Below, one piece after another: positions 1 through 64,000 of a stretch of 64,000 nt of DNA. The DNA lies in contig CM041776.1 in NCBI GenBank assembly GCA_023374045.1, positions 478,753,375-478,817,374 of the forward strand, given 5' to 3'. This stretch comes from Limonium bicolor. Its lineage: Eukaryota > Streptophyta > Magnoliopsida > Caryophyllales > Plumbaginaceae. A program made the position numbers and the translations under genes. The number at the start of each line of letters is the position of its first letter. Within the stretch, counting starts at the first letter, position 1. The notes beneath the pieces were generated by a model. It was given only the letters and a program-made list of their open reading frames with translations. It had not been told where the DNA came from and did not search any database.

Positions 1-3000
1 CAAAATAAACAAGCTGCTAACCGCAGTGATAACGAGAAACTCCTATACATCATACTAAATCCATAAATCATAAACATCGATAAGTGAGCGTCTACCCAAT
101 CCTGAAAAATACATAACCTTACCATACGACCATACACCATCCTCATTGCTAAACCCAATAAACTCCATGTGTGGTAAAAAGCAAAACTCTCCAATTACCC
201 TGTTCCTGCTCTTCAGCTTCAACAATGATCAACAACCTGAAATGGTGTAGTATCAGCGATAGACGCTGAGTATGCCAGGGCCTGGACCCTAATGGTCACT
301 TGTCATTTTAACCATCTTATTACTAGGTCGGTTTCATGCTTTACCATTTTACAGTTATAACAATACTGTAATAAACATGTATAATACACATATTCATCCA
401 TCCAAATATTCATAGATATTCAACCATCCATCAATCCACAATCATTTAATAACACAGTCCACATATATATCGAACGTATCGAACAATAACAATATAATGT
501 ACAATGTACATTCGCTGTAGCGTACAGTGCTCATATTTAATTTACCTTAGCCTCGTAGGCTCCATCCAACCATCAACACACAATAAATAACCACAAGTAT
601 AACCAATGAACAACAAAGCGAAACAACGAGAATAATAAACAAGTATTAAGTCTCGTCCATGGTATTGTTCGCCACTGTATAAGTCTCAATTGTTTTAGTT
701 GTTCAGTTATACCTAGTGACAATGTCTCGTTAAAACGACATGTCTCTAGTTACCCATATATTATGGCGGGTCACCCACGGCAGTAGCCACTCCAACGGTA
801 GAGTCTCCCGACCAACGAGCCATTCTAGCTCACAGGAAATTTTCTTGATACTTACGGAACCGTACGCGGACATCCTGGTATCGTTTTTGTGATCACAGCG
901 CGCACCAAGAGCCACATCCTCTTGGCTTTACTTCCATTCCATTAATTAATTATACCATCGCATCGCATTACCATTTTTTCCCCTAACACAGCAGACTAAG
1001 GTCATTAGTCCAATCCGGAGTCTGTAAACTCGGGATCCAGTGTTAGATACGAGAGCGGCATATAGAAAGGCCAATGCTCCGTATAAAAGTCTTGGATAAT
1101 ATGTATAAGTTATTATCCTAGTGCTACAACGTTTTACTGACGTTCCTTATATTTCATATAAGATAGCACCATAGCCGCTAGTTCGTTTTATATATAGGTT
1201 CATATATACGAACCAATACTATTAACTCAACAACAGTAAATAATAAGCAGCTATAAATATACAATTCATGCATATTAATTAACACATTCAGACAAAACAA
1301 TCTTATCACAGATCACACAGAAGTCTGAACTGAGGAAGCCCTCAGAGACAATCAGAGACTCATAACAACATACAAGTTATATCAACCAAATCCGAGCCCA
1401 AGGAGCAACCTTAGGACAACTCGGATCAAACCCCTTTACATACCGTTCACCCTGATTGTATTACGGTGGAGTATGAATCAGCAAGATCCTATGCTCCGTG
1501 TAGTCCGCTAGCTCGTCGAGCGTCTTGTCAGAAGTACAATCTAAACGGTAATAAACTATAAGTCAGTCTCCATGACTAACTACATCCGGTATTTCCGAAT
1601 AATAAGTAACCCCGACAGTTCACCCCTTCTGTTTTCTACAGTTGTTCGTTACGGGTTTCTCTAAAACAGTCGGTTTCGTTACTTAAACGCGTACGTCATA
1701 ACATTTCAACTGTTAAGTTTAATTCGTTGTATTTCTTTTAAATCTTGTCCACCATCTAGCTTAGGTACATATCCTATAGTTGCATGTATTCATGCATGAT
1801 TGTAGTACATTATTATTTTTTTTGTATTGTATCCAAAACTCATAACTTATAGTTCATAACTATACATTTTTTTTTATAACCACCACCATTAAATCATATG
1901 GTTTCCAACCAATATATAATCCACCTTATATACATTATCCTTGTGTATGTATATATCTACCACGTAGGTAATTCCCATGAGTTTAATAAACTCTTATATC
2001 ATATGTTACATTTTATCATCTTATGTTAGATGATTATTCCACATTAGTTGTATTGTATTGTACAACTTATATTAAGATTGTTATCCTAATATTATGTAAC
2101 ATTTTATGTTGTACATTTACAACTCCTAAGGTTTATTTCATAAATACCTTAGTTTATAAATCCCATTCATTTATAGTTTGTCACATTATTTTATGCGAGT
2201 ACCCTTTCCTTTTATTAATTCCATCTAAACCATATAATTGTTATAACATTTATAACATTATAGACCTTAGTCTAAAATTCATTTTCCAACTCTTATTAAC
2301 TCGGTATAGCCCTTAACTTTATTTAAATTCCGTTTGACCACATAACATTATGTAATGTTATACCATATTCTAATATCATTTGTTATGATATTTTTACTTC
2401 CCTTAACTTATAACCTATAGTTTTTATACAAAACTATTTATTATTGCCCCTTAGGAACCATAAGAAAATCTTATTCTTTTCCATAAACCATAGTTTCCTT
2501 AATTTACAAAATCACCCCTTAAATCATACCATGTTATATATTCCATTTAATATAACATTTCTAACTTATAAAAGAGCATAACCTATGGTTATTTTTTGTA
2601 AATTCCGAACAGCCCTTGTGCTGTTTTATAATTGCCATTTGGCCCTATTTATAACATATAGTTTTATAATATCATTAAACCATATATTATACGCATATCT
2701 TATTAAATACTCTTATACAATTCTAAAAGTCTCCAAATTCCACCAAAGGGTTATAAATATCCTTATTAACCCATATACTTTCATATTTACCATTCCACCA
2801 CCATCCACCATCTATTTTTCTCCAAAGTATCATAATGACATAATAACTATATATTTTACATATATAGTTTATTTTAATTCCAAAATCCACCAAATAAATT
2901 CCTAAAAATTCCTAATAGCCCATGGGTGTTTAAAATACCATTGTACACCCTTAATTTTCGGTAATAACATATTTACCACATATGTTATGAAAATATTACC

Positions 3001-5365
3001 TTAAGATACTTACCTTATTATAAACCTTAAATAAGTTATTTAACTTATCTAATTTGGTCAAAACCTAGCATATGGTCAAGGTTGACCACCTTAATATTTC
3101 CTTGACCACCAATTCCTTATAATTACGGTTTCAACCCCTAAGTTTCCAAAATTCACCATTTAACCCCAAAACTTTATAAAATCTTATAAACTTTATTTTA
3201 ACTCCTTTTTAACTCTAATTTTCGGCCTTATTATTCTAAAGCCCCCAAATTTAATTTAATTACTTCTAAGCCCCACTTCTTTTCGGTAATAATTGAATAT
3301 CACCTAAACTTAAATAAAAGCTTGTAAATGCATAAATAAAATGGCCTAAAGTACATGGCCTTATTACAACATTTGGCTTACAAAATAAATTACACATAAA
3401 TGTCCCAAAAACACTTATAATTCTCGGCCTCACCATATAACTTTCATTTATTTACCAAATTTCCACATAATGTCTTAAATTTGACATTTATGCTTGTTTA
3501 ATTAGTTATAAAATTTATTAAACCATTCCTTAATCATTTTAAGGTCAAACAAGACCTTATTTTAATCATTCACTCACGGCAATTAATATACACACACTTA
3601 AACTTGTGTTAATGTATCAAGTTAAGGTTTTAAGTGATTTATACCTTGATTTAGCTTAGGTAAAGCCTTGTTTGGGTTCGCCACCTTAAGGAGAAATTCT
3701 CCACAGCTTGTTTTACATGTTTTCAAACAGAAACCAAGGCATAGTTAGTCTCCAAGCAAGATCTAACCATAAGGAATAATTTATGTAAGATTTAAGGCAA
3801 AAATCACCTTAAAAATGCAAGGAGAGTTCAAGATGGGGTCGGCCTGTTTTAGACACACCACAAGGTGTTAGACTCACCATATAGACATAGGAAATAGCTA
3901 GATCACAACAAGCTCTCTTGTTATTAGGTTTTACCTTGGAAAAATGCCTTAAAAGAAGGTATTTCCTTTGGATCTCGGCCACCCTTGCTCAAATGGCTAA
4001 CCAACTGATTGAACATGTAAATATGAAGATTATGAGTGTATAAACTCACAAAATCAGAGGAAGAAAATCGGATGAAGAGTAGAGAAGCTTAAGGTATGTT
4101 TTTACCTTAAAATGAGATTTTGAGCAAACCTTGGTCTCAAAACTTGTTTCATTCGAATTTGATTGACGTTCTAACCTTATAACACTGAGAATAAGCCATA
4201 GGAGGTGATTAGTCACGAGATCTAAGCATAGGTGGTGAAGAGATGAAGAAAAAGAGCCAAAATAAGCCTTAAGCCATTACCTTAGGAGCTTTGGAGTTAG
4301 ATCTACCTTCCTAACTCAAGAACCACGGTTGGGAGAGTTTGGAAACTCAAGGAGCTCGGTTGGAATAAGCTGGAGTCGTTGGAATGGAGCTAGGAGGCAA
4401 TGAATGATTGAAAATGAGCATTATTGAATGAAAAAGCACTTTTGGACTATATTATGATTTGTAATGACTAATGAGTCATCAAAGGGATAATAATGGAGCT
4501 GGCATCGATAATTGGAGGGGAAGGCTGGCCTCGCACGATTTTGTGGCTGGTGGAGTCAATAATGGAGCCTAAAGGAGTGTATAAACTAATAAAAGGCAAA
4601 AGTAAGCCCTTAATTTGTGGAGAAATGTTGGAGACATGTTTATTGTGTACAAGTGGCGAATTGGAGCCTCATTTTCTTGTAAATGTCGAACTTATATGGT
4701 CTAAGGGGTCAACTTTGACCTCTTGACCAATCTTAGTCAATATTGACTCCTACGGGCCCCCTTTTAGGGTTTTATTAATATTTTAATATTAAATTTGTAA
4801 AATTCGTAAATTTCTGGAATTAAATTCCTAATATCATATAATATGATATTTTATCATATTTAAAGGTAATCATAACCTTTTGTCCCATTTAAAACCATTT
4901 TAGAAGGTAATTACATAAAAATGTGCTTTAAGGAGTTTTAGTGCACATTTTGTGTCGCAAGGTGTTTCTGAGCTCTGTTTTCTTTGAAAACGGTTTTGTT
5001 GTGTTCCTTACATGATATTTGATCATGGTATCCAATTTTATATTATTTAGAGGTCATTAGACCTTTAAGGTTTCTTAGAGCACATTTTTGCCCTTTTTGA
5101 CCTTGAAGCATGAAGTGCTTGTTCTTTGTGTTGGAGTGTTTTCCAACGACTTTAATATGTTTAGTAATGTGTTAATAAGCTTAGGACAAATTTTTAGGTC
5201 CTAAGTAGTTCATTTGGGTATTTATTTACCCTTAACAGTCAAAGGGTGCAACGTCTTGATTTGTGTTGACCACTGTTGTTCTCAGTTGACTTTTAAGGCA
5301 TGTTTAGGCCTTGGTTAATGTGATTAAATATTTAATCCATGTTTTTATTAATTTGGGGTATTTCA
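1..5365 (-). repeat. 3' LTR of E1 (truncated by window start)
   Basis: This copy matches 9995-11563 joined to 25798-29556 almost base for base. On the minus strand it begins TGAAATACCCC at 5365, immediately next to the polypurine tract at 5366. The stretch 1700-3650 is very AT-rich. Short ORFs inside (for example 4493-4726, repeated at 28686-28919) are simply LTR sequence and show no protein family. Unlike the other families here, this LTR has no CCGACC-type palindrome array. Confidence 0.88.
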
Positions 5366-5382
5366 ATCTACCCCCTTAAAAA
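5366..5382 (-). other. E1 polypurine tract next to the 3' LTR
   Basis: The minus strand reads AAGGGGGTAGAT directly before the LTR start, the expected primer for plus-strand DNA synthesis. The same motif with an extra G is found at 21729-21741 and 53034-53046. Confidence 0.8.
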
Positions 5383-5939
5383 GACTTCGTCCCGAAGTCT
5401 CTTAATCAAGTAGGTAAGTATATATAAATGTATAACTACCCATTGTTCCATAATGTATATCTATGTGATATATCATTTACACACATCGTATTGCGCTTAT
5501 ACAGCACATAGCCATCACGTTGTGGCGTTAGTTCAATCATATATGGATATAGGTGATCCATCAGCACCACCATTTCCTATCAGTTCTACCAACCCTGACA
5601 ACCTCCCAGAGGTGTAATCATTCTATAAAGCAATATGAATACATATCACAAATAGCATAAGAAAAGTACTACACACATGGTGTACATACAATCATTCAAA
5701 CAAGTATCTCATAAGATACATACATTCAAGTGTACACACCACAACAACCAAACAACGCCGCCCCGCGTTGCCAAACATAACCAACAAAACCAATTCACTG
5801 TATGCCATGCATACGAAACAATTCACTGTATACCATGCATACTAACAACAACCCTCGTATGCCCCGCACACCACCAATTCTTTGTATGCAATGCATACTA
5901 AACAACCAAAACTTAGTGCACACATGTGCACAGCCAAGA

Positions 5940-5978
5940 GGCTCTACCCCCCTTAAAAAGGGTTACGCCCCCGTACCC
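5940..5978 (-). other. E1 second, upstream polypurine tract with flanking palindrome
   Basis: The minus strand carries a CCCTTTTTAAGGGG-like palindrome continuing into GGGGGGTAGAGC, about 560 bp upstream of the LTR-proximal tract. Equivalent sequences lie at 20150-20175, 52749-52784 and 63908-63942 in the other elements. It is a plausible additional plus-strand priming site. Confidence 0.6.
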
Positions 5979-8375
5979 CACAAGTATACACAGTCGTCAC
6001 AAGGAGAGCTGGATACTTGGCTCTCAAAGAGTTCTCCAACTCGTGGATTATCCTCATATCAGAGAGACGGGTAAGACTCTAGCCCTTCAGGCTCCACAAT
6101 GCAGAAAGGGTGAGGCACTGATCTATTTGTGCTCTCTCCCAAGTTCATTGTTATGGGCCCACTCGCTCCGTATGAGGTGCAGACCCATGAATCCTAGGCT
6201 CAATTTGCCTCTTTTTTTATTGCTGTGAATCCACTTGTTTGGATCACTAGCATACATGCGTGTGTCTTCCTTCACTGACATTCAGTTTGAGATGTAATAT
6301 GACGTTGGCTATTGGTAGTACTTAGTGCTCTTTGCACTTGTCTTTGTAATACTAAGACGTACCAGCCTACATGTCCATAAAGATGATGTTTGTCATCCAC
6401 GTCTCCTGGTGGTTTTGTTCCGGAGTAACACACTGTTGTAGTTCTCCCTTTTTTTTACACACTCGTGTTGATATCCACTTTATCTTTCTGCATTCCCACG
6501 AGATTAATAACTGCACGAGTGCAATACCAAAACACTCAGTCCTACAGAGTGCAGAGGCGTAAACTCTCAGCAGCTAATATCTAATGAGTCAAACAGATTA
6601 GATGAGCGAATTATCCTGTGAGTGGTACATTCCAAACCCACTGTTCCTTGTTTAAGGTATCTGCTATTATATAGCTTTATCTTTTCTCCTTGCGTAGTCA
6701 CGCGTTTATATCCACATCATCCTGTAGATTTCCTCTGGATTGCAAGAATTTACTCGATCCAATATGAGGAGTCTACATGTTATTCGTCCATAATGGGTTT
6801 TCCTGTTTCCCCCTTTTTTTTTTGGGTTCCTGTCCTTGAACTGTTTCCCTGTCTTCACTGTATACTGTCTACTGTTCTCTGTTGAAGGTTCTTGATTTCC
6901 TTAGCCCGTTGGTTCAACTGCGGCTCTTCTCGTCCATCTTCGAGGTAATCCGCCTTACGGTCCGTAGAATGGAGTTGACTACTTCTCGTGTTCCTAACAC
7001 TACTTGTCTACTTGCATGGGGTATCATACTGATACATTACTACTTACCTGACTAACTCATAAATAAGTCTGTCAGGCCCACATGCTCCTAACGGAGTGCG
7101 GTCGTCCCATGTCTCGTTTAGTAAACTGGTAATGTCTGTCACACGGATGTTGTGAAGTATTCTGTTGTCAATCTCCCTCTGATGGATATCCTGTTTTCTT
7201 TTCTCTTCTTCTTCCCTTTTTTTTGTTTAATAGTTCATGGTATCGGTTATCTAGTAATAAGTGCTATTGCCCTGGTGGCATCAGTAGTAATTCGAGTCAT
7301 TAACCGGCATTATTTAGCTCGGTGTAAGTAAAATCTGTGCTACATTTAGCAAACCCGGTTCTCCTAACTCGGTCTCACTGAGTACAATACATATTCCTTT
7401 TCTTCCTGTTTATCATGATCATATTACATCCATAGTTCATATTTGTTCCCTCATCCGTTTAATTGGATATATTGCAGATTGCATAATAGCTTGAGCAACT
7501 TGGCTCTTCACTTCCCAACCATCCTCACTGACGGTGGTGCATCTACAAAGGGTATGCTTGTCCATAAGGACTAAACATTTATCACTGGTAGTGATTAGCA
7601 TTAAATGCGGGTATACACTGATGGTATTTGGCTAATAAGCCATGTCTGAAAATTCCTAAATGTTTAAACTGGTTTGGTTTACAATCACAGTGGTTGTATA
7701 GTTTCTCCAGTTGCAGTGGTTGGACTAACGGTCCTTCCGCAGTCGCATAGGTTTCTATTCTCAGGGTTTGTATGAAAACGTTTGAAAAACATTTTTTTAT
7801 ACATATAATAAAAGACTAAAAAGTAGTAGTTATTGCAGTTGCATTTGCAGTTGCTGTTTCTGTTGCTGCACTTGCTCTGTCAAGTGCGCAAGGCAGATGG
7901 AAATTTCAGTGGTTTTCTTGTCATAGCGCTTGCAATAGCAAGTGCGCCATGCAGGTGGAAATTCTGGTTCAACAGTTATCGGTATCTTTGACTCTGCGTC
8001 GTCGAGTATGGCTACATGATAATGTAAGCTTTAACATCCTGTCCATATATTTAATCCGTCAAGGTTTCCAAGGTCACTCGCATCGAGTTCACATAATCTC
8101 AAAAGTCATACACAAGAAGGCAAGTGGTCAATGACACACTCCCACATACTTATAACGTAGGTCTGTTTAACATCCAAGGTAAGTACAATACATAGTAAGT
8201 AAAAGTCTTCCCACCAGCGGTCTCATGGAGTTCAGGGTACTCATGCCCTACCTACCCCCTTGCCTCTCCAGGCTCCAGCATCAGTAGATGTCTGGCCATC
8301 CTGACCGCCTCGTGGTACTCCAGATCCTCCAACTGAGGTCTTCTGAGTATTCTTTGGTGGCCTGTAGTTACGGCG
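5979..8375 (-). other. E1 non-coding internal region replacing pol
   Basis: This 2.4 kb lies where protease, RT and integrase would be expected. All frames contain only short ORFs with no recognisable motif; I see no AlkB, RT or integrase remnant. Part of it (about 6478-6560) is clearly similar, in reverse complement, to E2 at about 19255-19320. Weaker similarity in the same order is seen near 6320 versus 19555 and 7570-7640 versus 17815-17880. The stretch 8160-8375 is the low-complexity tail after the Gag zinc knuckles. Origin unknown. Confidence 0.6.
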
Positions 8376-9611
8376 CTATGGATTCATCCAGCATTCGAAT
8401 TCCCTGTGGCCCTCTTTGTGGCAGCACCGACACTCGACCTTGCGGCCCTCACAATCGACCCCAGGATGGTCTTTCCCACAACGCTTACAGTAAAAATGGC
8501 GCGGGGCTGTCTGGTGCCTAATGGTAGTAATTAAGTTTAAGTTACAATCTGATGATTTAAAGGTTAAGGTCACAATTCAATTTAAGAGGTAGGTGTTCTC
8601 ACCCTTAGAAGGTGCTGGGCCGGTCAACCAAAGGACGGGCTCTTTTCCCTTTGCTCCCTAGTGACCCTGCTGCCCTTTCTTTGGAAAGAATTTCCTATTT
8701 AAGGTTTCGGGTCAGCATTCCTAAGGTATTTAATATGATAAATAATCTGAAATGGAATAAGTCCTTACTTTCCCTTCTTTGGCTTTCGCCTGGAGATGCT
8801 CCTCCACCCTCAGACTCTCCCTCAGGGTTCTTCTTTTCATGCCCCGAGAGTCTCTTCCCGAGTCTGGAGCATTAGCTCCGTCCTCGAGGCAGCCTCATAA
8901 CACTCCTGGAATCTCCTTGGTAAGTTCTCACAAAGTTAATTGGTAATGTAGTAAGTAAAGAATTTTATGGCTTTCATGTTAGTACTTGGATGGTAGTGTA
9001 GAGGGTAGCACCCATCGCCATCTGAATGCGAAATAATAGTCCTCCCCGGAATTTATCGACCTTCACGGTCTCTGAGTAATCCACACCGGGAATGGAGTCC
9101 AGCGAACCAATGAATCGAGCGTAATACTCATCCACGGTCAGACCTCCTTGGGTCAGTGTCTCTGACTCCTGGCGCTTCTTCTGTTTGAGATGTGCTGGGT
9201 AGTACTTCCCTCTCAGCAACTCGACAAAGGCAGCCCACGAAAAGTCGGGCGTAGCCAGGTGATGGTCCTTGACCAATCTTCACCAAGTACTGGCTGCATC
9301 CTTCAGATGGAAGGCAGCAATGGCGACCTTCTTGTCGTCAGGTACCTGTAAAGCTTCGTATGTTTTCTCATGTTCAACAATGTAACGCTCCAAAGCTACG
9401 GGGTCTGGTTCCCCAGAATATGTAGGTGGTCGGGTCTCGCTAACTGACTTCAGCCAGTTCGTTTCCCTGGGTTGTGGCGGGTGGGCTGGTGTTCCTCCTA
9501 TTTGGGTACCCAGCTGTGCAAGAACGGCAGCAACCGTCTCAGCAACTCTGTAATGCCGGGGTCACCACCTCCACCTCTTCCAGTACCACGCCCTCTAGTT
9601 CCACCAGACAT
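8376..9611 (-). pseudogene. E1 gag (broken), with two introns and zinc knuckles
   Basis: Gag is the structural protein that forms the virus-like particle and packages RNA. By homology with E5 and E6 the start is the ATG at 9611, just after a CAG as in both other elements. Exon 1 (9611-8986) encodes the core (KYYPAHL, VDEYYARF) and contains frameshifts plus a TGG-to-TGA stop near 9277. Intron 1 is 8985-8906 (GT...AG), interrupting TTIQ/ECYEAAS at the same codon boundary as in E5. Exon 2 is about 8905-8603, intron 2 about 8602-8518. Exon 3 encodes two zinc knuckles (CKRCGKDHPGVDC and CRCCHKEGHREFEC) and stops at 8376. No AlkB exon or protease follows. The intron boundaries are inferred from splice consensus and alignment with E5 and E6. 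Confidence 0.75.
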
Positions 9612-9809
9612 CTGTAGTACAGTATGTCACATAAATACTCGGTAAATTACCGTACACAACCAATAGATATTAAGTTGCCTTAAGGCTAACCTGTCACGCA
9701 ATTGCGTTACTAGACACAGTATCTTTCTAAGACGAATCGTCTCGTACTTCCCAATGTTTCCCATAATTTCCCAAGTCCTAAGCTCACCGTCTTAACCTAT
9801 TATCTCGTC

Positions 9810-9837
9810 ATCAGAGCGGTACTCCGCTCTGATACCA
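9810..9837 (-). other. E1 primer binding site in a hairpin
   Basis: The minus strand reads TGGTATCAGAGC (9837-9826), complementary to the 3' end of initiator tRNA-Met. It overlaps a perfect inverted repeat: arms 9810-9818 and 9825-9833 (ATCAGAGCG/CGCTCTGAT) with a 6-base loop. Confidence 0.85.
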
Positions 9838-9840
9838 CTT

Positions 9841-11563
9841 TGTAACACCCCTCTCCATAAACACGATATAATCCCTCACGTAGCAATAATTAAAACGTCT
9901 CACAGCGGAAAAATAAATAACAATTACACTCGCTCGGGTGTCACCGGCCATTACTCGCCCATGCGAGCAACGTAGCCAAACTACATCCAACTTCCAAAAT
10001 AAACAAGCTGCTAACCGCAGTGATAACGAGAAACTCCTATACATCATACTAAATCCATAAATCATAAACATCAATAAGTGAGCATCTACCCAATCCTGAA
10101 AAATACATAACCTTACCATACGACCATACCCATCCTCATTGCTAAACCCAATAAACTCCATGTGTGGTAACAAAAGCAAAACTCCAATTACCCTGTTCCT
10201 GCTCTTCAGCTTCACAATGATCAACAACCTGAAATGGTGTAGTATCAGCGATAGACGCTGCGTATGCCGGCCTGGACCCTAATGGTCACTTGTCATTTTA
10301 ACCATCTTATTACTAGGTCGGTTTCATGCTTTACCATTTTACAGTTATTACAATACTGTAATAAACATGTATAATACACATATTCATCCATCCAAATATT
10401 CATAGATATTAAACCATCCATCCAATCCACAATCATTTAATAACACAGTCCACAATTATATATCGAACGTATCGAACAATAACAATATAATGTACAATGT
10501 ACATTCGCTGTAGCGTACAGTGCTCATATTTATTTACCTTAGCCTCGTAGGCTCCATCCAACCATCAACACACAATAAAATAACCACAAGTATAACCAAT
10601 GAACAACAAAGCGAAACAACGAGAATAATAAACAAGTATTAAGTCTCGTCCATGGTATTGTTCGCCACTGTATAAGTCTCAATTGTTTTAGTTGTTCAGT
10701 TATACCTAGTGACAATGTCTCGTTAAAACGACATGTCTCTAGTTACCCATATATTATGGCAGGTCACCCACGGCAGTAGCCACTCCAATGGTAGAGTCTC
10801 CGACCAACGAGCCATTCTAGCTCACGGAAATTTTCTTGATACTTACGGATCCGTACGCGGACATCCTGGTATCGTTTTTGTGATCACAGCGCGCACCAAG
10901 AGCCACATCCTCTTGGCTTTACTTCCATTCCATTAATTAATTATACCATCGCATCGCATTACCATTTTTTCCCCTAACACAGCAGACTAAGGTCATTAGT
11001 CCAATCTGGAGTCTGTAAACTCGGGATCCAGTGTTAGATACGAGAGCGGCGTATAGAAAGGCCAATTCTCCGTATAAAAGTCTTGGATAATATGTATAAG
11101 TTATTATCCTAGTGCTACAACGTTTTACTGACGTTCCTTATATTTCATATAAGATAGCACCATAGCCGCTAGTTCGTTTTATATATATAGGTTCATATAT
11201 ACGAACCAATACTATTAACTCAACAACAGTAAATAATAAGCAGCTATAAATATACAATTCATGCATATTAATTAACACATTCAGACAAACAATCTTATCA
11301 CAGATCACACAGAAGTCTGAACTGAGGAAGCCCTCAGAGACAATCAGAGACTCATAACAACATACAAGTTATATCAACCAAATCCGAGCCCAAGGAGCAC
11401 CTTAGGACAACTCGGATCAAACCCCTTTACATACCGTTCACCCTGATTGTATTACGGTGGAGTATGAATCAGCAAGATCCTATGCTCCGTGTAGTCCGCT
11501 AGCTCGTCGAGCGTCTTGTCAGAAGTACAATCTAAACGGTAATAAACTATAAGTCAGTCTCCA
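9841..11563 (-). repeat. 5' LTR of E1, part 1 (LTR 3' end)
   Basis: It starts on the plus strand as TGTAACACCC beside the primer binding site and matches 1-1569 in the other LTR. It is interrupted at 11563 by E2; CTCCA at 11559-11563 is the left target duplication. Short ORFs here are not genes. Confidence 0.9.
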
Positions 11564-13865
11564 TGAAATACCCCGTAATTAAAAACAGTGATTAATTAGG
11601 CTGATTATATTTTTAAAGGCTTAATTACACTTAAATAAATACGAGGGAACAAATCCCGAAGAAAACGGACCTTTAAAATGGGTTAAAAGCATAAACGAAA
11701 CTTAAAGCGCGTTTTCGGGGAACCGGGAAAACGTGACTTTAAGCGGGTCAAATAGACTCGTAGTAATTTTGGCCAACTAAATAATCACTAATACATATTA
11801 GTGAAGCTTTAGAACCAATAAAATTCATTAAACGAGGAAATTCCGGAAAACGGGTACCGGTTAGTGAAAACTGTAACAACCGGTAGGTTGTGGGGTGAGA
11901 ACGCAAATAAAGAAACTTAGTGTGTCCACTTTTGTAAATAAAAGTTAAAAATCTGTAGGATGGGTTGTGTGGGGCGATTTTATTAGCCTCTCTCCCTCTC
12001 TTTATTGTTCCTATTTCACTAGAGGACAAAAGAAACAAACAAAAAGCAAATAAAACTCTCTCTCTCCTCACTTCCCTCACCCTCACGCACGATTCCTTTC
12101 CCCCCCTTCTCTATTTTCTCCTCTTCTTCTTCCTGGACGTTGGCAATGGCGATTTGGACAACCCAAACCAGCCTCTCCTTCTCTCTCATTTTGAAGGCTC
12201 AAACCTTGTCCAAAAATCATAAAAACCATACCACTAGAATCCCCTTGTAAAGGAGAACATCTTCATCCTTTCAAAAAGCGAAAACGACCATTTTCATTTC
12301 GGTGGGTATTCTCCATTTGAAGATTCAAGTCCACCATTAGAAGCACCTTCACCTCCCTGTCACTTTGAGGTAAAAACATTTCTGAAAACCCATCTTTTTC
12401 TAGCCCTCATTTGCAAAACGAAAATTCAAAGTAAGCCTTGCTTTGCTCTTTGGATTCCAGCCGATTTTGGCTTCTCTTAAGGGCTAGGAATCTTGCTCTC
12501 TTGCTGGACAAGAACTCCATTCATCCATTGGAAGGTAATACTCTTTCCTAAACCCTAAAACATTAAATTCTAGGGTTAGTACGAAATGTATACTAAGTAG
12601 TTGTGTGTATTGGCATGAGGTGCTGTAGCATTGCCCATCCTTGAGATAAACCGAGAAAGAACAAAGGAGAAAGAAGGAAAGAAAAGAAGAAAGAAAACTA
12701 GAAAGAACAAGGTAAAGTTTCTCACCTTGAGCTAGTTTGTATTGTGTATTGTAACAGTTTTTAAGTAAGAAAAATGGTTAATGAATTGAGTAACGAGTAG
12801 TAGTAATGTAGTAGAGTATTAGAGAAGAATGTAACAGTTTTTGAAGTTTTAAATGATGTTTAAAACTTGGGAAAACATTGGGTATTGATGGAGTATGTGC
12901 AGGAATTTATGTTGTTGAAGTAGTGTGAATTGTGTGTATGGTGTATTGAATAAACAGGTTGTGAATGAGAAATTTGGGAACTGAAATAGTGTGTGAGCAA
13001 AGTAAGAAATATAGGGGAGACTATGTCAAATTTGTGTAGAAATGAGAGGACTTAAGTTGTTTAAGAAGAGGAAGTATTTGGAGAAGTTTAAAAGGGATGT
13101 CATTAGCTTGTAACAGAATTGGAGAATGAATATGTTAAGGGGATGTAACTAGAAGTGGACTAGTGTATTTAAGATGCCAAGAGTGACATTAGTTGAGGAA
13201 GTAATGGAGGATAGAAGTTTGAGTAAAAATCTGTAGCATTTGAGGAAAGAGCAAAATCTGTAGCATTAGTGAAATACAACTAGTATAAGTGTTGGATTGA
13301 AATGAGGAAGAAGGTGTAAGTGAATGTAGGGATTGAGTAGTAAGTTTGGAGGATGAACCAAGGTGATTTAGAGGGCTTAATTAGTGCCAAATCATGTGGG
13401 AGAGTATTGGTAAAGATTGGGGAAACAATGGGTAAAGAAAACACCCAAAAACAGATTTTAAAACTGAAGTACTGGGCCGGACCGGACTTGCGACCGGACT
13501 TGCAAGTTCGGTCGAGCCCAGATTTACAAAGACGGGAAAGCTTCTGGAATCGACCGGACTTGCGACCGGACTTGCAAGTTCGGTCGGACCAGAAAATTCT
13601 CCCGTCAGAAACCTTCTGGAATGGACCGAACTTGCGACCGGACTTGCAAGTTCGGTCGGCCAGAAAATTCTCCGTCAAACCTTCTGAATGGACCGAACTT
13701 GCGACCGGACTTGCAAGTTCGGTCGGCCAGAAAAATTTCCGTAATGCGAGCTACTGACGGACCGAACTTGCGACCGGACTTGCAATTCGGTCGGACAGAA
13801 TTTTCCGTACTGATAGCTACTGGAATGGACCGGACTTGCAAGGTCGGTCGCAAGTCCGGTCGGGC

Positions 13866-13906
<41 letters not shown>

Positions 13907-15694
13907 TATTTTTACCATATGATTATAACAATCAAATGTATATGTATATATACATATATATGCCTATATACCTATATGCATATATATGTGGTAGTAAATT
14001 ATAAATGAAGTAGTAAAGGTAAGGAAGCAAGAATAAGAGGTAATGAGAAAAGAAGGGTATAATAATCAAGTATGAATGTAAAGGAGTAGTAGGTATATAT
14101 TAGGAGTGTTAATGAAGGAATAAGTTGGATCAATAATAGACCATTGATCATACAACTTCATGTATGTATAGGAATCAAATAGTTGAGCTCCAAAGGAACC
14201 GGTAGTACGAATACGACGGTGAACGGTATGATTTCTTCATGCCCTGTATCCTAACTTGGTTACCCCGATTTGTGTGCTTATGTGATCACCAACAAGATAA
14301 ATGCATGAATCGGATTTATATTGCACATAATTGTGTTTGAACTATATTGTTCTTGTTTATTGCTCTTGAACATTTAGTTTGTATAATTCATGAAATGAAT
14401 GAATGGAAAAGAAGTGTATGTGTAAGTATGAGTATTTGTGTATTGTATGTATGTATGGAAGTAAGAATGGACTTCTACTAATTCCTAACAACCTAACTCC
14501 TAACATGAGTAATGAGTAAAATGGAATGAGTAGAAGCCCGATATAGTTTCGGCCACGCGTGAGGATAAGGAACCACAAGAGGTTGAACCGAATCCTGGCT
14601 ATAATCTTCTCCTTGGACCAATTCCCTTTGTATGGGTAGCATCCTGGATTAGTGGGCCACCCTAAAGCCCGGTGGTGGGATGTAGTAATCCCTGCCCGGA
14701 GGTCATACCGACTTAACTGGAAGTAAAGTATGTAAGGAGTAAGTATTGTATGTGTATCGGTCTTGACTATTGTAAGTCATTGACCGGAAGTAAAAGAGTA
14801 TTGAACACCCGACTAACCCGGGTGTGTAAAGAAGCTAACAACCTTCTGTGTGAATTGGAGAAGTGTATCTCCGTATTGCGTATTGAGTATGTAATGAGTA
14901 CGTATTGTGTATGTGTAATCTGGAGGATGGTAAGTAAGTATTGGATGACTCGTATGGTCTTCCAAGTATGTATTGTACTATGCGTATGTATGTATACCTT
15001 GTGTAGTATTGTAGTATCGTGAATGAAAGTATGTATGTATGTAAGTATGTATGTAAGTATGAATGCATGTATGTATTGCAAAATGAATTGCATGTATTCG
15101 ACCAAATGGTCGGCGTACCCTCGCTAGTACGCGGGGTATGCGGTTATCATATTCAGCGAAAGCTGACCCCCTCGGGGGAACATTTTTAGTGCGCAGGTAC
15201 CGAAGCGGACGTGGTCAAGGTGAGAGACCGGCGACTACACTTCGATAGGTAGAAGTGGAACGTAAAGGTGTACTAAATGGCACACCCTTGTACTTAGCAA
15301 GTATGTAGTTGTGAGGAATGGGTAGCGGTTAGACCTTTAAGGATATGTATGAATTTGGAAGAAGCATCGTGCTTGTATCGGGAACCTAGTAAACTCGGTA
15401 TGTGTAGTGTATTATCTTGTATTGAATTATGGAGTATAGTATTGGATGGAGTATTGTATCGAATGGAGTATTGTAGTACTCAGCAAGTAATGAGAGTATG
15501 TATTGTATTTGTGTAGTACTCGGATATTCCGGTCCATCAGACCGATGCTGTATGTAGTAGTAGCCTTGTTGGTCACGTGAGTGACTAACGGCAGTGTATC
15601 ACCCACCGTTAAGTATGTAAGTATCCGCTGCGTGAATCTGTATTGTATAAGGAGATTGGACGGTAATGACGGTATTAGCGGTTGGGGTGTTACA
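11564..15694 (+). repeat. 5' LTR of E2 (4.1 kb)
   Basis: Begins TGAAATACCCCG and ends GGGGTGTTACA. It contains CT-rich stretches (11985-12130), six palindromic repeat units (13479-13866), a 35-base A tract (13869-13903), a TATATA-rich palindromic stretch (13935-13990) that could hold the promoter, and a GTAT-rich tract (15028-15075). Its first ~150 bp match the E6 LTR and the 53709-53854 fragment closely. Confidence 0.93.
13479..13903 (+). repeat. Palindromic tandem array plus A tract in the E2 5' LTR
   Basis: There are six units of roughly 65-72 bp. Each has a CpG-rich self-complementary core (GACCGAACTTGC...GCAAGTTCGGTC) and a spacer that usually ends CTGGAATG. The array is followed at once by 35 A residues. 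ORFs translated through it are artefacts of the repeat. The other LTR of E2 has only five units and 21 A. Confidence 0.9.
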
Positions 15695-15699
15695 AAAAG

Positions 15700-15727
15700 T
15701 GGTATCAGAGCGAAGTATCGCTCTGAT
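15700..15727 (+). other. E2 primer binding site in a hairpin
   Basis: TGGTATCAGAGC at 15700-15711 matches the 3' end of initiator tRNA-Met. The arms ATCAGAGCG (15704-15712) and CGCTCTGAT (15719-15727) form a perfect 9 bp stem with loop AAGTAT. Confidence 0.87.
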
Positions 15728-18700
15728 GACTGGAAATACCGAGTCTAGGAATACCGAGTTAGGAATTAGAAGCTTAGGGCTAAGGGCTGAGTGTTAGCAT
15801 CAGAGATATGCTAGTTAGGAACTCCCGGTGAGTACCGGATACCTACAACACCAGTCCCGCCCACCGCAATCCCCATTGTATAACTTGTGAAAGGACGCCA
15901 GAGAGAAGAAAAGCTTTCTCATACTCGGGGAAAACCCGATCTGGCAGTTGTGAGGTCATCACACAGTAAACAAGAACTGACATGTAGTAGATTCCAAGAA
16001 CTGGGAGTCCCGGAGATGGATCCCGGCTGAACCACAACACCCGCACTTAATAGCGGTAGGATGAGCACTCCAACCACGAGGAGGCAGCAGCTTACAACAG
16101 CATGGGGCGACGTGCTTAGCAGTCGCGAAACCTAGCTAGTCAACCAACAACAGGAAAGAAGCACTAACCGTGCAACGAAATGGAAACGGGAGCAGTAATG
16201 AAACCCGAGACACAAGTCTGCGGGACAACAGCAATAGCCAAGCAACACCACCAACGGTGAGCTAGCTGGCTAAGGACATAGTCGGGAGTGACTGACTCCA
16301 AAACCACGACGCCATTAAGGTTGCAATACCTGGCCAATATAGCTCAGACAAATGCAAGAACAACCATGAGATACAATCTAATAGGACTACAAGCGTAGTA
16401 CCTAAACAAGGAAGGCTCAGTAACCACCCCAAGGGTGTGGGAGCGAGCCAAGGAACGACACTAGACCAAATAGAACGGGAACCTCCAAGGAGTGGAGAAG
16501 TACCGAGATCTACGACAGCCATGTCTAGACCACCGAGAAGCTACCTAAAGGATCGAGTATACCAATTGTAGATCAATAAGATCAAGGGAAGAGTCAACAA
16601 GACTACCAAATGCGAGTGGAAACCATACCGTGATCGGTGTAGGATTACTCAAAAACCACCAGTACCACGCACTTGCCACGGCAAGTGCAGTAAGGACAGA
16701 GACATGTAGAGGAACCCTAACACACCACAAGTACATAGTAATGTACTGTGGCCGTAACAGAACAACTACAGGATCACACATCCAAACGACTAGGAGTATG
16801 GAACCTTGGAAAGGCCTAACGGCCCGACCACCGTATCTAGAATATACCGGTCAGCGAGAAGCTAGACTTGGTCAAGACCTCAAACATGGCTATGCCATGA
16901 GAGACTTCTTTAACACCGAACCATATTTTAAAACCCAAAAATTTTCCTTTCAAACCACAACCTTTCTTTAAACCTTGGATTTTAAAACCAAACCAACAGA
17001 ATTACGGTGAGTATCATAGAATGATACAAGAGGAGTTGGCAACAGAATACTTCACCTAGGCGTGTGACGAACACTACGAGTGTACCCATTACGGGATGTG
17101 GGACAACCGCACTCCGAAGGAGCTTGCGGGCCTGACATATAGTTGGGTAAGTGGTAACGTATCAACATGGTACCCCACGTATGTATACATGTAGTGTACG
17201 ACACACGGGAAGTAGTCAACTCCGTTCTACGGACCATCAGGAAGTTCAGATCAGAACAGCTGGACACCTCAGACAATCAAGTATAAAGGAATTCAGAGAA
17301 CTCATCTGAAAGTAAGAATAAGAATTAGAAAGTGCAAGAGCACAGACTAGTAGGTACAGACATTGGATATGTCCGAAGGACACCAAAGAAATACATGATA
17401 GCTGGAAAGTATACCCAGCCCACACATAAGCCAATCGCCTAACGTGAACACCACAATGCTCAACAAACGGGACAGAACTCCCAATAGCAACCCCAAGACT
17501 ACCGCAAGGTATAATCCACCCTCAAAGAGAATATTAAACCTAGTCTTAAGCACTAGGAGCAAGTATAAACAACCTACCAAAGAACGGGAGACGCTATAAC
17601 CCTAAAGGGAATAGCTCAAACACAATACCACAAGGCGGTATAGTAGACACAACATATCATAAACATCAGCCGGATGTAACGGCGTGATCTAACGGCACCC
17701 AGGAGCAATCCTTGAAGGGTGTCTGAGATAACAACAGCTGAACAAGTGTCGTGATAAGAGCACGGAAGCTAGAACAAACATCCGGGTAAGGCACCGAAGG
17801 GATTTCGCATGGCGGAAAATACCCTGAAATACACAAAGGCACTGATTAGTACCAGATTGCTAAAAGGGTCTCCTATGAACGGAAGTGTGATGTCACGACT
17901 TGCCATGGAGCCCAGTAATACCTCCAACCCTACGATGGTATACTAAGAGTGGGAACGTGTATAAGCAGCTTGCAAAGGGCATAGCTTGCAGCAATAAGGC
18001 TTAATGGCCACAAACCAAATACGTTGTGTAAACTAAAATGGTTGCAAAACCACACCATTTGATAATAGGAATTGTAAGAGATATGTCTTATATGACAAGA
18101 AATCAACAACTGGACCATCAATTCAAACCCAACACCCTGAGTGTCTTGGAGTAATGGTCAACTCAGGGTCACTGTCGCTAGAACATCAGTCTAGTATACA
18201 ATTGACGAGCTCTTAATTACCCTTCATGCCTTCTATAAGCACAGAGGCATAGGAATCGTATTAGTGCCAACATTGCTCTAGTCCACACATAGACACTATG
18301 AGAACTCGAGGAGGTATCTCTCGTTAACCAAAGACCACCAATGCGGTGATGATGTGAACCCTTAGAAAGAGGCTTCCGTCTACCATAACAACAAAACTTG
18401 TGCATACAGATATTGCCAAGAGAGACAACGAATAAGGAAATGAGATTTCCAAACCACTACGCCTACAAGAGGCTGTGAACTGTAGAAGCACATCGCTTAA
18501 GAGAATCGAAACTCGAAGGAGTAAGTATACTCCTTATGCACCCAATCATGTGGTGAACCATGGTATAAATACTTACATGATAAACCTTATCATGAGACCT
18601 ATGAGTGGAAACACACCCCTCAACAAGAACCTTCACTTGTTAGTGATAGAATGCCCTCCAATTGGAGAACGGGACCAGAAAACCCTTGAAGTTTTGGGGA

Positions 18701-20149
18701 TGTCCCGGTAATGTACATGCAAAGGTAAAACCGCATAGCTAGAGCCTATGATCAATACTCAGCACAATGAGACAGTAATTGTCAAAACAATCGATGAGTG
18801 TGCACATTACACACCATGAATGACCAACGCTCAAGAGAGCTTGCAACACGATAAACCACTTCATCCTTGGTCAACTAGGATATTTGACAAACTATATCAT
18901 GAATGAGGAAGTAATGTGAGGTAAGCTAACCTACACATGAAACCTAAATTGAAATAAAACATCCCCACAATGGGAAGATAATAGTATTGCGGTATGCTAC
19001 GACAACCGTCATACATATGACTAGGAACCTCCTAGTGTTTGTACACCATAAGGAAATGGTGCCAACGATAATGGCAAGGAATAAAGGTAAGCTACCACAG
19101 TAACGGAGACCGTAAAAACGATGTTGTATAGTGAGTAAGAATACAGTGCGCAACAAGCGACCGGAATGAGGAAGTAGTTGGACAATGACACGAAGTATAA
19201 GTATGAGATAACAAGCAGAAATATTCATCCCTATCACATAAGTGATTTACTGCCAAGCGTTTACGCCTCTGCACTCTGTATGACTGAGTGTTTTGGTATT
19301 GCACTCGCGCAGTAATGATCTAATGCGATAGCTAGGAATATGGGAAATGTAAACCGCAGTAAACCCTTCTTTCACCAACAACATGGCATAGGCCAGTCAA
19401 GCAAGCTTAGCAACAAACCGTGCGGCCTAAGGCCAAAGAAGCACGGAGAGTGTAAGCACACTAACAATCACAAGATGTGAATTCCATTGGAATAAAAGGT
19501 GAAAGATGACCGAAGAAAGTCACTTGGACCGACGCGTTGAGAATGCAAGGTCATACAAGCAAAGAACACTTGTACTGAACCAGAAGAACTGGTATTATTC
19601 AGAAGCTAGTGACAACAGAGGAAGCACTGCAACTAGGTAGTGACTTAACCTCGCCCGACAACAAGTCGGAGGAACGTAGGGAATAATCGTGGGAGTACGA
19701 ATAGTACGTGTAATAGATTACCAGAGAGCTGGTTACAATCTAAAAACTCATTGAGTTCAAACAGCGGTAAAAGAATACCACACTGTTGGTAAACCTTATT
19801 TCCACAATAGAGGGATAAAAAGGTGATGTATAGCACATTAAGGATAACATGAAGGGTGAGTAACCCAAGTTATCGGGGTCGCACAGCAGAAGCTAGTGGG
19901 CCCTAGCTAGACACCTAGTAAGTATGAAAGAATGGCTATTAATGCCTTGAAGCCTAATAGGCTAGAACTGAATTAATTATGAGTTAAATAAACTCATATA
20001 GGAATCCTCGGTGCAAAGACTAAACCATTGGTATGGTTAAGACCCTTTGACCAGAGCATATTGTATAGTATATGTAGTGAAGCTAAACGCTTCAGATTGC
20101 CCCATCGAGTAACCAATGTTTAATAGTAACATATGGTAGATTACGTGGG
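15728..20149 (+). other. E2 non-coding internal region
   Basis: About 4.4 kb with stops in all frames and no gag, protease, AlkB, RT or integrase motif. The first ~110 bases resemble the E6 leader in order (CCGAGTTAGGA, then a TAGGAACT...GGATACC block). The stretch about 19255-19320 is similar to E1 (reverse complement of about 6478-6560), with weaker similarity elsewhere in the same order. Function unknown; packaging or RNA structure are possibilities. Confidence 0.65.
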
Positions 20150-20175
20150 CGTAATCCCTTTTAAGGGGGGGTAGA
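20150..20175 (+). other. E2 upstream polypurine tract
   Basis: CCCTTTTAAGGGGGGG followed by TAGAGC, about 1.57 kb before the 3' LTR. It matches the motif that follows the pol stop codon in E5 and E6. Confidence 0.6.
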
Positions 20176-21728
20176 GCGAAAACCGCACCGCTTAACGAAA
20201 GTTTCATGAATAAAACACAGAAACTATAATGTGCATAGCACAAATGAGAATCGAGTTGATGATTAGTACTTATGTCAGATAAACATAAGTATTCATTCAT
20301 ATTGTAATTGCGGTAATTAGGCACAAGAGGTGCGAATACCATTGGATGAATATAACCATCTTGTAACCCTAGTGTAAAAGTATTAGTAAAGAGGAGTATA
20401 CTAACTCTTGGGGGAAACGATAATCCCGGTAGTGTGTGCCTATCTGAAGTTAGACATGGCATTACGATGCTTGAGTCGGTATAAAACCAATGTATAACCT
20501 AGAGGAAATCGAGTTCCCTAGGTGATTGTCTTGAGACAATTGAGAATGAGTAGTGGACGGAGCTCCACAAGTATTGTATTCTTAAAGAAGTAGTACGGGT
20601 TAACTATGAGTAGTAGAGGAATGTAACCCACGAGTGGTGTATTCGTAAGTATGTTATTGGAAGTAAATTGAGGACAGCGGAATTTCATAAGTAATGTATT
20701 CCCTAGTCAGAATAGTAGAGATAATAGAGGTAATGGAAGGAAGTAGAGAAGATTGATGAAATGAGCATTTAGGCATCGAATTCTGAGGAAAGTATTTGGG
20801 AAGTAGATTGAGAATGATTGATGGACTGAATTCCATCCTTTGGAGTTGTGTGAAATTGTAATTATGACCAGGAAGAGTAAAAAGATAGAAAATGAAAATG
20901 ATTGAATTATCTGTTGTTTGAAACGGATGTGGGAAGTCGAACTTGATCCTGATCAGATCAAGGGAAGCCGAACACAAAATGGGGTGGAAAGATAGTTCAC
21001 ACTGGTGCTGATCACATCAGGGTCGGACGATTCTTGAAGCTCCCCTCAAGTGGTCACAAGAATCACGCATATGGTAGAAGCAATAAACACAAACTGGAAT
21101 TGGGAGTTGTATGCTTTGGAGAATTTCTAAGTAGTAGTTGGGAAAGAATTTTTCTTAGCCGAAGATAAAGGATTTGCTAGAAGCGTATGCCTGAGAAGGT
21201 AGTAGAGTATCGTATGGTATTATTCCAAGGGCAGCGGGACAGAGAAGAGTCCTGTGTCTAGATGACCTGAGTGCCTGCGGGATTGTAATGTGTACTGCAT
21301 TGCTTCGGGTTAGCATTGCGTAGTATGTATGTATTGTAATTACATTTTGGTTGGCACAAGTAGTGCTAATTGTATTTATTGGCACAATGTAGTGCTTGTA
21401 GTATTCAGTATGTAGCACAACGAGTACAGTATGTATGTGTGTAATGAGTAATGCATTGTGTTGTATGGTATATGACACAAATGACATTATGAAGTGTATT
21501 GTGAATGTATTGTGGAATGTACGAACTGAATGAAGTATTATGTATGGATTGAGTATTGCGTATAGTATTTGAATTAAGTATGGTGCATAGTATCTGGATT
21601 GTGTATGCTGGTAGTGTAAGAATTGTGAACACCTTGTAAGGTGATAGTAGTATGTATGGTGGCAATCGATTGCCAAGTGAGTAGAGAGTAAACCGTAACC
21701 TTGAGCAACTTTGAGGACAAAGTTTCTT
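20176..21728 (+). other. E2 3' untranslated region
   Basis: Non-coding. It contains the stretch TTGCTTCGGGTTAGCATTGCGTAGT near 21300 that also follows pol in E6 at the window end, plus several GTAT/TGTA-rich tracts. No gene seen. Confidence 0.6.
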
Positions 21729-21741
21729 AAGGGGGGTAGAT
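21729..21741 (+). other. E2 polypurine tract
   Basis: AAGGGGGGTAGAT immediately before the 3' LTR start at 21742. Confidence 0.85.
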
Positions 21742-24700
21742 TGAAATACCCCGTAATTAAAAACAGTGATTAATTAGGCTATTATATTTTTAAAGGCTTA
21801 ATTACACTTAAATAAATACGAGGGAACAAATCCCGAAGAAAACGGACCTTTAAAATGGGTTAAAAGCATAAACGAACTTAAAGCGCGTTTTTCGGGAAAC
21901 CGGGAAAACGTGACTTTAAGCGGGTCAAATAGACTCGTAGTAATTTTGGCCAACTAAATAATCACTAATACATATTAGTGAAGCTTTAGAACCAATAAAA
22001 TTCATTAAACGAGGAAATTCCGGAAAACGGGTACCGGTTAGTGAAAACTGTAACAACCGGTAGTTGTGGGGTGAGAACGCAAATAAAGAAACTTAGTGTG
22101 TCCACTTTTGTAAATAAAAGTTAAAAATCTGTAGGATGGGTTGTGTGGGGCGATTTTATTAGCCTCTCTCCCTCTCTTTATTGTTCCTATTTCACTAGAG
22201 GACAAAAGAAACAAACAAAAAGCAAATAAAACTCTCTCTCTCCTCACTTCCCTCACCCTCACTCACGATTCCTTTCCCCCTCCTTCTCTATTTTCTCCTC
22301 TTCTTCTTCCTTGGACGTTGGCAATGGCGATTTGGACAACCCAAACCAGCCCTCCTTCTCTCTCATTTTGAAGGCTCAAACCTTGTCCAAAATCATAAAA
22401 ACCATACCACTAGAATCCCCTTGTAAAGGAGAACATCTTCATCCTTTCAAAAAGCGAAAACGACCATTTTCATTTCGGTGGGTATTCTCCATTTGAAGAT
22501 TCAAGTCCACCATTAGAAGCACCTTCACCTCCCTGTCACTTTGAGGTAAAAACATTTCTGAAAACCCATCTTTTTAGCCCTCATTTGCAAAACGAAAATT
22601 CAAAGTAAGCCTTGCTTTGCTCTTTGGATTCCAGCCGATTTTGGCTTCTCTTAAGGGCTAGGAATCTTGCTCTCTTGCTGGACAAGAACTCCATTCATCC
22701 ATTGGAAGGTAATACTCTTTCCTAAACCCTAAAACATTAAATTCTAGGGTTAGTACGAAATGTATACTAAGTAGTTGTGTGTATTGGCATGAGGTGCTGT
22801 AGCATTGCCCATCCTTGAGATAAAACCGAGAAAGAACAAAGGAGAAAGAAGGAAAGAAAAGAAGAAAGAAAACTAGAAAGAACAAGGTAAAGTTTCTCAC
22901 CTTGAGCTAGTTTGTATTGTGTATTGTAACAGTTTTTAAGTAAGAAAAATGGTTAATGAATTGAGTAACGAGTAGTAGTAATGTAGTAGAGTATTAGAGA
23001 AAAGAATGTAACAGTTTTTGAAGTTTTAAATGATGTTTAAAACTTGGGAAAACATTGGGTATTGATGGAGTATGTGCAGGAATTTTATGTTGTTGAAGTA
23101 GTGTGAATTGTGTGTATGGTGTATTGAATAAACAGGTTGTGAATGAGAAATTTGGGAACTGAAATAGTGTGTGAGCAAAGTAAGAAATATAGGGGAGACT
23201 ATGTCAAATTTTGTGTAGAAATGAGAGGACTTAAGTTGTTTAAGAAGAGGAAGTATTTGGAGAAGTTTAAAAGGGATGTCATTAGCTTGTAACAGAATTG
23301 GAGAATGAATATGTTAAGGGGATGTAACTAGAAGTGGACTAGTGTATTTAAGATGCCAAGAGTGACATTAGTTGAGGAAGTAATGGAGGATAGAAGTTTG
23401 AGTAAAAATCTGTAGCATTTGAGGAAAGAGCAAAATCTGTAGCATTAGTGAAATACAACTAGTATAAGTGTTGGATTGAAATGAGGAAGAAGGTGTAAGT
23501 GAATGTAGGGATTGAGTAGTAAGTTTGGAGGATGAACCAAGGTGATTTAGAGGGCTTAATTAGTGCCAAATCATGTGGGAGAGTATTGGTAAAGATTGGG
23601 GAAACAATGGGTAAAGAAACACCCAAAACAGATTTTAAAAACTGAAGTACTGGCCGGACCGGACTTGCGACCGGACTTGCAAGTTCGGTCGAGCCCAGAT
23701 TTACAAAGACGGGAAAGCTTCTGGAATCGACCGGACTTGCGACCGGCTTGCAAGTTCGGTCGGACCAGAAAATTCTCCCGTCAGAAACCTTCTGGAATGG
23801 ACCGAACTTGCGACCGGACTTGCAAGTTCGGTCGGCCAGAAAAATTTCCGTAATGCGAGCTACTGGAACGGACCGAACTTGCGACCGGACTTGCAAGTTC
23901 GGTCGGGACAGAATTTTCCCGTACTGATAGCTACTGGAATGGACCGGACTTGCAAGGTCGGTCGCAAGTCCGGTCGGGCCTAAAAAAAAAAAAAAAAAAA
24001 AAGAGTATTTTTACCATATGATTATAACATCAATGTATATGTATATATACATATATTGCCTATATACCTATATGCATATATATGTGGTAGTAAATTATAA
24101 ATGAAGTAGTAAAGGTAAGGAAGCAAGAATAAGAGGTAATGAGAAAAGAAGGGTATAATAATCAAGTATGAATGTAAAGGAGTAGTAGGTATATATTAGG
24201 AGTGTTAATGAAGGAATAAGTTGGATCAATAATAGACCATTGATCATACAACTTCATGTATGTATAGGAATCAAATAGTTGAGCTCCAAAGGAACCGGTA
24301 GTACGAATACGACGGTGAACGGTATGATTTCTTCATGCCCTGTATCCTAACTTGGTTACCCCGATTTGTGTGCTTATGTGATCACCAACAAGATAAATGC
24401 ATGAATCGGATTTATATTGCACATAATTGTGTTTGAACTATATTGTTCTTGTTTATTGCTCTTGAACATTTAGTTTGTATAATTCATGAAATGAATGAAT
24501 GGAAAAGAAGTGTATGTGTAAGTATGAGTATTTGTGTATTGTATGTATGTATGGAAGTAAGAATGGACTTCTACTAATTCCTAACAACCTAACTCCTAAC
24601 ATGAGTAATGAGTAAAATGGAATGAGTAGAAGCCCGATATAGTTTCGGCCACGCGTGAGGATAAGGAACCACAAGAGGTTGGAACCGAATCCTGGCTATA

Positions 24701-25792
24701 ATCTTCTCCTTGGACCAATTCCCTTTGTATGGGTAGCATCCTGGATTAGTGGGCCACCCTAAAGCCCGGTGGTGGGATGTAGTAATCCCTGCCCGGAGGT
24801 CATACCGACTTAACTGGAAGTAAAGTATGTAAGGAGTAAGTATTGTATGTGTATCGGTCTTGACTATTGTAAGTCATTGACCGGAAGTAAAAGAGTATTG
24901 AACACCCGACTAACCCGGGTGTGTAAAGAAGCTAACAACCTTCTGTGTGAATTGGAGAAGTGTATCTCCGTATTGCGTATTGAGTATGTAATGAGTACGT
25001 ATTGTGTATGTGTAATCTGGAGGATGGTAAGTAAGTATTGGATGACTCGTATGGTCTTCCAAGTATGTATTGTACTATGCGTATGTATGTATACCTTGTG
25101 TAGTATTGTAGTATCGTGAATGAAAGTATGTATGTATGTAAGTATGTATGTAAGTATGAATGCATGTATGTATTGCAAAATGAATTGCATGTATTCGACC
25201 AAATGGTCGGCGTACCCTCGCTAGTACGCGGGGTATGCGGTTATCATATTCAGCGAAAGCTGACCCCCTCGGGGGAACATTTTTAGTGCGCAGGTACCGA
25301 AGCGGACGTGGTCAAGGTGAGAGACCGGCGACTACACTTCGATAGGTAGAAGTGGAATGTAAAGGTGTACTAAATGGCACACCCTTGTACTTAGCAAGTA
25401 TGTAGTTGTGAGGAATGGGTAGCGGTTAGACCTTTAAGGATATGTATGAATTTGGAAGAAGCATCGTGCTTGTATCGGGAACTTAGTAAACTCGGTATGT
25501 GTAGTGTATTATCTTGTATTGAATTATGGAGTATAGTATTGGATGGAGTATTGTATCGAATGGAGTATTGTAGTACTCAGCAAGTAATGAGAGTATGTAT
25601 TGTATTTGTGTAGTACTCGGATATTCCGGTCCATCAGACCGATGCTGTATGTAGTAGTAGCCTTGTTGGTCACGGTGAGTGACTAACGGCAGTGTATCAC
25701 CCACCGTTAAGTATGTAAGTATCCGCTGCGTGAATCTGTATTGTATAAGGAGATTGGACGGTAATGACGGTATTAGCGGTTGGGGTGTTACA
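21742..25792 (+). repeat. 3' LTR of E2
   Basis: Near-identical to 11564-15694 but about 80 bp shorter, mainly because one palindromic unit and 14 A residues are missing. Other differences are mostly one-base indels, often in homopolymers. Ends GGGGTGTTACA, followed by CTCCA. Confidence 0.93.
23653..24002 (+). repeat. Palindromic tandem array plus A tract in the E2 3' LTR
   Basis: Five units of the same design as 13479-13866, then 21 A residues (23982-24002). Confidence 0.9.
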
Positions 25793-25797
25793 CTCCA

Positions 25798-28700
25798 TGA
25801 CTAACTACATCCGGTATTTCCGAATAATAAGTAACCCCGACAGTTCACCCCTGTTTTCTACAGTTGTTCGTTACGGGTTTCTCTAAAACAGTCGGTTTTT
25901 TACTTAAACGCGTACGTCATAACATTTCAACTGTTAAGTTTAATTCGTTGTATTTCTTTTAAATCTTGTCCACCATCTAGCTTAGGTACATATCCTATAG
26001 TTGCATGTATTAATGCATGATTGTAGTACATTATTATTTTTTTTGTATTGTATCCAAAAATCATAACTTATAGTTCATAACTATACATTTTTTTTATAAC
26101 CACCACCATTAAATCATATGGTTTCCAACCAATATATATCCACCTTATATACATTATCCTTGTGTATGTATATATCTACCACGTAGGTAATTCCCATGAG
26201 TTTAATAAACTCTTATATCATATGTTACATTTTATCATCTTATGTTAGATGATTATTCCCATTATGGTATTGTATTGTACAACTTATATTAAGATTGTTA
26301 TCCTAATATTATGTAACATTTTATGTTGTACATTTACAACTCCTAAGGTTTATTTCATAAATACCTTAGTTTATAAATCCCATTCATTTATAGTTGTCAC
26401 ATTATTTATGCGAGTACCCTTTCCTTATATTAATTCCATCTAAACCATATAATTGTTATAACATTTAACATTATAGACCTTAGTCTAAAATTCATTTTCC
26501 AACTCTTATTAACCGGTATAGCCCTTAACTTTATTTAAATTCCGTTTGACCACATAACATTATGTAATGTTATACCATATTCTAATATCATTTGTTATGA
26601 TATTTTTACTTCCCTTAACTTATAACCTATAGTTTTTTATACAAAACTATTTATTATTGCCCCTTAGGAACCATAAGAAAATCTTATTCTTTTCCATAAA
26701 CCATAGTTTCCTTAATTTACAAAATCACCCCTTAAATCATACCATGTAATATATTCCATTTAATATAACATTTCTGACTTATAAAAGAGCATAACCTATG
26801 GTTATTTTTTGTAAATTCCGAACAGCCCTTGTGCTATTTTATAATTGCCATTTGGCCCTATTTATAACATATAGTTTTATAATATCATTAAACCATATAT
26901 TATACGCATATCTTATAAATACTCTTAACAATTCTAAAAGTCTCCAAATTCCACCAAAGGGTTATAAATATCCTTATTAACCCATATACTTTCAATATTT
27001 ACCATTCCACCATCTATTTTTCTCCAAAGTGTCATAATGACATAATAATATATATTTTACATATATAGTTTATTTTAATTCCAAAATCCACCAAATAAAT
27101 TCCTAAAATTCCTAATAGCCCATGGGTGTTTAAAATACCATTGTACACCCTTAATTTTCGGTAATAACATATTTACCACATAGTTATGAAAATATTACCT
27201 TAAGATACTTACCTTATTATAAAACCTTAAATAAGTTATTTAACTTATCTAATTGGTCAAAACCTAGCATATGGTCAAGGTTGACCACCTTAATATTTCC
27301 TTGACCACCAATTCCTTATAATTACGGTTTCAACCCTAAGTTTCCAAAATTCACCATTTAACCCCAAAACTTTATAAAATCTTATAAACTTTATTTTAAC
27401 TCCTTTTTAACTCTAATTTTCGGCCTTATTATTCTAAAGCCCCCAAATTTAATTTAATTACTTCTAAGCCCCACTTCTTTTCGGTAATAATTGAATATCA
27501 CCTAAACTTAAAAAAAGCTTGTAAATGCATAAATAAAATGGCCTAAAGTACATGGCCTTATTACAACATTTGGCTTACAAAATAAATTACACATAAATGT
27601 CCAAAAAACACTAATATTCTTGGCCTCACCATATAACTTTCATTTATTTACCAAATTTCCACATAATGTCTTAAATTTGACATTTATGCTTGTTTATTAG
27701 TTATAAAATTTATTAAACCATTCCTTAATCATTTTAAGGTCAAACAAGACCTTATTTTAATCATTCACTCACGGCAATTAATATACACACACTTAAACTT
27801 GTGTTAATGTATCAAGTTAAGGTTTTAAGTGATTTATACCTTGATTTAGCTTAGGTAAAGCCTTGTTTGGGTTCGCCACCTTAAGGAGAAATTCTCCACA
27901 GCTTGTTTTACATGTTTTCAAACAGAACCAAGGCATAGTTAGTCTCCAAGCAAGATCAACCATAAGGAATAATTTATGTAAGATTTAAGGCAAAAATCAC
28001 CTTAAAAATGCAAGGAGAGTTCAAGATGGGTTCGGCCTGTTTTAGACACACACAAGGTGTTAGACTCACCATATAGACATAGGAAATAGCTATATCACAA
28101 CAAGCTCTCTTGTTATTAGGTTTTACCTTGGAAAAATGCCTTAAAAGAAGGTATTTCCTTTGGATCTCGGCCACCCTTGCTCCAAATGGCTAACAAACTG
28201 ATTGAACATGTAAATATGAAGATTATGAGTGTATAAACTCACAAAAATCAGAGGAAGAAAATCGGATGAAGAGTAGAGAAGCTTAAGGTATGTTTTTACC
28301 TTAAAATGAGATTTTGAGCAACCTTGGTCTCTAAACTTGTTTCATTCGAATTTGATTGATGTTCTAACCTTAGAACACTGAGAATAAGCCATAGGAAGTG
28401 ATTAGTCACGAGATCTAAGCATAGGTGGTGAAGAGATGAAGAAAAAGAGCCAAAATAAGCCTTAAGCCATTACCTTAGGAGCTTTGGAGTTAGATCTACC
28501 TTCCTAACTCAAGAACCACGGTTGGGAGAGTTTGGAAACTCAAGGAGCTCGGTTGGAATGAGCTGGAGTCGTTGGAATGGAGCTAGGAGGCAATGAATGA
28601 TTGAAAATGAGCATTATTGAATGAAAAAGCACTTTTGGACTATTTATTGATTTGTAATGACTAATGAGTCATCAAAGGGATAATAATGGAGCTGGCATCG

Positions 28701-29556
28701 ATAATTGGAGGGGAAGGCTGGCCTCACACGATTTTGTGGCTGGTGGAGTCAATAATGGAGCCTAAAGGAGTGTATAAACTAATAAAAGGCAAAAGTAAGC
28801 CCTTAATTTGTGGAGAAATGTTGGAGACTTGTTTATTGTGTACTGGTGGGGAATTGGAGCCTCATTTGCTTTTAAATTTCGAACTTATATGGTCTAAGGG
28901 GTCAACTTTGACCTCTTGACCAATCTTAGTCAATATTGACTCCTACGGGCCCCCTTTTAGGGTTTTATGAATATTTTAATATTAAATTTGTAAAAATTCG
29001 TAAATTTCTGGAAATAAATTCCTAATATCATATAATATGATATTTTATCATATTTAAAGGTAATCATAACCTTTTAGCTCATTTAAAACCATTTTAGAAG
29101 GTAATTACATAAAAATGTGCTTTAAGGAGTTTTAGTGCACATTTTGTGTCGCAAGGTGTTTCTGAGCTCTGTTTTCTTTGAAAACGGTTTTGTTGTGTTC
29201 CTTACATGATATTTGATCATGGTATCCAATTTTATATTATTTAGAGGTCATTAGACCTTTAAGGTTTCTTAGAGCACATTTTTGCCCTTTTGACCTTGAA
29301 GCATGAAAGTGCATGTTCTTTGTGTTGGAGTGTTGTCCAACGACTTTAATATGTTTAGTAATGTGTTAATAAGCTTAGGACAAATTTTTAGGCCCTAAGT
29401 AGTTCATTTGGGTATTTATTTACCCTTAACAGTCAAAGGGTGCAACTTCTTGATTTGTGTTGACCACTGTTGTTCTCAGTTGACTTTTAAGGCATGTTTA
29501 GGCCTTGGTTAATGTGATTAAATATTTAATCCATTTTTATTAATTTGGGTATTTCA
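25798..29556 (-). repeat. 5' LTR of E1, part 2 (LTR 5' end)
   Basis: Continues the E1 LTR after E2. It matches about 1570-5365 closely with scattered indels. The minus-strand LTR start (TGAAATACCC) is at 29556. Confidence 0.9.
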
Positions 29557-31754
29557 TTCCTAGTCATTTTCCTTGACGTTTGACAACATTCTCCCTCACC
29601 TTTCTCTTCCATCACCTAAGTCCACTTATTACAATCTAAACCAAACCTCATTAGTCCTCTACTAACATCCTCACTACTTAGGCATGCTTCCCAAGACTTT
29701 CATTGATATATCCCCAAGTTCATACCTAAATCATCTTAAGCATCATACACCTTCTTCTTCAAATTCATGCACAAGTCTCATCATTCCTCTTACCATGATT
29801 TTGGTGTGCTCAATATACCCATCTGAACTCTAATTCCTCATAAACCATCCTAGGTCATTCTAATCCTCAAAAACTCCTTAATTAACTCATTTCCACCCAA
29901 TTTTCTTTTCATGCTCCCTAGTAAACCCTAGGGCATATTAACTCACCACTACCACTTAAACACTTTGTTTTCTACTCAAATTTTGCCATAGCTTCTCTAG
30001 CATCTTATCATGCCCAAATGCATTGTTTTCCTCATTCACCCATCTCACACACATCAAGTTCTTTCTCATCACATCTCACCACCAAACCAACTCATTCACA
30101 ACAACTCATTATATTGCAGTAATCTTAAATTGCATAGCACCAAGGCTCTTAAATGACATGGCTCTTAGGCCCTTAAATGACTTAAACTTAAACACTGAAT
30201 TTCCCACATATAAAAGCTTTCAACATGCAAATACACCCATCAATCTCATAGTGATTATAATGCTCTTAAAATCCACCTTAAACTTATGTTACTAACTCAT
30301 TCCCATTGGCTCCTTAGTCACAAGTTCACAAGCTTATTTAAGTTCTTTTTCTCAGGTTATATAACCCAATACACAATGTAAGCTCTAAGCCACATTGGTA
30401 CCCACATAAAATCATCCCTTAAAACTTAAACCACCATTAGGTAAGCATTTTACCTTGTTTCCTCAAGCTTATCTTAACTTCCTCCTTAGACCTTCTTCTT
30501 GCATGAATCTCGGCCACCACTTAAATTCCCCTTGCCAATGTTCTAATCAATATTCAATGACTCATATGAGTACTAAACAATACACTAACCTCAAGGAATG
30601 AAAACCTAGGTTAGAAATGTTCTAAGGCATAAAAGTGGATGATTACCTTTAAAGTCTCAAAGTAGACTTGGGCATTGAATGAAATAGGACCTCCACTAGT
30701 CCTTGGTGAATAAATCAAGCTAGAACAAGGCCTAAAAACAAGGCCCCATGAGTAGAAATTTTCGGCCATGTAGAAGAAATGATGGAAACATGGTTTTTCT
30801 TACATTTTCTTTACCTTAAGAGAATGGAGAAGCTAATGAGCTCTTCAAACTTGATTTTAATCCATCAATGGAGTTTTCTCATGGCACCAAACTTGAGCTT
30901 TGAAAGATTTGAAAAGATAGGAAAGATAGGTCTTGGCCTAACTAAGAGAAATCTATACTTAGTTTTTGATTTGGAGCAAAGATGAACTCTTGGTGAGCAT
31001 TTGAAGGTGGACCACCCATGGATGAAGCTCTCTCGGTTTTGGAGCAAGAGAAGGGAAGAAGAAACCGTGGGAAGAAGGGAAATGAAGAGAGAGAAGAAGA
31101 AAAGTGGGCTAATATAAGATATTTGCTTTAATAAAGCAAATAGTACTCCTTTTACTTATCTCTTCTTTCTTCCTTATTTGACTACTTATGGTGACTCATA
31201 CTCCCTTTGAAACCGGCCCCCTATCTTAAATAAGGCTAGTCATGGTCTTTGTTGACCAACTAATTAGCTTATATTGATTAAAACTTAAACTAGTCACTAT
31301 TTGGCACTATTCACTAATTAGTGCACATATTTCTGAAATTTTTGATTTCCCATTGATTTAGGCTTCCTAATGTGATAATAATTAGTACACATGTTGATTA
31401 AAGAGTAATGATGGACATTTAGCCACTCAAAACTCAATTCTAAGACAATTTCTCAAAAATGTGCTTTAAGACTTCTTAAAGCACATTTTGTGTTTTAACT
31501 TGTTTTTGAGCTTGGTTTTCTTTGCTAATTGATTTAAAATGTCCATTAGCATATTACTAAAGTCTTATCATGATATTTGGGTACTCACCCAAGTCTCTCC
31601 AAGCTTAGAGCACATTTTTGCCCTAATTGCCCTTAAGGCACTTTTTGTGTTTTCCTTGGTTTAAATTGTCTGCCAATCTTTATAAGGCATATTCTAGCCT
31701 TACTACATCATAATTTGATGTTTACTTAGCATACTTAGGTTTGGGGTATTTCAC
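29557..31754 (-). repeat. Partial chromovirus LTR (S1), cut by E1
   Basis: On the minus strand it begins TGAAATACCCCAAACC at 31754 and is related to the matching part of the solo LTR at 37337-41165. Both share a GGCTCTTAGGCCCTTAAA block (30160, 39645) and AAAATGTGCTTTAAG repeats. The left end is where E1 inserted; the remainder lies left of the window. At 31754 it abuts a truncated Athila-like RT, so it inserted into E3 pol. Whether it is a solo LTR cannot be seen. No gene inside. Confidence 0.75.
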
Positions 31755-33331
31755 TAGGAAACTTCTGACATCTTTCACAGAGGCTGGCGGTGGCAACTTC
31801 TCAATGACTTCAACTTTGGCTTTATCCACCTCAATACCCTTGCTCGATACCTTGTGACCCAACACAATGCCCTCTTGCACCATGAAGTGGCACTTCTCCC
31901 AGTTCAGCACTAGATGAGTTTCTCTGTACCTGGCTAGAATATGATCCAAATTGTCCAAACAAGAATCAAATGTTAGTCCAAAAACAAAAAAATCTTCCAT
32001 AAATACCTCGATGCATTTCTCAAGATAATTAGAAAATATAGCAGACATGCATCACTGGAAGGTGGCTGGCGCATTGCACAATCCAAAAGGCATGCGTCGG
32101 TAAGCATATGTTCCATAGGGGCATGTAAATATGGTCTTTTCCTGGTCCTCTACAGCAATAGGAATCTGAAAATAACTAGAATATCCATCCAAGAAACAAT
32201 AATATTTATGCCCTGAAAGCCTCTCTAACATTTGGTCCATGAATGGAAGAGGAAAATGATCTTTCCTAGTTGCATCATTCAACTTCCTATAATCAATACA
32301 CACCCTATGCCCTGTAATAGTTCTTTGAGGAACTAATTCACCTTTATCATTGGGAACTACAGTAAATCCCCCTTTCTTGGGCACTACCTATGTAGGACTT
32401 ATCCATTCACTATATAAAATTGCATAGATAATACCTGCATCCAGAAGCTTGATTACCTCCTTCTTCACCACTTCTTTCATGTTAGGATTCAAGCGTCATT
32501 GAGGTTGAACCATTGGCTTGCAATTTTCCTCCAAGTGAATGCGGTGGGTGCAGAAATTGCTTGATATCCCCTTGATATCAGCGATAGACCATCCAATTGC
32601 TTCCTTGTTCTTCTTGAGTACCTGTAAAAGTTGCTCCTCCTGCGTATGTGTTAGATTTGCAGAGATAATAACAGGTAAACTAGAGGGCTCAACTAAAAAG
32701 ACTTATTTCAATTGACTAGGAAGAGGTTTCAACTCTAAGGTGGGTGGTGCTTTGATAGAAGGAATCAACTCCTTAGGTTCTCATTATAATCTCTCCTTCT
32801 TCACATGAGCACCCTTGTGGAAAGGCCTGCCTGCTGATAAATGGAACGCATCCTCAGCAATCTCTGGATCCTCATGAGCTCCATCGAAAGAATTAATTAA
32901 AAACTTTTCTAACTCATCCAATTCAGCTGGACCAAAAATATATTCCTGCATCAAGAATCAATAGGATCCAGACTAAAACAGGCATGCACGTCAGAAGGGT
33001 GTTTAGTAACCTTGGACATATCAAAAACCAGCTGCTCATCATGCATTCTCAAAATAATCTTACCACCCTCAACATCAATGAGGGTTCTAGTTGTTCGCAT
33101 GAAACGGCATCCAAGAATTAATGGTACTTCCTTGTCTTCCTCCATATATAGAATCACAAAATCAACAGGAAAAACAAAAGTACCAACAGAAACAACCAAA
33201 TCTCTCACCACACCCTTCGAGAAAATAATAGACCTATCTGCTAACTGTAAAGTAATACGAGTAGGCTCACACTCCCCTAATCCAAGCTTAAGGTACATGG
33301 ACAAAGGCATCAAATTAATGCTAGCTCCCAA
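31755..33331 (-). pseudogene. E3 pol fragment: protease and N-terminal RT
   Basis: The protease (33331-32951) begins with DLGASINLMPLS, the Athila form of the aspartic protease motif, and continues LQLADRSI and PVDFVI. After a linker with stops, the RT (32384-31755) shows VCIDYRKLNDAT, the CFLDGYSSYFQI block (first catalytic Asp) and PFGLCNAPATFQ. A TGA stop then replaces the expected Arg codon (CGA), consistent with methyl-CpG decay. The usual FMDD catalytic motif reads FMED, so the enzyme would be dead even if translated. A TAG also precedes VVPKKGG. The RT is cut after VRSFL by the S1 LTR; RNase H and integrase are outside the window. Confidence 0.85.
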
Positions 33332-33941
33332 ATCACATAGACCCTTACCACAGTCGATATTACCTATTGAGCATGGAATGATTGGTAAACCGGGATCGTC
33401 GAGCTTTGGTGGAAGATTCTAGTTAAGCACTGCATAAACTTATTCTGTCAATTGCACCGTCTCCATCTCAACTAATGACCTTCTATTTGAAAGGATGTCC
33501 TTCAAGAACTTCTCATAGATAGGCATCTACTTCAAAGCATCTGAAAAAGGAATATTAATTGTTAGTTTCTTAAAAATGCTTAGAAACTTACCAAACTACT
33601 CGTCGAGGTCTCTCTTTTTCAAACAATTTAGAAATGGCACTAGGAGCTCAGGGACCGCCTGTCGTGATGATAAGAAGACTGGACAGCTTCGCCGGTAAGC
33701 TCACTATCTTTCTGTGCATTGTTACCAACTGGAGCACTTCCTGACACTTGTCCCTCAATGATCCCTACCTCTTGATCAGCAACCTTGTCCTTTTCAGGTT
33801 CAGCTGGAGTGTTCTCAGCTTAAGGGATCGAAGGATCAAGAAGCCTACCACTCCTCAAAGTCACTGCTTTAGCATATTCGCGAGGATTCTTCTCTGGCTG
33901 GCTTGGTAGAGCCCCCGTAGGTCTATCAGAAAATCTTTCAT

Positions 33942-35338
33942 TCAGTTGGGCAATCTGAGTCTCAAGGTGTTTGTTGAAAGTTTTCTGCTCCAACATGAAT
34001 GTCTTGTGCTCATGGTTCGTGTTTCTTGCTGTTCAAGTTTCCTATTGGTCGACAAGATAAACTCCCACATCATATCCTCCAAACTCAAACTAACACAAGC
34101 TGGCTGATTCTGTTTCTGCTGGTTCTGCATTTGCTGATTCTGATGAGGTCTCTGAAAATGCTGATTGTTCTGTTGTGGAGGTCTCTGACTATTGTTATTT
34201 CCCTGAAACCTCTGTTGCTGATATCCCTGATTATTTTGATTGTTGTAGAAGTTCCCTTGCCTGTTTCCCAGATAGTTTACCTCTTCATTCTGCTGAGAGA
34301 CATACTGACACATGTTGGAACTTCTACCACAATACTCACACTGTGGAAAAGAATCGTCACAACAGCTGCACTTGACTGAGGATTCATTATTGCGCACATC
34401 TTCTCGAATTGCTTAGACATGCTGTCCATCCTAGCAGCTAAAAGAGTGTTCGAATCTACCTCATAGATTCCAGCGGTCTTCTTTGGGAGAACCTCAGTAG
34501 CAGCCCTAGTACCTCCCCACTGATTAGCTGAGTTAGTCAGTGTCTCGAGCAGCTCTTTCATCCTAGTGATTGGAAGCTCCATGAGACTACCTCTTGCACA
34601 AGTATCCATCAAAAGATGGCTCTGGGGATCGAGATCTTTGTAGAAAGATTGCAGCACGACTTCCTCTCCTAGACCATGGTGCGGTACTCTTCGAACAATA
34701 CCCTTGGATCTCTCCCAAGCCTCTGAAAGAGTCTCCCCACTAAATTGCTTGAAATTGGTAATCTCACCTCTCATGGTCAGCATTCGAGATGGTGGGAAGT
34801 ACTTCGCCAGGAATGTGTTTGCGAGCTCAGCCCAAGAAGTGATGCTGTTAGGTGCCAAGGAATTCAACCACTCTGTAGCTCTATCCCTCAAGGAGAAGCG
34901 AAACAAAGTCAGCCTTGCTACCTCCTGAGATGCCTAGGTCAAACACGCTCCAACCAACCGTAGAAAGGATGTTAGATGAACATTTGGATCTTCTGTAACT
35001 GTCCCACTAAACTGTGGCGCATTCAAGACCACCGTGATGTAATGGGTCTTGAACTGCCACTCTACCCCTGCCGGCAGGGCTGGGATCACTATTGGTGATG
35101 TGAGTCCCTCCACATTCGGACGACTGTAGTCATTCATCCTTCTCTCTTGGTTGTTACTATCACCCGCCATAAAACACTCCTCTTCTGGAACAAATGTATC
35201 ACCTGGAGAATCCTTGATAAACACTTCTGGCTCAACTATAGAATCCAGTACTAATCCTTGACGACTTCTTCTAACAAGTTGCTCTATCTCAGGTTCAAGC
35301 TCAAATTCAGGATAGCCTGTAGAACGAGCCACAGTCAT
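33942..35338 (-). pseudogene. E3 gag (Athila-like)
   Basis: Overlapping frames at 35338-34934, 34906-34277 and 34397-33942 together make a degraded gag. Signatures include EDPNVHLTSFLRL, FSLRDRATEWLNSL, FLAKYFPPSRM and SEAWERSKGIVRRVPHHG, the capsid core typical of Athila/Tat elements. A Gln/Asn-rich stretch follows (QQQRFQGNNNSQRPPQQNNQ). There is a stop between the first two segments and frameshifts after. 33332-33941 is the degraded Gag-protease junction, with no further motif that I can support. Confidence 0.8.
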
Positions 35339-35644
35339 ACACTTAAATTAGATCAATTAAAACAAAGTAAAATAAACTTAAACAAAAGTAGTGAAAAAAA
35401 AACGAAAAGAAAGACTAAAAATTGGAAACAACCAAAAATTCAACTAGTGAAATAAAAATTTCAGAAATCGAAAACAAATTAAACCTAAACAAATTCTAAG
35501 CCAAAAAGAAAATAACTATAAAAATCAGAAATAAACAAGCAAAATAATCACCAAATTAAATAAAAATAAACTAACAAAATAAATTAACAAAACAGCACAA
35601 AAGTAACAGAAAAGAAAAATAGAAATTAATCTAAATAACCGTGC
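35339..35644 (-). other. E3 leader between primer site and gag
   Basis: A-rich on the plus strand, non-coding; the usual position of an untranslated leader. Nothing else seen. Confidence 0.5.
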
Positions 35645-35661
35645 CCCCAGCAACGGCGCCA
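35645..35661 (-). other. E3 primer binding site (tRNA-Asp type)
   Basis: The minus strand reads TGGCGCCGTTGCTGGGG, the tRNA-Asp-type site known for Athila elements, a few bases inside the LTR end at 35668. Confidence 0.8.
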
Positions 35662-35667
35662 TAAACT

Positions 35668-37088
35668 TGTTGGGGGTTTAACCTAACGGCAAGTGCACCG
35701 GTCGATTATAGCAAGTTTAAATCTCGGAGTATTCCCTGAGTATCGAACCAGGGGAGGCGATGTCTAGTTTAATCTTTACTCACAAACAAAACAAGAATAA
35801 TGTAAAAATAACAGGAAATTGGGGGGTTTTGTATGTGATAGTGAATGCTATAAAAGAGATCGATAAGCAATAAATAATAGGAAAATAACTGATTTGAATT
35901 TGATCGATAAGGGAAATCCTGGTTTACAACTTCTCCCTAGATCTACTATTTCGTCCTTTAAGTGATTTTTTGTAGAATTCTGAATAAAACCCTAGAACAA
36001 AGGCAATTCGCATCCGGTCTCCCGCTCAACGAAATCTAATTACCAAAGACCGAAACCTAACTCTCGTTATGAATTCACTGTTTAATAATTGCTTTAAGCA
36101 AAGTCTAGATTAATGGTCAGCTAGTAGTTTAGAGGAATTACCATCTCTACACTAACTGGTTCTTTCCCTGTAGTTAATTGATAGCCGCAGTTCTCACTTA
36201 TAAGCTAACAAACCGATAAACTCAATAATTGATCAGATTAAAGAGAATTTAGGAATTCATAAGGGAAAATAACTTTATTCTATTGAACTGCAAAAAATCA
36301 CAAAGGTTCAGAAATAATTAATCTAGGGATACATAGTAAACTGGAAATAAAAGTGACTACTCAGCCATAGACATAATAAAAATGCTCAATTTTAACAGAG
36401 TAAGGATAAAGGGATTTAGCAGAAAAACTGATTTTAGAAGCCGGCGCCGATTCTGTAGTTTCCTCTCTTGTTTGTGTCACGTCTGGGTCACCTAGGGTCG
36501 GACGTCGATCCGGATGCACGTATATGGTGAGTCTGGATCCGGACGTGGCTAAATGAAGCGCTGAGCTTTATTTACGTCTGTGACTGAGGGAGAGGGGATA
36601 TGGAGATGAAAGTGTAATTAGCAGCCTGATCTTTTTATTTTTTGCATCTGTGTGACGTCCGGATCTGGGTCCGGATCAGGACGTGAGATAAAAGTAGATC
36701 TGAATCTCGTCTCACGTCCGGCTTAGTGTCCGGAGCCGGACGTGAGATAGAAGTTTGGACCCGCGTCTCGTGTCACGTCCAGCTCAATGTCCGGATCTGG
36801 ACGCGTTCATTAACATGCGTCCGGATTTGCGTCCGACTTAGTTTGGGTCAGACGTGACCAATTTTTGCGTCTTTTCCCCGATTTGTTCCCCGTTTGTTGT
36901 GTTGTAATCCTTATGATGTAAACTCTTCATTTCCATGGGCTTTTCCTATATTTATCACATATAATGCGTCAATTCATATCAAAACATCAATCTCAGGAAA
37001 ACACATAATAAGTGGGAAACATTGCTTAAACTGTTGTAGATTATAAGGTAATTAAACCCTAAAAAGTCTATATGTTTCATACTTATCA
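35668..37088 (-). repeat. 5' LTR of E3
   Basis: 1,421 bp, running on the minus strand from TGATAAGTATG to CCCCCAACA. The 5' boundary is judged from the TG...CA ends only, because the partner LTR is outside the window. Confidence 0.7.
36477..36858 (-). repeat. CACGTCCGG-type palindromic repeats in the E3 LTR
   Basis: Irregular copies of CACGTCCGG...CCGGACGTGAG, forming imperfect palindromes with TCCGGATC cores. CpG-rich in an otherwise AT-rich LTR. Confidence 0.65.
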
Positions 37089-37336
37089 ATCGACGTTCAC
37101 GCACAGTTAATAAACGCTTTGACGGTCGAAATACTAAAACTCATACAATACATGCATAACACAGATATCGCTCTTAAACGAATAAATCACACATGTCTGG
37201 ACCCAAGGAAACCATCAGGACGTTCAGACCACACATTCACATACCGTTCACTGACAAACAATGCTAGCGTGACGGTTCACGCTTATCCACTAGTGCTCCC
37301 GAGCTCGTATCTAGCAGTCCGTATCTCTGTAATATA
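37089..37336 (-). repeat. Old LTR fragment, left part
   Basis: Weakly similar to E1 LTR sequence near 1437-1530 (ACCGTTCAC, then a CTCG...AGTCCG block). It is likely a diverged chromovirus LTR into which E3 and the solo LTR inserted. It continues at 41171. Confidence 0.4.
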
Positions 37337-40300
37337 TGTAACACCCCTACTACGCACATTACATTACTTGAAATCGCAGCGGAATTTAATCAACTAAACA
37401 GTAACTAAACGATTGGTGCTACAACGCCGTCAACCACCCACGTGGTAAACAAGGCTGAATAAATACAAGTGTACCGGTCTGATGATCAGACTCCCGAGCA
37501 TAGAACTAATAACCATATATACATTAACATAATACCGAGTGTTTACTTACATCCTTTACTGTATACTGTCACTGTAAACTATTCACAACCAAAATATATA
37601 ACGCCACGGGAGCACAGGCGCATCCCGGGCCAACATCCAAAAGTAATCAAAAGTAAACCTGCATCCTAGAATCTAAAGCCATTCCGCTTCTTCGATCCTC
37701 ATCCTGCAGTAAAAGAAATATGGAGCCCCCGAGGGGGTCAGCAACCCTTGGCTGGTATGGTTAACGCGCAGCCCACCGGCTACCGGGATGCGTGCAACTA
37801 ATTGTCATGATGACATGGCATTCATTTTAAAACACACAACTTATACATATATATCATAACATGGGTATTGTACACAACATCACACACATCACGCAAGAAC
37901 AATTCCTTTTAGGAAGAGAACCAACACAGTTAGTCCCCATAGAGAGCCTAGAGAATGTTGCCATGCTCATGCTAAGCTCGTTACATAACTCGTTACCATC
38001 CTGTTAGATTGAACGAATAACTTAACACAAGGTGCCTCGGATATAGTGATCCAAGCCCACCGAAATAACACATAGTATGCCCCTGTGGCCCGACGTGAGT
38101 CAGTAAAATAGCCTTGGTTAAGCTAAAGGGAAGGTTGGAAACCAAATTGGAAAACAACCATAACATACAAAGAGAATCGAACCGGTTATGACATCGACTC
38201 CCATACTCACACGCGTGGCCGGAACAGACCGGACTCCTCACTTCCCCCGTTAGCACTTGTTAGCAGTTCATTATTGAACTCAATACACAAATCACGATGA
38301 TAGGTCAAGTCTTGTTAGACACACACACAAGGGAAGAGAGAGTCATACTTATCAACATAATAATATTTAACAACTGTAAACTCTTTACATGGTTTAATCT
38401 TACAAAGTCATTAACACACAGAAAAACAATCAACACACAAGCCGGTGTAAACCGGTAGGCAACAGACTGCAAGAAAACCATACCTTGGTCCTTGCCTCGA
38501 TTGATTTCCTCCGTAGGTCACTCCTATACATGATTAATAACGTCGGTTAATTATTTATTTAACTTCAAACTTACTAAATGTTTAACATGATTGTATGACA
38601 TGTTTTTAATGTCTAACTTACCCTAGGTTACCTTCATTATACCCCCTAGGGTTAACTACATAAGTCACATTCTTTTCTATTTTTTTTTTACAAGTTTAGG
38701 TCCGACCGACCTTACCGACCGACCTTACACAAGGTCGGTCCATTCCAGAACATATTTCCGTCAAAATTTTCTACTCCGACCGACCTTGTAAGTTCGGTCG
38801 CACGTTCGGTCCATTCCCGAGAGTTTCTTCCCTTTGAAAATTCAGTCCGACCGAACTTGCCAAGTCCGGTCCCATGTTCGTCGATTCCAGAAACTTAATC
38901 CGTACACAAAATACAAGCCCGACCGACCTTGCAAGTCCGGTCCCCAAGGTCGGTCCATTCCAGAAGCCAATTCTCGTAGGGTAAACTGTGCTCGACGACC
39001 GACCTTGCAAGTTCGGTCGCAAGTTCGGTCTGCCCCAGACCCTTGTTTTCCATTTCTTATTTAACTCCAAACTTCACCCCATACATCCTAGTACACCCTA
39101 ACCTCATTTGGGCACTTCAAACACACCTTAAGACATCCTTAAACACTCATAAAAGTCATTTCCTAATTCCTTAAACCTTTACTCATTTCTTCCCAAAATT
39201 CCTAACACTTACAATGTTTTCTCCTAGTCTCAAGTGGTGTTTCATACCTAAGATGACTACTATCCCAAAATGCTTTCTCCTCATTTTAACATCATCTCCC
39301 AAGCATCATTTCTTACCACTTAAACCCTAGTTGATGTCTAAGTCCCTTTGTTTACCTAGAACACCTTAAGACATTATTTCTCCTCTTGTAAAATACTTAA
39401 GCATTTCCAACATTTCTAGTTCACCAAGCCTTATATAAACACTTAGAACTTCTTGCTTCTTACCTAAATTTTGACATGGATTCTCCTAGAACATTACTAA
39501 GCCAAAACACATTGTTTTCTCCATCAAGTACACAAGAACACCTTAATTCACCAAGAACACTCTCACACATAAAGTTTCACCAAATTTACACTACATCACA
39601 ATATAGTGCATAATTTAAATTGCATGGCACTTAGGCCCTTAAAATGCATGGCTCTTAGGCCCTTAAAGTGCATAACCCTTAAACACTAAATTTCCACAAT
39701 ATATATGCCTTTAACCTGCAAATACATACAACAACACATATGTCCTTTTACTAGTCTCCTTGAGAACATTTCACTCAGTCATTTACCATTTGCTCTTTAG
39801 GTAGTTTTAACAAGCATTATAAGCTCATTTCTCCTAAGGCATTAAACTACATTAGGTTAGCATATTTACCTCTTTTCCACACAGCTTCTTTCTTGTTTCC
39901 TTATAAAACTGGTAAGGTATTTGATTCCTTGTCAACTACTAAACAATATACAAACATTGAAATGAGTATACAAGCTCCAAGCTTAAACTTATTGTAAACC
40001 CTAGGTTTACATTATTTCAAAAACATTAATGTAGTTGTTTTACCTTGGTCTTTGAAGAGAGTTTGAATATCTATCAAGAGAGGACTCCACCTAGTCCTTG
40101 AAAGGTTGGAATGAAGCTAAAACAAAGCCATATAAAGAGCACCTTCAATGGGCATTTTCGGTCAACAACAAAACATGGAGGAAATGAAGTTTTTATTTGA
40201 GATTCCTTACCTAGAAGCAAAGGAGAGTAATAATATGTAGAAATACAAGCTCAAGCTCCTTCAATGGTGGAACTCCATGGCACCGAAATGGTGATCTTGA

Positions 40301-41165
40301 AGCTTTGAGAAGATAGGAATGAAGAGCTTGATGAGACTAAGAGAATGGTGGTGTTTGTTTTTGATTTGGTTAAGTGATCTAGAAGTTACAAGAGATCAAA
40401 GATGGAGTTTAATGGTGGTGGTGTGGTATTACCGTGGAAGAGAATGAAGAAGAGAGGTTGAAGAGAGCATGGAACCGTGTGAATGCAAGGAAGAAAGGAG
40501 AAATGAAGGTAAACTTACTTTTTGAAGATATTTGTAGTTATAAAGTAAAAAGTACTTTAGTTAGTTATCTTTATTTACTTAATATGTTAACAAGAGAGTG
40601 GTGAGTCACCACACTTAAGAAAACCGGCCCCCAATAGTACTTAGGGGTATTATAGTCTTTATTTGTCAATTTAATTACTTATACAAACATATGTTACAAA
40701 CTAGCTTATTAAAATCACTATTCATAAAAAAAGGCACTTAGAAGTGAAAATTTTGATTTCCCATTGATATAGACCTCCAAATGTGATACTATATAGTACA
40801 CATATTAATTAAAGAGTAATGATGGACATTTATCCATTCAAAACTCATTTGCAAGACAATTTTTCGAAAATGTGCTTTAAGACTCCTTAAAGCACATTTT
40901 GTGTTTTAACTTGTTTTCAAGCTTGGTTTTCTTTGGTAATTGGTTTAATATGTTCATTAGTATATAAATAAGGTCTTGGTAAGTTCATTAGGTCTTAACC
41001 AAGCTTATCCCAAGCTTAGAGCACATTTTGGCTCTTATTGACCTTAAAGCACATTTTGTGTTTTCTATCGTTTAGATTTGTTTACTAATGCTTATAAGAC
41101 TCTTTTTAGTCTTAATATACTGTATTTAAATGTTTAAACAACATAACTAGGTTTGGGGTATTTCA
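37337..41165 (-). repeat. Solo LTR (S2) with ATATA target duplication
   Basis: Starts TGTAACACCCC and ends GGGGTATTTCA on the plus strand, 3,829 bp. It is flanked by ATATA at 37332-37336 and 41166-41170, with no primer site or polypurine tract beside it. That is the mark of LTR-LTR recombination that removed the internal region. Same family as 29557-31754 and related to the E5 LTR. It contains the palindromic array at 38702-39034. Confidence 0.9.
38702..39034 (-). repeat. Palindromic tandem array in the solo LTR
   Basis: About five units with a GACCGACCTTGC...GCAAGTTCGGTC core and CATTCCAGAA spacers (reverse of CTGGAATG), next to a T tract that is the A tract on the minus strand. Same design as in E2 and E5. 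Confidence 0.85.
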
Positions 41166-41170
41166 ATATA

Positions 41171-41409
41171 TTACTCTAATATCAGTGTCTATATCACGAG
41201 TCTGCTTAACCATTCTAGAATAAGTTCTAGTCATCATCCCACAGTTTACCCCTTAGTCGGTTGTTTGTTTAACTCGGTTTGTTATTAATTCACAAGATTT
41301 CAGCTTTGTGACATACTAAAGTTTATGTGTACATAATATTCGGCACTATAATCATACTCAGTATGTAGGAATTGTTTTCCTAATACCCTTGCATTATCAA
41401 GGTTAATTG
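41171..41409 (-). repeat. Old LTR fragment, right part
   Basis: Continuation of 37089-37336 after the solo LTR. It resembles E1 LTR at about 1610-1690 (CAGTT.ACCCCTT, then a TCGGTTTGTTA-like block). Too diverged for precise borders; no gene. Confidence 0.35.
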
Positions 41410-41512
41410 TGAAATACCCCTAACCTTAAAAACTTAATTAAATGATCTATTAACGATCTAAGAAGACTAATAATCATCTTAATACCATTGGGGAACAATC
41501 TAAGATCTTAAC
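41410..41512 (+). repeat. LTR head fragment (TGAAATACCCCTAACC)
   Basis: About 100 bp of an LTR start of another related family, cut off at 41513 where the next LTR begins. The rest should lie beyond the right end of the nest. Confidence 0.55.
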
Positions 41513-42583
41513 TGAAATACCCCAAACTTATTAAACATGGATTAAATATTTAATCACACTAATTAAGGCCTAAACATGCCTTAAAAGTCAACTGAGAACA
41601 ACAGTGGTCAACACAAATCAAGATGTTGCACCTTTTGACCGTTAGGGGTAAATAAATACCCAAATGAACTTCTTAGGACCTAAAAATTTGTCCTAAGTAT
41701 ATTAACACATTACTAAACACATTACAATCGTTGGACAACACTCCAACACAAATAAAAAGCATTCACATGCTTCAAGGTCAAAAAGGGGCAAAAATGTGCT
41801 CTAAGAAACCTTAAAGGTCTAATGACCTCTAAATGATATAAAATTGGATACCATGATCAAATATCATGTAAGGAACACAAAAAAACCGTTGTCAAAGAAA
41901 ACCAAGCTCAGAAACACCTTGAGACACAAAATGTGCACTAAAATTCCTTAAAGCACATTTTGTGTAATTGCCTTCTAAATTGGTTTTAAATGGGCTAAAA
42001 GGTTATAAATACCTTTAAATATGATAAAATATCATATTATATCATATTAGGAATTTAATTCCAAGAATTTACGAATTTTTACAAATTTAATATTAAAATA
42101 TTAATAAAACCCTAAAATGGGGCCCGTTTGAGTCAACATTGACTAAGAATGGTCAAGAGGTCAAAGTTTGACCCCTTGGACCACATGAGGTCGACATACA
42201 CAGGCCGGGGGAGTCCAAATTCGTCACTTACTAGCTTAATTAACAAGACTCCACTTGTTCCCTTAATTAAGGCTTACTTTTTGCCTTTTATTAGTTTATA
42301 CACTCCTTTAGGCTCCATTATTGACTCCACCAGCCACAAAATCGTGTGAGGCCAGCCTTCCCCTTCAATTATCGATGCCAGCTCCATTATTATCCCTTTG
42401 ATGACTCATTAGTCATTACAAATCAATAATATAGTCCAAAAGTGCTTTTTCATTCAATAATGCTCATTTTCAATCATTCATTGCCTCCTAGCTCCATTCT
42501 AACGACTCCAGCTCATTCCAACCAAGCTCCTTGAGTTTCCAAACTCTCCCAACCGTGGTTCTTGAGTTAGGAAGGTAGATCTA
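41513..42583 (+). repeat. E4: LTR of the E1 family in plus orientation, cut by E5
   Basis: It is the reverse complement of about 4305-5365 of the E1 LTR, starting TGAAATACCCC. It stops at 42583 (ATCTA 42579-42583, the likely target duplication) where E5 inserted. The remainder lies right of the window. Confidence 0.85.
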
Positions 42584-45500
42584 TGAAATACCCCAAACTT
42601 AGATATGGTGTTTAAATGATAAGCTAAGATATAAGGAGGCTAAATAATGCCTTAGAAACATTTCTAATCAAAGAAAATATAAGGAAACACCAAAAGAGCA
42701 GTTTAAGCAAAAACGTGCTCTAAGCTTGGAGAGACTTGGGAGAGTACCCAACTATTGTTCTAAGACCTTAGTAATATCCTAATGGTCATTTTAAATCAAT
42801 TACCAAAGAAAACCAAGCTTGAAAACAAGTTAAAACACAAAATGTGCTTTAAGGAGTCCTAAAGCACATTTTTGAAAAACTGTCTTGTAAATGAGTTTTG
42901 AATGGCTAAATGTCCATCATTACTCTTTAATTAACATGTGTACTATATAGTATCACATTTGGAAGTCTACATCAACGGGAAATCAAAAATTTCACAACAA
43001 TGTGCCTTGTTTTGTGAATAGTAACTTAATTAAGCTAGTTTATAACATAAGCAATATAAGAGGATATTTGGTCAACAAAGACTTAAGTACCCTTATTATT
43101 AAATGGGGGCCGGTTTCTTATAAGGTGAGTCCCACCTTATGAGTCATTAAGCAAATAAAGAGTTATAAAGCAAAAGTACTATTCACCCTTTAACATAAAT
43201 ATCTCATTACTTACCTCTCTCACCTCTTCATTCTCTTGTTTCCCACGATTTTTCTCAAGCTCTCTCCCTTCTCCATTAACGTGAAGAGCAACTCCATGCT
43301 AGCTCCATCAGCTTTGCACACATCTTGCTCATTTTAGCTCCAAAACCAAAACAAATCACATATTCTCCTTAGTTAGCTCAAGCTCCTTCTTTCTATCTTT
43401 TCAAAACTCCAAGAGCTTTGATTTGGTGCCAAGACAAACCACCATTAGAGGAGGAAATTCAAGTTTGGAGACTCCATTGGCTTCTCCATTCTCTTAAGGT
43501 AAAGAAAGTGTAAGAAAATCTAGGTTTCCATCACTTTTCTTCATAACCGAAAATACATGCTCATGAGGCTTCATTTTAATGCCTTGTTCTAGCTTGTTTT
43601 CTACTCTTCAAAGGATTGAGGAGGTCCTTCTTGCTTCATATCCAAGCTTGTCTTGAGAAACCAAGGTAAAACAATCACCTTAATACCTTAAAGCACATTT
43701 TTAACCTAGGGTTTGTTCCTTAGGGTTAATGTATTATCTAGTACTCATAGGAGTCATTGGATATTGGTTAGAACATTGGCAAGGAGATATATATTGGTGA
43801 CCGAGATTGAGCAAGGAAAAACCTAAGGAAGAAAGCTTTTAAAGCTTGTAAAAGAACAAGGTAAATTACTTACCTTAAGGTGTTTTATTGTTTAAGGGAA
43901 TGGGATTTAGATATGTGATGAGTTTAGTAGAGAGTTTACATTAGAAAAGGGTTATATATGACCTAGGAGAAACAATGACTATGTTTGTGAACTTGTGACT
44001 AAGGAGCAAATGAGAAAAAGAGATAGTTTAAGAACATCAAGGTGAATTACAAGAAGCATTTTATTTCAATGGGAGCCTTGTTGTGTGTATTCGCAGGTTG
44101 AAGGCAAATATATGAGGAAATTCAGTGGTTAAGATTATTGTCATTAAGGGCCTAAGTGCCAAGCATTTAAGTTTATGCACTATATGATGATGTGGTGTAA
44201 ATTGTGTGTTAAGGTGTTGTGATGAGAATTTGGGTGATTGATGGAGAAAAACCAAGTGTTAGGATGTGATATATACTAGAGAACCCATGGCAAAATTGAA
44301 AGGAGAACTTGGGTGTTTAAGATGTTCTAAGGGAATTTAATGACTAAGGAAGTACTAAGAAGTTTTAGAGGTTGTCTTGATGAAAAAGGGGTGAGATAAA
44401 GTGTTTTAATGAGTTATAATGACTTAGGCATTGCTAGGAAGGATTTAGGAATCAAAAGAATATACTTGAGTATTTAGGACTTAGGCAAATGTTGATGAAC
44501 AACTAGGAAGGGAATAATGTGTAGATAGATGGAAGCATAAGCTTGTGAAGAAACTATGAGTAGTTGTGTAAAGGAGTTTTAGATGGTGAAAGATGCTTGG
44601 GAGATGATGTTATTGTGGTGAGGAAGCATTTGGCATAGTGGTTATACTAGGTATGAACCACCACCTAGAAACCTAGTGAAAAACATTACAAGTGTTGGCA
44701 TTATTACAAGGAAAATGCATAATGACTAAGGTGGATCTTGGTGAATGATTTAATGTGTTTAGTGTAGGGCTTAAGGTGTATTTGAGGTGCCCAAATGAGG
44801 TTATAACATATTAGGATATATGAGGAGAAGTTTGGAGTTGAAAGAGAATTTAGAAACAAGGTTCTGGAGCCGACCGACCTTAGGGACCGGACCTGCAAGG
44901 TCGTCGAGCTCAGTTTACACTGCTGGAGAAAGTTTCTGGAACCGACCGAACTTGGGGACCGGACATACAAGTTCGGTCGGGCTTGTATTTTGTGAAGGAA
45001 TTAAGTCTCTGGAATGGACCGACCTTGGGACCGGACTTGCAAGGTCGGTCATGCCTAGAATTTTGTATGGTAATAAGTCTCTGGAATCGACCGAACATGG
45101 GACCGGACTTGGCAAGTTCGGTCGAGCATAAATTTCCCACGGGGGAAACTCTCGGGAATGGACCGACCTTGGGACCGGACTTGCAAGGTCGGTCGGGGTA
45201 GAATTTTCAAACGGTAATGTGTTCTGGAATGGACCGACTTAGGTAAGGTCGGTCGGAAGTTCGGTCGAGCTAAAAAAAGAAATAAAAAAAAAGAAATTTG
45301 AATTCTAAGGATGGTAATAGGTAATAAGGTATACCTTGGGTAGGGTGGTAATGATTAGGACCCTAAGAACTTTAGGGATTAAGTTAAGTTAGTATAAATT
45401 TTAATGTTTAAAGTTAAGTTTGTAAGTTAAGTGGCAAAGATCTAAGAAGGTATTCAAAGGGGATCTTTAGGAATTAAGTGAGGTAAGTAAGGTGCAAACA

Positions 45501-46744
45501 ACTAATGGTCTAAAAATGAACCAATGTTTTAGGTTTGTGAATTGGGACCCCGAAGAAGGTTAATCAAACAACGATCGACGGTGAACGGTACAATCTTTCT
45601 TGTGACCTGCTTGCTAACGAGGTGTCCCTCGGCTTGTGTGCTATCTGTTTAATTGCTATGACTAAAACAAGATAAAGCATGCAACCGGTTATATTTGTTC
45701 TCGTTGTTTGTGTTATCTTACACTAACCCGCGAGACTTGAGATTGTTACTAACCAAGTTTAGTACTTACTGAGTTAAGAATAAGAGTTAAGTTTGGTGGT
45801 TGTTGGTTAATGCCCGTTAAGGCTTAGCTAGCACATGGCAATTAAGATTTTTACTAACTGGAACTTGAGTGAGGAAACCCGGGACCGATCTCCGGTCATG
45901 CATGCTAAGGAAAAAGGGGGACAGTATCTGAATCAGATCCGCCCTCCGCTTAAGGACTTGTCTTCGGACTTGTAGCCTAGGGCGGTTGCCGGCTCAGCTA
46001 CGCTGGACTCCCGTCCAGAGTAGATGACATTAAGATGGTGCGGTGGGATTACCTAAATCCCAGGTTCGAATTAAGCTACAACCATTCCCTTCCAGGAATG
46101 GTTTGTATACTGAGTAAGTTGAGATAAGATTAAGGTAGGTAAGGAACTGAGATTAAGGAAATGAGGACTAAGGGGGGGTACTAACCCACTTGATAAGGGA
46201 ACGCTTGAGTCGTTCATTGTTTGTGAACTATACATGTTCATCTGTGGTTAGTGTTATTGCACTTCATATCATGCCTGTGTATGTAATCAATTTCCATGCT
46301 ATCGACAATTAGTCGTCGTAGCCCCGTTAGCTTGGGGGCCATGAGAGGGTGGACCAGCATTCGTGCTGACCCCCTTTGGGAGCTGTTTTACACTTGCAGG
46401 TAAGAGACCCATGAGGACGCACTACGAGAGTAGGAGCGGTTAGACTTAGGATGGGATGTTTATTTTGAGTTCGGGTTGCGCCTGTGCACCCGACTGTTTA
46501 TATTTAAACTAATGTAAGGATGTGGTTATGACTTAGTTACTTGTACTTGGTTGGTTGACGGTATTATGGATGGTGATGTTTGGGTTGGTTATGTATTGTG
46601 GATAAATGTTGTAATTGTTAAGGCCGGTATATTCTAACGATCAGACCGTGGCAAGGTCCAGGTGTTTATTATTTCCGCTGCGATGAGTTCGATTAAGTGT
46701 ACAGTTTTGCGATAACCACGATTGGCTTTGGATGGGGTGTTACA
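42584..46744 (+). repeat. 5' LTR of E5 (4.2 kb)
   Basis: TGAAATACCCCAAAC at the start, GGGGTGTTACA at the end. It holds the palindromic array (44866-45273) and a conserved block near 45570-45690 (GACGGTGAACGGTA) also seen in the E2 and E6 LTRs. No gene inside. Confidence 0.92.
44866..45296 (+). repeat. Palindromic tandem array plus A-rich tract in the E5 LTR
   Basis: Six units of about 70 bp with core GACCGACCTTGGGACCGGAC...GTCGGTC and spacer ending CTGGAATG, followed by an A-rich tract (45271-45296). Confidence 0.88.
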
Positions 46745-46749
46745 AAAAG

Positions 46750-46777
46750 TGGTATCAGAGCATAGTTACGCTCTGAT
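46750..46777 (+). other. E5 primer binding site in a hairpin
   Basis: TGGTATCAGAGC at 46750-46761. Arms ATCAGAGC (46754-46761) and GCTCTGAT (46770-46777) enclose an 8-base loop that differs from the other elements. Confidence 0.85.
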
Positions 46778-47578
46778 CAAGAAATACCGGACGTGAGTAA
46801 CCACCGAGTTAGGATATAAGTTAAGGAATAAGTGATGGGTTAAGGGTGTGAGAAGTTAGAGTGAGTAGAGTCAGATGACCACTAATAAGTGTGGATCGTC
46901 TTTACCGTCTACGGACGTTATAAATTCACTAACCGAAACAGTGGTGAATACGAATCTAATGTGAGTTATGCTTGTTCAGATGGCAGGACGTCCTAGGGGA
47001 AGCCGAGGTCACGGCCAGGGTGAGGATACTTCAGGAATACCGGGAGGGCAGACGATCGCAGAGATCGTAGCTGCCGCATTAGGGCATATGGGCTATCAGT
47101 CTGGTGTGGGTGCACCACCTCCACCGCCACAACCTAGGGAACCAAATTGGGTGAAGAGTCTTGCAGATCTTCGACCCGCGCACTTTAAGGGGGAGACCGC
47201 CTTCGAGACCCTTGATGTCCCTGCTGGGATCAAGGTGCGTCTGGCTGCTTTCTATCTGAAGGGGGCGGCAGGCGATTGGTGGAAGCTGGTGAGGGCCGAG
47301 CATGGGCCAATCCAGAGTTCGGCTGGGAGCAGTACACCGCCTTGCTACGAGCAAAGTACTACCCCGCCCATGTCCAGACGAAGAAGCGCTTACAGTTGGA
47401 TGCGCTTAAGCAGACAGACAAGATGACAGTGGACGAGTATTACTCAGAGTTCACCGCCTTGCTCCGTCTTCTGCCAGGTCTTGGATATTCTGACCAGATC
47501 CTGGTAGACCGCTTCTATGGCGGGCTTAGCCATCGACTCCGCTACGGCATGGGGCCGACGAGTTACACTACCTTGCAG

Positions 47579-47664
47579 GTAATAAGAATAATTGAGGTTT
47601 GAGTAAGAAATGAGTAAGATTTAGATTATGAGAAATAAGAGTGACTAATACTATGGAAAAGCAG
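47579..47664 (+). other. E5 gag intron 1 (86 bp)
   Basis: GT...CAG between the codons of LQ and ECYHAA (phase 0). E1 has an intron at the same point; E6 is continuous there (58728/58729). Confidence 0.8.
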
Positions 47665-47917
47665 GAGTGCTATCATGCCGCTGTTAAGGTTGAGATAACC
47701 GTCCAGCTGAGGGACGAGGAGAATGCTAAGAGAAAGAATGTTGGTAAGAGCTCGGAGAGTCAAGGGCAAGGAGGGTACAAGAAACAAAGGTACCAGCCTC
47801 AGGCCCAGAAAAATCAGAACCCAAAGGGGAAGGAGGAAAAAGAGAAGGCTCTGGAAGAGCCATTGAAGTTGATGTATGCTTATGCAGCTACACCCCTGCG
47901 CTCTAGGGCGCCAAAGG

Positions 47918-47997
47918 GTAAGGAATTGATATTGAATGAGTTAAGAAACAAATTAGTAACCGTTTGAGATATGAGAATTGACATTATGAATCATCAG
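47918..47997 (+). other. E5 gag intron 2 (80 bp)
   Basis: GTAAGG...CAG in phase 1, just before the zinc-knuckle exon. E6 has the equivalent intron at 59000-59091, and E1 at about 8602-8518. Confidence 0.75.
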
Positions 47998-48338
47998 GAT
48001 CTGAGACTGAGAAGGGAGCCGGTGGTGGCTACCAGCGACGCTTCATCTGTAGGTGTTGTCACAAGGACCACCCCGGGCTCGACTATAAAGGGAATAAGGT
48101 GGAGTGCAACTTTTGTGGAGTGTATGGACACCGGGCATACGAGTGCTACCGCAACCCTGCTAGAGAGAGCCTATAGGCCCGACACCAGGGGCAAGGGCAA
48201 GACCGATCAGGGAGCTGGATCTGACGGTCAGAGGAAGGTGCAGCAGGTGGCGGACAAGAACCCTAGGGTGACCCAGAAGTCGGGACCCACTACACATGGT
48301 GGACCGGGACGATGAACCTGAACCCTCATCGAGGCCAG

Positions 48339-49361
48339 GTACCGCTATAACCATTTAGTAATAAAACTACCTGCTTACCGCATTATCATGCATGTTTGGT
48401 GAATAAATGAGTTAAGTAGAATGAGATGAGATTAGAATTAAGTAAGATATAACCTACTACCACTTTAGGAAGATTCAACATCTGCTACCCAATACCATCT
48501 ACACCTAACCCGGAGCACACCGACATCGAAACCATAGACTTTCCAACCGAACAATGTCAGGTTATCCGCCCAGGTATGATTTATTAAGGGGATACCTGAC
48601 ACCCGAAGCACAAATAGCCATCATCAGAAGATGCAATCAACTAGGAATGGGATCGGGAGGTTTTTACACACCGGGAGTACCTAGGGGGAGCAAGGATGAA
48701 ATTAAAAATGATGAGCGGGCAAGGATTGGAATCCGTATGCCAAGAATTACCAAACCACGAGGATGCAAGATGGAGTCTCACCACCGGGAATACCCGAAGA
48801 GTTCCATCCAGTTATTACACAAGTTGTGGAAATCGCTCAGCAGTTGGAAGCTGAACCGATTCCAGACATTCAAGCAGACATTTGCATTGTGAACTTCTAC
48901 GAGAAGGACGGGCGACTTGGACTACACCAGGATAAGGACGAGACAACGGAGTCTCTCGAAAGAGGGATACCCGTAGTGTCTTGGTCCATCGGGGATGATG
49001 CAGAATTTTTATACGGCGAGCAGAAGCGTGCGGACCATGCAAATAAGTTGGTACTTAAGTCAGGTGATGTGTTAATTATGGGAGGAGAATCAAGGATGTT
49101 ATACCATGGGATTAAGAGAATCAAGCTGAATACAGCACCGTCAGCAGTGATCAATGCGACACCCATGAGACCGGGGAGATTAAACCTAACCTTTAGACAA
49201 TATTAGCCATGTTATGTTAGAATGAAATGAGGAATGAGATGTAAGATTTAAGCTCATGTTGTAAACAGGATGGTTATGAATAAAATAACAATGTTGTTCA
49301 TATGAATTGTTACAACTCTTGTTATACCATCAATACTCATGAAGCTTATGAACACAATTAG
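48339..49361 (+). other. E5 gag-pol intron 3 containing the AlkB exon
   Basis: Donor GT at 48339. Two acceptors are possible: TTTAG at 48468 opens the AlkB exon, and TTAG at 49361 opens the protease exon. Both exons continue the phase-1 reading frame. Skipping AlkB joins gag directly to protease in frame. Confidence 0.65.
48469..49206 (+). CDS. AlkB-family 2OG-Fe(II) dioxygenase (ALKBH1-like) in E5
   Basis: AlkB enzymes oxidatively remove methyl groups from nucleic acid bases using Fe(II) and 2-oxoglutarate. The exon opens with RFNICYPIPS, then QCQVIRPGM and GYLTPEAQ, a lid region like plant ALKBH1. A one-base deletion near 48575 and another indel around 48690-48760 disrupt this N-terminal part. 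The catalytic core is open from 48763 to 49206 (147 residues): NFYEKDGRLGLHQDKDE with His55 and Asp57, PVVSWSIGDDAEFLYG, SGDVLIMGGESRMLYHGI with His115, and GRLNLTFRQY with Arg139, Asn141, Thr143 and Arg145 (RxNxTxR). All iron and 2OG ligands are present. It ends with its own stop. It lies between the Gag knuckles and the protease, with intron boundaries on both sides. ALKBH1 affinity is from memory of the family; the substrate is unknown. Confidence 0.9.
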
Positions 49362-52300
49362 GTTATGGGCTCGATACGGAAGGTGCGTTAAGCATATTTA
49401 CAGAGGCACAGGCCGACGTCAGCGGTACTATCCTCACCGGCAACTTTCCGATTAATGGGATTGAGGCATCAGTTCTCTTCGACTCAGGGGCCTCGCATAC
49501 CTTTGTCTCGGCATCATTCGCGAGCAGGTTGGGGCTAGACGCTGATGAGCTACCCGACTTCACGGTTACGCTCCCGTCTAAGGAGCAGGTTTGTTGCACT
49601 CGTTACTACCGAGGAGCCACTATCAGAATTAAGGGAGAAGACTTTCCAGACAGTTTTATTGAGTTCAGTAAGCTAGGATTTGATGTTATCTTCGGGATGA
49701 ACTGGTTGGAGCGGTACAAGGGACGTATCCTCTGCGCCGAGCATAGATTGCTGCTCAGGATTCCGTCTGGGGTAACAATATCATACCGCCAGAGGCCCAG
49801 AGAGCCTTCGACTAAGATCATCACCGCCATGGCAATGTATAAGGAATTGAGGAGAAAGGAAGAAGTGTACCTCTGCTATGTACAGGACATAGAGAGAGAC
49901 CCTGAGTTTGACCCCGACTTACCGGTAGTGTCGGAGTTCCCCGACTTGTTTCCACGGGAACTGCCCAGCATGCCACCCACTCGGGAGGTAGAGTTCACCA
50001 TCGAGCTGCTACCTGGTACCGGACCGATAGCCAATGCACCATACCGTATGGCTCCGGCATAAATGAATGAATTAAAGGAACAATTGAAAGATTTATTGGA
50101 TACGGGATTTATTAGAACAAATGTGTCGCCATGGGGAGCGCCAGTCCTCTTCGCGAAGAAGAAGGATGGTAGTCTCCGCCTCTGCATCGACTACAGAGAG
50201 CTGAATGCAGTGACAGTGAAGAATAAGTACCCACTACCCCGCATTGACGATCTGTTCGACCAGTTGAAGGGAGCATCTGTGTTCCCCAAGATTGATCTCA
50301 GATCGGGGTATCGTCAGATAGCCATTAAGGAGGGAGACATTGAGAAGACGGCATTCCGGACACGATACTGCCACTATGAGTTTACAGTGATGCCGTTCGG
50401 ATTGTCGAACGCACCGGCGAAGTTTATGGATTTGATGAACCGCTTGTTCCGGGAGCAGCTGGACAAGTCGGTTGTGGTGTTTATTGATGACATTTTGATA
50501 TACTCGAAGTCTAAGGTTGAACATGAGGAACATCTGAGGAGAGTATTGGAAATATTGAGGGAGAACCAGCTATATGCTAAGTTCTCCAAATGTGAGTTTT
50601 GGCTTGACCAGGTCTCTTTCCTAGGTCATGTCATCTCAGATGCTGGGATCTCAGTGGATCCAGCGAAGATTGATGCCGTACGTACTTTGCCAAGGCCGAA
50701 GACTGTTACCGACATCCGGAGCTTTCTCGGTCTGGCAGGTTACTACAGGAGGTTTGTTAGGGATTTCAGCAAGGTCGCGAAACCGATGACCAGTCTGATG
50801 AAGAAGGATGCACCGTTCTTGTGGACAGTTGACTGTGAGAGATCATTTCAGAGCTTGAAGGACTCACTGACCACTGCACCGGTTCTGACCATTCCAGACG
50901 GTACAGAGGGCTTTGAGGTTTATTGTGATGCATCCGGCAGAGGGCTGGGTTGCGTGCTCATGCAACATGGCAAGGTGGTGGCATATGCCTCACGCCAGTT
51001 GAAGAAACATGAGGAGAACTACCCCACACATGATTTAGAGCTGGGAGCTGTAGTCTTCGCTCTGAAGATATGGCGCCACTACTTATATGGGGTTAGTGTC
51101 ACGATCTACACCGATCACAAGAGTTTGAGATACATATTCACTCAGAAGGAGTTAAATCTTCGACAGAGGAGATGGTTAGAGTTTCTGAAAGACTATGACA
51201 TTGACCTCCAATACAAAGAGGGGAAGGCCAATGTTGTAGCAGATGCCCTGAGCCGTCGAGCACACTCACTCCATTCGCTAGTTTCTTTCTCCAGCTTGGT
51301 TGATGAGGTGCGGGAGGCTCAGAGGACAGATGAGTACATGAGAGAGGTCAGACAGAAACTGATAGATGGTACCTTTGAGAGTCAGAAATATGACTTCAGA
51401 CTTCATGATGATGATCTGATCGGACTTAATGGCCGGTTATGCATACCACGGGGCAACACGGATCTGAAAGACCGTATACTTAGAGAATCACACTGTTCTT
51501 CAGTTTCCATCCATCCGGAAGCCTCTAAAATGTATAAAGACATGAAGAGATACTTCTGGTGGTCGGGGATGAAGACAGATGTTACCGAGTTCATCTTGAG
51601 GTGTCTCACATGCCAGAAGGTGAAATTCGAGCATCGACGACGGGCGGGGAATGGTACAGTCGATGCCAGTTCCGGAGTGGAAGTTCCAGATATCTCCATG
51701 GACTTCGTAGTTGGGCTTCCACTGCTAGGGGAGGTCTAACATGATAGGGTGGTGATGGATCGCCTTACCAAAGTAGCCCGATTCATACCGATGAAGGATA
51801 CTTGGAAGGTGACCAAATTAGCTGAGTTATTTGAGAAAGAATCATGAGACATCACGGGATACCAAAGACCATAGTGTCAGATAGAGATACCAGATTCCTT
51901 TCGAGGTACTGGAGAGCTACCAGAGAAGCGTTGAGTACAGAACTCAAGCTGAGTACCGCGTTCCATCCTCAGACAGATGGTCAAACTGAGTGTACTATTC
52001 AGACACTGGAGGACATGCTGAGAGCATGTGCCTAAGACTTCCAGGGCAGTTGGATTGACAGACTACATCTGATCGAGTTTTCATACAACAACAGCTATCA
52101 CGCTTCGATCAAGATGGCACCTTTTCTAGCGCTGTACGGTAGACCATGTTGTACACCGCTCTGCTGGGATGAGTCGAGTGAGATGGTCATTATAGGACCA
52201 GAATATTTAGAACAAGTTAAGGCTGAAGTTCAGCAAATCAGGGAGAACATGAAAGCTGCTCAAGATAGGCAGAAGTCATATGCTGATATTCGACGACGGG

Positions 52301-52735
52301 ACCTGGAGTTCACAGTGGGTGACCAGGTATTTTGCGAGTTTCACCGATGAAGGGTTGTATTCAGGTTTGGGCAGAAGGGCAAGTTAAGCCCGAAATTTGT
52401 TGGTCCTTATGAGATTACGGAGCGGGTGGGCCCGGTTGCTTACAGGTTGAATTTACCTGCTGAGCTGGGTAAAGTGCATGATGTTTTCATGTTTCACAGC
52501 TAAAGAAATACATGCACCACCCCTCCCATGTGTTAGAACCTGAGGGTTGACTTTGGAACCAAATATGAGATCCGTGGAGACTCCTCAAAGAATCTTGGAC
52601 AGTAAGACTAGGGACACTGGCCACAAGTCAGTGCGACTGGTGAAGGTTCTCTGGTATAACCAGGATGTCGAAGAGGCCACGTGGGAATTAGAGGATAAGA
52701 TGAGGGCGAAGTACCCTTCTTTGTTTACTGACTAG
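49362..52735 (+). pseudogene. E5 pol: protease, RT, RNase H, integrase, chromodomain (several lesions)
   Basis: The exon starts after the acceptor at 49361. Protease: VLFDSGASHTFVS, ending MNWLERYKG. A TAA at 50060-50062 stands where E6 has GAA, splitting protease from RT in the same frame. The 558-residue ORF 50063-51739 holds RT (FIDD catalytic motif, residues 140-143; KIDLRSGY), RNase H (VYCDAS, residues 287-291; VVADALSRR) and the integrase zinc site (His477, His484, Cys514, Cys517). A frameshift or stop around 51737-51760 breaks the integrase. 51844-52035 has VSDRDTRF and DGQTE; TAA at 52033 replaces TTA. Frameshifts follow near 52330 and 52500. The last ORF, 52547-52735, is the chromodomain-like tail (VKVLWYNQDVEEATWELE). 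Confidence 0.92.
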
Positions 52736-53046
52736 ATCGTCTGTATAGGGTACGGGGCGTACCCCTTTTTAAGGGGGGTAGAGCTTCCTCGCTTTTGAGT
52801 TAGAAACGATCATGTTTGTCGTTTGTTTGGTTGTTTAAGATGTGAATCTGTGTAAGCTGCTACACTTTAGTGTTAAGTTTGAGTTATGTATAATACTTAT
52901 GTATTGTATTTGAGATCGACCTTTGAGTCTTGAGATGTGTGAATGTGAATATAAGATGTGGTGTTAAGATTAGGGGAATTGAGTACCGTGAATGATTAAG
53001 CACATATGTGAACTTTGAGGACAAAGTTCTTTTAAGGGGGGTAGAT
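52736..53046 (+). other. E5 3' untranslated region with two polypurine tracts
   Basis: The upstream tract 52749-52784 has GGGGCGTACCCC, then TTTTTAAGGGGGGTAGAGC, right after the pol stop. The LTR-proximal tract is 53034-53046 (AAGGGGGGTAGAT). The spacer is non-coding. Confidence 0.75.
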
Positions 53047-53708
53047 TGAAATACCCCAAACTTATATATGGTGTTTAAATGATAAACTAAGATATAAGGA
53101 GGCTAAATAATGCCTTAGAAACATTAAGAAACATTTCTAATCAAAGAAAAATATAAGGAAACACCAAAAGAGCAGTTAAGCAAAAACGTGCTCTAAGCTT
53201 GGAGAGACTTGGGAGAGTACCCCAAATATTGTTCTAAGACCTTAGTAATATCCTAATGGTCATTTTAAATCAATTACCAAAGAAAACCAAGCTTGAAAAC
53301 AAGTTAAAACACAAAATGTGCTTTAAGGAGTCTTAAAGCACATTTTTGAAAAATTGTCTTGTAAATGAGTTTGAATGGCTAAATGTCCATCATTATCTTT
53401 AATTAACATGTGTACTATATAGTATCACATTTGGAAGTCTACATCAATGGGAAATCAAAAATTTCACAACAATGTGCCTTGTTTTGTGAATAGTAACTTA
53501 ATTAAGCTAGTTTATAACATAAGTCAATATAAGTGAGATATTTGGTCAACAAAGACTAAGTACCCTTATTATTAAATGGGGGCCGGTTTCTTATAAGGTG
53601 AGTCACCACCTTTATGAGTCATTAAGCAAATAAGAAAGCAAATAAAGAGTTATAAAACAAAAGTACTATTCACCCTTTAACATAAATATCTCATTTACTC
53701 ACCTCTCT
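53047..53708 (+). repeat. 3' LTR of E5, first 662 bp
   Basis: Matches 42584 to about 43212, with small indels and short duplications (for example an extra AAACATTAAG near 53124). It is cut in ACCTCTCT at 53708 by the next LTR. Confidence 0.9.
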
Positions 53709-53854
53709 TGAAATACCCCTTAATTAAAAACAGTGATTAATTAGGCTAATTATATTTTTAAAGGATTAATTACACTTAAATAAATACTAGGGAACAAATC
53801 CCAAAGAAAACGGACCTTTAAAATGGGTTAAAAGCATAAATGAACCTTAAAAAT
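53709..53854 (+). repeat. Head of an E6-family LTR, interrupted
   Basis: 146 bp that repeat the first 146 bp of the following E6 LTR, with a few substitutions. Best read as the LTR of an earlier insertion of the same family, into which E6 jumped; a local duplication of the LTR head is the alternative. Confidence 0.7.
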
Positions 53855-56800
53855 TGAAATACCCCGTAATTAAAAACAGTGATTAATTTGGCTAATTATA
53901 TTTTTAAAGGCTTAATTACACTTAAATAAATACTAGGGAACAAATCCCGAAGAAAACGGACCTTTAAAATGGGTTAAAAGCATAAACGAACCTTAAAGCG
54001 CGTTTTTCGAGGAAACCGGGAAAACGCGACTTTAAGCGGGTCAAATAGACTCGTAACAATTTTGGTCAACTAAATAGTCACTAATAAATATTAGCGATGC
54101 TTTAGAACCAATAAAATTAATTAAACGAGAAAATTCCGGAAAACGGGTACCGGTTAGTGAAAACTGTAACAACCGGTAAGTTGTGGGGTAAGAGTACAAA
54201 TAAACAAACTAAGTGTGTCCACTTTGCAAATAAAAATATGTGTGTGTGTGTGGGTGTGGGATCCGATTTCCCCTCTCACTCTCACTCTCTTATTGTTTCC
54301 TTATAACTAAAAGACAAGGGAAATAAGTAAAAACAAGACCCACTCTCTCTCCTATCCTACCCTCTCTCACGTAACCCCCTCCTTCTTCCTTCTCTGATTT
54401 TCTCCTTCCCCTGCGATGGCCATGGAGAATGGAAAACTCATTCAACCCACTCCTTCTCTCTTCTTGTTCTAGCTCAATACTTGTCCAAAAATTATAAAAA
54501 CCATACCACTAGAATCCCCTTGCAAAGGAGAACATTTCCCTCCTTTCAAAAATCCAAAAGCTCCATTTTCGATTTTATGGGTATTCACCATTTGAAGATT
54601 CAAGTCCACCATTAGAAGCACCTTCACCTCCTTATCATCTTGAGGTAAAAAGAATTTCGAAAATCCTTCCTTTCTAGCACTCATTGGCATTTTAAGGATT
54701 TTCAGTTTTGAACTCTTGGTTCCTTGTTGCTTCAGCCGATTTTGGCTCTTCCTTGGGCTAGGAATCTTGTTCTTTCACTAGTCAAGAGCTTCATCTACTC
54801 ATTGGAAGGTAACACTTTTCTAAACCCTAAAACCTAAATTCTAGGGTTAAGTATAAAATGAATGCTAATGGTATTGTGTATTTATTATGGGCTGTAGCAC
54901 TTTGTGTGTGTGAAACCCATTGAAACCGAGAACAAAGAGAAAAGGAGAAGAAAAGAAGAAGAGGAAAGGAAAGAAAGAAAACTAACAAGACAAGGTAAAT
55001 ACCCTTACCTTGAGTTAGTTGGTATTGTGTTGTAGCAGTTTTGGAGTAGTAAAATGAGTAGCGAATGAGTAATGAGTAATGAGAATATTGTAGTATAATG
55101 AATAATGAAGTTGCAACAGTTTTGAAGTTTTTAAATGAAGTTTAAAAGCTTGGGAAAACCATGGGTAACATGTGTATAAGTGCAGGAATTTTAATGTGTG
55201 TAGTAGTGATGAATGGTGAGTATAGTGTGTTGTGTAAACAGGTTGTGAGAATGAATGTGAATTGTGACTGAGATAATGTGTGGAGAAGTAAGAATTATAG
55301 GGGAGACCATGTCAAAATTTGTGTAGAAAGGAGAGGACTTGAGTTGTTTAAGAAGAGGAAGTTTTGGAGAGTTTAGGAGGAATATTAGTGCCTTGTAACA
55401 GATTTGAATATGGGTTTGTAAATGAGATGGAACTAGGTTGTGAGCTAATGTATTTAAGATGCCAAGAGTGGCCTTGGATGAGGAGGTATTGGAGTATAAG
55501 AGTAGAGGGAAAAATCTGTAGGATAAGGTATAAGGGAAGAGACAATGGAGTGTTGAGTTGAAACTTGGGGAAATTGAGTGTATAAATAAGCATAGGATTG
55601 TGTGATGTATTAAGGGATGAATTAGTATGATTTAGAGTGTCTAAATAGTACTAAAACATGTTAGGATGCATGTAGGAAGAATAGGGAAGCAATGGGTGAA
55701 ATTGGGAAGAGAAAACAAGGCCTGTAGCAAAGTTCTGCTACTGTCCGACCCACAGCTGGATCGGACGCTGGGTCGGACAAGGCCTGAGTAACGAGAATAA
55801 ACTTTCTGGAACCGTCCGACCCAGAGCCGTGAGTCGGACGTGGGTTGGACGGGACTTGATAAACGACAGTAATTCTTTCTGGAATGGTCCGACCCAGGGC
55901 CGTGAGTCGGACATGGGTCGGACAGGTAAAATTTTCTTCATCGAAGTTTCTGACTTCGTCCGACCCAGAGGTTGGGTCGGACGTGGGTCGGACATGGCTT
56001 GGTGACAAAACTGAAACCTTCTGGAATGGTCCGACCCAGAGGGCATGGGTCGGACGGAATAGTGCTGGGTCGGACGGGAGTAATTTCAGAGGACGAAAAC
56101 CTACTGGAATGGTCCGACCTAGGATTGGGTCGGACGGTGGGTCGGACGGCCCAAACACTTACAAAAAAAATGTTTTTATAATATGACTATAGCAATCATA
56201 TATATGTATATATATGCCTATACACCGGTATGCATGTATACGTAGTAATACACCATTAATGAAGTGATAATGGTAAGAAAGTAAGTAAATGAGTAAGGAA
56301 GTAAGTTTATGAAGTAGTAAAAGAAAGAATGGTTTTATAACCAAGTAAGAAAGTAATGGAGTAGTAAGTATGCATTGAAAGTATCAATGAAGGAGTAAGT
56401 AGATCAATAATAGATCATTGATCATACTACTTCATGCATGTATAGGAATCCCATAGTTGAGCTCCAAAGGAACCGGTAGTACCCTGCGACGGTGAACGGT
56501 ATGATTTCCTCATGCCCTGTATCCTAACTTGGTTACCCCGATTTGTGTGCTTATGTGATCACCAATAAGATAAATGCACGAATCGGACTTAAATTGCACT
56601 TAATTGTGTTTGACCTATATTCTTCTTGTTTATTGCTCTTGAACACTTGGTTTGTATAATTCATGAAATGAATGAATGGAAATGAAGTGTATGTGTAAGT
56701 ATGAGTACTTGTGTATGTATGTATGTATGGAAGTAAGTATGGACTTCTACTAATTCCTAACAACCTAACTCCTAACATGAGTAATGAGTAAAATGGAATG

Positions 56801-57845
56801 AGTAGAAGCCCGATATAGTTTCGGCCACGCGTGAGGATAAGGAACCACAAGAGGTTGGAACCGAATCCTGGCTATAATCTTTTCCTTGGACCAAATCCCT
56901 TGAATGGGTAGCATCCTGGATTAGTGGGCCACCCTAAAGCCCGGTGGTGGGATGTAGTAATTCCTGCCCGGAGGTCATACCGACTTAACTGGAAGTAAAG
57001 TATGTAAGAAGTAAGTATTGTATTTGTATTGGTCTTGACTATTGTAAGTCATTGACCCGGAGTAAAAGTATTGAACACCCGATTAACCCGGGTGTGTAAT
57101 AAGGCTAACAAGACCTTTGTATGTATTGGAGAATTGTATCTCCGTGATGCGGTGAGTATGGTAAGTATGAATGAATGACTTGTATTGTATTCCTTGTACG
57201 TATTGTATGTATGTATGCTTGGTAAAATGAATGTAATGTATTGTATTGTATAAAGCATGTATGTATGTATGAATGAAACGAACCGCATGTACTCGACCAA
57301 ATAGTTGGCGTACCCTCGCTAGTACGCGGGGTATGCGGTTATCATATGCAGCGTAAGCTGACCCCCTAGGGGGAATGTTTTTACTCCACAGGTACCCGCG
57401 AGGCATGAAGGTAAAGTAAGGTCAAGATGTGACTTTTTGGAGTAGTAGTAGGACTGAAACGGTGTACTGAGTTGTACACGGCTAAAGCCTTTTTGTGTAG
57501 CCGGTGTACCATGTGGTACACCTTTTTGGATATTGAATTCTTGATTGGATAGAAAGGAGAGTTGTATAAACTCTTCATTTTTGGGAAGTAGTCTTGGAAT
57601 GTAATTCGTATACTTTAGACACTCGGTAATCAAATGTAAGCTAAGTATTTGGTATTGTAAAGTAAGTATGTATGTATTTCATTCTAATCATCAGACCGAA
57701 ACAGTAAGTAATAGTAGCCTTGTTAACCTTGGAGGGTTAACGGCGTTGTATCACCCGCCGGGAGTAGGTAAGTATTCCGCTGCGAGAAGGGTAAGTATGG
57801 GATTGATTAGAGGATAATGGAAGGATTAGCGGTTGGGGTGTTACA
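53855..57845 (+). repeat. 5' LTR of E6 (4.0 kb)
   Basis: TGAAATACCCCG...GGGGTGTTACA. It aligns along most of its length with the E2 LTR (for example 54420-55000 with 12150-12720, and 56460-57050 with 14190-14780), but the palindromic array has a different core. A TG microsatellite lies at 54236-54252, and a TATATATA-containing stretch at 56198-56218 is a possible promoter region. Confidence 0.92.
55742..56170 (+). repeat. Palindromic tandem array in the E6 LTR, different core
   Basis: Six units of about 70-83 bp with core GTCCGACCCAGAG...GGGTCGGAC; most spacers end CTGGAATG. A short A tract follows. Same place and plan as the E2 array, but the core sequence has been replaced. Confidence 0.88.
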
Positions 57846-57850
57846 AAAAG

Positions 57851-57878
57851 TGGTATCAGAGCGAAGTATCGCTCTGAT
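57851..57878 (+). other. E6 primer binding site in a hairpin
   Basis: TGGTATCAGAGC at 57851-57862; arms 57855-57863 and 57870-57878 (ATCAGAGCG/CGCTCTGAT), loop AAGTAT, identical to E2. Confidence 0.87.
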
Positions 57879-58071
57879 GATTAGAATCTTAAGAGTAGTG
57901 ATTACCGAGTTAGGATTTCAACCGTCTTAAGACGGATATTTAGAAACCTAACTAGGAACTACCGTTAGCAATAACGGATACCACTAACGTCTGCAAAGAC
58001 GATACCATTGTTTGAATGAAGACCATGAGGTCATAGTATCACGACATCTAATGTAATCCACACTTGTTCAG

Positions 58072-59436
58072 ATGTCAGGACGTGGTCTATGTCGTCCCAG
58101 AGGAGGGGGCAACGAAGGACCAAGCGCGCAGACGATAGCCGAAATCGTCGCCGCCACGGTAGCACAGATGCTACCGGATGTAATCACGGCTGTACAGCAA
58201 ACACAGCAAACACAGCAGCAGCAGCAGCAGCCCGACCCACCTCATCCCCGAGAAACAAATTGGGTAAAAGCTGTCGCCGACCTTCGACCTCCATGCTTTA
58301 GAGGCGAGAGCGACCCTGCCAAGCTCGAGGCCTACCTCTCCGAGATGGAGACGGCCTTCGAGACACTTGAGACTCCGCTGGAGTTCGAGTGAGGATAGCT
58401 GCGTACTACCTCAAAGACGGCTATGGACTGGTGGAAGTCGTTAAGGCCGAGCACATAGCTGACCCTGCTTTCGGATGGGAAGCATTTACCTCTCTCCTCC
58501 GATCTAAGTACTACCCCGAGCATGTCAAGACCAAGAAAAGGCTTGAGCTCGATGCACTAAAAATGACCGAGAAGATGACGGTTGATGAATATTACCGCAC
58601 CTTCACCTCTCTCTCCGACTTCTACCCGACCTTGGGTATACCGGCCAAGTCTTGGCGACCGCTTCTACGGCGGATTGAGCCATCGACTCCGGTATGGCAT
58701 GGGCTTCACACGGTTTACCTCCCTTCAGGAGTGTTACCACGCTGCATCTCGAGTTGAGATCACCTGCCAGCTAAGAGATGAGGAGCAAGCGCTGAAGCGC
58801 AAGGTGAGCGGCAAGGGTAACCCCTCCGATGATCAAAACCAATCCAAACCTGGAAGAAAAGGAAGGGAAGCATTCCCATCAGAAGAATACATCCGGAGAC
58901 GGCGGTGCCCATGCTGAGAAGGGCAAGGCACTGAGCCATTACAGATTGCCTACACCGCACCAGTGGCAGCGAAGCCACTGAGGTCTCAGCCCTACAGGGG
59001 TAAGAAACCGAAACCGAATTAGTACACTTGTGAATTTGTAGTATATAGAGTATTGTAAGTATACCAAACCTTGCTAACTTGAAAGCTATAGGTTCTGGAT
59101 TTGGCCAAGGAAAGAACCAATCTGATGGCCGCAGCTACATCTGCCGTAACTGCAACAAGGATCATCCCGGCACAGATTGCCAAGGAAGGGAGATCCGCTG
59201 CTTCACTTGTCAGAAACCGGGCCACCGTGCCAATGCATGCCCGGAGAATTCTAAGCCCAAGGGCAACTACCAGGGCTACAAGCAGCGTGAGGGCAAGGAG
59301 GTTGCATCTGGCGATGCTCATGCCCAGCACACCTCACAGGGACAGGGGTCCCGAGGTCCGCAGAAGGGCGCACCGCAGAGGCAGCCGGCCTTACACATCA
59401 TAGACCGTGATGGGACCGGGACTAAGTCCGGCCCAG
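58072..59436 (+). pseudogene. E6 gag, two exons, frameshifted
   Basis: The start ATG at 58072 follows TTGTTCAG. The N-terminus is basic (SGRGLCRPRGGG), then a short Gln stretch coded by CAG repeats (about 58196-58231), RETNWVKAVADLRP and the capsid core (SKYYPEHVKTKKRLELDAL, VDEYYRTF, DRFYGGLSHRLRYGMG). Small indels near 58390, 58420, 58650 and 58850 shift the frame. LQECYHAAS is uninterrupted at 58728/58729, where E5 and E1 have an intron. Intron 59000-59091 precedes the knuckle exon (59092-59436), with CRNCNKDHPGTDC and CFTCQKPGHRANAC both intact. The exon ends DRDGTGTKSGP in phase 1 at donor 59437. Confidence 0.87.
59000..59091 (+). other. E6 gag intron (92 bp) before the zinc knuckles
   Basis: GTAAGA...CTATAG, phase 1, equivalent to E5 intron 2 (47918-47997). 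Confidence 0.75.
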
Positions 59437-60504
59437 GTAACCACTGTAACCTTTAATCCTTGAAGAGCATGACTAAGTATTAAAGTAATTGTATGAATGA
59501 AAGCATGAATGCGTAAGTACTTGAAGTATGAAATTGAGCATGAGTAAGTAACATGGAAGTATGTATTGAGCATGAAATGAATTAGTAAGCCTAGAACTCA
59601 TTCTAGATGAATTTACCACCTTAGGGAAATTCCATATCTGTTACCCAATACCTTCAAACTCACCTCATGAAGAGACCGACATCGCCAATCACCACTTCAA
59701 CAACGAACAGTGTCAGGTCATCCGCCCAGGTATGATCTTATTAAAAGGATACCTGACACCCGAAGCACAAATTTCAATCATCCGACGATGCAACGAGTTA
59801 GGAACGGGTCCAGGAGGATTTTATACACCCGAATTCCCCGGTGGAGCTACAATGAAGCTGAAAATGATGTGCTTGGGAAAGGACTGGAACCCTTATACCA
59901 AGACATACCAAACAACGCGAGCAGAGAGACGGAGCAACACCTCCAGCAATACCCCCAGAATTCCAAACGCTTGTCACACAAGCTGTAGAAATTGCACAAC
60001 AATGAAGATGAACCAATCCCTGCACTTGAAGCAGATCTATGTATCGTCAACTTCTATGAGAAAGAAGGACGACTTGGCTTACACCAAGACAAGGACGAGA
60101 CAGCGGAATCTCTTGAACTAGGAGTGCCCGTAGTGTCTTGGTCCATTGGTGATGACGCCGTATTTTGTATAGCGAGCGGAAGCGTGTGGACCTCGCAGAA
60201 AAATTGGTATTGAGATCAGGAGATGTTCTAATCATGGGTGGAAAATCAAGGTTGCTGTATCACGGGATCCAGAAGATCAAGTTGAATACGGCACCACCGG
60301 CAATAATCAATGCCACACACATGATACCAGGACGCCTGAACCTTACCTTTAGAAAGTATTAATCTTGTAGTAGCATGTAATCCAGTAGTAACGTGTATTA
60401 GAGACACAGTATGTATGATGGTTGGTTATTCAATAAAAGCAGTGTTGGTTATTAAATTCCACTTGCGTTCCACCATCTTTACTTATAATCTCATGAATCA
60501 ATAG
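59437..60504 (+). other. E6 gag-pol intron containing the AlkB exon
   Basis: Donor GTAACC at 59437. Acceptors: CTTAG at 59624 (AlkB exon) and AATAG at 60504 (protease exon). Both continue the same phase-1 codon, so splice choice decides between a Gag-AlkB and a Gag-Pol product. Inferred from consensus and frame, not from RNA data. Confidence 0.65.
59625..60362 (+). pseudogene. AlkB-family dioxygenase (ALKBH1-like) in E6, frameshifted
   Basis: Same domain and position as 48469-49206. Here the N-terminal lid is better preserved: KFHICYPIPS, QVIRPGMILLKGYLTPEAQ, GTGPGGFYTPEFPGGA and KMMCLGKDWNP, the last two being the parts I associate with plant ALKBH1. Small indels around 59935 and 59995 shift frame. 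Then comes NFYEKEGRLGLHQDKDE (iron-binding His at 60082-60084 and the Asp two codons on). A missing T in a T run near 60165 breaks the frame once more before SGDVLIMGGKSRLLYHGI and GRLNLTFRKY (RxNxTxR complete). It ends in TAA at 60360-60362. All catalytic residues remain. The lesions are one or two bases and could be sequencing errors. Confidence 0.85.
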
Positions 60505-63500
60505 GTTGTGGACTCGGTACCGAAGGTAACCTGAGCATCCTCACCGAAGAACAAGCCGGCAAGAGCGGCACCATTCTAACGGGAACCTTCCCAGTAAACG
60601 GCATCGAAGCCTCAGTATTATTCGACTCCGGCGCCTCTCACACCTTCATATCGCCATCTCTTGCGAAGAAGTTGGGGCTAGATGCGGATGAGCTACCGAA
60701 CTTCTTGGTTACTCTCCCATCGAAGGAGCGGGTACAGTGTACCAAGTATTACAAATCAGCCACCATTCAAATCAAAGGTGAAGCGTTTCCCATTTCCTTC
60801 ATTGAATTCAACGGATTGGGATTCGACTTAATATTGGAATGAACTGGTTGGAGCGGCACAAGGGGAGAATCCTATGCGCCGAGCACCGATTGCTGCTCAA
60901 GAGTCCATCTGGGGTCACTGTTTCATACCGCCAGAGACCGAGAGAGCCTTCAACTACAGTCATCTCCGCCATGGCAATGTATCGGGAGCTCAGAAAAGGG
61001 CATGAAGTGTATTTATGTCACGTGCAAGACCTGGAGAGAGATCCAGAGTTCAGTGACGAGGTAGCAGTAGTCTCAGAATTCCCTGATGTATTTCCGAAAG
61101 AGCTACCTGGTATGCCACCACAGAGGGCGGTAGAATTTGAAATCGACCTTGTACCGGGTACTGGTCCCATTGCTAGGGCACCATACCGTATGGCACCGGC
61201 AGAAATGGCAGAACTCAAAGAACAGCTACATGATCTTCTCGACAAAGGGTTTATACGCCCGAGCGTATCACCCTGGGGAGCACCGGTCCTCTTCGTGAAG
61301 AAGAAGGACGGTAGTCTCCGCCTCTGCATCGACTACCGCGAATTGAATGCGGTCACTGTAAAGAACAAGTCCATTGCCACGCATCGACGACCTGTTCGAT
61401 CAGTTGAAGGGAGCATCCGTCTTTTCTAAGATTGATCTCCGATCCGGTTACCACCAAATTGCTATCAAAGAGCAAGACATTCAGAAAACAGCATTCCGAA
61501 CAAGATATGGCCACTACGAATTCACGGTGATGCCATTCGGTTTGTCTAATGCACCAGCCAAATTCATGGACCTAATGAATCGGTTATTCAGTGATCAGCT
61601 GGACACTTCAGTAGTAGTATTCATTGACGACATTCTTGTGTATTCGAAGTCACCAGAAGAGCATGAAAACCATTTGAGAAGAGTACTTGAGACACTGCGC
61701 GAGAACCAGCTGTATGCGAAGTTCTCCAAATGCGAGTTTTGGCTAGATCAGGTATCATTCCTCGGTCATGTCATCTCGAGCGCGGGCATTTCAGTAGATC
61801 CATCCAAAATCGAAGCAGTGCGATCATGGCCTAGACCTAAGACTGTTACCGACATCCGGAGCTTTCTTGGTTTAGCCGGTTATTACCGGAGGTTTGTAAA
61901 GGACTTCTCAAAAGTCGCTAAGCCCATGACGTCATTGATGAAGAAAGATGCACCCTTTGTATGGACAAAGGAGTGCGAGGTATCCTTCCAGAAATTAAAA
62001 GACTCATTGACCTCAGCGCCAATTCTCACACTTCCAGAGGGCACAGAGGGATTTGAGGTGTATTGTGATGCATCGGGCAAGGGCATGGGATGCGTACTCA
62101 TGCAGCATGGCAAGGTAGTAGCCTATGCTTCTCGCCAGCTGAAAAAGCATGAGGAGAATTACCCGACACATGATCTAGAGTTAGGAGCCATTGTCTTCGC
62201 CTTGAAGATATGGCGACACTATCTCTATGGGGTAAGCATCACCATCTACTCCGACCACAAAAGTTTACAGTACGTATTCACCCAGAAAGAATTGAACCTA
62301 AGGCAGAGGAGGTGGATGGAGTTCCTCTCGGATTACGACATCAACCTCCAGTATAAAGAAGGGAAGGCAAACGTAGTAGCCGACGCCCTGAGTCGTCGAG
62401 CACACTCGCTCCATTCGCTACTCGCTTCTTCTAGCTTGGTTGACGAGGTGCGAGACGCTCAGTTGAGCGACCCTTACTTCACAGAGATCAGACAGAAAAT
62501 CACAGATGGTACCTTCGAGCGCCGAAAGTACGACTTCAAACTGCATGAAGATGGTCTGATCCGTTTGAATGGCAGATTATGCGTCCCCCGAAGCAATGCT
62601 GAGCTAAGGGATCGCATTCTGCGAGAGTCACATTGTTCGACATTGCATGTCCATCCGGGAGCCTCTAAAATGTACAAAGACATGAAGAGGTACTTCTGGT
62701 GGTCAGGATGAAGTCAGACGTGACTGAGTATGTTCTGAGGTGTCTCACATGCCAGAAGGTGAAGTTCGAGCACCGAAGACCGGGAGGAATGGTGCAATCC
62801 ATGCCCATTCCGGAGTGGAAATTCCACGACATCTCCATGGATTTTGTTGTTGGACTCCCACCTGCTAGGGGAGGACTCAACATGATCTGGGTAGTAGTCG
62901 ATCGCCTCACCAAGGTTGCCCGATTCATACCGATGAAGGACACCTGGAAGGTGGCGAAGCTCGCAGAGCTATTCGACAAGGAGATCATCCGACACCACGG
63001 AGTCCCAAAAACCATTGTATCTGACCGCGACACCAGATTTCTTTCGAGATACTGGAGAGCGACACGGGAAGCGCTTGGTACTGAGTTGAAGCTTAGCACC
63101 GCCTTCCATCCACAGACCGACGGTCAGACAGAAAGGACCATCCAAACACTAGAGGATATGCTAAGGGCATGTGCCTTAGACTTCCAGGGGAGCTGGATTG
63201 AGAAGCTTCATCTTATCGAGTTTTCGTATAACAATAGCTACCATGCTTCGATTAAGATGTCGCCATTCCAAGCTTTGTATGGTAGACCTTGCCGTACCCC
63301 GTTGTGTTGGGATGAGTCAAGCGAAGCGGTCATCATAGGACCGGAGTATTTGGAACAAGTACAAGCTGAGGTACAACAAATCCGAGCCAATATGAAGGCA
63401 GCCCAAGATAGACAGAAATCCTATGCGGATGTGCGACGACGCGACCTTGAGTTCGCCGTGGGCGACCAAGTGTTCTTGCGTGTCTCACCTATGAAGGGTG

Positions 63501-63880
63501 TCTTTCGATTTGGCCAGAAGGGCAAACTGAGCCCGAAATTTGTAGGCCCGTATGCCATTACCGAGAGGATTGGAGCCGTAGCTTATAGGCTAGCATTGCC
63601 TGAAGAATTGGGGCGTGTTCATGATGTCTTTCATGTATCACAACTCAAGAAATACATAGCCGATCCCTCTCATGTATTAGAACCCGAACATCTATCCCTA
63701 GAGCCGACGATGAGATATGTCGAGACTCCACTGCGAATCCTTGATACCAAGACAAGAGACACTCGCCATAAATCTGTACGAATGGTGAAGGTCTTGTGGT
63801 CTAACCACGATGTCGAGGAAGCGACTTGGGAATTAGAGGACGCCATGAAGGCGAAGTACCCGAATTTATTTGTAGACTAG
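60505..63880 (+). pseudogene. E6 pol: protease, RT, RNase H, integrase, chromodomain (few frameshifts)
   Basis: The exon follows the acceptor at 60504. Protease: VLFDSGASHTFIS, with a one-base deletion at about 60833. 60839-61429 carries MNWLERHKG through [23 protein letters not shown] two-base deletion near 61370 shifts into 61374-62711: RT with FIDD, RNase [10 protein letters not shown] and VVADALSRR, and the integrase zinc site. A missing G near 62706 (WWSG/MK) shifts into 62699-63880: integrase core with Asp48, Asp109 and Glu145 (D...D-35-E; MDFVVG, VSDRDTRF, DGQTE), the C-terminal domain, and a chromodomain-like tail (VKVLWSNHDVEEATWELED) that would direct integration into heterochromatin. 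Only three small lesions over 3.4 kb. Clade call Tekay/Del from the tail and long LTRs. Confidence 0.92.
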
Positions 63881-63907
63881 ATGTCTAGTATCCGTATAGC
63901 ACGGAGG

Positions 63908-63942
63908 GTACGGGGCGTACCCCTTTTAAGGGGGGTAGAGCC
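63908..63942 (+). other. E6 upstream polypurine tract
   Basis: GGGGCGTACCCC followed by TTTTAAGGGGGGTAGAGC, 28 bp after the pol stop; equivalent to 52749-52784. Confidence 0.65.
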
Positions 63943-64000
63943 TTTTGCTTTTGCATTGCTTCGGGTTAGCATTGCGTAGTAGTATGTATTGTAATTGTAT
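63943..64000 (+). other. Start of E6 3' untranslated region
   Basis: Matches E2 at about 21294-21345 (TTGCTTCGGGTTAGCATTGCG block). The remainder and the 3' LTR are outside the window. Confidence 0.7.

Follow-up and report, generated by a model that had tools for sequence, protein, structure and literature searches.

The window analysed here, a 64,000-nucleotide stretch of the Limonium bicolor genome, contains two copies of an abundant Ty3/gypsy element that appears to have captured an ALKBH1-type dioxygenase exon, which would be either spliced to Gag or skipped; the predicted Gag-AlkB protein probably demethylates adenines of the element's own RNA or single-stranded cDNA. At the sequence level, this reading rests on the exon itself with its borders and phases, on genome copies that carry either splice junction, on intact catalytic residues, and on signs of purifying selection. 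The first of the two elements, E5, is organized as follows (a slash marks a splice border):

42584 to 46744, plus strand: E5 5' LTR, TGAAATACCCC ... GGGGTGTTACA, 4.2 kb
46750 to 46761, plus strand: E5 PBS-like site, TGGTATCAGAGC
46968 to 47578, plus strand: E5 gag capsid part, with a Retrotrans_gag match on ORF 47276-47602
47579 to 47664, plus strand: E5 gag intron A, 86 bases
47918 to 47997, plus strand: E5 gag intron B
47998 to 48338, plus strand: E5 Gag nucleocapsid exon with two zinc knuckles
48339 to 48468, plus strand: E5 intron C, from the Gag knuckle exon to AlkB, CCAG/GTACCG ... CTTTAG/GAAG
48469 to 49206, plus strand: E5 AlkB exon, ALKBH1 type, frame-broken in this copy, stop TAG
49207 to 49361, plus strand: E5 stretch from the AlkB stop to the protease exon, AATAAA at 49279; the Gag-protease splice removes it together with intron C and AlkB
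49362 to 50062, plus strand: E5 protease exon, start AATTAG/GTTATGG, DSGAS near 49485
50063 to 51739, plus strand: E5 RT, RNase H, and start of integrase
53047 to 53708, plus strand: E5 3' LTR, cut at 53709 by the E6 insertion, with a purine tract immediately upstream

The second element, E6, is inserted into the first:

53709 to 57845, plus strand: E6 5' LTR, inserted into the E5 3' LTR
57851 to 57862, plus strand: E6 PBS-like site, TGGTATCAGAGC
59437 to 59624, plus strand: E6 intron C, CCAG/GTAACC ... CCTTAG/GGAAATTC
59625 to 60362, plus strand: E6 AlkB exon, ALKBH1 type, in the same place as in E5; frame-broken, ligand residues kept
60505 to 61204, plus strand: E6 protease exon, start AATAG/GTTGTGG
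61374 to 63880, plus strand: E6 RT, RNase H, integrase, and C-terminal chromodomain-like stretch

The Ty3/gypsy order of gag, PR, RT, RH, and IN is present together with LTRs, PBS, and PPT, the 3' LTR of E6 lying beyond the window. Comparable stretches of the E5 LTRs were 93% identical across 676 columns. A near-perfect direct duplication of 144 bases opens the 5' LTR of E6 (53708-53997), and E6 is without the 86 bases of intron A exactly at the splice borders, which would reflect either a gain or a loss via a spliced copy. The chromodomain profile PF00385 matched the C-terminus of the E6 integrase with E=3.1e-4 and 21.0 bits, which is under the Pfam cut-off of 25.1, and a 144-residue alignment of this C-terminal stretch with a Solanum protein annotated with PF00385 showed 58% identity. 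The AlkB-bearing Ty3/gypsy element is likely a chromovirus, and we take E5 and E6 to resemble Tekay/Del. The first-pass annotation had described a chromovirus-like Ty3/gypsy element carrying an ALKBH1-type domain, and this description is supported here, with many copies and selective retention.

Further elements were observed elsewhere in the window. An element at 11564-25792 is delimited by two LTRs of ~4.1 kb that share 97% identity; it is flanked on either side by CTCCA and had no AlkB or Pol match in its interior. Because its LTRs resemble the E6 LTR at 78-82%, this element is probably a non-autonomous relative. This element splits a larger minus-strand element (1-11566 and 25793-29559) that has a long repeat at each end, a gag match at 8980-9546, and no Pol match. 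Another, older element, presumably Athila-like, is marked by ORFs resembling gag and by a distant match to Pol, at 33942-34906 (minus) and 31755-32468 (minus).

The AlkB exon of E5 was supported by domain, motifs, and position. In a Pfam profile search, the ORF at 48763-49206 (147 aa) matched PF13532 (2OG-FeII_Oxy_2) with E=9.9e-38 and a score of 130.7 bits against a curated cut-off of 31.2, bearing out the ALKBH1-like domain of the first-pass annotation. The HxD...H triad and RxNxTxR motif noted earlier are also present, as the iron ligands HQD...H and the R-x5-R 2OG motif RLNLTFR, both intact in the C-terminal ORF at 48718-49203. FNICYP at the exon start is the counterpart of the plant ALKBH1 FDIC motif. 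The initially proposed span coincides with the exon, whose first base is 48469 (CACTTTAG/GAAGATTC) and whose stop codon is 49204-49206, and the proposed placement between the Gag zinc knuckles (two upstream of AlkB, of the pattern CX2CX3-4HX4C/Y) and the protease DSGAS motif also holds in E5. The claim that the stretch codes for AlkB stood for the domain but not for a single open frame: three frames are used across the exon in this copy, with the N-terminal part (48471-48713, approximately the N-terminal third) split across two frames and the C-terminal part in the third.

By sequence comparison, ALKBH1 was the AlkB type nearest to the AlkB of E5. An ALKBH5 type was rejected, although the absence of ALKBH5 among 50 listed matches is no proof alone. 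Likewise, a bacterial origin was rejected: when P0001 was searched against contigs of bacteria and archaea, the best 80 of 578 relatives all came from bacterial records, and the best identity among them was 47%, lower than that to plant ALKBH1. Viral contigs gave no relative when queried with the E5 AlkB and three relatives, at 33-37% identity, when queried with the AlkB alignment. In a tree of 60 rows, the element AlkB formed a separate, well-supported clade within a part that lacked resolution, and in a tree of 32 rows with a conifer protein as root, the element branch fell outside the other 27 host proteins. The comparison with host ALKBH genes that had been suggested earlier supported the element clade well, but AU tests did not single out a donor plant group; none of four tested unions was rejected (AU p 0.13-0.31), and long-branch effects are possible.

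Copies of the domain are numerous. Searching the assembly that contains the window (2.92 Gb, 2,686 contigs) with the 147-aa E5 AlkB translation produced 43,047 candidates at first look. Of these, 150 were scored, all at 95% identity or more, and no internal stop was listed for 140. We considered a set of 30 loci, the best AlkB protein matches in the same genome with E5 included, and a set of 70 loci, made up of these and 40 more that were fetched, with every locus chosen as a best AlkB match. The knuckle motif was found upstream of AlkB in 29 of the 30 loci and the protease motif downstream in 24. The tested catalytic residues were present in all 30, the catalytic set was present in 69 of the larger set, and the AlkB exon was open over its full length in 43 of those 70. 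In E6, AlkB is likewise flanked by zinc knuckles and protease, and the gag-AlkB-protease order that the first-pass annotation proposed to seek in further copies was found there and in most of the 30 loci. The insertion is not one of chance, because E6 also carries the domain, at 59625-60362; together with the genome-wide candidates and the flanking motifs in the 30 loci, this second copy excludes a chance insertion or a single copy.

Codon comparison of E5 and E6 clearly points to AlkB having been maintained as a protein over a long history shared with the element, under strong purifying selection. Between the two elements, AlkB had a dN/dS of 0.09 (bootstrap 0.05-0.15; pN 0.131, pS 0.659; 238 codons), compared with 0.07 for protease and 0.04 for RT-RH-IN, all rough values because dS is near saturation. 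Differences in AlkB numbered 43, 32, and 103 at codon positions 1, 2, and 3, and wrong-frame controls gave dN/dS of 0.99 and 2.09. AlkB diversity within the 30 loci is unsuited to a selection estimate because these loci were chosen as best AlkB protein matches; protease diversity in the same loci was near-equal over codon positions (0.087, 0.076, and 0.109), as expected of decaying copies. It is very improbable that AlkB is a functionless passenger, a piece of a host gene caught once. The broken frames of E5 and E6, and the 27 of 70 loci without a full-length open exon, are what such a passenger would leave, but AlkB has kept a ratio near that of protease over a long separation while the wrong frames lie at ~1 or above. 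Splice phases are also kept in E5 and E6, and AlkB frames are open in P0001, P0002, and P0003. The E5-E6 ratio and its wrong-frame controls largely reject a passenger without function.

The sequence around AlkB has the borders and phases expected of an exon. AT-rich stretches flank the domain on both sides, with a GC content of 0.30-0.34 compared with 0.46-0.59 in the coding parts. In both elements, the nucleocapsid exon ends in CCAG/GT and leaves one codon base over, and either of the following exons, AlkB (preceded by TTAG) or protease (preceded by (T/A)TAG), completes the codon with two bases. Where the donor is unused, a stop follows six codons later, at 48356 in E5 and 59454 in E6. Across the 70 loci, the donor GT is unchanged in 65, and the AlkB-side AG and the protease-side AG/GT in all 70; the AlkB stop is kept in 69, and AATAAA lies behind AlkB in 66. 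At one locus (L096), the sequence surrounding the AlkB-side AG is unrelated. Phases are undisturbed in nine of the 30 loci, and in seven of 12 loci with a knuckle frame that stays open as far as the donor; the deviations in the remaining loci are as expected of frameshifted copies. Judged by these borders, the AlkB domain is a predicted exon, with one shared donor at the end of Gag in phase with both the AlkB exon and the protease exon.

Spliced copies fixed in the genome record the use of these borders. Scoring an intron as lost when below 40 bases remained between its borders, we found introns A and B both gone at the exact predicted borders in two of the 30 loci. Intron A was precisely absent from two of the 70 loci and intron B from five, including both loci without A and B; no further loss of A or B below this threshold, and no loss of intron C, was found among the 70 AlkB-picked loci. 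Genome-wide, counting exact sequence matches only, the Gag-protease junction, in which AlkB is skipped, occurred eight times and the Gag-AlkB junction twice, and the reversed-pattern control for each gave zero. Introns A and B are absent from five of the eight Gag-protease copies, B alone is absent from one, and both are kept in two; L156 and L161 are the copies that retain intron B. The open stretch spanning the junction ranges from 60 to 779 residues in these eight. Two of them (L158 and L159) lie ~9 kb apart on one chromosome with 98% identity and may represent a single retrocopy event that was duplicated later. In one Gag-AlkB copy, the frame of both knuckles continues into AlkB and then breaks. 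The second copy has an open frame that begins 21 residues upstream of the junction and extends through AlkB to its stop. The presence of both junctions in the genome argues that both splices occurred and were then copied back. As read from DNA copies, the element has GT-AG splicing with more than one outcome, as do alternatively spliced LTR retrotransposons. The earlier view of AlkB as a fixed component of a Gag-AlkB-PR polyprotein was not upheld; the domain appears instead to be an alternatively spliced exon, with both junctions preserved as genome copies.

These splice forms suggest how a captured demethylase could be delivered. Unspliced RNA, with its stop beyond the donor, would yield Gag without Pol; joining the donor to the AlkB exon would yield Gag-AlkB and then a stop, and joining it to the protease exon would yield Gag-Pol. 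The Gag-AlkB protein would be produced and packaged, with Gag bringing AlkB to the element RNA, and inside the particle an ALKBH1-type enzyme would meet single-stranded RNA, single-stranded DNA, and RNA-DNA hybrid. It would then likely remove methyl-adenine, as m1A or m6A in RNA or as 6mA in cDNA or RNA-DNA hybrid; the substrate is our guess, deduced from the subfamily. Removal of the methyl group would free the RNA from m6A-dependent sequestration or let reverse transcription past blocked bases. Plant retrotransposon RNA that bears m6A is described as being sequestered in stress granules, and removal of the mark by ALKBH9B as releasing ONSEN RNA (PMC12786077). The reported preference of ALKBH1 is unpaired DNA (PMC10469495).

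Against this explanation, the AlkB frame is broken in E5, in E6, and in many further copies, Gag-AlkB copies are few, and intron C is retained throughout the AlkB-picked loci. The scarcity of Gag-AlkB copies would fit a message ending at the AATAAA behind AlkB and thus without the 3' end required for copying. More tentatively, and at somewhat less than even odds in our judgment, the single donor may act as a three-way switch between Gag, Gag-AlkB, and Gag-Pol, by which a demethylase loaded into particles erases methyl-adenine and defeats host marking.

The target could also lie outside the particle. An element demethylase directed at host RNA or DNA might weaken silencing, with the join to Gag serving only as a route of expression. 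Plant ALKBH1 does act on host chromatin, as rice lacking ALKBH1 has more 6mA in R-loop regions (PMC10469495), and the orchid study discussed below names other cellular RNA as a possible target (PMC9289625). However, the predicted product places AlkB behind the Gag knuckles, a position that favors the RNA of the element itself, and we consider a host target unlikely; protease cleavage could, however, release AlkB. Somewhat less likely again is that AlkB mainly repairs alkylation damage (m1A, m3C) of packaged RNA or cDNA rather than host-placed marks, as has been proposed for the AlkB of plant RNA viruses. Against this reading, every plant ALKBH1 protein shares the closeness to E. coli AlkB, a feature that reveals little about the substrate. 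Under the preferred reading of demethylation of the element's own nucleic acids, the location of the erased mark, on RNA or on cDNA, is now a direct biochemical question.

The first-pass annotation knew of no LTR retrotransposon encoding AlkB, which is contradicted by a Phalaenopsis element with enzyme assays (PMC9289625). Gypsy_Pa_2799 is described as an LTR retrotransposon with an ALKBH5-type AlkB that has m6A demethylase activity in vitro (Alvarado-Marchena et al. 2022, PMC9289625). In that study, a screen of 121 angiosperm genomes found AlkB in LTR elements of two Phalaenopsis species only; the case is restated in PMC12786077. Among the matches listed in the open literature, by titles and abstract starts, PMC9289625 was the only report of AlkB in an LTR retrotransposon, and the covered parts of PMC11963269 and PMC11728184 contain none. 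In the same open literature and by the same means, we found no ALKBH1-type capture, gag-AlkB-PR order, or spliced Gag-enzyme fusion.

Like Gypsy_Pa_2799, the Limonium element is a multicopy plant Ty3/gypsy element with a captured 2OG-Fe(II) AlkB whose ligands are conserved (PMC9289625). The orchid element is placed in Ogre/Tat by its RT tree, is 25.5 kb long with a tRNA-Arg PBS, and carries AlkB in a separate 565-aa ORF2, with Gag-Pol as one ORF (PMC9289625). E5 and E6 have no ALKBH5-type AlkB in a separate ORF2; as read from DNA alone, theirs is of the ALKBH1 type, lies in the Gag-protease interval as a spliced exon joined to Gag, and accompanies a chromodomain-like C-terminus. Taken with the orchid case, this suggests at least two captures of AlkB by plant LTR retrotransposons, from the subfamilies ALKBH5 and ALKBH1 and in different element lineages. 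Such repeated capture speaks for methylation of nucleic acids as a real obstacle that these elements face.

Compared with plant ALKBH1 (rice OsALKBH1, 5xeg/5xoi; ALKBH1C/1D), the element AlkB shares sequence family, fold, FDIC-like start, and ligands, but plant ALKBH1 is a host gene with a longer N-terminal region and the element AlkB forms its own well-supported clade. The AlkB of Alphaflexiviridae, Betaflexiviridae, and Closteroviridae is also carried by RNA-based elements as their own (PMC9289625), but these are RNA viruses with no Gag and no reverse transcription, and we set them beside E5 and E6 by description only. In BARE1, Ogre, CRR, and EVADE, as here, alternative splicing decides which proteins come from the element RNA, giving a short Gag message or joining the usual ORFs (PMC3735527, PMC12786077). 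In E5 and E6, the donor would additionally serve the exon of an extra enzyme, so that the spliced Gag fusion offers a concrete delivery route, with genome copies preserving the record of splicing. What is new relative to these systems is the predicted separate capture of a second AlkB type by an element that resembles a chromovirus, in which the domain would be joined to Gag as an exon subject to alternative splicing.
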